Of a stretch of DNA of 64,000 nt, positions 1-64,000 are shown piece by piece. The stretch is taken from contig OZ014411.1 in assembly GCA_963965975.1 (NCBI GenBank), positions 15,776,446-15,840,445 on the forward strand, in the 5' to 3' direction. The translations under genes and the position numbers were made by a program. Position 1 is the stretch's first letter. Each line of letters starts with the position of its first letter. The notes beneath the pieces are model-generated. The model was given only the letters and a program-made list of their open reading frames with translations. It did not search any database and was not told the origin of the DNA. The stretch comes from Xestospongia bergquistia. Taxonomy: Eukaryota; Porifera; Demospongiae; Haplosclerida; Petrosiidae.

Positions 1-479
1 TCTTAATTAACCACAAAACAGATACTTTAACAAGTGAAACTGATACAGTCATATAATAGTTAATTCATCAACATTTTAACATTAGTAATAAATTAAATGC
101 TATCATTATTGTCATATCATTTGTATGCTCACATGATAATCAATTAGTAATGGCATATGTACAATATCTGTTCTCAACAACAATAATGTGTAATAACCGT
201 TTTATAATTGTAAACCATTCTAATTAAGATATACTTTCACAAAGCAAAAAAACAAACAAATGTGTAGCAAATACTAAAGTTACTAAAAGGGTAAAAAAAC
301 ATAAAATCAATGCAAACAATACAATATACTAAATGACACTCTTGTACTACATATTAAATAAAATGAGATTTGAAATTACATTATATAAGACTTTAAGCAT
401 ACATTAATTAACAATAATTGCAATACCATAAATGAGGAAAGAAAAAATAGAGTAAATAAAATGACAACAATGCATTGAA

Positions 480-1080
480 TAAAATTAGAAATTATATTAC
501 AATACATTACATGTAATACATATCATATTACATCACTTTTACATTTTATTATTTAAAGCTTAATTCAGAAGATATGTCATTAGAGCACCATGAGTGTATA
601 AAAATAGGATAGTGTGAACAAAATAACAACAATGCATTAACAAACATTAGAAATTATATTTCATTACATAATACATACCTATTAAAAGAACACATTCAGA
701 TGACAATGTTATTATAGCACCATAAATGTGGAAAAAAACAATAGAGTAAATAAATAACAAGAATGCATATAAAAAATTAGAACTGATATTACATATACCT
801 GGTATTATATTATAAAGGATGCATTCAGATGATAAGTTATTACAGCACCATAAATGTGAAAACAAAAATTAAAAGAGTAAATAAAATGATAAGAATATAA
901 ATTGCAGAAAATAGGAAATTAAATCACACTTAACACCTACTATATTGTAAAGGATGTATTAAGATGACAAAGTATTATAGCACAATAAATATAGCAACAA
1001 AAAAAATAATAGAGTAAATAAATGACAACAACGCATTGAAGAAAATCAGAAGTTATGTTACATTATATCATATTATAAAT
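480..1080. repeat. Diverged copies of the 144-bp intronic satellite
   Basis: About four decayed units share the frame 'cacattcagatgacaa', 'accataaatgtggaaa', 'acaacaatgcatt' and 'attatattacatta'. They lie in the intron downstream of the class A exon at 1368. Bases 1-480 hold the same kind of AT-rich intron sequence with no recognisable unit. Confidence 0.7.
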
Positions 1081-1367
1081 TTGAATGGAACAACAAAATA
1101 AACTACTTAAATGACAACATTGTTTTACTTTCAGTTAAAGCTTATGCAAAGATGTTGGGCTATATATATTGTTATGCTTTACTTTTTTTACATAAATCTA
1201 CATAAATCATAAGAGGTGTACCTAGTGTTTGGTCTACTACTATTGTAGTAAATATATAGATATTAGTCTTGAATTATTATAATATCTATGTTACGTTTAG
1301 TTAATTTGTTCACAGATGCAGATTAAGATTTAGAGAAAAACATACTCATTGTCATGATCTGAATTAC

Positions 1368-1466
1368 CTTAGTGATAACATTGATATCAGCTCCATGGGT
1401 GACAAGTACTTCAACAATGTCTGTATGTCCTTCATAACTTGCATAATGAAGGGCTGCCCAGCCTTC
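1368..1466 (-). CDS. Gene 1 ankyrin exon (class A), last one in the window
   Basis: 99 bp, phase 0. The repeat has 'GWAALHYASYEGHTD' and 'GADINVITK'. One residue differs from gene 2 exon 37848-37946 (T for N before 'HGAD'). The next exon should be a class B repeat to the left of base 1. Confidence 0.9.
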
Positions 1467-4400
1467 CTATTATAGAAACAAACAAACAATCAACTATTAG
1501 ACTGCTAACACAATACAATAACACTACAAACATATAAATACTCCCAAAATATCTAAATAGTTAAATCTCTACAATTTATCAAGATATATCAAACTACACT
1601 CATGCACTGTCTTCATGTAAGTCATTTGTGAATTCATTACAAATCAATCTTTATTTTTTTTAAGGTCAAGATGGTTTTAAGTACATATAGTGCATTGTAA
1701 GGGCTTGAAATATGAGAATAAGACACACAGATATAATCTTTACAATATAGTTAAGTAAACACTTCAGCAGCTGATAAGAAATATACCATGTAACTCTTAA
1801 TAGCACTTTACTTATCAACTATTGTCATGACTCTCTCAGTACATTTTGCACATTTTCACTATAATAACCAACATTACCTGACTAATTATCACAAGCTATA
1901 GCTTACTAATAGTCTACATATTGAAAACAAACAAGGGCATTTTTAAATATGACTTGTTAACAATACCATTAGCATACCAAGTAGAGCTGACAAATATGCT
2001 GGTATTGTAATGATACTGAACATTAAAATGCTCAATTATGTGTAAATTTATAAATCCAAATTACCACTTGATAAGCCTTTTAGTACAAAACCATTACAAA
2101 TTTATATTCTTTCTTTACAAAAATATTAAGCTAACCAAGTATTGTTTCATATGACATTGATTGTTATATTATGTGAGCACTTAAATTAATTGTTAACAAA
2201 CTGATGAAATTGTGATTATTATCATTGTTTGGTGTCCAATAGGAAAATTGATTAAAGCATATTTATCAAATTTACAATTTTTTATAGTAATATAAAAATG
2301 TTTTGTATCCCATTCCATTTCTGGTATTCATTTAATTCGAACTTTATTACAACAGTAATGTAATTGATGACTGTATTATAAGAAAAATTATTTGCACATT
2401 ATCTTCAGATACAGAGGGTTAGTAATGCAAGATATGCAATGAACACTTACTGCATTAACAATGTCTAGATTAGCTCCTTTCTTGGTTAAAATCAAAACAA
2501 CATCTTTGTATCCCATTTTTGTTGCTATGATAACTGCTGTAGATCCCGCCTAAATATATAATAATCTCATAACCCCTAGCCAATGAACTACAATAATAAC
2601 TTACACACTATCTATAGTAACATTTTTTATTACTTATTACATGAGTACACTAGTAACATTACAAACGTAAACAACATTAAGAAGTTAAACAAACCACACT
2701 CAACAACTCTTACAATAGTGTCATCAATATTAATAACACTCTTGTGTACATAAATATACACAGTCATTACTTCAGAACAGACACACTTTTGCGCAATTAT
2801 CAGAGTAACAACTAATGAAAAGTTGACCTTTAACAGTAGTCTGATCATAAAAGAATTATTTATTTCTTAGTAGCACACAGGAAGAAACTATAGTGTTCCT
2901 TAAAAACACTCTCTTAAAAATAAATTCAACAAATAGTTCCTTTATCATAATGTTAGAATATACGTTAGAAAATACACAACACTTAATATTACATAAAAAA
3001 GAACATATTCAGATGACAAGTATCACAACAATGAAAATGTGAATAAACTACAGATTTTAAAACAATAATATTATTTCAATAAAACTTGTTATGCTACATT
3101 ATATGATACTTACTAGCTGTTATGTTGTAAAAGACACATATGGCAGTTATTACATGACCAAAATGTGAAAACGAAAGAAAAGATTAAAGACAATGATAAA
3201 AATGCATTGAATTAAAATTAGTAATTATATTACATTATATTATGCTTACTTGCTATTACATTGCAAATGACACATTCAGATAAGAAGATATTACAAAACC
3301 ATAGATTTGGAAACAGGAAATAATAGAGTAAAAATGATAACAATGAATTAAATAAATTTAGAAATTATGTGACATTAAATAACATTTATCAACTAATATA
3401 TTTTAGAGGAAAGTTCAGATCACAAGATTTTACAGCAACATGAATTAGGGAAAAAGTTTTTGGAGTAAGCAAAATGAGAACAATACATTAAATAAAATTA
3501 GAAAGTAAATTACATTTTATCACACATTCTACTATGTATTTATGCATTCAGGTGACAAGTCAATACAGCACCATTAATGTGTAATCCAAAAAAAATAGTA
3601 TTACATTATATTACACTTACCTGTTATTATATTATAAAAGGAACATTCAGATGACAAGTTATTATAGCAACAAGAGTGTGAAAGAAAACAATCAAGTGAA
3701 CAAAGTAAGATCAATGCATTAAACCAAATAAGAAAGTATATTTTAGCACACTTACCCACTATTACATTGCAGAGGACACATTCAGAAGCACAGCACAACA
3801 AATGTGGAAACAATAGAGTAAAAGACAATGCATAGAAAATAATTATAAATTAGATTGCATTATGTCGTATGAATGTCCTGTTATTTAATTACCCATTCAG
3901 ATGACATTTTATTACAGTGCCAATTGTGTAAACAAAAACAATGGAGTGAGAAAAATAATAAAAACTCATTCAAGAAAATTAGAAATTATATTATATTATA
4001 TTACTTATCCACTATTATGCATTATGTATTAAAGGACATTCTGATGACAAATTATGACAGCACCACAGTTGTGGAAACAAAAACTGTGTAAACAAAATGA
4101 CAACAACATAAAAAAGTAGAAATTAAATTATATTACACCACCTCTTATTTAAGGATGCATTGAAGAAAATTAGAAAATATAGTATATTATATTTAAATGC
4201 TATTACATTTAGATTATGTAGAAAAATTAAAGAGTAAACAAATGACAACAATGCATTGAAGAAAATTGGAACTTATGTTACATTATTTCACACTTATTTC
4301 TATGATAATGTTATGGACACATTCATATGACAACTTATTACAGCACCAGAAATGCAGAAACAAAAAAATAATAGAATACAAAAAATGACAACAATATGTT

Positions 4401-7400
4401 GAATAAAAATAGAAATTACATTAAGTTATATCATAATAATCTGCTATTATATGGTAAATGAAGCATTTAGATGACTAAGTTATTATAGCAATAGAAATGT
4501 GGAGACCAAAAAAGCAAACAAAACAAAAAAATAACAATGGATTGAGCAAAATCTGAAATTATATTAGATTTTGTTATGCTTACAATCTATTATATTGAAA
4601 AGTATACATTTGGAGGACCAGTTATAACAATACAAGAAATGTGTAAAAAATAAATAAAGAAAACAAAGTGATAACAATGCATCAAATTAAATTAGAAATT
4701 GTATTACAATATATAACACTTACTTCATACTTGAATTATATTACAGAGTTAAGGACACATTCAGATGACAAATTATTGTACCATAAACAATAATGAAAGG
4801 CAAAAATATTAAAATAGATACAATCACAACAATGCATTGAATAAAATTAAAATTATATTACATTATGTCAAACTTACAGACTATTGTAATGTTATAGGTA
4901 ACATCCAGATGATAAGTTATTGTACCATAAACAATAATGAAAGGCAAAAATATTAAAATAGATACAATCACAACAATGTATTGAATAAAATTAAAATTAT
5001 ATTACATTATGTCAAACTTACCGACTATTGTAATGTTAAAGGAAACATCCAGATGACAAGTTATTGTACCATAAACAATAATGAAAGCCAAAAAGATTAA
5101 AATAGATACAATCACAACAATGTATTGAATAAAATTAAAATTATATTACATTATGTCAAACTTACAGACTATTGTAATGTTAAAGGAAACATCCAGATGA
5201 CAAGTTATTGTACCATAAAGAATAATGAAAGCCAAAAGATTAAAATAGATACAATCACAACAATGTATTGAATAAAATTAAAATTACATCACATTATGTC
5301 AAACTTACCGGCTATTGTAATGTTAAAGGAAACATCCAGATGACAAGTTATTGTACCATAAACAATAATAAAAGCCAAAAAGATTAAAATAGATACAATC
5401 ACAACAATGTATTGAGTAAAATTAAAATTATATTACATTATGTCAAACTTACATACTATTGTAATGTTAAAGGAAACATCCAGATGACAAGTTATTGTAC
5501 CATAAACAATAATGAAAGCCAAAAAGATTAAAATAGATAAAATTACAACAATGTATTGAGTAAAATTAAAATTATATTACATTATGTCAAACTTACTGAC
5601 TATTGTAATGTTAAAGGAAACATCCAGATGACAAGTTATTGTATCATAAACAATAATGAAAGACAAAAAGATTAAAATAGATAAAATTACAACGATGTAT
5701 TGAGTAAAATTAAAATTATATTACATTATGTCAAACTTACAATCTATTGTAATGTTAAAGGAAACATCCAGATGACAAGTTATTGTACCATAAACAATAA
5801 TGAAAGATTAAAATGGATACAATCACAATAATGCATTAAATAAAATTAAAATTAGATTACATTATGTCAAATTTACCGGCTATTGTAATGTTAAAGGAAA
5901 CATCCAGATGACAAGTTATTGTATCATAAACAATAATAAAAGCCAAAAAGATTAAAATAGATACAATCACAACAATGTATTGAGTAAAATTAAAATTATA
6001 TTACATTATGTCAAACTTACATACTATTGTAATGTTGAAGGAAACATCCAGATGACAAGTTATTGTACCATAAACAATAACGTAAGCCAAAAAGATTAAA
6101 ATGGATAAAATTACAACAATGTATTGAGTAAAATTAAAATTATATTACATTATGTCAAACTTACTGACTATTGTAATGTTAAATGAAACATCCAGATGAC
6201 AAGTTATTGTACCATAAACAATAATAAAAGCCAAAAAGATTAAAATAGATACAATCACAACAATGTATTGTTGAATAAAATTAAAATTACATTACATTAT
6301 GTCAAACTTACAATCTATTGTAATGTTAAAGGAAACATCCAGATGACAAGTTATTGTACCATAAAGAAAATTAAAGACGAAAAGATTAAAATAGATACAA
6401 TCACAAAATTGCAATGAATAAAATTAAAATTACATTACATTATGTCAAACTTACCGACTATTGTAATGTTAAAGGAAACATCCAGATGACAGGTTATTGT
6501 ACCATAAACAATAATGAAAACAAAAGATATTAAAATAGATACACTTACTTCATACTTGTATTAGATTATAGAGTTAAGGACACATCCAGATGACAAGTTA
6601 TTGTATCATAAACAATAATGAAAGCAAAAAAGATTAAAATAGATACAATCACAACAATGTATTGAGTAAAATTAAAATTATATTACATTATGTCAAACTT
6701 ACAGACTATTGTAATGTTAAAGGAAACATCCAGATGACAAGTTATTGTATCATAAACAATAATGAAAGCCAAAAAGATTAAAATAGATACAATCACAAAA
6801 TTGCATTGAATAAAATTAAAATTGTATTACATTATGTCAAACTTACATACTATTGTAATGTTAAAGGAAACATCCAGATGACAAGTTATTGTACCATAAA
6901 CAATAATGAAAGCCATAAAGTTTAAAATAGATACAATCACAACAATGTATTGAATAAAATTAAAATTACATTACATTATGTCAAACTTACAAACTATTGT
7001 AATGTTAAAGGAAACATTCAGATGACAAGTTATTGTACCATAAACAATAATGAAAGCCAAAAAGTTTAAAATAGATACAATCACAACAATGTATTGAATA
7101 AAATTAAAATTATGTTACATTATGTCAAACTTACAACCTATTGTAATGTTAAAGGAAACATCCAGATGACAAGTTATTGTACCATAAACAATAATGAAAG
7201 CCAAAAAGATTAAAATAGATACAATCACATCAATGTATTGAATAAAATTAAAGTTACATAACATTATGTCAAACTTACAGGCTATTGTAATGTTAAAAGA
7301 AACATCCAGATGACAAGTTATTGTATCATAAACAATAAAAAAAGCCAAAAAGATTAAAATAGATACAATCACAACAATGTATTGAGTAAAATTAAAATTA

Positions 7401-10400
7401 TATTACATTATGTCAAACTTACAGACTATTGTAATGTTAAAGGAAACATCCAGATGACAAGTTATTGTATCATAAACAATAATGAAAGCCAAAAAGATTA
7501 AAATAGATACAATCACAAAATTGCATTGAATAAAATTAAAATTGTATTACATTATGTCAAACTTACATACTATTGTAATGTTAAAGGAAACATCCAGATG
7601 ACAAGTTATTGTACCATAAACAATAATGAAAGCCATAAAGTTTAAAATAGATACAATCACAACAATGTATTGAATAAAATTAAAATTACATTACATTATG
7701 TCAAACTTACAAACTATTGTAATGTTAAAGGAAACATTCAGATGACAAGTTATTGTACCATAAACAATAATGAAAGCCAAAAAGTTTAAAATAGATACAA
7801 TCACAACAATGTATTGAATAAAATTAAAATTATGTTACATTATGTCAAACTTACAACCTATTGTAATGTTAAAGGAAACATCCAGATGACAAGTTATTGT
7901 ACCATAAACAATAATGAAAGCCAAAAAGATTAAAATAGATACAATCACATCAATGTATTGAATAAAATTAAAGTTACATAACATTATGTCAAACTTACAG
8001 GCTATTGTAATGTTAAAAGAAACATCCAGATGACAAGTTATTGTATCATAAACAATAAAAAAAGCCAAAAAGATTAAAATAGATACAATCACAACAATGC
8101 ATTGAATAAAATTAAAATTATATTACATTATGTCAAACTCACCGACTATTGTAATGTTAAAGGAAACATCCAGATGACAAGTTATTGTACCATAAAGAAT
8201 AATGAAAGACAAAAAGATTAAAATAGATACAATCACAACAATGTATTGAGTAAAATTAAAATTATATTACATTATGTCAAACTTACATACTATTGTAATG
8301 TTAAAGGAAACATCCAGATGACAAGTTATTGTACCATAAACAATAATGAAAGCCAAAAAGATTAAAATAGATAAAATTACAACAATGTATTGAGTAAAAT
8401 TAAAATTATATTACATTATGTCAAACTTACTGACTATTGTAATGTTAAAGGAAACATCCAGATGACAAGTTATTGTATCATAAACAATAATGAAAGACAA
8501 AAAGATTAAAATAGATAAAATTACAACGATGTATTGAGTAAAATTAAAATTATATTACATTATGTCAAACTTACAATCTATTGTAATGTTAAAGGAAACA
8601 TTCAGATGACAAGTTATTGTACCATAAACAATAATGAAAGATTAAAATGGATACAATCACAATAATGCATTAAATAAAATTAAAATTAGATTACATTATG
8701 TCAAATTTACCGGCTATTGTAATGTTAAAGGAAACATCCAGATGACAAGTTATTGTACCATAAACAATAATGAAAGCCAAAAAGATTAAAATAGATACAA
8801 TCACAACAATGTATTGAATAAAATTAAAATTATATTACATTATGTCAAACTTACCGGCTATTGTAATGTTAAAGGAAACATCCAGATGACAAGTTTTTGT
8901 ACCATAAACAATAATGAACACAATCACAACAATGTATTGAATAAAATTAAAATTATATTACATTATGTCAAACTTACATCCTATTGTAATGTTAAAGGAA
9001 ACATCCAGATGATAAGTTATTGCACCATAAACAATAATGAAAGACAAAAAGATTAAAATAGATACAATCACAGCAATGCATTGAATAAAAATTATATTAC
9101 ATTATGTCAAACTTACCGACTATTGTAATGTTAAAGAAAACATCCAGATGACAAGTTATTGCACCATAAGCAATAATGAAAGCCAAAAAGATTAAAATAG
9201 ATATAATCACAACAATGTATTGAATAAAATTAAAATTACATTACATTATGTCAAACTTACTGACTATTGTAATGTTAAAGGAAACATCCAGATGACAAGT
9301 TATTGTACCATAAACAATGATGAAAGACAAAAAGATTAAAATAGATACAATCACAACAATGTATTGAGTAAAATTAAAATTGTATTACATTATGTCAAAC
9401 TTACTGACTATTGTAATGTTAAAGGAAACATCCAGATGACAAGTTATTGTACCATAAACAATGATGAAAGATAAAAAGATTAAAATAGATACAATCACAA
9501 CAATGTATTGAGTAAAATTAAAATTGTATTACATTATGTCAAACTTACCGGCTATTGTAATGTTAAAGGAAACATTCAGATGACAAGTTATTGTACCATA
9601 AACAATAATGAAAGCCAAAAAGATTAAAATAGATACAATCACAACAATGCATTGAATAAAATTAAAATTATATTACATTATGTCAAACCTACCTCCTATT
9701 ATAGTGTAAAAGGACACATTCAGATGACATGTTGTTACAGTGAAAGCAATTTGAAAGGAAAAGTTTAGAATAAATTAAATTACAACAATGCATTGAATGA
9801 AATTAAAATTATATAAAATTATATCATACCTACCTGCTATTATAGTGTTAAGGACACATTTTGATGACAAGATATGTGAAAGATATGTGAAAAATTATAT
9901 AGTAAACAAAATGACATTGAACAAAACAAGAAAGTGTATTGTAATATAGAACATGTGCTTCCTATTATATTGTATAGAGCCAGTTCAAATGACAAGATCT
10001 TACAGTACCATAAATTTGGAAAGTAAAAATTAATGATAACAATACAATAAATAAATTAATAGTTGTATTACATTATATTACACCAATTTTATTGTAAAAG
10101 ACACATTCAGATGATAAGCAATTATAGCACCATGAAATTGAATACAAAATATAAGTGAGTAGGTAAATGACCATAATGCATGAAATAAAATGATTACATT
10201 ATATCATACTTACCATCTATTATATCATAAAGATCACATTCAGATTATAAGATTTTACAGTGACAAATATGGAAACCAAAAAGAATAGAGTAAACAAAAT
10301 GATAACAATACAATAAATAAAATTAGATTTTACATTACATTATGGGACATTTACTACCTATTGTATTGTAAAGGACACATTCAGATGATAAGTAATAATT

Positions 10401-13400
10401 ATATCAAAATAAAGTTGAATACAAAATATAGTAGAGTAGAGGAAATGACATTAATGCATCAAATAACATTAATAATTATGTTAAATAGATTGCATTTACA
10501 ACCTATTGGATTGTAAAGGACACATCCAGATGATAAGTAATTATATCACCACAATGTTGGGTATAAAATATGATAGAGTAGAGGAAAAGACATTGATGTA
10601 TTGAATACAGTTAAAATCATATTGTGTTACATCACATTTACTGGTATTATATCATGAAGGACACATTCAATGATGACTTATTATAGTATATTTAAAAACA
10701 AAAAAGGTAATCAAAATGACAGTATTACATACGGTTAAAAGATTTCCAAGGATGATAGGTTTATATTTATTATGTTTCATAATGTTTATTTAAATCTTAA
10801 GAAGAGTTTCTAGTGTTTTGGTCTACTAATGCATCCTTGTTAATGTAGTGAAATTAAATATACATTAGAATTGTATCACTATAATATATCTAGTTAATAT
10901 TTGTTTACACATGTAGCTGTAGTCTAGAGTAAAGAACAACTTCATTCTCGTGATCTAAATCACCTTAGTAGCAACATTGATATCTGCTCCATTGTTAACA
11001 AATACTTTAACTATATCTGTATGTCCTTTATAACTTGCATAATGAAGAGCTGTCCATCCTTCCTATTATAGAAACAAACAATCAACTTTTAATTAGACTG
11101 CTAGCATGTTACAATATACTACCAACATACAAAATATTATTTCACTAAAATTTTAATCATTAAAAGATTATTGTCATGGCTTTTTTCTTTTATATCAATG
11201 GAAAATGTTTAGACTTAAAATCACATCATCTATGACAAGTATAAGAAATTTTAGAGATGAGGTTCCACAAAATTTATTTATAAATATGGTACACCATTGT
11301 AGTTATTTCATGGAGGGTGTATACAGAAGCCACAATCAAACACAGACTTGTATATTTATTTATTTTTGAAGAAAAATACAAAATTTAATAAGTTTTGTTT
11401 TATATCATGACTTTGGCTATTATATTTGTGTGAGCATTTGAATTGACTAGTAATAAATTCATAAATTGGGATTGTCATCATATGTTGGTACCCAATATGT
11501 AGGAAAATGGTTAATTCGCAAAATTTTCTGATATTGTAAAAAAATGTTTTCTATCTTGTTCCAAATCTGGTATTATGTTTTTTGCTCTTTGACAACCAAA
11601 CATAGTTAATTTATTTAGTTCAAAAACCCAAACATTCATGTGAGAGCAAGTAATAAAGGAAATTACTTGGAGATAATGAGCATAAACATTTGAATTTCAG
11701 AGTTATAAAATAGATGAGTTGCTCTAGACCATGAACAACATCTTGAAGTTTGTTGTTCTTCCTTAAGAGTCCATTAATTTGAATACTTGAATATGCATAC
11801 CTTCCATAGGAACATGTACAAACAAGTTAGTAGTTTTGTTAATTTTTTTATTTGTTTTTACTTGTGAATTATCCAGTTCATCATAAGTACTACTCTTATC
11901 CTTGCCATTGCTCTCTTTCTTTGTTTTAAAGTCTGATTAATTTTCAAAGACCCTATTAATATTATAGTTGTTCTATGTTGGTAATTTGAAATATTATATT
12001 ATATAAATAAATGGTATGCTGACACAGAAAAAACCATTTAAGGTAGGACACTAGTTATAACTTGTCATCGTTTAGTGACAAAAGTTTGTGACAATAAATT
12101 TTTATGTCAAAAGGTGGGCATGTTGCAAATTTGTCATGTGTCTTCTAATAGACTGTGATTTTTATTGTCCGTTGGTGTCCAAAAAGTAGAAAAATTAGTC
12201 ACTGTACGTGTAATAAAATTACACTTTTTTCCAATATTCAAAAAATGCTTTGGGTCCTCTGGTATTCACTTACTTTCAAAATTTAAAAAAAAAATTTCAA
12301 CATATATTATAACAGCATTATAACTGATGACTATCTTTTAAGAAAAAAGTAGTTACGTTTATCATCAATCAGGGTTTGTAATATAATATATGTACAAGAA
12401 CACTTACCGCATTAACAATCTCTAGATTAGCTCCTTTATTGGTTAAAACTGAAACAACATCTTTGTGTCCTTTTTTTGCTGCTAACATAACTGGAGAATA
12501 TCTCTCCTAAATATATCATAATAACCAAATTAATTTGAGCAATAGCATACATCATTATATTTGCACACTAACTATAGTAACATAGCTTTTTATATGTTAC
12601 ATGAATACACTAGTAACAACATTAAACACACATACAACATTACATAGTATCAATTATATAAACTACTCTCATGCTAAACAAATTGCTCTCAATAACTCAA
12701 AAATGTCATAAATACAAATAACAATCGTAAGTACATAAGCACACATACCCATTACATCACAATAGATATATTTTTGTTCAATTATTAGCATTACATTATA
12801 AAAAACATTATAACCAACAAAAATACTACGTCAAAAACATTTATCAGCTATTAAATTATTACATCAACACAAAGAAAAAAAACAATAGCGCAAGCAAACT
12901 GAAAAGAATGCATAAAATAAGATTAAAAATTACTTAAGTTATATCACACACACACACACAGACCCTATAATATTATAGAGGACACATTCAAGGTGATAAG
13001 GTATTATAGTACCACAATTGTGGAAAAAAACACAGTAAACAAAATGACAACATACGTTAAAAGTAATTAAAATTTATATTACATTATATCACACTTATCA
13101 ACTATTGTATTGTAAACAACAAATTCAGATGAGAGGTTTTTATGGCATCACAATTGTTGAAACAAAAAAGCAGAGTGCATAAAATGACGAAAGACACATT
13201 GAATGAAATTAGAATTATATATTTGTATAGTTACTACCATATGTCTTTGAAGAAGTCTTTGTATAGTTACTATCATTAATTCTATGAAGGTCAAATAGCT
13301 TTAATGCAATGTAATCAATGTTATTAACCCTTATAGCATGCACAAAATGATGTCATAATTAACACAATTTGCAAAACTAAGCTTAATCAATATATCTATC

Positions 13401-16155
13401 TGTCATAATAATAACTTATAAAACAAAAGAATAGAAATGTAGCACTTCACTGAAAGAAACAAACACTTTCCTATTTACTTGATAGTCAATAGGAGATAGA
13501 TACATGTAGTCACTATGGCAAACACTGTCCACAATGTTGAATTATTGAATCTAAATTACCTTAGTAAGAACATTGATCTCAGCTTCATAGTTGAGTAACA
13601 CATCAACTATGTCTGTATCTCCCTTATCACTTGCATAATGAAGTGCTGTCCATTTATCCTATGGTAGTAACAAACAAGCCATCAACTGCCAACTAATTAA
13701 CAGAGTAGACTAATAGTATAAACATACACAAACTCAATAAAAGTATGAAGCTAGCACATATCCACTGCTAAGCCAATACTGAAAAATCATTAACTTAGTT
13801 CAGATAGTGTTCACTAGTTCTTAGTAATTTAGAGTACAAAGGAAATTTAATAGTAACTAAAGCGATGGTGTTCTTCATATTCAAACAAATTTAGACTAGC
13901 TGATTAGTTTATATTTTCTTGAACAATAAATTAAGTAGACTTACTGAGTCTGTATAATTTACATTAGCCCCTCTTGAGAGAACATCTTTTACTCTAAACA
14001 AATCTCCTTCATTAACAGATTTAATTAAAATGTAATCCTAAGACAAAAAAAACAGTAATGATCTAATTTCGATTAACTTAAACATACTTACAAAAATATT
14101 AGTAGTAACTTGTTGAAGAATTTATTCAATGATAATTTAAAGTTACAAAATATGATTTAGTAATTAAAATTTATTTATTGAATATTAAGAGAAGCACATT
14201 TGATGCATTGACATTCTTTGACTTATATGTTATAATCTCAGGCTAAAAAACAGTTTTGCATAATTAAATTACTTTGCTTTACATTTGACATATCAAGAAC
14301 CTGTGACAATAACTTGACAGATATTCCATATAAATGATGTTTCATAATAGATAACTTATACAGTACAGATATTATTATTATTATGTATGTATTTTATAAA
14401 TTGCAAAAAAAAAATGTGAACAGTATACTATGTCTTAAAAAAACAATGACTAAGAAAATAAACATAACACCAAAGGTTTAAAAAACTCAAATGCAAGGAT
14501 ATCAAGCAATAATATTAATTTTATTGCAATGTATTGTGAAGCTAAGACATTTGTTGGTCTAAGCTATGCACAGGGAGAAATAGTACAGTAAATAAGGTAT
14601 AGTAGTGGACTCTGTCACAGCATTGGTGTATATATTAACTAGGAATGATTAATATTAAGGTAATGGTGATTATAAAACTTTCTAGTAATTACATAGTCCT
14701 AATGTTGTAAATGTCTTGGCTACAATGATTGAGTCATAAATCAATGTTTTCTATACAGTCATGTCACATTATAGCACTCTATACTGAACAATAATAGTAC
14801 AGTTAATTTGAGCAAAGCTTATACTTATAACAAATAAAACCAGAAAACAACAATTTAAACATAGACAGTAATTGTCAGCTTAAATTATTATAATCAGCTA
14901 TCTCTAGTATTAACACTACACTACTCTTGTATCAATTTTTACAAACTACAAGTTTTAATGTGAATTCATGTCTAGTGTACACAAGTAATTTGTGTTTATG
15001 GATTTGAGGCAACTATTATACTCATTTATGATCAGGTCCCTTCACAAAACAGCTTGTATAGAATTCTCTATTTAATATTAATATTATATTTCAAAGTACT
15101 TCAAACATTGTTAACATGATGTTGAGTACAAAATGTCAACAATGATTAGAGGCCAGTGAACATGGAATACTATTTGTTAGGAGGGCAGGGGGGCTCTGCC
15201 CCTTACTGTTTGATTTTTGACTGTGTGATATACAAGTATGCATGATGAATTGCACTCCTCACTAACACGGCTCATGACTTACAAATGCTCTAAGATGACT
15301 GAAAAAACATTGAACAATTGCTTCCTGCTGCATGTCCACAAAGACTTAACAGATGATTTAGACTTAGCATCCATTGCAAAAGAATTCATTCATGCTACAG
15401 ATGAATGTGTTAAATACTTTGGTGGTTTTTAGTTAATTTTTTTAAAATAAGATTTTCATTTACATCTATCTGATTCTTCACTAAGCACTTGCCCCCCCCC
15501 CCCCCCCCCCCCACTTTTCAGTAGCTGTCTCCACCCCTATATATATGAAGAGATTCATATTTCTAAGAATTCTTTTAACAACCCTTGGATCAACATTTTG
15601 TGGAAAAGAGATAAGCAGTAGACTAATTATTATAGTAGTATCAAATTTCATATGAGCACATCAAACTCTCTATTCAACAACAAGGTTATGTATACATAGA
15701 GAAAAGCTCTTAATGTGACTGAAGTATACAATATATTTCTATTTACTAAAAAATGCTCAATTCAATAAAGAAGACTAAATCTACACAGAAAATATAATTA
15801 GGCATTAAAATGGTTAAAAAAGTGCTAATAATCCTTCTGTTAGTGAGGCATTTTAAAATGGGCTGTGCAACAAGGGCTACAAAAATAGTTCACCTTGTGT
15901 CCAGAGCCCACTAATGAATGGGTATGTGATATGAGACAAAAAAATTAGATAGAATAATACTTAGGATGTAATGAATAAGACATCTATTAATATGAATAAT
16001 AAACAATAGCATGCGGTAATATTGTTGGTTATTAGGAACTATTCTAATGTTCATGAAGTGATACATAAACTATCTAACAAAGCAGGATGAATGTTCTAAG
16101 TCCTTTCATGTTACTTATGACAAAGTAAGATACAGCAATATATTGTACTTACCAT
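1368..16155 (-). CDS. Gene 1: ankyrin-repeat protein, 5' part (runs off the left edge)
   Basis: Spliced minus-strand gene whose coding exons, in transcript order, are ATG 16155-16153, 14037-13945, 13658-13560, 12506-12408, 11062-10964, 2549-2451 and 1466-1368; the rest lies beyond base 1. All borders are AG/GT and all junctions are phase 0, giving an open frame of about 197 codons. After a short N-terminal half-repeat ('EGDLFRVKDVL') come five full ankyrin repeats that alternate between class A ('TALHYAS', 'GADIN') and class B ('GANLEIVNA'). Ankyrin repeats bind protein partners. By comparison with gene 2 (30,328-58,358), the missing 3' part should carry ZU5, death and membrane segments; that is inference. 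The intron between 10963 and 2550 carries a 144-bp satellite array. No disabling mutation is seen in the visible exons. The start codon is inferred from conservation between the two genes. Confidence 0.8.
1467..2450. other. AT-rich intron of gene 1, no gene seen
   Basis: Intron between two ankyrin exons. It is highly similar over its length to 37947-38945 in gene 2. No open reading frame or repeat of note. Confidence 0.6.
2451..2549 (-). CDS. Gene 1 ankyrin exon (class B)
   Basis: 99 bp, phase 0. The repeat has 'GSTAVIIATKMGYKD' and 'GANLDIVNA'. It is nearly identical to 38946-39044 in gene 2, and the flanking intron sequence is also very similar, which implies recent duplication or gene conversion. 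Confidence 0.9.
2990..4720. repeat. Diverged 144-bp satellite units, left edge of array 1
   Basis: About twelve degenerate units with the same order of sub-motifs as the homogeneous array but many substitutions and indels. The pattern of homogeneous centre and decayed edges is typical of tandem arrays that are homogenised centrally. Confidence 0.75.
4720..9690. repeat. Satellite array 1: about 35 tandem copies of a 144-bp unit
   Basis: Unit landmarks are 'tgtcaaacttac', 'tattgtaatgttaaagg', 'aaacatccagatgacaag', 'ttattgtaccataaacaat' and 'agattaaaatagatacaat'. Spacing measured between successive 'tgtcaaactta' is 144, 144, 143 and 144 bases. A 720-bp block (five units) is duplicated. The array lies inside the gene 1 intron 10963-2550. 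On the transcript strand each unit presents a GTAAG sequence. The unit is AT-rich and has no inverted termini. Confidence 0.95.
6661..8099. repeat. Exact 720-bp higher-order duplication within array 1
   Basis: Bases 6661-7379 and 7381-8099 read the same line by line, five units each. It is the youngest event in the array. Confidence 0.85.
9690..10740. repeat. Diverged satellite units, right edge of array 1
   Basis: About seven decayed units marked by 'gacacattcagatgacaag'-like blocks spaced roughly 140-150 bases apart. They end near the class A exon at 10964. Confidence 0.7.
10964..11062 (-). CDS. Gene 1 ankyrin exon (class A)
   Basis: 99 bp, phase 0, one ankyrin repeat with 'GWTALHYASYKGHTD' and 'GADINVATK'. 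The intron after it (10963-2550, 8.4 kb) holds the main 144-bp satellite array. Confidence 0.9.
11063..12407. other. Gene 1 intron, nothing recognised
   Basis: AT-rich intron between class A and class B exons. It shares short stretches with 41,630-41,920 and 45,500-45,840, the equivalent introns of gene 2. No gene or mobile element is seen. Confidence 0.5.
12408..12506 (-). CDS. Gene 1 ankyrin exon (class B)
   Basis: 99 bp, phase 0. The repeat carries 'SPVMLAAKKGHKD' and 'GANLEIVNA', with clean AG acceptor and GTAAG donor. It follows the class A exon at 13658, as expected for the A-B alternation. Confidence 0.88.
12590..13300. repeat. Intron with a few decayed satellite units and a (CA)n run
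   Basis: Blocks such as 'ggacacattcaaggtgataag' and 'accacaattgtgg' mark two or three old units at 12,900-13,230. A short CA repeat is at 12,947-12,960. Confidence 0.5.
13560..13658 (-). CDS. Gene 1 ankyrin exon (class A)
   Basis: The exon has 99 bp and 33 codons, phase 0 at both ends. The repeat reads 'DKWTALHYAS' and ends 'EINVLTK'. The canonical GAD loop is changed to EAE, which is unusual. The counterpart in gene 2 is 51587-51685. Confidence 0.88.
13945..14037 (-). CDS. Gene 1 coding exon 2: N-terminal ankyrin half-repeat
   Basis: The exon has 93 bp and 31 codons, with acceptor TTAG and donor GTAAG. The peptide has the 'EGDLFRVKDVL' helix pair and 'GANVN' loop typical of a first capping ankyrin repeat. 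It is 93 bp like its gene 2 counterpart at 51980-52072, with about four amino-acid differences. Confidence 0.85.
14038..15180. other. Gene 1 intron 1, proximal part
   Basis: No gene. It is nearly collinear with 52,073-53,304, the same part of gene 2 intron 1. A shorter homologous piece lies at 61,720-62,030. Confidence 0.6.
15238..15432 (+). pseudogene. hAT transposase C-terminal remnant
   Basis: It has 64 codons and a stop at 15,430-15,432. The start is an internal Met of a truncated gene. The motif 'RLMTYKCSKMTEKTLNNC' precedes the 'HVHKD' motif seen in hAT dimerisation domains. Assignment rests on family pattern only. Confidence 0.5.
15492..15512 (+). repeat. Homopolymer of 21 C
   Basis: Uninterrupted C tract inside the hAT fragment. 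It is likely length-polymorphic and error-prone in sequencing. Confidence 0.95.
15541..16110 (-). repeat. Upstream repeat shared with 57,180-58,330
   Basis: The block starting 'atgaagagattcatatttct' and containing 'aagagataagcagtagacta' occurs here and again in tandem at 57,268 and 57,740, with an older copy near 56,870. It belongs to intron 1 of the ANK genes. No conserved coding frame is seen across the copies. Confidence 0.7.
16153..16155 (-). CDS. Gene 1 exon 1: start codon placed directly on the splice donor
   Basis: On the minus strand the sequence reads AAACTATG followed at once by GTAAGTAC, so exon 1 would be 5' UTR plus a lone ATG, joined in phase 0 to the exon at 14037. The same ATG|GTAAG arrangement stands at 58356 (gene 2) and 59674. 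The exon-2 peptide begins like a normal ankyrin N-terminus. The UTR start is not defined. Transcript data would settle it. Confidence 0.5.
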
Positions 16156-16519
16156 AGTTTATGAATAACAGCTCATATGCGAGAACACAAGGACAGCAAA
16201 CGTTATAGTCATCCAATTGAAGAACAACAAAGTAAAAACTAAAGGCTGTCACGAGAAGCGTAGAGTAAAGGTAGTGATACGACACGCATCGACACGCATG
16301 CGCAGTCATTTTATGCATCAATTTGACGCATGCGTAAAGTTTCTCAAAGGTCTAGCAAAGTATCAAGAATGGAGGCATCTTTTTGGGAGGCATGTTTTCA
16401 TTGTTTATCTGGTTTTTTGATTAGAAGAAAAAACTGTAACAGTAACGATCTAAACAAAGCAAGCTCTGTCTGCGAGAACGGTAAATCACCTTTCGACAAT
16501 ATCAGACGTCCGTACTTTG
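16156..16519. promoter_or_regulatory. Divergent promoter between gene 1 and a plus-strand gene
   Basis: The stretch is GC-richer and CpG-bearing. It has CGCATGCGCA at 16295-16304 and the palindrome ACGCATGCGT at 16326-16335; the first resembles the NRF-1 site of animal promoters. The same pair with the same spacing is at 58,497 and 58,528. ATG|GTAAG of gene 1 lies on one side (minus) and ATG of the small gene at 16,520 on the other (plus). Bidirectional use is inferred. Confidence 0.55.
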
Positions 16520-16613
16520 ATGACTGAGTCAAAAGAAACATCTGTCGATACAAGTATTGTTCAAGATATAGAATTATTGACTAAAAAATTAGCAGAAATG
16601 ATCTCCACTTTAA
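16520..16613 (+). pseudogene. Small plus-strand gene, first exon, truncated by insertion
   Basis: The open frame starts 'MTESKETSVDTSIVQDIE' and continues with a heptad-like 'LLTKKLAEMISTL'. It then meets TTAA followed by unrelated sequence. The intact counterpart is at 58702-58893. The family is not recognised. The break is caused by the element starting at about 16,614. Confidence 0.65.
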
Positions 16614-17041
16614 AGGGAGGGTATCATGAAAAATCACTATATTTTTTTTTAATTTAAAAAGAATCCTTTGGTGATATATAGCTTAGTGTATTTTTTTCAG
16701 ATTTTTTCTGGCTACCATTAGCTAGAAAAAAATAGTTGTTTCCAGCTATTTTTCAATAAGCTACAAACGTTTCCTGTTGAGGTTGAAATTGGGTGGGGCC
16801 GTTATGTGATGTCATCAAAGGGAGAGATTTCTGCTAATCCATGCGCATCTATACAAGTATAGACCTTTTACACAGCAAGGTGTGAACATGCTTTGCTGAC
16901 AAACACCTCTCTATGCAAGGATTTGACACGTCTGTCTCCAGAATACCAGACATCATCTTTAGAGGCCTACCACAGTGTGGTTATCCACTTTGCACCAAAG
17001 TCAAATGCCTTTTCTTATCCAGGGATGCATTGCATCCCATA
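16614..17041 (+). mobile_element. Kolobok-like DNA transposon fragment at a TTAA site
   Basis: Sequence starting AGGGAGGGTATCATGA directly follows TTAA inside the small gene. Within it, on the plus strand around 16,886-17,040, an open stretch reads 'SPEYQTSSLEAYHSVVIHF', the kind of C-terminal region found in Kolobok/THAP-type transposases. TTAA targets and AGGG-like ends fit Kolobok. The right end is not found; it appears truncated. Confidence 0.45.
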
Positions 17042-18538
17042 ATTAAGGCACGTACATGTAGTTATAATTAATTATCTCATCAAAAACTATGTCCACATGA
17101 AGTTACCTGAACTCCATTGAAAACATCAAAACAAATAGGACTAAAGGAGAACAATAATAACATTATGTCACTATGTATAATTAGGTAAAATAAATAAAAA
17201 AACAATGCCCAAACAGGATAACAACTCTCAATATCAACAAAGAAAGGTATTTGTAGAGCCTGTGAATTAAGTATTCAACTATAGACTAGAAAATATAACA
17301 AAAGGCAAGGGAATACTAAATTAAAGTTAGTGGTTCATTGACAAGTGTCATGTATCAAGAATAACTTTTCTTTTTAAGCAGAAGATATCACTATGTAAAC
17401 ATGTCTAGTTACATATTTAATGTTAAATTTAATTATTAACTCCTTTTTTGAAATAATAACTCTACATATACAACATCACCATCTCATGATAACTAGGCCT
17501 TACCACGTAATATTGTCAGAGCCAATTTGATCAGCAGATTCCATGGTACTACAGTGTAAGAAGAAATGGTACTGCATAATAAATGTATAGCAACTAACAC
17601 TGAGATAAATGTTATGTATTTAAACAAACAGAAAAAAAGACATCTGCTTAATTAAGCTTGTTGACATTTGCAAATCCTGGCAATTTATTATAATGAATCA
17701 TAGCTCTTTTATATGCAGGATTTAACTTACATGAAAAAAGTAGAAAGTCAACACATAGCAAAATAGTGTATTAGCTCATCTCTTGAAAATTCAGAGGAAT
17801 TCATAAGAGGAGACATAGGAATGCCACTGAAAATAGCAAGCTCTGTACTAGCCATTGAATAGAATTAAAATGTAAGCACATGTTAAAAATGGAAATTTGA
17901 AATAAGAAAAGCCTAGTAAAAATTAGAAATGGTGCACATGCCAAGGATGGAATAAGGGAAACTCACCAACTTGGTCGTTAATTGGAATTGGAACCATCAA
18001 GTGAGTCTTTAATTGGAATTTTCAAAGGTACGCGAAGAAATTGGAAAATTAATGTCCGTCTGCGGCTTCCGTACAATTGTGTCAGCATCAAGACTCATGA
18101 GAATATTGTTATGTTGTGTTCAAAAGGTACTACCAAACTATGTGAATGTATTAACAATACTTGTCAGGTATAACAACAAATACATAATATCGATACACAG
18201 TGACAGTCTCATTATTTTAGAATAATCTGTTCATATTGTCATATGATTCAATCTTTTCTTTTTAATCAGTGCTAGTCTCCTTTTGTTGACAATATTGTCT
18301 ATGTATACTAAACAGTGACAGAGACTATTATCCTGAAAATATATTGACTTCTTATACTAACAATAACACAGATTACTATTACATTAAGTTCTAACATCAA
18401 CATTGTAATTGATGTTACATTTATCATGCTTATAGTAGGATAACTGTCTATAATCCTGATCAATATCAGTCACCAACATTTGCCATGTAAGATGAAATGA
18501 ACCAATCTTTCACTAGTTACTGTTTTCTACTTATGTAG
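17042..18538. other. Mostly anonymous sequence
   Basis: A block at about 17,966-18,050 resembles 57,140-57,200 from the upstream repeat. An open stretch at 17,982-18,173 ends near a GTATAA donor-like site and has four Cys in its last third ('KLCECINNTCQ'); it could be a decayed secreted-protein exon. Nothing else is recognised. Confidence 0.35.
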
Positions 18539-18611
18539 GAGGAAGTACAGGAAGTGTGGCACTATCATGTATTAGAAATTGACATTGTTATTGATCTGAC
18601 AGCTATGATAG
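18539..18611 (+). pseudogene. Dead copy of the last Delta-like exon
   Basis: 73 bp between TAG| and |GTATAT. It begins GAGGAAGTACAGG and matches the start of the exon at 21,079 (the Gly-Ser-Thr-Gly pattern then 'LSC'), but has an in-frame TGA where the other copy continues. It suggests an older tandem Delta-like unit upstream. Confidence 0.55.
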
Positions 18612-19706
18612 GTATATAGATATGTGTAGTAAGTATTTATAATGCAACTATATTTAAATACAACTATCATAGAATGGTATCTTAATATAAAGCATATTTA
18701 TTGACAAGGCTAGTTATGGCAAAGTTGTTATAAGACTAGTTGTTTGTTTTATTTAGATATTTAAGGATATAACTAGGTAAATACTGACTACATAAATAAT
18801 ATGCATGATATAGCTATCAATGTAAAATTAAATTATACAATTTTTAACAGATAGTAAACAATTAATAGCGGGCACTCTTACTTGAGTTTTGACAGTATAA
18901 TTGTTTATACAATGCACACAAGACCAACATTTATGAGCTTCTTATGTTTACATAATGATATGTTAAAGAGAATTTAATATAAATAACTCTAACACTAATT
19001 ACGTACACAACTGTCAAATATAATTTTCATAAAATAATGTAATGTTAACTCCTTCTTATTGTCCTATCATATATTGTATGTAACGTGAAGGACATTGATT
19101 ATTTTACCATGTATTTTTCCTATATATCAAAAAGCTTGTTTGTCTAACTACTTAATTTTAGAGAATATTGCAAATTTTTCGTAGTATAAAATGACTTTAT
19201 TTGTACTATGATGTGATAAGTTTGTTAGCTAAGCTATCATACTAAGTGTTACTATAGTAGAGTAGGTCACTCAAAATTACATTTGAGGATTCCACTTTGT
19301 AGTAATGTATCATATAATAACAGACATCAATCAAACTGTATAGTTATTAATGACAGCTGCTATATAGTATTTGTATCCTATCAGTAAGTACACTACTTAG
19401 ATTCTTATGTCATATATATATGTCAACTCAAAATTAAAAATAGATTACTAATGTATTGATTAATTAAAAATCATTAACTTCTTTTATATCAGATTTATCC
19501 TTTAGTGTTTAATGTTCTGAGTACAGGATTTAGCTAAATATTTTTGATTATATTGTATGTTATATAAATAACATTCAAGGAAATTGATACTAGATTGCTT
19601 ATTAAATGACCAATACTCCAAACACTTGATTGTATGCCTAAATATTGTTTACAATCAATGTGTTATTTATTATTAATAATTATTAATAACAACCAAGTCA
19701 ATCATA
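18612..19706. other. No gene seen
   Basis: AT-rich sequence upstream of the Delta-like gene. No convincing TATA box or initiator is singled out. Confidence 0.4.
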
Positions 19707-19754
19707 ATGGCTAGTACATCTATACTGATCTTCCTACTCTCATCATCAGTAATG
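19707..19754 (+). CDS. Delta-like exon 1: signal peptide
   Basis: 16 codons, 'MASTSILIFLLSSSVM', followed by GTAAAT. It is a short hydrophobic core typical of secretion signals. Confidence 0.6.
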
Positions 19755-21152
19755 GTAAATTATAGTTATAATTAATACATTACTATATCATACATTTAAA
19801 TATTAGTATTTTTGTCACATAGTACTATTGAATCTTTTGTAATAATAAACTTCTAAATCATTTTCGTTACTATACTGATTATATAGATATCATATATGTT
19901 AGACTAAACTCCTATAGTAATACCAGGAAAGTATATGGTACTATCAATGGTTGATATTGTTGTTGTACATGTCCTTCCACCTGTTGTAGTTCAAATGTTA
20001 ATAGTCTTACTTGTAGCAATGGTGGATGTAATACTAGAATTCTTATATGTGCTAATCAAGGGAGTACTGCACAGTCCTGTGTGTATTCTAATGTTATTAA
20101 CAGTGATACTGTTAACTTTGGTCTGGGAAATGTTGCAGGTGGTCTGACTAATCCAATTCAAGTTACTATACCAGGACCATTACTACTTAATGTGAGTTTA
20201 TAAAGTTATTATACAAAGTAACAAATATCAGGACTTCACTTAATGATAGTAACTATAATTATAAAAAGTTATTATTGAATACAACATTGTATATACTGTT
20301 TATTACTACAGACTAATGTAAAAATCAACATTGAAGTCCTTGATGACAATGGAGTAAGCTTAACTGTTAATCCAACTCACATTCTTAATTCTCAAACTAA
20401 CCTGCAGTCACCTCAAATATCTAGTATTTTTAGTTCTAACACAACAGTCAATGAAGGTGGTAGCAATATTATATCATTATCATATGCTACTAGAATAGAG
20501 TGTGGTACAAGCTACTATCAGTCAGACTGTTCTGTGTACTGTATACCAACTAATTATACTACTGGACATTATAGTTGTGATACTAATGGTAACAAGATCT
20601 GTTTACCAGGCTATACTAATAGAAGTATCAACTGTCTTGATGGTATGTCGTCTGTTCTTTGAATGAATTATATTATAACTTGTTTACTAAGGTCAGAAAT
20701 ATTAGTTTGCCATTTTTAATTCTATTTTTTTTAGTTAAAAGCTATCATATTTTAAATCTTCTTATCATTGGATGGAAAAAATTTGGTATGGCATTTATCT
20801 AGTTTGACCAAAAGTAATCCTTCTAAGCTATCATGTTATTACTTGATGTGGTACACCCTTTTTGTTCTGTAACTCATCATATTTACCTTTACTGTTTTAC
20901 TAATATACCATGACAAGAGATCCTTTCCTTCTAGCATTGCATATATACTTAATTCAATTTTATTATAGTTGTCTCAATTTATGCAATCATATTTTGTAAA
21001 TTGAGTATACATGTTAAATACTTTACAATAATAGATACACTTGTTTACTACACATATTACACTTGTTTTTTATATTAGGAGAAGGTACAGGAGGAGTAAC
21101 ACTATCATGTGTTAATAACTGCTACTGTTCTAAAGATAAAGACAATGAATAA
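19707..21152 (+). CDS. Short Delta-like Notch ligand: signal peptide, MNNL and DSL domains
   Basis: Exons: 19707-19754 (signal peptide), about 19927-20191 (MNNL), 20312-20642 (DSL) and 21079-21152. The MNNL part shows 'CSNGGCNTRILICANQ' and 'NPIQVTIPGPLLLN', matching the N-terminal module of Notch ligands. The DSL part has the full Cys series from 'ECGTSYYQSDCSVYCIP' through 'TGHYSCDTNG' to 'C'. DSL binds the Notch receptor. The last exon adds 'SCVNNCYCSKDKDNE' and stops, so there are no EGF repeats and no membrane segment. A TGA at 19952-19954 sits in the MNNL frame near the exon start. Either the exon begins after it or the gene is damaged. Confidence 0.7.
19955..20191 (+). CDS. Delta-like exon 2: MNNL domain
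   Basis: Open from 19955 to the donor AAT|GTGAGT, with ten Cys in the first 36 codons. An upstream AG at 19925-19926 would add eight codons and the TGA at 19952. Phase 0 into exon 3. Confidence 0.65.
20312..20642 (+). CDS. Delta-like exon 3: end of MNNL and DSL domain
   Basis: 331 bp, acceptor TACAG, donor GATG|GTATGT. 'NIEVLDDNG' closes MNNL. The DSL Cys pattern occupies the last 48 codons, including 'GHYSCDTNGNKICLPGY'. The canonical DSL end 'GW.G..C' is represented by 'GYTNRSINC'. Confidence 0.82.
21079..21152 (+). CDS. Delta-like last exon with early stop
   Basis: 74 bp, phase 1 entry, with stop TAA at 21150-21152. AATAAA at 21148-21153 overlaps the stop and could serve as poly(A) signal. 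In longer Delta proteins EGF repeats would follow here. Confidence 0.65.
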
Positions 21153-21488
21153 AGAAAGAATTGTTTTTTAAAGTTGTAGATTATAGTGTTAGACATGTAA
21201 TATTTTGTGGTAAGAAGTCATAATTGTAATAAAATAATTTTGAAATGTATACAATCATTCAATATACTTCTGAACAATGTTTTCAATAAGGATTAACAAA
21301 ACATAAGTTAATTATAATGTTACTAATCATATTATGTCGTTAATTGGTAAAGAATTTATTAATAATCAGATAACACACTTTCTCTTCCTTACATTAGAAA
21401 TCACAATGAGTTCACATCTTTCTGAACCACTGCTTACACCTGAATTAACTATACTCATCAACAACAGTGTTGATTTCCATAATTGCAG

Positions 21489-21899
21489 GCTCATTATCTA
21501 CACTAATTATAGGAGTTTTATCTGTCAATATTTGTGTCATCATTTGTATAACATTATATCAAAACAAATCAAAAGTGAAGAGCAGTGTTACATCTATTGA
21601 ACTTAATGGAAGACTGTCAAATCATTACGATACAGAAAACAATCGTGACCCAACTACCAAGATCCAATAAACATAATAGGATTGACATTAATACATCTAT
21701 TGAAGTTAAGGTCGATTCATTGGTATATGATGAGATTAACTAATACAGTAGAGATTGTACAAGAACATGGAATCCTTCATATGTACAATCCAGTAGATAT
21801 AATGATAGCATTGACATACCTACTGATGTAGGTAGTGAGAATAAAATAGATTTATCTGAAAACCCTTCATATTTATGTGTGGTAGACATAACAATTTAG
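21489..21899 (+). pseudogene. Receptor transmembrane and cytoplasmic-tail exon, frameshifted
   Basis: After an AG acceptor (TTGCAG) the frame encodes a hydrophobic helix ('LIIGVLSVNICVIICITLY') followed by a polar tail, with a stop at 21668. In another frame from about 21,657 the tail goes on with 'IDINTSIEVKVDS', a stop at 21741, then 'NPSYVQSS' and 'ENPSYLCVVD' to TAG at 21897. The NPxY motifs fit PTB/SH2-type receptor tails. It probably was the 3' exon of a full-length Delta-like gene. One frameshift and one stop make it a pseudogene as read here. Confidence 0.6.
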
Positions 21900-23215
21900 T
21901 CAGGGATACTGATGAATGAACGTACATAAACATATAGGAGTCATCAATTTTAAATCTATTATATCTAATATCTCGTCAATATGTTGAAAACAGTATTGAG
22001 CTTTACTCTTATAGCAATATTGGATTTCACTTTGTTTCCTAACATTTTGAATAAAAACAAGGTATGATAAAGTCAAAAGTGATTATAGATATTACCGGTA
22101 TTTGATTTTTTAAGTAACAAGTTCACAACTTTTTCATTTGTAATGTGATTTAATTATGTTTATTAAATCTGTTCTTCTAGCTGTTTACTTTAAGTGTTGA
22201 CAAGTGGAAAAAAATACAAAATATTCTCTAATATATCACAATCGTCTTTATATTATTATGAACATATTGATAATAGCTATCCTTTAACATATGTTTAAGT
22301 GGAAGACATTTGAATTTACTCAACGTTGCTATAAATTTGATACCAATTTCATCCTTTTGAAGAGTACCCCACACCAGGTGCTTTCCTACCATGTTATGTT
22401 AATATGTTAATAATAATAGAAGATTCTAAGCCCAAAGTCTTTTTCATTTGAGATTGATAATCATGTAGCACACATAATATGTATTACTAGTTACTATTAG
22501 TTGAAGTTAAGATGCTTACAGTATATAAATTACTGCTAATATTGTTTAATGTTATACATATATACATCATGTACATGTTCTAATAATTCCAAATAAGGAA
22601 ATATTGTACATGAATTTGTTTAATGTCTCCTATGAACTATTGTCAGCAACAGATGTCTCAATTGGTTTATGCTTAGATTGTAAGTTATTTGAGTAACTAT
22701 GACAATAATAATTATAGACATCTCTTTCATCTTACATTATTACTTAAATGTCAGTCAAGATCATTTTTTTACTAATGTTTTCTTCTTATCATTATACTAA
22801 ATTGACTACTAAAGAGAAACAAAAAAGGTATTAAGGTGATAATTTATGCGGTTATTATATATAATAGTGCATATCTAATAAGATTAATTTGATTAATTAA
22901 CTTTGACCAGTTAATGTTAGTATCATAGCTATAGGCCTAATACCATAATATCATTGACAATTATTACTATAATAATATGGATATACCCAACAACTCACAT
23001 GATTTCAAAGTACTAGTGAACTGTTATTTTTTATTGATGTTAACCTGCAACTCTATAATACAAAATATTTTTTGTGCTCTGTTATTTACTCATAATACAG
23101 GAGAATAAAAGACATAAAGCTTATTCCTGCTTCTATGAAACATTTCCTAATTAAATCAGTGTAGTAGTTGTTAAGTATATCTATCAACAACCTGTATCGT
23201 GTCTATTAACAGTAT
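21900..23215. other. No gene seen
   Basis: AT-rich spacer between the membrane-tail exon and the second DSL copy. Confidence 0.45.
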
Positions 23216-24072
23216 ATAGACATATTGAACACAACATTGATGTCCTTGATGACAATGGAGTAAATTGAGATGTTAATCCAACTTGCATTCATAACTCTCA
23301 AGCTAACCTGCAGTCACATTAAGTGTCTAGTACTTTTAGTTCTGACACAATAGTCAATGAAGGTGGTAGCAATGTTATATCATTATCATATGCTACTAGA
23401 ATAGAGTGTGCTACAAACTACTATCAATCAGACTGTTCTGTGTACTGTATACCAACTAATGATACTACTGGACATTATACTTGTGATACTAATGGTAACA
23501 AGATCTGTTTACCAGGCTATACTAATACAAGTAACAACTGTCTTAATAGTACTTTTAACAATCCTTAACATTTACTTTAATAACATTTTTGTCTTCTCAT
23601 TATTATAAATTTACTGATATATATTAGTAAATTTTGCATTGTTAATTCTATTTACGATGGGACCATTTTATTTATAAACATTAGTTTATTAGATAGAAAA
23701 TTACTACTTAAAGCTAATTTTTAAATGCACAATTTTAGATATACGGTAATGTTTATTTTAGTTGTTTGGAATTTATTTGGCTATCATTAATAGGTGAAAT
23801 AATTTGTAAAATTGTTGTCAACCAGGTGGAGGCCATTGTTAACAGTCTGGAAGATGTCAATATCTTAGTGGTTGGTCTGGTATTACTGCAGTATGCCAAC
23901 TATATGTCAAAGTGGTGCTTGTATTTAAAAAGATGGATGGAGTGGAGAAATCTGTACTGAACCAGTATGTCATCAGAAATGTAATCCAACTGGAGGACAA
24001 TGTACAGCACCTGATACATGTACATCTTTTGTTAAATGGACTGGTGGACTCTGTGATGTTCAAATATATCAT
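23216..24072 (+). pseudogene. Second Delta-like copy: DSL exon and EGF repeats, broken
   Basis: 23,216-23,545 matches the DSL exon of the upstream gene, but carries in-frame stops in its first third ('DDNGVN' then stop, and again before 'VSSTFSS'). The DSL Cys series itself is intact. 23,826-24,063 reads as EGF-like modules ('DGWSGEICTEPVCHQKCN', 'TGGQCTAPDTC', 'WTGGLCDV') with stops. It is homologous to the inverted fragment at 27,270-27,470. Confidence 0.75.
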
Positions 24073-24099
24073 CAGTTTATCCTTATATTAAGCACTTTT

Positions 24100-24450
24100 A
24101 CTTAATAAAAAACGTACATAGTATTGTTTTCAGTATATACAAGTTAGATATTGACTTCTATATTTTTGACAAATGCTTATAGTATTATCATACTATAACT
24201 TCTTTTGTTGTCAAAGCATAGACAAATTAAAGACAGCAAATAAAATAGTTATATTGATGTATCTTATATCAAATTTTTATTAGGAACATGATAATTCACA
24301 AAAGACTTCGGATTAGAGTCAAACCAAAATGAGCCCAATATGGTGCATGCCATTAAAATCACCAAAATAATTTTAAATGTTTCCATGAAACAAGAATTTG
24401 TTTGATAGTTTGATGATTTAGTTGTGACAGGAAAATGCTCTTTTTCTTTC
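24100..24450. repeat. Left arm of an inverted duplication
   Basis: Reading from 'gtattgttttcagtatatac' to 'ggtgcatgcc', this stretch reappears reversed at about 26,930-27,170. With the EGF-like DNA beside it, the arms span roughly 23,760-24,450 and 26,930-27,500. Confidence 0.75.
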
Positions 24451-25350
24451 TTAATTTTAGTCTAAATAACTCCAATACTAATAGCCTGCAAAATTAGTTT
24501 TATCTGAGGAGTGCACTTTGTATGTTTCATTTAGGATAGTTCACTAACAAAAATAGTGATTATGTTTAGACTTGACTAATAGAGCCTCTCCTGGAGATAT
24601 ATAGACTCATTATATTGAAGAAAGTATTCATGAGGATGGAGATGAAGATATCAATTTGCTCTTTTGGCTTCTTTATATAAGTACATCTGAAAAATAATGT
24701 AAATGCTTCTTTGTTGCACTCTTCAAAGTAAAAAGATATAAATCCTGCTTCAGCCACTTTAGGTTAGCATATCTGGTTAATCTGTACATGATAATGAAAC
24801 ACATATGCACTGTTCTTCCTTGATTTTGTATTAATTTATTAAAAAGACACCAAACAGGTGAATAAAAAAATTCTGAAAAATATCTGAAATGTAGGAATAA
24901 TATCAGATACAGTCATATTCACAATTGAGTGTGTTGGAGCATGTCAGTGTCAGTGTTGTGATTTATTAAGTTAGGGTTAATTTCAAATGATAAAGCATCT
25001 CAAATAGAAACAGCAGTAAGACAAACCATACATAGTAGCTATACAGTAGAATCCTGGAACCAATTTATACTTTAATCTTATAATGCAGTACGATGATACT
25101 TCTCTTATTATAAGAATACTGGTGACCTTAAAATTGCTTGACCCTTCAATTATGTAGTTATTATAGTATATTACATATATACTATGAATGTAGAGATATT
25201 TATAATGTTATTATTATTGTTGTCTTGTTTGAAATGCTTTGTAATTATTTCTACGTTTCATAATCTTTCAGAAATTGTATTAACTTATTGATTAAGGATG
25301 TTGATTTTTCACATTTCAATTAATGTTTTTTTTACCCTAATTAATTCTAT
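24450..25350. other. Spacer of the inverted duplication, nothing recognised
   Basis: AT-rich, with no convincing gene on either strand. Confidence 0.4.
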
Positions 25351-25589
25351 AGATTATCCCAAAGTCTTCTTTTGTGGTATACTATGGAAAGAAATAATTG
25401 CTGGCACTCTATTTTGACAGGATTGTCCCTTTTTGTAAATCAGGTCACATATATTTTGTGAAAAAAGCTTGTTGTGATAATTTGTGGATTGTGTATCACA
25501 GATGTTTACAAAACACATGGTTATATATTTTAAACTCACAAGTCTGTGCCTTTTATAATCACTAAAGCAAATTAGTAAATTATTAGCCT

Positions 25590-26260
25590 GTTTAATTTGC
25601 TGATATGTAATGGTAGTTTCTTGAAGCTGTTGCTTAAGATTTTTTTTCTTTATGCTGTAGCTGACTTGGATCTTGGTGTTAATTTGTTGAGTCAAGGTCC
25701 CTTTCTCTTCACACTCTTGCTGAAGCAGATTGTTAGCCTCTTGAAACTGTTGATTAAGATCACTTTTTTCTTCAAGCTGTAGCTGAAGTTGATTATCAGC
25801 TTCTAGAAGCTGTTAGTCCAGAGTCTTTTTCTCTTCAAGTTGCTGTTGAAGCAGATTGTTAGGTTCTTGGAGCCGTCAATTCAGGTCACTTTTTTCTTGA
25901 TAGTGTTGCTGGAGTAGATTATTGAGCTGTTGATCCAATCTTTTTATTCTTTCTATGTTATTGCTCAAATAACTTCGTAGCTTCTTGAAGTTGTTGTTTC
26001 AGATGTTTCTTTGTCATTATTTTCTTGAAGTGCAGCAATATAAGCTTCAGGAGCTTTTGATAACAAGTTCTTTTTTCTTCATTAGGTTTTTAATCTGTTC
26101 ATTCAGGTGCTGATTTTTTAATGATTTAGTTGAATTGAGTGGTAGTTTGACATAGCTGTTTATTAACATCTCTTTCTTCATCCTGTTGTTCAAATGTAGC
26201 ATACCTTAATTAATTTTTTGCAGTTCTTGATAAAAGTTTTTGTATTTTTGTTCATGTCTT
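25590..26260 (-). pseudogene. Degenerate coiled-coil coding repeats of about 63 bp
   Basis: On the minus strand a peptide motif resembling 'QLQEANNLLQQ..EEK..L' recurs about every 21 residues (three heptads), for example near 25,622, 25,685, 25,742, 25,805, 25,870 and 25,926. Stops and shifts interrupt it. It looks like a fragment of a long coiled-coil gene. The family is not identifiable. Confidence 0.5.
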
Positions 26261-26930
26261 TTAAGTTGCTTTTCAAGAGTTGGACTATAAAGTCTGTATA
26301 CACCATATCAACACTCATATAAACTCTACCAATCTCCTGTGCTGCCAACCAGTAGCCAATTTTTTTTCTAATGTTACTAGGCTGCTGGGTGGCAAGGGAG
26401 TGCTCTGACCTTCAAGGGTGCTAGTGTCTTTGTGTGTACGTTGGTAGTCCCTTTTCACTTCTTTTATCTCCTCTCTCTCTCTATGAGTTTGTTGTCAACA
26501 CCAGTTCAGTTAGTAACTATTTTTCTTATTTCCCTGCAGGAGCAGCTTTGTGAGTTATCTCTCTGTTATGTCCATCTATATTTCATCCAGTCTGTAGTAA
26601 CTCAGTTGTAGCAAATGCCTATCTCTTCTTCTATGTTCTCTATTTGTTACTACCTGCACTATTGGGAACACTTTTTCCATTTAGTGACTCTTTAACTTAA
26701 ATTATTTCAAGTTATTTTTACATCTTTATTATTTTATTTTTTTATTGTTTTCCGTGTTTTTCTTTATAATTTATATATTGTCTTTATTTTATTGAAAGTT
26801 TCTAAAAAGATTTTTTTAACTAATTTTTTGTGAAAAGTCAGTAATTCTCTAAGTTTGAAATATCTAGATTTTAATTACTTTTAACTTTCTTCATAAAATT
26901 GAATTAGTTGCTAAGTGTGTGGGGGGATAT
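26261..26930. other. Unclassified sequence, CT-rich in part
   Basis: A pyrimidine-rich plus strand from 26,440-26,650 with a CTCTCTCT run. No gene was identified. A dispersed repeat is possible. Confidence 0.3.
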
Positions 26931-27500
26931 ATTTAGAATAATTTGGGTGGATTTAATATCATGCACCATCTGGGGTTCTTTTTTGCTTGAATCTAACTCT
27001 GATATGTTTTGTGAATTATCGTGTTACTAATGTTAATGTAAGAATTTTATCTACAGTATTTGTCTATACTTTGACAGTCAAAGAAGTTATATTATGACAA
27101 TACTGCAAGTACTTTAAAGAAATATAGAAGTCAATAACGAAATTGTATATACTGAAAATAATACTGTTTATGTTTTTATTAAGTAACCAAACTAAAGTTA
27201 TTTGATAAGTGTGTACTAATCATAATGTGTCTGAAGTATTAGAATATAACAGAACCAATCAGTCCACTCATCATTAGGTGTATACAGATATAGATATTAA
27301 GTATATTAAAAGCACCATTTTGACACTGATCAGAGCAGTCAGGAGCACTACAGTTAGTACCAGATCAGCCACTATGGCATAAACGTTGTCCAGACTGGTG
27401 ACAATAGCCTCCAATAAGATGACAACCTTCTCTGCATAATACTCACTGTATCTAGAATGATAACCAAATAAATTCCAAACTACAAAAATAAACATTAATG
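26930..27500 (-). pseudogene. Inverted Delta-like EGF fragment and flank
   Basis: On the minus strand 27,470-27,310 reads 'CREGCHLIGGYCHQSG', then after a TGA 'SGTNCSAPDCSDQC', an EGF-repeat pattern like that at 23,826. The flank is the reverse of 24,100-24,450. It is the right arm of the inverted duplication, carrying a stop and lacking the rest of the gene. Confidence 0.7.
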
Positions 27501-27859
27501 TAAGTCTAGAATTGAAAATTTATATTCATCTACACGAGCATATATTCTGTATTATTAACTGTTGAATTGATATACTGTCAGACCTTAATGCAAGAGATTT
27601 TTGTGTTATTGTTAGTACAAAAGCTCCAGATAAGAAGAGTCTCCATCACTGTCTAATGTACATCACCAACTAAAAGAGACTGATACTGATTCAGCTAGTG
27701 AATTAAGAATCATGAATTCCATTCTTCATTGTGTATTAGACTGATCATACTTCCTAAATTATAAACATTTAACTACACACAACTGTCAAACATGAAATTA
27801 CATTTTGTTTGGTGTATATTGAAAAATGGCTAAATTTAATACATTGAATTTTTTAAAAT

Positions 27860-28720
27860 CACTAAGTATAGTAGATGTAATTAATAGTAAGGTTAATGTA
27901 CATATAGGTAGCTGAGGAGAAGAGGGCATCCCTGATAGAGTCATGTCGATATATACGGTCTTTATTGCCGCCACATTCAATCTGATGATCACCGTAAGGG
28001 TCACAGGATGATTTACAGAAGGGACATGGGTAATCAACAGAGAACATTTTGACACCGAGCCAGTACTGGAGGCACCGACGAAACTCTTTATCATGGAGAT
28101 GGAGACCTAAGGCAAGGGAGGGATCACATTTAGCCAATCTCCTGCATGGGGGATAGCAGAGGATAAGGCAAGAGCTTTCAGACAAGAGGAGGGAGCATTT
28201 GAGAGGAGGGAGTCAAAGGAGGGTTGATCAATGGCTCTAGAAAGATGGCTTTGGTACAGAATGAAGTGAATGGCATTGGAAGAAGACCAATCCGGGTTCC
28301 TAGATGCGAAGGAAAACTAGGAAAAAGCTTCTGTAAGCTGAGAAGAGTGATTAGGGTGATACCCCAGGATCTCTACCATCAGAAGCTGGGAGAAGGAAAC
28401 TGAGCCAATATAGGCGTCGGAGGAATGTAGAGAAGCCCTACGGAAACTGAGGTCCCCTAAAGAGGTGGGGAGAGAAGCTTTGGTCCAAGACCAGTCTGGT
28501 AGAGGGCCGCCCATCAGATCAGAGAGGGATTTGTATATAACAGAGTCAAAGGAGGTAGTGGCGTCTCTGATATTTTAGGGAGGACAAGTTCTGAGGGAGA
28601 AGAAGATTTTGGGGAAGGCAAGACAGCACTTAAAGAGTGTTGTTTCCATTTGTGAGTCCTGTAGGTCAGGTAAAAAAGAGAGAGTATGTTTTAGCTTTGT
28701 CACTCTCTTTTGGACAAAAG
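27860..28720 (-). mobile_element. Non-LTR retroelement, reverse transcriptase C-terminal fragment
   Basis: Minus-strand frames show 'DLQDSQMETTLLRSCLAFP', 'GGPLPDWSWTKASLP' and 'GDLSFRRASLHSSDAYI', followed by a zinc-ribbon-like 'CPFCKSSCDPYGDHQIEC' and 'DSIRDALFSSA'. This series occurs downstream of the RT palm in some animal non-LTR elements. Frames are shifted relative to each other and the catalytic part is absent. The GC content is clearly above the surroundings, marking an insertion. Confidence 0.7.
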
Positions 28721-29970
28721 AATTACAGAAGGCCTATTGGAAAGCCCAGTAACACAAAGCCTTCACTGGTGGTAGGAATATCAGTTGGGAGTGGGTTGTA
28801 AATTATTGTTATAATTGCTATACACTTTATTATAATTGTTATATCATATCATGTCATGGTTATGTTAGTTTTATGATTTTATTAAATAAAATAAAATTGT
28901 TAAATTCTTTGCATTACAATACCAGCATATGCAAACACATGACTTGTTTTCCAGATACAGTTGTCCTAGCTGGCCCACCAACACAATTTGCTCAATAAAA
29001 TTTTACATGGAAAAAGTACACTTATTATGCATATTGTTATGATCAGGAGCAGTTTAGTTGAATATCTATATATACAAAATAATAATATGCTGTCAGATTA
29101 TTGGTTCTTGATTGCTAGGACTGTTTATATAAATGTGTCAATTAGTGCATAACTTTCCACTAATTTCTGAAGATATATATATATATGTCATGCAAGAAGA
29201 ACTATATCAAGTCCATAAGAACATACTATCAAATGAAGAAGGAAGAAATTATCCATAGTCAATTAATGTAACTTGTAAAGTAACACAATCTAAAAATTTA
29301 TTGATTTAATTATGCTACCTTATATAATTTATCTTGACTAAAATGATAATGACCATATAAATACTATATTATTTCAATAAAATTTTTATTCCACCAATGA
29401 TAAATTGCATGCCAAGTGATCTATAATTATTTTGGCCAAATTTATTTACTTATTTGTATGTCTACTCACTTTGCTTTATTATAATAACTATTGTTGTATG
29501 AAACAATTAAAAGGAACAAATCAAATTAAACCAGATCCTTTAACTGTCCACTGGCTTCTTTCTCTGTCTGAATTTCTTGCATTTTATAGCTATTAGTCTT
29601 ACTTAGACACTAATGCTAATTATAAATTATTGTAGCTCTAGTCATTGTTTCATTGTAAAGTTGGTATATTTCAAAACAACTATAGGATGATTTCTTTCAA
29701 GTATAATTTATATTTTTTTAATTAATTGTTATTTTGTTAACCATCATAATTGATGATGACATATTTCGTCACTGCATAATAAATTAACCAATTTATTGTT
29801 AGCATACAACAGATAAATTGGTCAAAAGATAAAAAATGGACATAAAAACAAACTAAGTTACACAAAGGAAACAATAGGAACATGGGAGTGGTCTTAGATT
29901 TAAAGAAACCTATAATTATTATGACATCTATTCATTTATTAGCCACATTAGCTCTAATATGTATTAGTCA
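28720..29970. other. No gene seen
   Basis: AT-rich stretch between the retroelement fragment and the orphan tail exon. A short TA run lies at 29,177-29,186. Confidence 0.4.
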
Positions 29971-29972
29971 TC

Positions 29973-30200
29973 TCAGGATAAAGTGATCATGAGCAGCTGC
30001 AGAGTTGAAACATGATGATTAGGAGATGGAGATAAATTCCCACCAGAACTCAGTGCATACATGTCTTGATTCTCTAATAAAATAGATTTATTCATTCTAC
30101 CATTTCCATCCTCTTCTAATTCTATTTTTATTTCTATGACCAATCTATCAAGCCTATCATGTTCATCAATATTATAGTTTATATATCTGTAATATATTTC
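29973..30200 (-). CDS. Orphan terminal exon resembling a receptor cytoplasmic tail
   Basis: A 76-codon open stretch on the minus strand that starts after an AG acceptor (TATAG|GAA, phase 0) and ends with TGA at 29975-29973. The composition is clearly protein-like: acidic 'KIELEEDGNG', then 'LLENQDMYALSSGG' and 'SPSPNHH'. It is reminiscent of the cytoplasmic tail at 21,657-21,899 ('DLSENPSYLCV'). It sits 127 bases beyond the stop of gene 2. Its phase does not fit the last gene 2 donors, so it is either an alternative end of gene 2 or a remnant of an inverted Delta-like unit. Confidence 0.45.
   Translation of the reverse strand, partial: EIYYRYINYNIDEHDRLDRLVIEIKIELEEDGNGRMNKSILLENQDMYALSSGGNLSPSPNHHVSTLQLLMITLS
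30127..30132 (-). promoter_or_regulatory. Possible polyadenylation signal AATAAA for gene 2
   Basis: AATAAA on the minus strand about 200 bases after the stop. It falls inside the open frame at 29973-30200, so it may be accidental. Confidence 0.25.
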
Positions 30201-30327
30201 CTATATCATTAGATAGAATAGGATTCACTTTCACAATTGTTGATAAATGTAATTTCAAAGATTAGTTGTTGACTTAGAAAAAGGTCAAAAAGTAAACAAA
30301 ATCAAAGTGAAAAACTAAGTCAATAGT

Positions 30328-30413
30328 TTATTTTCTTGTTATGTATATAAAATAGGCTATAACAGCAACAAAAATGGCTACCAACAGCAACATAAACCAA
30401 CTACCATCCTCTC
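30328..30413 (-). CDS. Gene 2 last coding exon: C-terminal membrane anchor
   Basis: 86 bp ending in TAA at 30330-30328. It encodes a 20-residue hydrophobic helix (875-894, 'FMLLLVAIFVAVIAYFIY') and only three residues after it (T-R-K). With no signal peptide upstream this suggests a tail-anchored protein with the ankyrin and death domains in the cytosol. The homologous exon in the third copy is at 60,170-60,231. Confidence 0.85.
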
Positions 30414-33400
30414 CTAGTGAGTAAAGAAAGAACATATAACAATGTACTTAAAAATTCAGAAATATAAATTAACTGAATGCCAACAAACAGACATAAATAA
30501 TAGCACTAATTTATTTAAAATAAGGAAGTTTAATATAAGATATCAAATTTCTTATTTAACATCATAACTATATAATTATACCTTTTGTCTTAATTGGCTC
30601 TTGATAAATTGGAGGAGGAGAATTAAAAGTGGTAATCTCTTGACCTATGGAGTGACACAGGAACAATTGTTAAATGCAATTTTCAACTTTACCAGGTTGA
30701 TAAGAGTAATCATTTTTGATCTCAGGTCTTAATAAGTAGTAAAATATCTTTTCTGCTACTGCTTTGTTTTGTACAGGTGGGTCCTCAACAACAGTGATTA
30801 TCATTCTCCAAGATTTTTCACAAGTTCTCTGATCTTTCCAAACCCGTAGAACTTCTAACAGTTTTGCAGTATCATTATGTGGCCAATTCTGTTTAATAGA
30901 CTTTAGATGAACATCATTCACAGCAAGTTGTACACCAATAATTTCCCAATCACACCTAATGTCATTAAGTTGTGTCATCAGGTGTTGTATCTTAGGCTCT
31001 TTACCTATAATAATGAGAAAATAAGAAATATGACTTAATTAACTACTCATTGACAAAATTGTCTATTAATTTGCAAATTTCATAACTCACATAACAATTC
31101 ATCAGAAATTCCTAATCCATCATACGATGACGGGATATGGATAGAAGGATGACTATTGGTAGAAGGAGTATTGGTAAAGTGAGCTATATTTAAAAAAAGA
31201 GCATAATTATTATATTTCTATATAATGCTTCAGTAATTATATAAGCTCAGGTAATATGTTATATGACATTATATTAAAACATGAATATGTTCTGTCTTTA
31301 ATATCACTCACTTGTTGTCTCTTGCTCTTGTTGCAAATTATAACTAAAAATTACCAAAGTCATCTGCAGCCTTATTCCTCTAAAAGTAAGCCGTAAGTCA
31401 GTGAGTTCCTTCTTATCTTTGAGAGAGACTTTAAAGGTTAAGGATGGTAGGGCAGAGCCTGGTTGACATCGATCAATGAACTTTCTAGAAAGCTTAAACA
31501 ATACAAAATTTAAAACTTCACAACAACTAGGACTTTACTTGGAATGGTAACAACATTGGCTGAATGTCGTAATTCTCATTAGCAATTGTAACTTCAGTAA
31601 TGTTAGGATCAGAGAAAGCAAATGTGTCTATCCTTTTCCAATTTTCAAATTGTTTCTCTGTTTTCACTCTCTAATATAGATAACAAACATTTAATACAGT
31701 GGTTATATAGTGTTATAGTTTTTAATTCATTATAGCTGCATACCTCAATAAAAGGTCCAAGATTTTTAGTAACAACTGCTTGTACTTCCCAACAAAACTT
31801 CGCCTTCTCTTTGAAAAACACTGTCATTGCATAACTATGAGATGGTTGTTGAAATAAAACACTCCTAATTTTATTGATGATGCCAATGACACAAAAATCA
31901 GAGATACCTACGACACCAGAATTGTCATAAGGTGTGAACACTTGGTCATATTCAGTTGGTAACAGCTCAAACTTGTAAGGTGGTTGTCCTTTAGCTCTGA
32001 TAAATGCTAGATGTTGACTTTCCTCTTGTGACCTGAGCTGAACATTATGTTGGAGATGAAGCTTAATAGGTTTAGAGAATTTTCCAGTTGTTTTAATCTT
32101 GTAGAAACAGCTAACAAGCTCAACATCAGGAGGGAGGATGATATCGGACTCTTTTAATGCGACTACATTGACTTCAGTTTTGATATCCTGCCCTTCTTCC
32201 ACTGACGATGGTGGAATGACTAGCTTGATTCCATACTCTGGTTTCTCAAAAACTTGCTCTTTATTGAGGTATTCAATATTCCATTTAGACACATCTTCCA
32301 AAACTAAATAATAACAAATCAAACAAGTAGAAGTACTACATAGTTGTTGTCTAATACCTTACCTCGTTTTGGATTGTACTCCTTAAAAACTCTGGAAACT
32401 TCATCCTTCCTTTCGTCACAACATTCCTCTAATGGAGTGTTACCCTCATTATTTTTAATAGTCGTATCTGCATCTTGAGATAGCAATGATTGTATAACAT
32501 TTATATGACCTTCTTTGGAGGCAATATGCAATGCAGTATTACCATCCTATTTAAAATTAGACTAATCAATAAAATAATTTATGGATTTATTGACCTTGTT
32601 ACAAATATTAGGATCTGCATGATAATATAAGAGTAACTGGACTATCTCAGAGTGACCTTCTTTAGAACTACAATGCAAAGCTGTCATCTGATTCTAGAGA
32701 AATTAATTGTCATATTAACTAGTACATCATTAACATCAATGGTATCACTACTTCATGTAAGAAAGTGTGGTATAGAATTAATAATATGTGGTACATATGC
32801 AACAATATCTATATGCAATATATATTAGCCTTATCACAAATATTAGGATGTCTATCATGTTGTAAGAATAACTAGACTATCTCAGTATGACCATTATTTT
32901 GAGGTTCTATGTAGAGCTATTATCTGATCCTAGAGAAATTAGTTGTTATAAGTCACTTGTAGAATTCATGCAAATATGGTAGAATCTTACAAATGAGTAG
33001 GCAAATGGTCTGGCAATATAGTGCAGATTTCTGCCTAACATATACTAGGAGAAAATAAGTTATTTGCAAATACTTTTATTTCCTAGCAGTAAACAGTGTA
33101 GAAACCATTAAGCCAATTATTGTATAGAGTTTGTTACTGTTGGAAGATAAGGCATTAAATCTAACCTATCAATGTCAGAACTGAACTATCATGTCAATTG
33201 AACTAGCTGATCTTCTCATTAATTGTTGATTCTACAGTAATCCACTCAATAAGCTATATTAATTTTAAGTACTTATGCACATATCTTTGTACTCATGCAC
33301 TAGTAGGAACTAAAATTATAGTATTAATATGTTCTTTCAGTCAGCCAAAATAATCTGTCCGTTTCTGCATTTTACCTAAACATGAGGTTGCCTTATGCAT

Positions 33401-36400
33401 TGAACACTAAAGGCTATCTCTCAGCAGTGAGACACCTACTGGTAACAGCTAAGAACTCTAAAGCTGTTTTGATTTAGCCATCACACTAAGATGTATTAAA
33501 ATACAAAAACAAAGAAAGCAGGACTGGCCACCCAGGAGAAAACTTCTATTGATGACAACATTGAAGTACTTCCTCAGCTTTATGAACGCAGCACGTATCA
33601 CTCAATAGGCATACATGTCACAGCTTCCAAAGAGGGTCAGCAACTACCTGTTTAAATGATACAATTCTCCTAAGTAGTATTTACTGTAACTTTTATCATC
33701 TATCCTTTTAATTGACTCAAGCTTTGAGACATGTTCAGTCATTTGGACTAGACTTTGTTACAATGACATTTCCAAGCTTAAAGTGCAGCATAAAAGCTCT
33801 CTGAAGTGTTAAGTCATCAAAGTCCTTTGAATTGACAGTATTTAATATTGAAAAGAAATCAGTTCTAAAATTACCATCAAGTCTAAATTTACCTTTAAAG
33901 CCATGTCAACAGTAGTGAAAAAAGACTATGATATTGTCTACTTTAAAACAGTTTGTTGTGTATTTTTATGTTTTACTATTTCTTAGAAATGTCAAGATTA
34001 CACAAACATAATTAAATCATAATTAATGCCTTTCACGCAAAGCTTGATTGTTTTTTTTTACTACAATAGATATATATAAGTGTGTGTGTGTGTATATATG
34101 TACATACCACATAAGTCCTAAATGACTGCCTACCATATATGTAGTGCATGTTTAATTGAGGGTGATACATTTTAATGGTTGCAATAGTGAAATATCACAA
34201 TTTGTAGTAGTACAGTGTTTAAAAGTGAGTATATATTGCAGAGATTCTACTGCATGGTCACTATGTCATAATAATAAGATGCAAGAAAGCTAATTAGAAA
34301 AAAGAAATGTAGTATATCAATAAGAAACAAAAAGCAGTCAATCATAATTAACTTTAATAGCTGACAATCTGCCAATATCTGCATCGAAATTAAAAATTTA
34401 TCTCTAGCACAAAAAGTTACAATCATACTTCCAGTCACAACCACACCTAATTAATATATATCACATGGAAGTCGATAGGAAACATAAGTAAGTAGTCCCT
34501 ATAACAGCCACTGTACACAAACTTTTATTTTCAGGTAATATTGATAGAAGTTGACATTTCACGTCAGACTTTCACTCTAAATATTTTGTGGGTGCACTTG
34601 AATTGACTATTGAAAAAGTTCATGAATGTTGTGATAATATATATCCATCCATCCATTCATCCATAAATACATGCACACACACAAACACACACACACATAT
34701 ATATTAATGAAAAAATGATCTCTATCCATCATTTGGAGTACAATAGGAATAAGTAGGAATATTGGTTAATACACCTGTTGAAAAAAAACTGTAATCATTT
34801 CTAAAGTTTTTTAAAAGAATTCTATCCTCATCTCATTCTGGTATACATTTGTTTGTGATATTCTTAAGGAAAATAATTTAATTGATATTATGATAGTATT
34901 GCTGGATGGAGTTAAATTTTATCTTTAATTTTATAGATATTGTCATAAAACATAATTATTATATACTCTAAAACTTACTTTGTTAAGAAGATCTAGATTA
35001 GCTCCTCTCTGGGTTAAAATTGAAACTATATCTTTGTGTCCCTTCTCTGCTGCTAACAAGACTGGAGTAGATCCCACCTAAATATATTATAAAAATTCCA
35101 TCTATATCCACTAATATATGTATCATAAGATTTGTATATTATCTACATTACAAACCTAGACAACATTATATCTAGTCAAGAAAGTATCAATCTTACTCAA
35201 ATGCTACAATTCTTTTAAGTAGTTTTTACTGTAACTTTTATCATCTGTCCTCTTAATTGACTCATACTATGAGATATGCTGAATCACTAGGACTAAATGT
35301 TTTTATCTTGACAAATTTAACATTTCTAAGCTTAAAGTACAGCAAAAAAGCTCTCTAAAGTCCTAAGTCATCAAAGTCTTAAGACTTGTCAATAATTAAT
35401 ATTGAAAAGGAATTGGTTCTAAAATGAACCAACAAGTCTAACTTTGCTATCAGGCCATGTCAATAGTAGTGAAAAAAAGAGACTGTAATATTGTCTACTT
35501 TAAAACTTTTGTTGTTGATGTGTATTTTTATCATGTTTTACTATTTCTTAGAAATATCATGATTACACAAACCACAGTGCTAATACATATCATTATTAAA
35601 TCATAATCAATGCCTTTCAAATATAGCTTGATTGTTTTGCATATATATATATATATATATGTATATGCACACATACCACATAGTCCTAATTGACTGCCTA
35701 ACATACATATACATAGTACACATTTAATTGAGGGTGATACATTTTAATGGTTGCAATAGTGAAATATCCAAATATAGTAGTAATACAGTGTCTAAAAGCG
35801 AGTATATATATATGGTAGAGATTCTACTGTATGGTCACTATGTCATAATAATAAGATGCAAAAAAGCTAATTAGATAAAAGAAATGTAGACAATATCAAT
35901 AAGAGAGAAAAAAGCAGTCAATCATAATTAACTTTAATAGCTGACAATCTGCCACTATCTGCATTGAAAGAAAAATTTTATCTCTAGCAAAAAGCTACAA
36001 TCATACTTCCAGTTACAACCACACCTAATTAATATATCACATGGAAGTCGATAGGAAGCATAAGTAAGTAGTCCCTATAGCAGCCACTGTATACAAACTT
36101 TTTTCAGAAAGTATTGATAGAAATTGACATTTCACATCGGACTTTCACTCTAAATATTTTGTGAGTGCACTTGAATTGACTATTGAAAAAGTTTAAGAAA
36201 GTTGTGATAATATATATCCATTTATCCATTCATATATCAGGCCTGGTGTCAATTACATTGCAATGTAATCTATTACTATTACTATTACTTCAAAATTTTT
36301 CTATTACTATTACTATTACTATTACTGGCTGAATTCATAGTAATATATTACTATTACTATTACTATTACTGGCTGAATTCATAGTAATATATTACTATTA

Positions 36401-36920
36401 CTATTACTATCACTGGCTGAATTCATAGTAATATATTACTATTACTATTACTATTACTGGCTGAATTCATAGTAATATATTACTATTACTATTACTTTGA
36501 AGTCTATTACTATTACTATTACTTCACAACACAGTTAAGATTTTGTAATTTGTATTTAAGAAATTAAATCAAGCAGTTGTAACATCACTAACATGTTGAT
36601 TGCATTTAATGGTGATTAGTTTTTTAAATACAGAGTCACTCAGGGAGCACCTGTCAGGTTGGAAAATACCTTGCTATACCTTGTTAACTGATCAGAGAGT
36701 CAGAGACATATGCTAAATTGCTAACTAACACAATATAGGACTAAACAGGAATGTAATAGAAATGTAATATGAAATTACATATTACTTTCCCTTTTATTAC
36801 TATTGCTATTATTATTACACAACTATTTTGAAACATATATTACTATTACTATTACTATTACATGAAAAAATGTAGTCGTTACTATTACTATTACATATTA
36901 CTATTACCCTAGGCCTGTCA

Positions 36921-36951
<31 letters not shown>

Positions 36952-39900
36952 TAATGAAAAAAGTGATCTCTATCCATCATTTGGAGTACAATAGGAACAA
37001 CTAGAAATGTTGGTTAAAACATCTGTTGCAAAAACTACAATTTTTTCTAATGTTTTTTAAAAAAATTGTATTCTTTTCTCATTTGGATATGCACTTGTTT
37101 GTGATATTCTTAAAGAAAATAATTCAATCTATATTATAATAGTATTGCTAGATAGAGTTAAATTTTATCTCTATAGACTTTGTCATGAAACATAATTATT
37201 ATGTAAATGAACACTTACTTTGTTAACAAGACCTAGATTGGCTTTTTCCTGGGTTAAAAATGAAAAAAAGTCTTGGTATCTCTCCTCTGCTGCTAATGTG
37301 ACTGAAGTATCCTCCTAAATATATTATAAAAACACTCTATATATGCACTAATAGAATGTATTATAACATTTGTACAATAACTACTGTAACAATAATATCA
37401 TCAAGACAAAGAAAACTTTAATAATTCTATATAGTGTATAGTCTATAATAGACACACAATATAGAATTGTTGACAATACATTATGAATGTAAATTTGACA
37501 CTTGACACTAGCAAAAGCTATATATTATTTTGTTGATAGATCTAGTTTCACTGACAAAGACAATCATCTTTTTTCTCGCATCTTTTTTAATCACAAACAC
37601 TTAAACACCTTTTTCACTGAAAGTATATTCAATGAATACTTTCTTATTTTTAGTTAAATCTTATGCAAAGATGTTGAGCTATATATTTTGTTATGCTTTA
37701 CTTTTTTTACATAAATCTGAAGAGGTGCACCTAGTGTTTGGTCTAGTCTTAAATTATTATAGTATCTATGCTATGTTTAGTTAATGTGTTCACAGATGTA
37801 GATTAAGCATTAGAGTAAAAACTACTCATTCTCATGATCTGAATTACCTTAGTGATAACATTGATATCAGCTCCATGGTTGACAAGTACTTCAACAATGT
37901 CTGTATGTCCTTCATAACTTGCATAATGAAGGGCTGCCCAGCCTTCCTATTATAGAAACAAGCAAACAATCAACTATTAGACTGCTAACACATTACAATA
38001 ACGCTACAAACATATATAGACTCCAAAAATATCTAAATAGTTAAATCTTTACAATTTATCAAGATATATCAATTTATTACAAGTCAATCATTATTTTTTA
38101 AGAAGTCTTTTTAAAGGTATTGCCACTAATTTAATGAAGATCAAGATGATTTAAGTACATAATTATAGTGCAATATAAGGGCTTGGAATATGAAAATGAG
38201 ACACAAAGATATAATCATTACGATATAGTTAAGCAAAAACTTGCTGATAAGAAATATACAATATAACTCTTAATAGCACTTTACTTATCAATTATTGTCA
38301 TGACTCTGTCAGTACATTCTGCACATCTTTACTATAATAACCAACATTACCTGACTGATTATTATATCTCACTAGCTATAGCTTATTAATAGTCTACATA
38401 TTGGAAACAAACAAGGCCACTTTAATAATGACTTGCTAACAATACCACTAAGCATACCAAGTAGAACTGACCGATATATTGGTACTGTAATCATACTGAA
38501 CATTAAAATGCTCAATTATATCTAAATTTATAAATCCACAATACCACTTGATAAGCCTTTTAGTACAACACTATATTACAAATCGATATTATTTCTTTTC
38601 AAAGAAAATATTAAGCTAAGCAAGTATTGTTTTGTATGACCTTCATTGTTATATTATGCGAGTGCTTAAATTAATTGTTAATAAATTGATGACATTGTGA
38701 TTTTTATCATTGTTTGGTGTCCAATAGAATAAATAGGGAAATTGTTTAAAGCATATTTAATAAAATTTACAATTTTTTATAGTATTCTAAAAACGTTTTG
38801 TATCCCATTCCATTCCTGGTATTCATTTAATTTGAACTTTATCACAACAGTAATGTAATTGATGACTGTATTATAAGAAAAATGATTTGCACATTATCTT
38901 CAGATATAGAGGGTTAGTAATGCAAGATATGCAATGAACACTTACTGCATTAACAATGTCTAGATTAGCACCTTTCTTGGTTAACATCAAAACAATATTT
39001 TTGTATCCCTTCTTTGTTGCTATTATAACTGCTGTAGATCCCTCCTAAAGATATAAAAATCTCATAACCCTTAGCCAATGAACTACAAAATAACTTACAC
39101 ACTATCTATAGTAACATTTTTTATTACTTATTACGTGAGTACACTAGTAACATTACAAACGTAAACAACATTAAGAAGTTAAACAAACCACACTCAACAA
39201 CTCTTACAATAGTGTCATCAATATAAATAACACTCTTGTGTACATAAATATACACAGTCATTACTTCAGAACAGGCAAATTTTTGCACAATTATCAGAGT
39301 ATCATCTAATGAAGACACCATACAAATTAGAGGTGATAACTTAATCATAAACATGAAAACAAAAAAAATATTGCTTTGAAAAATGACAACATTGTATTTA
39401 AGAAATTAGACATTATTATATTAACACCAATTATACTGTAAAGGACATTAAGAAGACAAGAACTTACAGCAACACAAATGTGTATGGAAAAACAATTGAG
39501 TTAACAAAATGACTACAATGAATTGAATGAATTTAGAAATAAAATTACATTATATCACACCTACTATCAATTGTTAAAGGACACATTCAGATGACAAGTT
39601 ATTAAAATAGATACAATCACAACAATGCATTGAATAAAATTAAAATTATATTACATTATGTCAAACCTACCGGCTATTGTAATGTTAAAGAACCATCCAG
39701 ATGACAAGTTATTGTACCATAAACAATAATGAAAGCAAAAAAGATTAAAATAGATACAATCACAACAATGCATTGAATAAAATTAAAATTATATTACATT
39801 ATGTCACACTTACCTCATACTTGTATTAGATTATAGAGTTAAGGAAACATCCAGATGACAAGTTATTGTACCATAAACAATAATGAAAGCAAAAAAGATT

Positions 39901-42900
39901 AAAATACATACAATCACAACAATGCATTGATTAAAATTAAAATTATATTACATTATGTCAAACCTACCTCCTATTGTAATGTTAAAGAAACATCCAGATG
40001 ACAAGTTATTGTACTACAAACAATAATGAAAGCAAAAAAGATTAAAATAGATACAATCACAACAATGCATTGAATAAAATTGAAATTATATTACATTATG
40101 TCACACTTACCTCATATTTGTATTAGATTATAGAGTTAAGGAAACATCCAGATGACAAGTTATTGTACCATAAACAATAATGAAAGCAAAAAAGATTAAA
40201 ATACATACAATCACAACAATGCATTGAATAAAATTAAAATTATATTACATTATGTCAAACCTACCAGCTATTGTAATGTTAAAGAAACATCCAGATGACA
40301 AGTTATTGTACCATAAACAATAATGAAAGCAAAAAAGATTAAAATAGATACAATCACAACAATGCATTGAATAAAATTAAAATTATAATACATTATGTCA
40401 AACCTACCAGCTATTGTAATGTTAAAGAAACATCCAGATGACAAGTTATTGTACCATAAACAATAATGAAAGCGAAAAAGATTAAAATACATACAATCAC
40501 AACAATGCATTGAATAAAATTAAAATTATATTACATTATGTCAAACCTACCAGCTATTGTAATGTTAAAGAACACACCCAGATGACAAGTTATAGTACCA
40601 TAAACAATAATGAAAGCCAAAAGGATTAAAATAGATACAATCACAACAATGCATTGAATAAAATTAAAATTATATTACATTATGTCAAACCTACCAGCTA
40701 TTTTAATGTTAAAGGAAATATCAAGATGACATGTTTTGTACCATAAACAATAATGAAAGCAAAAAAGATTAAAATAGATACACTTACTTCATACTTGTAT
40801 TAGTTAAGGACACATCCAGATCACAAGTTATTGTACCATAAACAATAATGAAAGCCAAAGACATTAAAATAGATACACTTACTTTATACTTGTATTAGAT
40901 TATAAAGTTAAGGAAACATCCAGATGACAAGTTATTGTACCATAAACAATAATGAAAGCAAAAAAAGATAAAATAGATACAATCACAACAATGCATTGAA
41001 TAAAATTAAAATTACATTACATTATGTCAAACCTACCCCCTATTGTAATGTTAAAGAAAACATCCAGATGACAAGTTATTGTACCACAAACAATAGTGAA
41101 AGCAAAATGGATTAAAATAAGAGTTAGAGTAAAACATGCTCATTCTCATGATCTGAATTACCATAGTAACAACATTGATATCAGCTCCATGGTTGACAAG
41201 TACTTCAACAATATCTATATCTCCTTGATAACTTGCGAAGTGAAGGGCTGCCCGTCCATCCTGTTATAGAAAAAACAAATTAATTATTAATTAGACTACT
41301 AACACAACAACAACCAAAGTACAAACATACACTGACTGCATAAAAGTATCTTGTGTTATATTCTCCTATTTGTCATTATATATATCATAGTCATCACCAA
41401 GTAAGTCGATTGTATATTTATTATTAATAAATTTTCTTTTTTAAAAGAAGTCTTTGTACAGGTATTCTCATTAATTTAGTGAAGATCAAGATGCTTTAAA
41501 TTAAATATAGTGTAATGTAAGGGACTTATAAATAAGACGCATACATAAAATTATTAGAATTTAAGTCTACAATATTAAGCAAACAGTCCAGCAAAAGCAA
41601 TGTTTCATATCATGACCTTGACTGTTATATTGTATGAGAACTTAAATTAATTATTAATAAATTCATAAAAACATTTATATTATGCCATCCAATAAGAATA
41701 AATAGGAAAATTGATTACACCATATGTTATAAAATTTGTAAATTTTGGTAATATTATAAAAATGTTTGTACACTGATCCAATTCCAGTATTTGTTTATTT
41801 TCACATTCTTAAAAAATAATTCAAGTTTTATCATAAGAGTATTGTAACAAATGACTATCTTTTAAGGAATATTGACATTTTATCCTCAGTTAAATCCGTT
41901 AATACCACTTGATATGTTATGAACACTTACTGCATTGACAAGATCTAGATTAGCTCCATTCTTTGATAAAATTAAAACAGCTTTTTTCCATCTATTCTTT
42001 GCTGCTAACATAACTGGTGTAGATCCCTCCTAAATATATAATAACAATCCCATAAAAATTATGTTAGGCAATACACTACAACATAACAGTGCATACCATC
42101 TCTTTAACATTAGTTTATATTTATTGCATGTGTAATACAAGTAACGTTACTAACATAAATAACATTGCAAAATATCAGTCACATCAACCACTTTTAAGTT
42201 AAAAAAAGCCACAAAGCCACTCTCAACAACTTTTACAATAGTGTCATCAATACAAACAACACTCAAATATATACATAGTCATTACTTCACAATAGACATG
42301 TTTTGTCAGCATAACATTATATAAATAAAAATTTGACATTTCATTGTAGTCTGTGATCATAAAAAAATACTTATTTCTTAGTAGTATAGAAGAAGAACTA
42401 GCATTCCTTACAAACTTGTAAGGGACACAATCACATGACAAGTAATAAAGCACCAAACATTTGGAAACAAAGAAAAGATTAAGCAGACACCAATGCATTG
42501 AATAAGTTTCAACAAAAATAATAAAATACTCAATTGACAGCACTGTATTGCATACAGTTAAAAATTATACAAAATTGTTGTTATATATATTTGGTATGCT
42601 TTACTATGTTTACAAAAATTTGAAAACAGTATGAATGTTCAGGTGTAGTGTTGCTTCCTTGTTAATGTAACAAAATTGTAGTAAATATATGTTAATCTAG
42701 TATTATTATATTTATGCAATATCTAGTTGATATTTGTTTACACATGCAACTTAAATATTAGAGTAAAACATACTCATTCTCATGATCTGAATTACCTTGG
42801 AAACAACATTCATATCAGCTCCATGGGTGACAAGTACTTCAATGATATCTATATGTCGTTGATCACTTGCATAATGAAGGGCTGTCCAGCCTTTCTATTA

Positions 42901-45900
42901 AAGAAATGAACAAACAATAAACTTTTAATTAGACTACTATAACACTACAATAACATTCAAACGTTATGGAGAGACATTCCTTCTCTAAATTTAATTAATT
43001 GCATTCTCTGTCTATTTGTTTTTGCTAGTAGGAAAATGTTTGCTGTCATGTTCTACCAGGATGGTAGCTCCAATGTGAATACATCATCCAACTGTTTTCA
43101 GTACATAATATTCTTTGATCTGGCAAACTTGAGTATAGGTTATTTGTGAGGATTTTTTGAGAGTAATATTCTTTCTGATTTTGTTTTGGTTCCCACTTCC
43201 TTGTCAGGTTAGTGTGAGATACTAATGTCTTAGCTGCATAGAAAGGAATGTACTATAATTGAATTCAGTTAAGGTAAGCAATAACTGAATTTGTCCTATG
43301 GTTACTAAGTGTTCACTCCATATAGTGGTATACCTGGTATGTTATCAATGATACTATCAATGTTGTCAAGTCTGGCTAATAGTCTTCTTATTTTGTGTAC
43401 AAATGTGGCTGCAGAGTTCATCATCCTGAAGGCATCTTTAGAAACTCTTAGGAGCTGTCTTGTGTCATAAAAGCTGTTATAAAAATGTCTGCTTTGGCTG
43501 TTGGGACTTGCCAGTGTCCCTTACTCAAATCAATCTTGGAGAAATGTTTATCTTTACTGACTTTATGGAATATATTTTCAAGCAACCATCGTGAAGTCTG
43601 GATCAAATACGGTGATTTCATTTAACTTTAGCTGGTTAAAGCTGTCTTTTTTCAAATGACCACTATGGTGTATGTCATTGTTGCTCATGATATCCTTTAT
43701 TTTAAATTGGATCTTTCTACTGTATCATTAGGTTATTACGTTCAGTAGAACAGGATCTCAAGTTTGGAACTCTCAGACTTCTGCCTTTCTGTCATAGTTG
43801 TGCTTGTATCTTTTTGAGATTTGTAAGGTTCCTCCTGTACAATCTTCAAAGTGTCATCCAATATTTCATTTTCATTTCAAAAAACATACAGGTAGCTGTT
43901 TTTCGCCTTGGGTTGCTAAACATTTTGTTCATAGCTCTCTTAGGGCAAGTACTGGACTGTGGCTGTACAGAATTGAAAGTGGCAAACATGTGAACTATTG
44001 GGGGATCTCATTAACCACAGTAGCAGGTGAGTACAACAGTGCCATTGTTTGGGTTGCACAATCTTTTTGACATATTATTGGATGTGTCATTGAACTTCTT
44101 AACTAAACCAATTACACATAGGATGATAATGGATGAATATGAGCTGTTGAAATCTTAGGAACTGAGATATTCCATCACACATTCTGAGACAAACTGGGTA
44201 ACCATGTCACCTTAGTTTTTTTTTTGGTAAACCTAATCAACTTATTTGTTAACCAGTGCTTCTGCTACAACTTCTGGGCTGATTTTTAAAAGGCATAGCC
44301 TCAGGGTATCTAGTAACATAATCTACCGAGATGATTATGTAATGGTGACTATGAGGATGGTGTATTTGGCCTACTATATCAACTGCAGCTTTTTTGAAGG
44401 ATATATGAATTAGTGGTATTTTTAGTGGGACTTTTGGAACATTTTATTATGTATTGTTTTCAGACAAATATCACAAGTTTACAAAAAGTTATTACAGCTT
44501 TCTTTATTCCCTGCCTCAAGGGAATATTCTGAGGGTCTTTCAGGTGATTTTTCTGACAAACTAGATGACAATTGATGATGGAGTTAATGGACCATTTCTA
44601 TCATTATGACATAATGCCATAGGTACTATGACTATGTGGAGACATTTGGCGCTGTCCACTTTTGTATGTGTAAATATTCAGTAAAGAATGCCTATTTTTC
44701 TTTGAACACACTATCTACTCTACTTTGGTTTGGAATTGACAGAACAGTTCATTGTAATTTTGATGTGATTTGTCCTCAGATAGTAACTTTATAAGCATGT
44801 CCTTTTTCTTTGGACATGTCGTCCTGTAAAGACACTGTAGATGGAGCAAGAGGTTGATATTTTGCCTCGTGGTTTAGGCCATCAGGAGCTCTAATTCCAT
44901 GGGTATTACTACCTTTATTGATGTCATAGACAAACATAGAGTTTCGACATCTTCAATAAGATAGGCTGTCGACTTTAATTTTAGATAATGTGATTCTTTG
45001 TATGATGTTGTCAGTCAGGAGCACATAAATGAATTTACTAGTATATTTTGTCATTGCTCACAAAGGCTTTCTTTACTACAATTCCACTGCAACCAATGGC
45101 TCTGAGGGTATCAATACTTATGTCTCCAATTCTTACTTTCTCTACTGGCATTTTGCCAATGAAATAAAGTTGTGGTTGAATACAGGCACTTCTGACCAGT
45201 AGTAATTTTTTTCTACATGTTCATTGTCTGTTATACTTGTCTTTATCTATTCTTCTGTTGAAAAGTTGGAAGGCTCTATTTGCACAAGGCAACTAGTGCA
45301 TATCTCAATTTTTTGCATTCTTTGAGGTCATTTTTTCCTCCATTAAAGTGAGGCATGTGCTTGTTCCACAAATTTATTTTCAACAACATATAATATTGTT
45401 ATTACAATATTATATGTTGGTGTATATTGAGTTCACAAAACAAACACTAAATTATGATAATAGTATAATTCAAAGAAAAATACAAAGTTAAAGAAGTCAT
45501 CCTTCATATTATGACTTTGATTATTATATTTGTGTAAGCACTTGACTTCATTATTAATAAATTCATAAATTGTGATTTTTTTTATGACCTACTGATATCC
45601 ATTAAGTAGGAAAACTGATTACTGCACATGTTGTAAATTTATACTTTTTTCTACTAAAGTTTTAAAAAATGTTTTGGACGCTATTATAATTCCATTATCA
45701 GTTGTCTTTCACATTCTTAAAAAATTAATTTCAACCTTTATTATAGCAGTATTGTAACTGATGACACTCTTTTAAGAAAAAATTAATTACATTTTATCTT
45801 CAGTTGTATAGACTTTGTCATATAACATATATACATGAACACTTACTGCATTAACAATGTCTAGATTAGCCCCCTTCATAATTAAAATCAAAACAACATC

Positions 45901-48900
45901 CTTGTATCCCTTCATTGCAGCTAACAAAACTGGTGTAGATCCCTCCTGAATATATAATAATAACCAAATAATTGTCAGCAATATAATACATTGTAAGTTT
46001 GCACAATACTACAGTAACATTTTTTTATATGTATTCTATTTGTACACTAGTAATATATACAACATATACAACATTACAAAGTATTACATTGATACACAAT
46101 TTGATACTATCATCTTATGAAGACACCATACAAATTAGAAGTGATAGCTTAACCATAAACATGAAAACAAAAAAAATATAGCTTTAAAAAATGACAACAT
46201 TGTATTTAAGAAATTAGACATTATTATATTAACACCAATTATACTGTAAAGGACATTAAGATGACAAGAACTTCCAGCAACACAAATGTGTATGGAAAAA
46301 CAATTGAGTTAACAAAATGACTACAATGCATTGAATGAATTTAGAAATAAAATTACATTATATCACACCTACCATCTATTGTTAAAGGACACATTGAGAT
46401 GACAAGTTATTACAGTGAAAACAATTTGGAAGCAAAAAAGATTTAAATAAATAAAATCACAAAAAATGCATTGAATAAAATTAAAATTATATTGCTTAAT
46501 GTCAAACCTACCTCCTATTGTAATGTTAAAGAAAACATCCAGATGACAAGTTATTGTACCATAAACAATAATGAAAGCAAAAAAGATTAAAATAGATACA
46601 ATCACAACAATGCATTGAATAAAATTAAAATTATACTACATTATGTCACACTTACCTCATGCTTGTATTAGATTATAGAGTTAAGGAAACATCCAGATGA
46701 CAAGTTATTGTACCAGTAACAATAATGAAAGCAAAAAAGATTAAAATAGATACAATTACAACAATGCATTGAATAAAATTAAAATTATATTACACTATGT
46801 CAAACCTACCTCCTATTGTAATGTTAAAGGAAACATCCAAATTACAAGTTATTGTACCATAAACAATAATGAAAGCAAAAAGATTAAAATGGATATAATC
46901 ACAACAATACATTGAATAAAATTAAAATTATATTACATTATGTCAAACCTACCGGCTATTGTAATGTTAAAAGAAACATCCAGATCACAAGTTATTGTAC
47001 CATAAACAATAATGAAAGCAAAAAAGATTAAAATACATACAATCACAACAATGCATCGTAAAAATTAAAATTATATTACTTTATGTCACACCTACCTCCT
47101 ATTGTAATGTTAAAGGAAACATCCAAATGACAAGATATAGTACCATAAACAATAATGAAAGCCAAAAAGATTAAAATAGATACAATCACAACAATGCATT
47201 GAATAAAATTAAAATTATATTACTTTATGTCACACCTACCCGCTATGTAATGTTAAAGGAAACATCCAGATGACAAGTTATTGTACCATAAACAATAATG
47301 AAAGCCAAAAAAATTAAAATAGATAAATGACAACAATGCATTGAATAAAATTAAAATTATATTGCATTATGTCAAACCTACCGGCTATTGTAATGTTAAA
47401 AGAAACATCCAGATCACAAGTTATTGTACCATAAACAATAATGAAAGCAAAAAAAAGATTAAAATAGATACAATCGCAACAATGCATTGAATAAAATTAA
47501 AATTATACTACATTATGTCAAACCTACCAGCTATTGTAATGTTAAAGGAAACATCCAGATCACAAGTTATTGTACCATAAACAATAATGAAAGCAAAAAA
47601 AATTAAAATAGATACAATCACAACAATGCATTGAATAAGATTAAAATTATATCACATTATGTAAAACCTACCAGCTATTGTAATGTTAAAGAAACATCCA
47701 GATGACAAGTTATTGTACCATAAACAATAATGAAAGCAAAAAAGATTAAAATAGATACAATCACAACAATACATTGAATAAAATTAAAATTATATTACTT
47801 TAAGTCATACCTACCCGCTATTGTAATGTTAATGAACACATCCAGATGACAAGTTATTGTACCATTAACAATAATGAAAGCCAAAAAAATTAAAATAGAT
47901 ACAATCACAACAATGCATTGAATAAAATTTAAATTATATTGCATTATGTCAAACCTACCGGCTATTGTAATGTTAAAAGAAACATCCAGATGACAAGTTA
48001 TTGTACCATAAACAATAATGAAAGCCAAAAAAGATTAAAATAGATACAATGACAACAATACATTGAATAAAATTAAAATTATATTGCATTATGTCAAACC
48101 TACCGGCTATTGTAATGTTAAAGAACACACCCAGATGACAAGTTATAGTACCATAAACAATAATGAAAGCCAAAAAGATTAAAATAGATACAATCACAAC
48201 AATGCATTGAATAAAATTAAAATTATATTACATCATGTCAAACCTACTGGCTATTGTAATGTTTAAAGAAACATCCAGATGACAAGTTATTGTACCATAA
48301 ACAATAATGAAAGTAAAAAAAGATTAAAATAGATACAATCACAACAATGCATTGAATAAAATTATATTTCATTATGTCAAACCTACCCACTATTGTAATG
48401 TTAAAGAACACATCCAGATGAAAAGTTATTGCACCATAAACAATAATGAAAGCCAAAAAAATTAAAATAGATACAATCACAACAATGTATTGAATAAAAT
48501 TAAAATTATATTACATTATGTCAAACCTACCCACTATTGTAATGTTAAAGAACACATCCAGATGACAAGTTATAGTACCATAAACAATAATGAAAGCCAA
48601 AAAAATTAAAATAGATACAATGACAACAATGCATTGAATAAAATTAAAATTATATCACATTATGTCAAACATACCGGCTATTGTTATGTTAAAAGAAACA
48701 TCCAGATGACAAGTTAAGCAAAAAAGATTAAAATAGATACAATGACAACAATGCATCGTAAAAATTAAAATTAAATCACATTATGTCAAACCTACCTCCT
48801 ATTGTAATGTTAAAGGAAACATCCAGATGACAAGTTATTGTACCATAAACAATAATGAAAGCAAAAAGATAAAAATAGATATAATCACAACAATCCATTG

Positions 48901-51900
48901 AATAAAATTAAAATTATATTACACTATGTCACACTTACCACATTCTAAAATCAGATTATAGAGTTAAGGAAACATCCATATGACAAGTTATTGTACCATA
49001 AACAATAATGAAAGCCAAAAAAATTAAAATAGATAAATGATAACAATGCATTGAATAAAATTAAAATTATATTACATTATGTCAAACATACCGACTATTG
49101 TAATGTTAAAGGAAACATCCAAATTACAAGTTATTGTACCATAAACAATAATGAAAGCCAAAAAAATTAAAATAGATACAATCACAACAATGCATTGAAT
49201 AAAATTAAAATTATATTACATTATGTCAAACCTACCGACTATTGTAATGTTAAAGAAACATCCAGATGACAAGTTATTGTACCATAAACAATAATGAAAG
49301 AAAAAATTAAAATAGATAAATGACAACAATGCATTGAATAAAATTTTAATTATATTACATTATGTCAAACCTACCGACTATTGTAATGTTAAAGAAACAT
49401 CCAGATGACAAGTTATTGTACCATAAACAATAATGAAAGCCAAAAAAATTAAAATAGATAAATGACAACAATGCATTGAATAAAATTAAAATTATATTAC
49501 ATTATGTCAAACCTACCATCTATTGTAATGTTAAAGAAACATCCAGATGACAAGTTATTGTACCATAAACAATAATGAAAGCAAAAAAGATTAAAGTAGA
49601 TACAATCACAACAATGTATTGAATAAAATTAAAATTATATTACATTATGTCAAACCTACCCGCTATGTAATGTTAAAGGAAACATCCAGATCACAAGTTA
49701 TTGTACCATAAACAATAATGAAAGCCAAAAAAGTTAAAATAGATAAATGACAACAATGCATTGAATAAAATTAAAATTATATTACACTATGTCACACTTA
49801 CCACATTCTTAAATCAGATTATAAAGTTAAGGAAACATCCAGATGACAAGTTATTGTACCATTAACAATAATGAAAGCCAAAAAGATTAAAATAGATACA
49901 ATCACAACAATACATTGAATAAAATTAAAATTATATTACTTTATGTCACACCTACCCGCTATGTAATGTTAAAGGAAACATCCAGATGACAAGTTATTGT
50001 ACCATAAACAATAATGAAAGCCAAAAAAATTAAAATAGATAAATGACAACAATGCATTGAATAAAATTAAAATTATATTGCATTATGTCAAACCTACCGG
50101 CTATTGTAATGTTAAAAGAAACATCCAGATCACAAGTTATTGTACCATAAACAATAATGAAAGCAAAAAAGATTAAAATAGATACAATCACAACAATGCA
50201 TTGAATAAAATTAAAATTATATTACATTATGTCACACACCTACCCCCTATTGTAATTTTAATGGGAACATCCAGATGACAAGTTATTGTACCATAAACAA
50301 TAATGAAAGCAAAAAGATGAAAATAGATACAATCACAACAATACATTGAATAAAATTAAAATTATATTACATTATGTCACACTTACCAAATTCTTAAATC
50401 AGATTATAGAGTTAAGGAAACATCCAGATGACAAGTTATTGTACCATAAACAATAATGAAAGCAAAAAAGATTAAAATAAATACAATCACAACAATGCAT
50501 TGAATAAAATTAAAATTATATTACATTATGTCACACCTACCCCCTATTGTAATTTTAATGGGAACATCCAGATGACAAGTTATTGTACCATAAACAATAA
50601 TGAAAGCCAAAATGATTAAAATAGATACAATCACAACAATACATTGAATAAAATTAAAATTATATTACATTATGTCAAACCTACCCCCTATTGTAATGTT
50701 AAAGGAAACATCCAGATGACAAGTTATTGTACCATAAACAATAATGAAAGCAAAAAAGATTAAAATACATACAATCACAACAATGCATTGAATAAAATTA
50801 AAATTATATTACATTATGTCAAACCTACCGGCTATTGTAATGTTAAAGAAACATCCAGATGACAAGTTATTGTACCATAAACAATAATGAAAGCAAAAAA
50901 GATTAAAATAGATACAATCACAACAATGCATTGAATATAATTAAAATTATATCACATTATGTCAAACCTACCAACTATTGTAATGTTAAAGAACACATCC
51001 AGATGAAAAGTTATTGTACCAGTAACAATAATGAAAGCCAAAAAAGATTAAAATAGATACAATGACAACAATGCATTGTAAAAATTAAAATTATATCACA
51101 TTATGTCAAACCTACCAGCTATTGTAATGTTAAAGAAAACATCCAGATGACAAGTTATTGTAACATAAACAATAATGAAAGCAAAAAAGATTAAAATAGA
51201 TACAATCACAACAATCCATTGAATAAAATTAAAATTATATTACTTTATGTCACACCTACCCGCTATTGTAATGTTAAAGGGAACATCCAGATGACAAGTT
51301 ATTGTAGCATAAACAATAATGAAAGCAAAAAAGATTAAAATAGATACAATCACAACAATGCACGAAGTAAAATTAAAATTATATTACATTGTGTCAAACC
51401 TACCAGCTTAATCAATATATCTATCTATCATAATAATAACTTATAAAACAAAAGAATAGAAATGTATCACTTCAATAAAGAAGAGACAAACTCTTTCCTA
51501 TTTATTTGATACTCAATAGGAGATAGGTATATGTAGTCACTATGGCAAACACTTTCCACAATGCTGAATTGTTGAATCTGAATTACCTTAGTAAGAACAT
51601 TGATATCAGCTCCATAGGTGAGTAACACATCAACTATGTCTGTATGTCCCTTATAACTCGCATAATGAAGGGCTGTCCATTTATTCTATTGGAGAAACAA
51701 ACAAACCATCAACTGCCAAATAATAAACACAGTAAAATAATAGTATAAACACACACAAACTCAATAAAATTATTAAGCTAGCACATATCCACTGTTTAGC
51801 CAATACTAGAAAATTATTAACTTAAAAATAATAGTTCAGTTAATGTTCGCAAATTCTTAGTAATTTAGAGTACAAAGGAATTTAATAGTAACTAAAGTGA

Positions 51901-54900
51901 TGGTGTTCTTCATATTCAAACAAATTCAGACTATCTATTTCGTTTATATTTTCTTGAACAATAAATAAAGTGGACTTACTGAATCTGTAGCATTTACATT
52001 AGCCCCTTTTGAGATAGCATCTTTTACTCTAAACAAATCTCCTTCATTAGCAGATTTAATTAAAATGTCATTCTAAGGCAAAAACAAAAACAGTAATTTT
52101 AAATATACTTACAAATATATTATTAGCAACTTGTTGAAGAATTTATTCAATGATAATTAAAGTTACAAACTGATTTAGTAATTAAAGTTTATTTATTGAA
52201 TGTTAAGAGAAGCACATTTGATGTATTGACATTGTTTGACATAAATGTTATAATCTCAGGCTAAAAAACAGGTTTGCATCATTAAATTAATTTGTTTTAC
52301 ATTTGACATATCAAGAACCTGTGACAATAACTTGACAGATATTTCATACAAATGATGTTCCATAATAGATAACTTATACAGTACTGATATTATTAGTATT
52401 ATGTATGTATTTTATAAATTGCAAAAAACCCTGTGAACTGTATACAGTGTCTTAAAACAACAATGACTAAGAAAATAAACACAACACCAATGGTTCAAAA
52501 AACTCAAATGCAAGGATATTAATTCATTAGTCAAATTACTGATAAATGTATAACTTTGAATAGTGGTTTAGCTAGCACCTTTAAATGGTGAGATTTAATT
52601 GGAAAAAGCAATAATATTAATTTTATTGCAATGTATTGTGAAGCTAAGATATCAGTTGGTCTAAGCTATGCACAGGGAGAAATTGTACAGTAAATAAGGT
52701 ATAGTAGTGGACTCTGTCACAGCATTGGTGTACATATTAACTAGGAATGATTAATATTAAGGTAATGGTGATTATAAAAATTTCTAGTAATTACATAGTC
52801 CTAAAGTTGTCAATGTCTTGGCTACAATGATTGGGTCATAAATCAATGTTTTCTATACAGTCATGTCACATTATAGCACTCCTTACTGAACAATAATAGT
52901 ACAGTTAATTTGAGCAAAGCTTATACTTATAACAAATAAAATCAGAAGACAGCAATTTAAAATATACAGTAATTGTCAGCTTAAATTATTATAATCGGCT
53001 ATCTCTAGTATTAACACTACACTACTCTTGTGTCAACTTTTACAAACTACAAGTTTTAATGTGAATTCATGTCTAGTGTACACAAGTAATTTGTGTTTAT
53101 GGATTTGAGGCAACTATTATACTCATTTATGATCAGGTCCCTTCACTGAAAAAAAGCTTATATAGTATTCTCTATTTAATATTATGTGACTGTTTACTAT
53201 AATTATGTTTAAAAGTACTTCAAACATTGTCAACATGATGCTGTCTACAAGAATGTCAACAGTGATTAGAGGCCATGGGCAGTGAATATGGAATACTATT
53301 TGTTACAAAAGGTGGTATTCTAAACCATATGACCCTGATATACAAGGTGACATTTGTAACACTTATATTATGCAAACATTACCCCTTAGCACATGTGCAT
53401 TGTATAGTTAACTATATTCACAGCTAGATACTAGATGCTAAACCTGAAACTGAAACCCAAAACTCTAAGCAGGCAAATGCCACTTGATACACATAGTGCT
53501 TTTTCTCACAGCAACAACAAAAGTTGTGCTGTTGAAACTTTATTGTCCTTTTGTAATAAATTACATTCAATAATATATCATAATAATATGTCATGTGCAA
53601 TAGGTATTCAAGTGCCTCATGTTGTACCGTGGACCCATTGTGCAACCAGTTATGATTTTCTTTGATTATACACTCTTGAGGGTCTTTGTTCTTCTGTCCA
53701 GATTGATCATTGTTATGTGAATACTTACCACAACCAAACAGAATGACAATAGATATAAAGGTTTCTCAGATTGCCAGCTTGCTACACTGAAAGAACTCAT
53801 CTCAACTGCTGTAAAGGAACAATAACAACACAACGACAGTCATCCAGTGGCAAGTTATGCAGTAGGTTGTTTTCTGTAAGATTTAAGTGCCCAGACAGCA
53901 CCCAGTGCTCATATAGGGTAAAACAGTAATGTTCCCAGAGCATTCAAATCTGTTGATGGATCCTAAGAGATTAGTGGCATATAGTGGAATTCTGTAATAG
54001 CTCCTATTGTATTCACTCTTTGTGGTCATTTAAAGAGGTTAACTCACAGTGATATTCACAAAGTGAACATAATTACCTAATGCTTAATCTCACTTTGCAC
54101 AGAAGTTGTTTTTGCGGAAAGTTGCCTGACACAGTTGTGATGGATGGAAAGTGTATAATGATACTTTCCTGCATTAAGCAGCATTAACCATTATATTTGT
54201 ATTCTAACCACACTGTCAGGGATTATTCCATATAAGGAAAATATGCTTAAGTAGCATAAGTACTGTTAAGTACGTGACGGAGCAACGAATATAATTACAA
54301 TCATCAATGATGAGTAAAATGAAAAAACTAAAAAAAGAAAGAAGTTATGTACATCGAGAAACGTTTAAAAGAATTAGACTTGGAGGTTATGGAGGCTTTT
54401 GTCATTAAAGAGGTGGAAAAAGTTGAACAACATATCTTTATTCACCTGTGTTATTAAAACCTCCTTTTGCTATTAAGGCTAATATTATCTGATATTATAA
54501 CATTATCATTATTAATACAATGAACAGTTACTACATCTTTTAGTTGCATGCATGGTTTACAAATCAAGTTTTCATATAAAGAGTGGTGCATTTCTATAAT
54601 CTCCACGGTGATGCCTCAGCTTGTCACGAACACTTCCTCTAGTTATAACTGCACGTCTGGCAATTCAGTGATGATAATTGACCTGAGGTGGCGTGCTTCA
54701 CTTGGCTAAAGAAAGTCTCAACTGCACTACCATTGAGATGTACTGGATATATTGTGTACCCAGGGTGAGCAGAAGTGAAATCAGCACATAAGTTCTTAAA
54801 GCCATAATACATGAGCCGTGTAAGTCCCAGGTTTGCCAGCAGTAACCCTGAAATGTCCCATTTGTTCAGCCACTCGTGGATCCATTGACAGAGTCGGCCG

Positions 54901-57900
54901 CTGTTTTCGTGTAGCAGGGACTTCCGTGTCTTCAGAAGGTCGCTTGGCCATCTTCTTGACTTCTCTTAAATTTATCTATTTAAAGCACACCTAACTAAGA
55001 GATTACAGCCCAAAAGCTATTAAAATGCAAAACACTTTGCAGTTATGTCCATTATATGGACATACATTCTAAGCCTTGATTCGACAACAGTTGGTTAAGG
55101 GAGTTCGACGCTCCTTTGCGTCGCTTCGCGACGCTCATGCGCTCCTGGTACTATCATGGACTATAATAGCTAGACAGTTTGGTATATAAAGAATGTCACT
55201 GTACTTAAAACAAAAAGAAGTAGGAATCTTGGATGACTTCAAGTAATCAGACATCATTACTGGTATGTGTTGACACCAAAAGATCAATAGATGTATCATA
55301 TTATGTTGTACCTTGACCAATGGCTCTCTGGCATATAGATATGTTCATCAGTTATAACATACAGCCCTTTCCATACTTGACATGATATACAATCATAACT
55401 GATTTTCAACTATTTTCTAACACAACCTCGCCTTTTTTCTTAACCTTAAATACATCACTATGAAATCAATACTAGTTCACATATACAAGTCCCAAAATTT
55501 TTGAACCACTATTCAAAATTTTACAAAATGCGTTTTTATTAGTTTGCTTTTAGATGGAAATCATAAAATTGTTCAATAATATGTGGGGTAATTGAAACTA
55601 TAACGATGCCTCTGTCAAAGCTGCACTTCTGCATGTATCTCCAGCTTTATTTTATAAAAGACAAGAGAGTAATCCATGGCATGATGTTTTTAATGCTATA
55701 ACACAATTTTTTAATATGTTCTACTCTTCTTACAAAGAAGACATTCTTAATCATCTATTGAAAGTCACTTGTTTGCTATACATAATGTTTGAATTGAAAA
55801 TGATCAACAGATGTTGTTGTTACAGAGAGTGATGAATCATGCCTCCACTTATTATTACAACTAGTAAATGAACCACCTCAAAAATCTTCAAAATATGGCA
55901 ATGATCTGTATACTTAAACAATAACTGAAAAATAAGAAACACGTAGAGTTTAATTTTACAAAGGAATATTTAGAGAGAAAAATTGGATAAAGTTTGGAAT
56001 AATTATTAACCTCACTGTGCGTGGGCGCATAGCGAGGGTTACTGTAGTCTGTCAGTGTGTCTGTTACCCGGGCAAATGGCTTTGAACTGCTTTAACTCCG
56101 CAAACAAGGTACTGGTAGCCACCAAACTATAGTGGAGGCTAGAAAAACATGTGTACTTCTTAAGAATACTGCCAAAAGGAGCGTTAAAGGAACAAAAAGC
56201 TTTAAAAGTCTGAAAAACCTTTGAAAAAAGCACACCTTTAATCTCAGTGAAGACTCCAGAATTCAATAAAACCTCCTGCATACAGCTTATGACATTTTCC
56301 AACTTTTTAAAATGAGAAATTTGGCCAAAATACTTCTTTGGAAAGTTATGATAGTTTTACTAACTTTTGGCAGTTATCTTTGTCGATACATTGAGCGCAA
56401 ACTAAAAATACTAGTACCATAGCTGTCACTGGAGAGTCACTAACTTTTACTAAGAAGCTGGAAAGTATTGGAGCTTTTGTCAATTAGAGTGCAGTAGACG
56501 CACTAAACGGCTAAGCTTTTTTCCCCATTGATTGAAGAGAAATGCTGAGTCATCAATAATCATCTTGCACATCACGTGAGTTATCTTTTGTCTGTGCATG
56601 TTCACTTGAGGAGAATAAAGAGAGTCTCTGGATAAGACCACAGCGAGTTTAAGCACTGCAGTGCATTTCATTGATTATTGAAATTAGAGGGACTAAATTT
56701 TAGAATAATTACAGTATACTATAATATATAGTAGCTAAACGGATTCTCAATTACACACGAATGTGCATAGAAGACAAGAAAAAAAAGGAAGTGGAATGTC
56801 TGTTCTTGACTTCTGTAGAAGCATGACTCATCTAATTCTTACAGTTTCTTATTATAATATTCATAAAGTGATTGATATTTTGTAAGATTTCTTTTGACAA
56901 CCTTTGATCAAGATTTTGGAGATAAGCAGCAGACTAATTTTGGCCATATCATATTCCATCGGTCACACCAAACTCTCCATTTAACAACAAGGCTATGCAT
57001 ACATAAAGAAAAGCTATAAGAGTGACTGAAGCATACAGTTTACTCTCTTAGAATCAAGCATCAGTAAAATGTATCCAATTTGGTTGGGTTTATGACTTTG
57101 GCTGTGCATTCTTATGTCTGCCCTCAGCTTCCATACCAACTAGGTCATTAATTGGAATTTCCAAATACACAAAGGTATGTTAAAGAAATAGAAAATGGGA
57201 ATTAGAACATTTGTTCTCGGCCTCTGTAGAAGCAAGACTTCTTATTCCTACAGTTTCTTACTATAATATATATGAAGAGATTCATATTTCTAAGAATTCT
57301 TTTAACAAGCCTCGGATCAACATTTTGTGGAAAAGAGATAAGCAGTAGACTAATTATGGTCATATCAAATTTCATACGCATGAGGCACATCAAACTCTCT
57401 CTACTCAACAACAAGGTTATGTATACATACAGAAACGCTATAGTGTCATTGAAGTATACAATATATTTCTATTTACTAACAAATGGTCAATTCAATAAAG
57501 GAGACTAATTCTACACAAAAGATATAATTAGGCATTGAAATGGTTAATAAATTGCTACTAATCCATCTGTTTGTGAGTCAATTTAAAATGGGTTGTGCAA
57601 CAAGGGTTACGAAAATAGTTCACCTTGTGTCCAATTATATGATGGGTGTGTAAAAGAAATAAAAAATGGGAATTGAAATATTTGTTCTCGTCCTCTGTAG
57701 AAGCACAAATCCTCTTATTCTTACAGTTTCTTACTATTATATATATATGAAGAGATTCATATTTTCTAAGAATTTTTTTAACAACCCTCGAATCAACATT
57801 TTGCAGAAAAGAGATAAGCAGTAGACTAATTATGGTCATATCAAATTTCATATTCATGAGGCACATCAAGCTCTTTATTCAACAACAAGTTTATGCATAC

Positions 57901-58358
57901 ATAGAGAAAAGCTCTTAATGTGACTGAAGCATAAAATATATTTCTATTTACTAACAAATTGTCAATTCAATAAAGAAGACTAAATCTACACAAAAAATAT
58001 AATTAGGCATTAAAATGGTTAATAAATTGCTAATAATCCATCTGTTAGAGAGGCATTTTAAAATGGGTTGTGCAACAAGAGTTACAAAAATAGTTCACTT
58101 TGTGTCCAGAGCCCACTAGTGAATGGGTATGTGGTATGAGACAAAAAAACTAGATAGATTAATACTTAGGCTGTAATGAATAAGACATTTATTAATATGA
58201 ATAATAAATAATAGCATGTGGTAATATTATTGGTTATTAGGAACTATTTTAATGTTCATGAAGTGATACATAAACTATCTAACAAAGTAGGCTGAATGTT
58301 CTAAGCCCTTTCATGTTACTTATGACAAAGTAAGATACAGCAATATTGTACTTACCAT
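30328..58358 (-). CDS. Gene 2: ANK-ZU5-UPA-like-death domain protein with C-terminal membrane anchor
   Basis: Complete spliced minus-strand gene. Coding exons in transcript order: 58358-58356 (ATG), 52072-51980, 51685-51587, 45945-45847, 42894-42796, 42029-41931, 41260-41162, 39044-38946, 37946-37848, 37314-37219, 35077-34979, 32693-32595, 32546-32363, 32303-31744, 31670-31539, 31492-31312, 31183-31091, 31004-30693, 30644-30582, 30413-30328. The sum is 2,694 nt, in frame throughout, or 897 residues. Residues 1 to about 420 are ankyrin repeats. A ZU5 domain spans about 425-600 and a UPA-like segment about 610-700. The death domain is at about 755-840, followed by a proline-bearing linker. A hydrophobic helix at 875-894 ends in T-R-K. 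Known families with ZU5, UPA and death domains (UNC5, ankyrin, PIDD) act in adaptor and death-fold signalling. A tail-anchored, cytosol-facing scaffold is inferred. No signal peptide is seen. Confidence 0.82.
30582..30644 (-). CDS. Gene 2 exon: proline-bearing juxtamembrane linker
   Basis: 63 bp, residues 849-870. It contains 'FNSPPPIYQEPIK', a short PPPIY-type motif that could bind WW domains. Borders are CATAG acceptor and AAAG|GTATAA donor. Confidence 0.82.
30693..31004 (-). CDS. Gene 2 exon: death domain
   Basis: 312 bp, phase 1 to 1, residues 745-849. Six-helix death-domain signature: 'DWEIIGVQL' with Trp764, 'LKSIKQNWPHN', 'LLEVLRVWKD', then 'SWRMIITVVEDP' and 'VAEKIFYYLL'. Death domains pair with other death domains in adaptor assemblies. 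The donor is CCTG|GTAAAG. A stop-ridden copy lies at 60,780-61,135. Confidence 0.9.
31091..31183 (-). CDS. Gene 2 exon: Ser/Pro linker
   Basis: 93 bp in phase 1, residues 714-745. It is rich in Ser, Pro, Thr and His and has no secondary-structure signature, so it is likely a flexible hinge between the UPA-like and death domains. A decayed copy exists at about 61,200-61,320. Confidence 0.8.
31312..31492 (-). CDS. Gene 2 exon: UPA-like segment, part 2
   Basis: 181 bp, residues 654-714. It holds a charged stretch 'KVSLKDKKELTDLRL' and a Gln-rich end before the linker to the death domain. Borders are AAG acceptor and ACAA|GTGAGT donor. Confidence 0.8.
31539..31670 (-). CDS. Gene 2 exon: UPA-like segment, part 1
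   Basis: 132 bp, phase 0 to 0, residues 610-653. It holds 'WKRIDTFAFSDPNITEVTI', consistent with the beta-rich segment that follows ZU5 in this superfamily. Assignment to UPA is by position and pattern only. Confidence 0.8.
31744..32303 (-). CDS. Gene 2 exon: ZU5 domain
   Basis: 560 bp, residues 423-609. The pattern 'YGIKLVIPPSSVEEG' is the start of a ZU5 beta-sandwich, the fold shared by ZO-1, UNC5, ankyrins and PIDD. Strands alternate to about residue 565, followed by 'WEVQAVVTKNLGPFIE'. At 558-560 the sequence is D-F-C, near where autoproteolytic ZU5 proteins carry H-F-S. The acceptor is TTTAG and the donor GAG|GTATGC. Confidence 0.88.
32363..32546 (-). CDS. Gene 2 exon: last ankyrin repeats
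   Basis: 184 bp, entered in phase 0 and left in phase 1, residues 362-423. It holds one full repeat ('GNTALHIASKEGHINV') and a C-terminal cap ('GNTPLEECCDERKDEV'), then a basic linker leading into ZU5. Confidence 0.9.
32595..32693 (-). CDS. Gene 2 ankyrin exon
   Basis: 99 bp, phase 0, residues 329-361, 'TALHCSSKEGHSEIV' and 'HADPNICNK'. It is closer to general ankyrin consensus than the A and B classes. Confidence 0.9.
32830..32929 (-). pseudogene. Dead ankyrin exon in a gene 2 intron
   Basis: This is a copy of the exon at 32595-32693 ('ALH..S', then 'PNIC.K'). It is 100 bp instead of 99, with a one-base insertion, an in-frame stop within and a GC instead of GT donor. Skipping it preserves the frame of the flanking exons. 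It is a recent exon duplicate that has decayed. Confidence 0.75.
34075..34700. repeat. Short simple repeats: (TG)n, (CATC)n, (CA)n
   Basis: TG run near 34,080-34,092, CCAT-type repeats near 34,645-34,665 and CA run near 34,671-34,695, all intronic. Confidence 0.7.
34979..35077 (-). CDS. Gene 2 ankyrin exon (class B5)
   Basis: 99 bp, phase 0, residues 296-328, 'GSTPVLLAAEKGHKDIV' and 'GANLDLLNK'. It follows B4 directly, breaking the A-B alternation because of the tandem duplication. Confidence 0.9.
36238..36917. mobile_element. hAT-like MITE with exact 8-bp target duplication
   Basis: The element starts CAGGCCTGG and ends CCTAGGCCTG, giving short inverted termini. TCATATAT flanks it on both sides (36230-36237 and 36918-36925). 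The inside is made of ATTACT/TATTACTA repeats, including about four copies of a roughly 57-bp unit with 'ggctgaattcatagtaatat'. There is no coding potential. An 8-bp duplication and CAGG ends fit hAT. The matching site in the other tandem copy (about 34,630-34,705) is empty. Confidence 0.85.
36280..36510. repeat. Minisatellite of about 57 bp inside the MITE
   Basis: Repeats of 'ctggctgaattcatagtaat' followed by TATTACTATT runs, about four copies. Confidence 0.85.
37219..37314 (-). CDS. Gene 2 ankyrin exon (class B4, degenerate, 96 bp)
   Basis: 96 bp, one codon short, residues 264-295. The reading 'DTSVTLAAEERYQDFFSFL' has lost the conserved G-H turn and ends 'ANLGLVNK'. The splice borders are intact. 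It lies in the second copy of a roughly 2-kb tandem duplication of the neighbouring B exon. It may be a decaying but still spliced repeat. Confidence 0.75.
37848..37946 (-). CDS. Gene 2 ankyrin exon (class A4)
   Basis: 99 bp, phase 0, residues 231-263, 'GWAALHYASYEGHTD'. It is the near-identical partner of gene 1 exon 1368-1466. Confidence 0.9.
38946..39044 (-). CDS. Gene 2 ankyrin exon (class B3)
   Basis: 99 bp, phase 0, residues 198-230, 'GSTAVIIATKKGYKN'. It is nearly the same as gene 1 exon 2451-2549. Confidence 0.9.
39360..41110. repeat. Satellite array 2a: about 11 copies of the 144-bp unit
   Basis: Same unit as array 1 but with 'tgtcaaacctac' and 'acaatgcattg' variants. Some units have a replaced segment 'catacttgtattagattata'. 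The array sits in the A3-to-B3 intron of gene 2. Confidence 0.92.
41162..41260 (-). CDS. Gene 2 ankyrin exon (class A3)
   Basis: 99 bp, phase 0, residues 165-197, 'GRAALHFASYQGDID' and 'GADINVVTM'. It is followed by satellite array 2a. Confidence 0.88.
41931..42029 (-). CDS. Gene 2 ankyrin exon (class B2)
   Basis: 99 bp, phase 0, residues 132-164, 'GSTPVMLAAKNRWKKA'. The helix-turn G-H is replaced by N-R-W, making this a divergent repeat. Confidence 0.86.
42380..42520. repeat. Single decayed satellite unit
   Basis: 'gacacaatcacatgacaag', 'caccaaacatttggaaac' and 'caatgcattgaataag' in order, in the A2-to-B2 intron. Confidence 0.5.
42796..42894 (-). CDS. Gene 2 ankyrin exon (class A2)
   Basis: 99 bp, phase 0, residues 99-131, 'GWTALHYASDQRHID'. 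The canonical G-H turn is changed to R-H. The donor is AAG|GTAATT. Confidence 0.88.
42975..45200 (-). mobile_element. Ty3/gypsy-like LTR retrotransposon relic, domain order PR-IN-RT-RNaseH
   Basis: Minus strand, many stops and shifts. In transcript order: a retropepsin-like segment (about 45,155-44,930, 'RAIGCSGIVVKK', active-site Asp lost), integrase (about 44,540-43,850) with 'CDICLKT', 'AVDIVGQI' and 'VDYVTRYPEA', then 'GLVKKFNDT' where the catalytic Glu is Lys. Next is reverse transcriptase (about 43,660-43,320) with 'KIDLSKGHWQVP' and 'MPSGMMNSAATF', then an RNase H start (about 43,060-42,985). Sequence motifs are gypsy type but integrase precedes RT. No LTRs are found. It lies in the B1-to-A2 intron of gene 2. 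Confidence 0.72.
45384..45419. other. Perfect 16-bp AT-rich hairpin
   Basis: Left arm 45384-45399 (CAACATATAATATTGT), 4-base loop, right arm 45404-45419, no mismatch. It lies just outside the 5' side of the gypsy relic and may be a tiny palindromic element or a recombination scar. Confidence 0.7.
45847..45945 (-). CDS. Gene 2 ankyrin exon (class B1)
   Basis: 99 bp, phase 0, residues 66-98, 'GSTPVLLAAMKGYKD' and 'GANLDIVNA'. The next intron contains the gypsy-like element. Confidence 0.9.
46100..51410. repeat. Satellite array 2b: about 35 copies of the 144-bp unit
   Basis: Occupies the A1-to-B1 intron of gene 2. Units carry 'tgtcaaacctacc' and 'acaatgcattgaataaaatt' and include several short variants ('agataaatgacaacaatg') and chimeric units ('cacattcttaaatcagattat'). 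46,120-46,370 is a copy of 39,310-39,560, so the array edges were themselves duplicated. Confidence 0.93.
51587..51685 (-). CDS. Gene 2 ankyrin exon (class A1)
   Basis: 99 bp, phase 0, residues 33-65, 'KWTALHYASYKGHTD'. The following intron (51586-45946) holds satellite array 2b. Confidence 0.9.
51980..52072 (-). CDS. Gene 2 coding exon 2: N-terminal ankyrin half-repeat
   Basis: 93 bp, phase 0, with 'ANEGDLFRVKDAI' and 'GANVNATDS'. The acceptor is CTTAG and the donor GTAAG. It aligns with 13945-14037. Confidence 0.85.
52073..53304. other. Gene 2 intron 1, proximal part
   Basis: Nearly collinear with 14,038-15,180. No gene. Confidence 0.6.
53305..54565. other. Anonymous sequence in gene 2 intron 1
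   Basis: This segment is absent from gene 1. No clear coding region. It may be the remainder of the transposon whose transposase lies at 54,572-54,965. Confidence 0.35.
54572..54965 (-). pseudogene. DNA transposase C-terminal remnant
   Basis: Minus-strand frame with 'EWLNKWDISGLLLANLGL', then 'LNGSAVETFFSQVKHATSG', and after a frameshift 'RRAVITRGSVRDKLRHHR' to a stop at 54,572. The 'SAVETFFSQ' helix before a conserved C-terminus is typical of eukaryotic DDE transposases. P-element-like or a related family is possible but not settled. GC content is higher than its surroundings. Confidence 0.55.
55118..55134. other. GC-rich hairpin (7-bp stem, 3-base loop)
   Basis: GCGTCGC, TTC, GCGACGC: perfect stem in an otherwise AT-rich region. 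It marks the left junction of the truncated plus-strand gene copy. Confidence 0.7.
55135..55950 (+). pseudogene. Copy b of the unidentified plus-strand gene, 5' truncated
   Basis: Begins at the position matching 58,880 of the other copy ('ggactataatagct'). The frame at about 55,614-55,790 contains 'SPALFYKRQESNPWHDVF' and 'NAITQFF'. A later open piece at about 55,825-55,917 reads 'VTESDESCLHLLLQLV' and ends in TAA. The protein family is not recognised. The first exon is missing and it has no promoter of its own here. Confidence 0.45.
55990..56320. other. Possible dispersed repeat, CpG-bearing
   Basis: Starts 'cctcactgtgcgtgggcgca', followed by a stretch with an 87-codon minus-strand open frame that has no recognisable domain. 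The base composition differs from the flanks. Unclassified. Confidence 0.3.
56321..56776. other. No gene seen
   Basis: Anonymous sequence between the possible dispersed repeat and the tandem upstream repeat. Confidence 0.35.
56777..58140. repeat. Three tandem copies of an upstream block of about 470 bp
   Basis: Copies begin near 56,777, 57,180 and 57,660, each with 'tgttctcg.cctctgtagaag', 'tcttacagtttcttactata', 'agagataagcagtagactaa' and a 3' part 'caaatggtcaattcaataaa'. The first is the most diverged. Gene 1 has one copy (15,541-15,950). Confidence 0.8.
58356..58358 (-). CDS. Gene 2 exon 1: ATG abutting the donor
   Basis: AAACTATG|GTAAGTAC matches gene 1 exon 1. Intron 1 would be 6.3 kb (58355-52073), against 2.1 kb in gene 1; the difference is about 4 kb of transposon relics and duplicated promoter pieces. 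It is inferred from conservation and phase only. Confidence 0.48.
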
Positions 58359-58701
58359 AGTTTATGAATAACAGCTCATGTGCGAGAACACAAGGACAGC
58401 AAACGTTATAGTCATCCAATTGGAGAACAACAAAGTAAAACTAAAGGCTGTCACGAGAAGCGTAGAGTAAAGGTAGTAATACGACACGCATCGACACGCA
58501 TGCGCAGTCACTTTATGCATCAATTTGACGCATGCGTAAAGTTTCTCAAAGGTCGAGCAAGAATGGAGACATCTTTTTGGGAGGCATGTTTTCATTGTTT
58601 ATCTGGATTTTTGATTAGAAGAAAAAACTGTAACAGAAACGCTCTAAACAAAGCTCTGTCTGCGAGAACGGTAAATCACCTTTCGACAATATCAGACTTT
58701 G
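58359..58701. promoter_or_regulatory. Divergent promoter of gene 2 and the plus-strand gene
   Basis: Near-copy of 16,156-16,519 with CGCATGCGCA at 58497-58506 and ACGCATGCGT at 58528-58537. Gene 2 starts to the left, the small gene to the right. Frame-breaking indels between the two copies argue that the open stretches here are not coding. Confidence 0.55.
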
Positions 58702-58893
58702 ATGACTGAGTCAAAAGAAACATCTGTCGATACAAGTATTGTTCAAGATATTGAAGTATTGACTAAAAAATTAGCAGAAATGATCTCCACTTTAAGGGAA
58801 CAAGAAGACAGGTTATTGACGGCAAATATCACAACAAAATCACTTACTTTTAGAGATGTGCTACTTGAAGACAATAGACTTATCTTGGACTAA
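58702..58893 (+). CDS. Unidentified plus-strand gene, copy c, first exon
   Basis: 63 codons, 'MTESKETSVDTSIVQDIE' then a heptad-like 'VLTKKLAEMISTLREQEDRL', likely a short coiled coil; TAA follows. ATG chosen because the upstream base context is promoter-like and the alternative TTG is not credible. Downstream pieces at 59,388-59,607 probably belong to the same gene. Family unknown. Confidence 0.5.
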   Translation: MTESKETSVDTSIVQDIEVLTKKLAEMISTLREQEDRLLTANITTKSLTFRDVLLEDNRLILD

Positions 58894-59489
58894 AATAGCT
58901 GGACTGTTTGGTAAATCAAGAATGTCACTGTCATGAAACAAAATGAAGCTGGAATTTGAATAACATAACTGATGAAGAACTAGAACAGAATGTTTGTGCA
59001 TATGGCATAAAAAAGGATATGCCTAATTTAGGAAACAAATAATTTTTGGAATGTTGTCTGATCTTTATGTCAATGATGTAGGCTTAGACATGCTATTCAC
59101 TCTGTTGATCCAATCAATACTGTTATGTGTTGATACCAAAAGTTCCATAGATCTATTTAAATTATGTGATACCTGGACCAATGGCTCTTTAGCATATAGG
59201 CATGTTCATCAGTTATAACATACAGACCTTTCCATCAACATTGTGGGCATGATAACTGTAACTGATTTTCAACTATTTTCTAACACAAAATTATCGTTTT
59301 TCTTAATTTTAATTTATGTTCACATATTTCAAATTTATAGAACCACTAATCAAATTATTACAAAATTTTGATTAAAATTATTTTGCTTTACATGGCAACC
59401 ATAAACTTGTTTGGTGAGCATACATGGTTGATGACTTCAAGGATGATTGTATATGCTCTGACATTCCAACTATTACACTGCCTCTGTGA

Positions 59490-59607
59490 AGGCTATGCAT
59501 CACATGTATTTCCACCTTTATTGCATCAAAAACAAGAGCATAATCCATGGTATAATCTTTTTAATGCTGTAACACAATTTTATTATCGTATGTTCGATTC
59601 TTTTTAG
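59490..59607 (+). CDS. Unidentified plus-strand gene, copy c, probable internal exon
   Basis: Open frame 'SHVFPPLLHQKQEHNPWYNL' followed by 'FNAVTQFYYR', conserved with 55,630-55,740 at the protein level. Splice borders are uncertain, and a TAG follows at 59,605. Confidence 0.4.
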
Positions 59608-59673
59608 AAGAAGGCATTCTTAATCATGAAAATCATTTGTTTTCAAAGCAATATATAGCGGGAATTTGCTTAC

Positions 59674-59860
59674 CATAGTTTATGATAACATCTCATATGT
59701 GCAAAAACAAAGACAGCAACCATTATGATTGTCCAATAAGAGTAAACGAAAGTAGAAGAAACGTTGTCACGCGAATCGATGCGCATGCCATATATAATTT
59801 CACGAGTAATTTGATGGGCGTTACAGTAACGATATCTGCACCAATTGGACATTAACATAG
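59674..59860 (-). promoter_or_regulatory. Third copy of the exon 1/promoter block
   Basis: Again AACTATG|GTAAG (ATG at 59676-59674), with TGCGCATGCC at 59780-59789 resembling half of the NRF-1-like pair. It could be an additional start for gene 2 or a remnant of another copy. Confidence 0.45.
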
Positions 59861-60160
59861 TTAGCTGTTAGTTGTCTCCTTGTTACAGTGAGCTAAGTTA
59901 AAACAAAAGAATTAAAAGATGAAGAACCTCCATAGTTCAGTGCAGTCTTGTTTCTCTGATACAGTAAACTTGCTTACTCTACATTTCATCCTATTTCAAT
60001 GACAAATCAATGAAGTACATCATTACAGTTCATATTTCTATATTATTTTTAATAACTATATCATTACACAGAGTATAGAAATCACTTTTTGTGTTAAGTC
60101 TTTAAAGAGTAGTTCTTGATCATGACACAAGAATACAATCTTAAATTCAAGGTGCATGCA
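59861..60160. other. No gene seen
   Basis: Short AT-rich spacer. Confidence 0.4.
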
Positions 60161-61330
60161 AAATTAAGCCCAGACTTATCAACAATAATGGTTCCCAACA
60201 TCAATACAGACCAGCTATCTTCCTTTCCTAGTGAGAAATGCAGGCAGTGGATTAAGAAAAATCAAAAATATGATTCAACTGGATTCCAAGATCAGACATA
60301 AGTGATCATGATAGCACTTATTTAATTAAGGAAACAATGTTTAAGATAAGATACATAATTATTGGAGATTATAAATGGAAAGAACACAAAAGTGTACATC
60401 TTAATTCTGTACTTTAAATGTAATAACAAACCTGTTTCTTCCATATTAAGCTTCTCTGAAGATATCGAAGTGGTTTCTAAAGAGTATATTCTAGCTGTAG
60501 TAACAGTTTTATCTACGTGCATATACAAAATTTCATTGTTAAAAGGTGACTAAAAGATTTTTATCATCATTTTTAAGTTCATGGAACTAAATTGTGTAGC
60601 TTAAGTATGGTGCATATATACTTTAAATACTGTAAAACCTGTTTTGTAATACTAATGCTACTGAAGTGATTTTGGTAGAGGTAACTACATGATTGCTATT
60701 ATCATCTGAAATAAATAGAATTAACATCAGGTTAAAATGTAAATGATAATATACCTATTTGTAATCACTTGACCTATAGAGTGTGACAGCAACAATTGAT
60801 AAAGATTTTTTCAATTTACCATGTCAATTAAAAGAGAGAAATTCATTTCTGATCTTAGGTCTTGTTAAGAATTGATATATCTTCTCAGTTACTCTACATC
60901 ATCTTCTATAGGTGGGTACTCAACAGCAATGATGATCAGCATTCTCCAAAAAAACTTCATAATTTCTCTTAATTATGTAAACTTGCAGAACTTCTAAGGT
61001 ATGCTATATTGTATTTAGCAGACATCATATTACCAGGCCACAACACACTTCAAATTGTTTACCAATAATATTACACTTATAATTTATTGGGTTAAGTAGT
61101 GTCATCAGGTGATTTTTCTTAGGCTTCTTACCTAATAATGAGAAAATAAGAAAGATGACTCAATGACAAGATTATCTATTAATTTGCACTTTGTATATCT
61201 CACATAATAATTATCGAAAATTTCTAATGGATATGATGACACTAAATAGATAGAAGATCTGGTGGAAGTACGAGTGCTTACAGTAGTTATTATTGCTAGC
61301 ATGCCTACTTCTACCAGTAAACCTTCTTTT
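60160..61330 (-). pseudogene. Third ANK/death-domain paralog, 3' end, decayed
   Basis: Collinear with the 3' exons of gene 2: membrane exon at about 60,170-60,231 (next to the same 'ctagtgag' acceptor), death-domain exon at about 60,780-61,135 and linker exon at about 61,200-61,320. The death-domain copy keeps 'KPKKNHLMTLLN' and 'TEKIYQFLTRPKIRNEF' but has several stops and shifts. ZU5 and ankyrin exons are not found. Confidence 0.75.
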
Positions 61331-61720
61331 ATCTAGATGCAGTCATCATGCAACTCAAGAATCACACTAGAAAGTGAAATATTTAAATTGTTGAAATAGT
61401 CTTTGAAGATCATCTCTTTTGCAAGACCACAATCGTAATTTGCATTCAGTCCACTCAGCATTCATCAAGTTCATTCTTTCAATCTTGTTGTCTGCTTGTT
61501 TGCTTTTATACATTCTTGAGTTGCTGACCTATTTATTACCAACATAAATTTTTACAATATTTACTATAATAACTTTACTGAATTATAGAAAATAGAAATA
61601 CAAGGCAGCTATTTCAGCCAAATTGACTGCTATAACTTTGGAAGTCATGGCCTTAGGTACAATAACTTATTTATAAAATAGACTTAATAATTAATTAGTA
61701 ATCACATCATCCAAATATTG
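61330..61720. other. Anonymous sequence next to the pseudogene
   Basis: It might contain a decayed UPA-like exon, but no frame could be matched. Confidence 0.3.
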
Positions 61721-62030
61721 TCATATATTGGCTACATTGATTTGGTAATAAATCAATGTTTTCTGTATCATCATGTCACATTTAACACAAACAATATAGT
61801 ACGGTTAATTTGAACAATGCTCATTGCTATATGACATTAATATCGAAAGACAATAATTATAATTATCACAATATCGACATACACAGTAATTGTCAACTTA
61901 TAATCACCTATCTCTAATATTAACAGATGTAGGTAATTTATGTTTATAAATTTGTTAAACTCATTTACAATTACATGTCTTACAGCTTATACATGTATCA
62001 TCTATAGGATGTGACTGTTTACTTTAACAC
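61720..62030. repeat. Intron 1 remnant of the third paralog
   Basis: 'ggtaataaatcaatgttttc' and 'gttaatttgaacaatgc' align with 14,700-14,960 and 52,800-53,060. It lies immediately upstream (minus sense) of the 3' exons, so the middle of the gene was deleted. Confidence 0.65.
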
Positions 62031-63060
62031 CTAATAATTATAGATTTGGGATTTTTGTTAAATGAATAAAAGTAGTCAGACTATTTAATGCTATTGTCTT
62101 ATAATACTTTATTAAATTGTATAAGGAGACATTTATAGAGGCTGACTAAGTCATGGAAGTACCCTCATGTTATTTTCTCCCACCTTCATAAATACTGCAA
62201 TAATAGTGAGAAACTAGATTATAATTGTAAAACAATCCTAAGTTTATTTTGATGATACTGTTGTTGCTGTAAGAGACATTATTTTGACAAGTATATGTAT
62301 AAAAAATGTAAACTTGGAAAGGCTATATGGTATAGTTCAAAATTAGGTTCAGTCCTCAATGTCTATTCTATAATGCTCCTTCTTGCGAAACAACTTTAGA
62401 CAGTCAAGGCTATACAATTTATTTTAGTAGCTATACTCTTTCCTAGAACATTGAAGTATGCTGACCTACTTCTTGTTGGTTAAAGAACATAGTCTGGCCA
62501 ACCAATACTATAATTTATCTTAATTTATAAGAAAATGCACTAAGCATGTACTTAGTGACATTTTGACAAATTGACATTTTAGGAGTTGACATTATTGGAG
62601 TTGATATATATATATTGATACTAATTCTAAAAAAACAAATGGACAGAATACTGAATTACAGGTCAGAATAATCTTAGAATGGTCTAACACACTACACATG
62701 CCAGGCGGAAAATACTGCTAAGCATTATGCTTGATAAAACCTAAATTTGTTTGAGTAGGTATATTGATGTTTCTTTGTGATTTTATATAGACCACAGTAT
62801 GAATGTTTAGACTTCATTCACTTAGGACAATTCTACACACCTTAAAGACTGCAATCTTGTAGTGTACATTAGAATTATATAAAATTCAGATAATGACCCT
62901 ATTAGTTTTAAGAGCCTTAAACAGAAATGTGAGAAACCTTGTATTGTACAGCTAATGATTTTATTATTTAAAACACTTGAGATGCTTCCAAAATGGGATT
63001 AATTCTGGAGTCCAATTTACTCTGGCTTTGTAAATTGATTTTTACTGATTGCTATGGAGT
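62031..63060. other. No gene seen
   Basis: AT-rich, low-complexity patches only. Confidence 0.4.
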
Positions 63061-63420
63061 TTGAATCTCATACAATGTATTACTATTTATTAGTATACTG
63101 TCAATCTAGTAAAAAGACTAAATCTATTACACAAAATATAATTACAGTATCCAGATAGGATAATGAATATGCTAATAATCTATTAGTCAGTGAGTACATG
63201 ACTCATTTTTCAATGTGCAGAAATACTTTGTCTAATGCCCACTAGTATGTACTATACTCACTTGGATTATAGTATCCTAACTGTTTTCAATAGAGTAAAG
63301 CTGTGTCCATCTATAGTCACACACAGCTAGCCATTTACCAGCTTTGAATTTCATATCTGAAGCATGTCATTATCTTGTACTGAAGTAGTGCAGTTGTAAA
63401 GGTGAATGTTACCGTTTGTA
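63061..63420. repeat. Distal intron 1 remnant of the third paralog
   Basis: 'actaaatctattacacaaaa' to 'ctaataatctattagtcagtg' aligns with 57,500-57,570 and 57,970-58,050. Confidence 0.55.
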
Positions 63421-63554
63421 CAGGCACTAGCTCAACACAATAATAATATAATCCAACTATGAAAACTTAATCAATATAATAAATATTTTATCATACACGT
63501 AAAACAGATAAATTACATAATCTATAAGTATTGAATTTATACATACCAAAGTCA

Positions 63555-63720
63555 AAGATCGAAATCAAAGCAAAGAAGACAGGAGGAACAATCACGTTTC
63601 ACGTGACGTCATATAATTACTGAAAGCTTGGCAAGGTTTTCTTGAGCCTTCAGGTGTTCATTAGAAGAAGGAAAGAATTTCATTCAACTAAGCTAATATG
63701 GATAGTAGAGCGTAACTCTA
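63555..63720. promoter_or_regulatory. Promoter-like CRE/E-box sequence with a minus-strand donor
   Basis: CACGTGACGTCAT at 63,600-63,612 combines an E-box and a cAMP-response-element core. To its left, on the minus strand, GACTTTG|GTATGT looks like the end of an untranslated exon. By position it would be the promoter of the third, decayed paralog. The last bases of the window ('cctttcgacaat') again resemble the leader of the small plus-strand gene. Confidence 0.4.
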
Positions 63721-64000
63721 TGGCCAAATTCTATTAAAACAGTAATTTTGATTCAGATACGTGCCAAAAAGTTGGTTGTTAATAGTTTAAAATATACATT
63801 GTAATATATATAAGAACTTATGTTATTATATATAAGCATGCAATATCAGGATACTTTCGAGATTGGGCTTTACTGTTTTGGTTGGGACAAAATTTATTCA
63901 AAGCAAAACTTTCACGCATGTTACGTATATAATTATGTTCCATATATTTCCAACAGCATAAACTCTTAGCTTGTTTGCACAAAGTCCTTTCGACAATCTT

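Follow-up and report, generated by a model that had tools for sequence, protein, structure and literature searches.

The minus-strand gene at positions 30328-52363 of the window (the whole stretch of 64,000 nucleotides analysed here, contig 1, 15776446-15840445, of the 146-Mb, 21-contig genome of the sponge Xestospongia bergquistia) encodes a predicted protein of 911 residues, probably a signalling scaffold that belongs to the ZU5-death class and is tail-anchored. In order, the protein comprises a short N-terminus, 12 ankyrin repeat-length units, a ZU5 domain, a region at the position of a UPA domain, a probable death domain, a proline-rich linker and a hydrophobic helix. Judged from its sequence, the gene product resembles scaffolds of cell death or immunity. 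The ankyrin-ZU5-death-C-terminal helix order is a novel arrangement among ZU5-death scaffolds, with UNC5CL and MAVS as precedents.

The gene consists of 20 exons (Table 1), all of them open, which join with consistent phases across AG/GT borders. When the reverse strand is read in three frames, the nine C-terminal exons, from 32693 down to 30328, are AG/GT-bounded and each is in phase with the next, the chain remaining open from exon 20 back to exon 12 with AG and GT at all internal borders. Exon 20 is preceded by TTTACTCACTAG and joins exon 19 in phase 1; this join, together with the open AG/GT chain, confirms the original prediction that it is read in frame as the last exon. The 897-residue protein proposed at the time was also joined in frame, and its length is now revised to 911, a gap close to the 15 residues of exon 1. 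Further upstream, each ankyrin unit has an exon of its own, and the units fall into two types in a largely alternating order. The gene has a tandem copy, at window positions 1368 to ~14345 on the minus strand and locus L023, in which an exon resembling exon 1 ends at ~14301.

Table 1. Exons of the gene and candidate polyadenylation signal (window positions)
Feature	Position	Strand	Basis
Exon 1, MEHHLYEISVKLLSQ, putative start without hydrophobic signal	52319..52363	-	45-base ATG open frame, GT donor, phase 0
Exon 2, first (divergent) ankyrin unit	51980..52072	-	joined frame
Exon 3, ankyrin repeat	51587..51685	-	joined frame
Exon 4, ankyrin repeat	45847..45945	-	joined frame
Exon 5, ankyrin repeat	42796..42894	-	joined frame
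Exon 6, ankyrin repeat	41931..42029	-	joined frame
Exon 7, ankyrin repeat	41162..41260	-	joined frame
Exon 8, ankyrin repeat	38946..39044	-	joined frame
Exon 9, ankyrin repeat	37848..37946	-	joined frame
Exon 10, ankyrin repeat, degenerate but open	37219..37314	-	joined frame
Exon 11, ankyrin repeat	34979..35077	-	joined frame
Exon 12, ankyrin repeat	32595..32693	-	open frame, AG/GT, Pfam
Exon 13, last ankyrin repeat and linker, phase 1 end	32363..32546	-	open frame, AG/GT, Pfam
Exon 14, ZU5 and start of UPA-position region, holds Phe573-Cys574	31744..32303	-	Pfam ZU5 above cut-off
Exon 15, UPA-position region	31539..31670	-	open, AG/GT; UPA not detected
Exon 16, UPA-position region	31312..31492	-	open, AG/GT
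Exon 17, Ser/Thr/Pro-rich linker	31091..31183	-	open, AG/GT
Exon 18, probable death domain	30693..31004	-	Pfam Death below cut-off; six-paralogue profile matches FADD
Exon 19, proline-rich linker	30582..30644	-	open, AG/GT; paralogue comparison
Exon 20, probable hydrophobic tail anchor and stop	30328..30413	-	hydropathy, paralogue alignment, genome-wide tail matches
AATAAA, candidate polyadenylation signal, ~235 bases past stop	30087..30092	-	read on coding strand

The last exon encodes GEDGSWFMLLLVAIFVAVIAYFIYITRK-stop, and the last 23 residues of the protein in the joined frame, WFMLLLVAIFVAVIAYFIYITRK, are the same as those previously described as a hydrophobic helix plus T-R-K. They form the most hydrophobic stretch of the 911 residues (best 19-residue hydropathy mean 2.9; next best 1.56). 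Only three residues follow the helix, and the stop codon stands directly after the ITRK that ends it. The ten most hydrophobic windows of the protein include none at the N-terminus. By hydropathy, therefore, the protein has one helix, in its final ~30 residues, and no signal peptide, as expected of a tail-anchored protein. The order of the ankyrin repeats, ZU5, death domain and helix, the lack of an N-terminal hydrophobic stretch and the stop right behind the helix together make a tail anchor probable, in keeping with the C-terminal anchor first proposed, and the remainder of the protein would lie in the cytosol. For the accompanying idea of a sensor that faces the cytosol from a membrane, the domain order and the N-terminus are as required and the topology itself is plausible. 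The charge behind the helix is +2 in the window tail and 0 in 11 of 19 family tails, and does not separate endoplasmic reticulum from mitochondria.

Profile searches of the conceptual protein, the check suggested with the original prediction, recover the ankyrin repeats and, over its cut-off, ZU5, with Death below cut-off and no UPA. The ankyrin matches in Pfam are strong, both for the C-terminal 569 residues and for the whole 911-residue protein. ZU5 of the window protein scores 21.7-22.8 bits against a Pfam cut-off of 21 (22.3 for the C-terminal 569 residues and 21.7 for the whole protein), and is matched in all six aligned family members, that of the window included, at E<=1. On the single window sequence Death reaches 15.4 bits (C-terminal 569 residues) and 14.5 bits (whole protein), the Pfam cut-off being 22.6, and two of the six family members match at E<=1. 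A profile built from the six members matches FADD chains over the death exon (best E 1.1e-4), and a death domain in the window protein is probable. In UNC5, PIDD and ankyrin, the place of UPA is between ZU5 and death. Pfam detects no UPA in any of the six members or in the C-terminal 569 residues of the window protein, and a genome-wide search with PF17217 (UPA) gave no match anywhere, controls included. When the UPA-position region is aligned with the UPA of UNC5B, the hhalign score is 9.9, below that of at least 8 of 60 shuffles. The PDB profile search returned no ZU5-UPA protein among 14 chains at E<=1, and the whole UNC5B chain 3g5b gives a probability of 0.3% with the family profile, which is no significant match. 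As UPA is undetected, the region is termed 'UPA position' only; of the ankyrin-ZU5-UPA-like-death order first described, the sequence upholds ankyrin, ZU5 and death followed by the anchor, and retains the UPA-like element as a position. The C-terminal 475 residues have no match in NCBIfam, and AlphaFold models of the single sequence are of low confidence and decide nothing (mean pLDDT 40 for the ZU5 exon and 47 for the death exon).

The tail exon is shared widely within the genome. Three tail peptides, two of which carried a few assumed end residues around matched cores that are real, were searched against the whole 146-Mb genome at E up to 10 and found 17, 22 and 21 places. These amount to 24 distinct tail exons. 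All are on contig 1, where 23 fall between 13.1 and 17.6 Mb and the remaining one lies at 27.6 Mb. Compared with the 46 death exons on contig 1 among the matches listed of 158, 21 of the 24 tail exons lie 168-937 bases downstream of a family death exon on the same strand. For the other three, the check covered the acceptor rather than the whole join: upstream of the L041 tail lie a linker exon and a related fragment of a death domain; the L042 tail comes directly after an ankyrin exon, and the interval has neither a ZU5 nor a death match; and the L043 tail, which is 4.1 kb past the L033 death exon, is not preceded by any significant match to the family in the stretch examined. The phase-1 tail acceptor behind the ankyrin exon in L042 (2016-2464) gives an apparent ankyrin-only, tail-anchored relative.

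Nineteen of the 24 tails were read (that of the window and those of 18 loci). In 15, the exon begins after AG, in phase 1, reads into the helix and meets an early stop. In four (L028, L030, L035 and L039) the phase-1 join yields G-K-D-stop, so that a stop is met before the helix, for which an open frame exists only in a different phase; these paralogues may be soluble or may use another splice. The hydrophobic frame ends no more than five residues from the best hydropathy window in all 19. Among seven aligned close copies the tail exon is without an indel in six (the exception being the end of L024), and the preceding intron has several. Hydrophobic open frames are not rare in the local AT-rich DNA, two of five tail-less loci having one with a mean >2.2 within ~2.4 kb. 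A chance hydrophobic frame is ruled out, because the tail exon is homologous among paralogues and occupies the same place behind family death exons.

The layout of the window gene stands as first described, but the gene is not a singular oddity: it belongs to a large local family, some members of which have shifted tails or none. Of 21 death-domain loci compared (that of the window and 20 others), the tail is in frame in 12 and shifted in four; one (L033) has a distant candidate only, and the remaining four (L027, L029, L031 and L036) have no tail in the stretch examined. Nine of the 12 in-frame-tail loci have an ankyrin exon that adjoins ZU5 with matching phases. In L026, the ankyrin exon precedes the first of two ZU5 units, and in L034 there is no ankyrin exon before ZU5 and a death-domain-like exon stands further upstream. 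In L023, the neighbouring tandem copy, the ZU5 match begins at residue 72, the start of ZU5 being missing, and no last ankyrin exon was found before it. The family also includes more elaborate forms: two ZU5 and UPA-position units stand in a row ahead of the death domain and tail in L026 (1735-5173), and a second, different death-domain-like exon lies upstream of ZU5 in L030 (2261-2560), L034 (2202-2501) and L039 (2185-2484).

Given the tails missing in four of the 21 loci and shifted in four, the family appears to be mixed, with anchored and apparently soluble members. Phase 1 borders are common to the last ankyrin, linker, death and tail exons, so that the same cytosolic module can come with or without an anchor among paralogues. 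The mixture of copies with and without the tail suggests that a single signalling component serves both at membranes and as a freely dissolved protein. In a tree of 25 death exons, the tail label requires six changes, three of them forced by well-supported branches, where L003, L004, L005 and L007 are coded tail-less on little DNA beyond the linker exon and L033 is coded tail-less despite its candidate 4.1 kb away. The tree is too weakly resolved to tell if the tail arose once.

These observations bear on an alternative in which the anchor of the window protein is optional. The main product would then be soluble, either because reading continues past the proline-rich exon to KTKGIII-stop or because other C-terminal exons are used, with the tail exon reserved for a minor membrane isoform. 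Consistent with this, the helix stands alone in the terminal exon, the frame KTKGIII-stop is seen after the proline-rich exon, and L029 has other C-terminal open stretches with splice-like borders in place of a tail, in addition to the tails that are absent or out of the usual frame in other loci. However, the acceptor, frame and early stop are preserved in the 15 of 19 tails noted above, and an optional anchor is considered unlikely.

The anchored scaffold favoured here has likenesses to several known systems. UNC5CL (ZUD) combines ZU5, UPA and death with a membrane helix at its N-terminus and lacks both a receptor ectodomain and ankyrin repeats. It shares ZU5, death and a membrane helix with the window protein; the helix is N-terminal in UNC5CL, whereas here it is C-terminal, behind the death domain, and is the only one indicated by hydropathy. 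UNC5CL is described as signalling through IRAK1/IRAK4/TRAF6 to NF-kB and JNK (PMC7570868), at odds with its description as an NF-kB suppressor (PMC13255311). The netrin receptors UNC5A-D are described as membrane proteins with cytosolic ZU5 and death domains (PMC10464613). In contrast, the window protein has no ectodomain (no Ig or TSP match in Pfam at E<=0.1 across the 911 residues) and, by hydropathy, no N-terminal signal; its anchor is on the opposite side of the death domain, and the UNC5B chain is not significantly matched. In PIDD1 and the FIIND proteins NLRP1/CARD8, as here, ZU5 precedes a death-fold domain. MAVS is mitochondrial and has a CARD at its N-terminus and neither ankyrin repeats nor ZU5. 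It is a death-fold signalling protein with a tail anchor (PMC11348129), as the window protein probably is. Some sponge NLRs have predicted transmembrane domains and are suggested to be membrane-bound (PMC12909245). These are NACHT-LRR proteins, unlike the window protein in architecture. The view that the layout is unusual for a death-fold scaffold thus holds for its order, which is new, and not for membrane tethering, which has precedents in MAVS, UNC5CL and the sponge NLRs. In titles and the beginnings of abstracts of the open-licence literature, no description of ankyrin-ZU5-death with a C-terminal anchor was found among the matches listed.

Ankyrins have ankyrin repeats, then ZU5, then death, and no membrane helix. 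As ANK1-3 have this order in common with the window protein, the latter could be a conventional cytoskeletal adaptor of the ankyrin type, with an acquired membrane helix and no part in death or immune signalling. Its family is, however, large and clustered, and ankyrins are not known to form such families. Moreover, ankyrins have 24 ankyrin repeats (PMC4358367), about twice the 12 units of the window protein, which in addition has one ZU5 match, no detected UPA and a terminal membrane helix. A cytoskeletal role is accordingly thought quite improbable.

As a member of a tandem array, the gene might instead be a decaying or unexpressed copy. The truncated ZU5 match and missing ankyrin exon of the neighbour L023 fit such decay, as do the degenerate ankyrin repeat of exon 10 and a same-family death-domain relic with stop codons at 60839-61129 (-) of the window. 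Yet all 20 exons are open with AG/GT borders, and pooled dN/dS is below 1 in every one of eight exon classes (0.42-0.86; tail 0.46, ZU5 0.46, death 0.67), values which are rough, coming from short exons of eight close copies in 20 or 27 pairs with the window-L021 pair left out. Decay is thus very unlikely. The hydrophobicity of the tail was also set against a neutral simulation, in which 11 of the 15 in-frame tails were compared with the window's own (itself one of the 15). This gave P values of 0.05-0.26 per diverged copy (n=7) and 0.20-1.0 for near-identical ones (n=4), the lineages not being independent, and selection for tail hydrophobicity is weakly supported.

The position of ZU5 ahead of a death-fold domain raises the matter of self-cleavage. 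CARD8 and NLRP1 are described as self-cleaving, the cut falling between a Phe and a Ser where ZU5 ends (PMC3210808). At the likely F/S-site position, Phe is present in all 21 family members compared, the next residue being Ser in 12 of them and Cys in nine. The window protein, with Phe573-Cys574 at this position in exon 14, differs from FIIND proteins in its Cys. In rat NLRP1, H942, 27 residues before S969, is proposed to be catalytic (PMC8081665). Going upstream from Cys574 in the window protein, the first His is 40 residues away and the 39 residues in between contain none (distances in sequence), and there is thus no counterpart of H942. His522 is invariant in 21 of 21 members and faces a His of UNC5B in a weak alignment. 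Self-cleavage of ZU5 in this family is considered possible, not likely. It would be integral to a further reading, in which the family comprises lineage-specific, membrane-tethered, self-processing death-fold sensors that are cut at Phe573-Cys574 and whose paralogues gain or lose the tether by a phase-1 exon. The ankyrin-ZU5 fragment, being degradable, would then restrain a death-domain fragment that stays on the membrane, an arrangement otherwise like that of NLRP1/CARD8. This reading is a very doubtful one.

For the tail-anchored scaffold, the preferred reading, a mechanism can be proposed. The helix would be inserted post-translationally into an internal or the plasma membrane, leaving the ankyrin repeats, which would bind partners, the ZU5 module and the death domain all facing the cytosol. 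In UNC5B and PIDD, ZU5 restrains the death domain. By analogy, the ZU5 module here may act as a lid that keeps the death domain in check, and binding of a partner by the repeats would release the death domains and cluster them in the plane of the membrane. Clustered in this way, they could recruit death-domain adaptors of the FADD kind, by analogy with FADD itself.

Should the anchor be in use, repeated copying within one animal lineage has produced membrane-fixed ankyrin-ZU5-death scaffolds, tethered by a C-terminal helix in the manner of MAVS and as a mirror image of UNC5CL. The presence of anchored and apparently soluble paralogues in one genome would allow the effect of tethering on death-fold signalling to be compared between natural relatives. 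As the anchor is encoded by a short last exon, it may easily be missed by gene models of such families.

Several other features lie in the window. An open frame at 20279-20662 (+) carries a DSL (Delta/Serrate ligand) domain (Pfam E 1e-11) and, by this domain, is assigned to a Notch-ligand-like gene beside the array. The 116-residue open frame at 27862-28212 (-), which has no Pfam match, carries CPFCKSSCDPYGDHQIECGG and presumably resembles the end of a retroelement reverse transcriptase. Tandem repeats of ~144 bases fill introns of both gene copies (46316-51405, 39601-40981 and 4751-9906), and a further tandem repeat, with 4.4 copies of a 44-base unit at 98% match, is found at 36302-36496.
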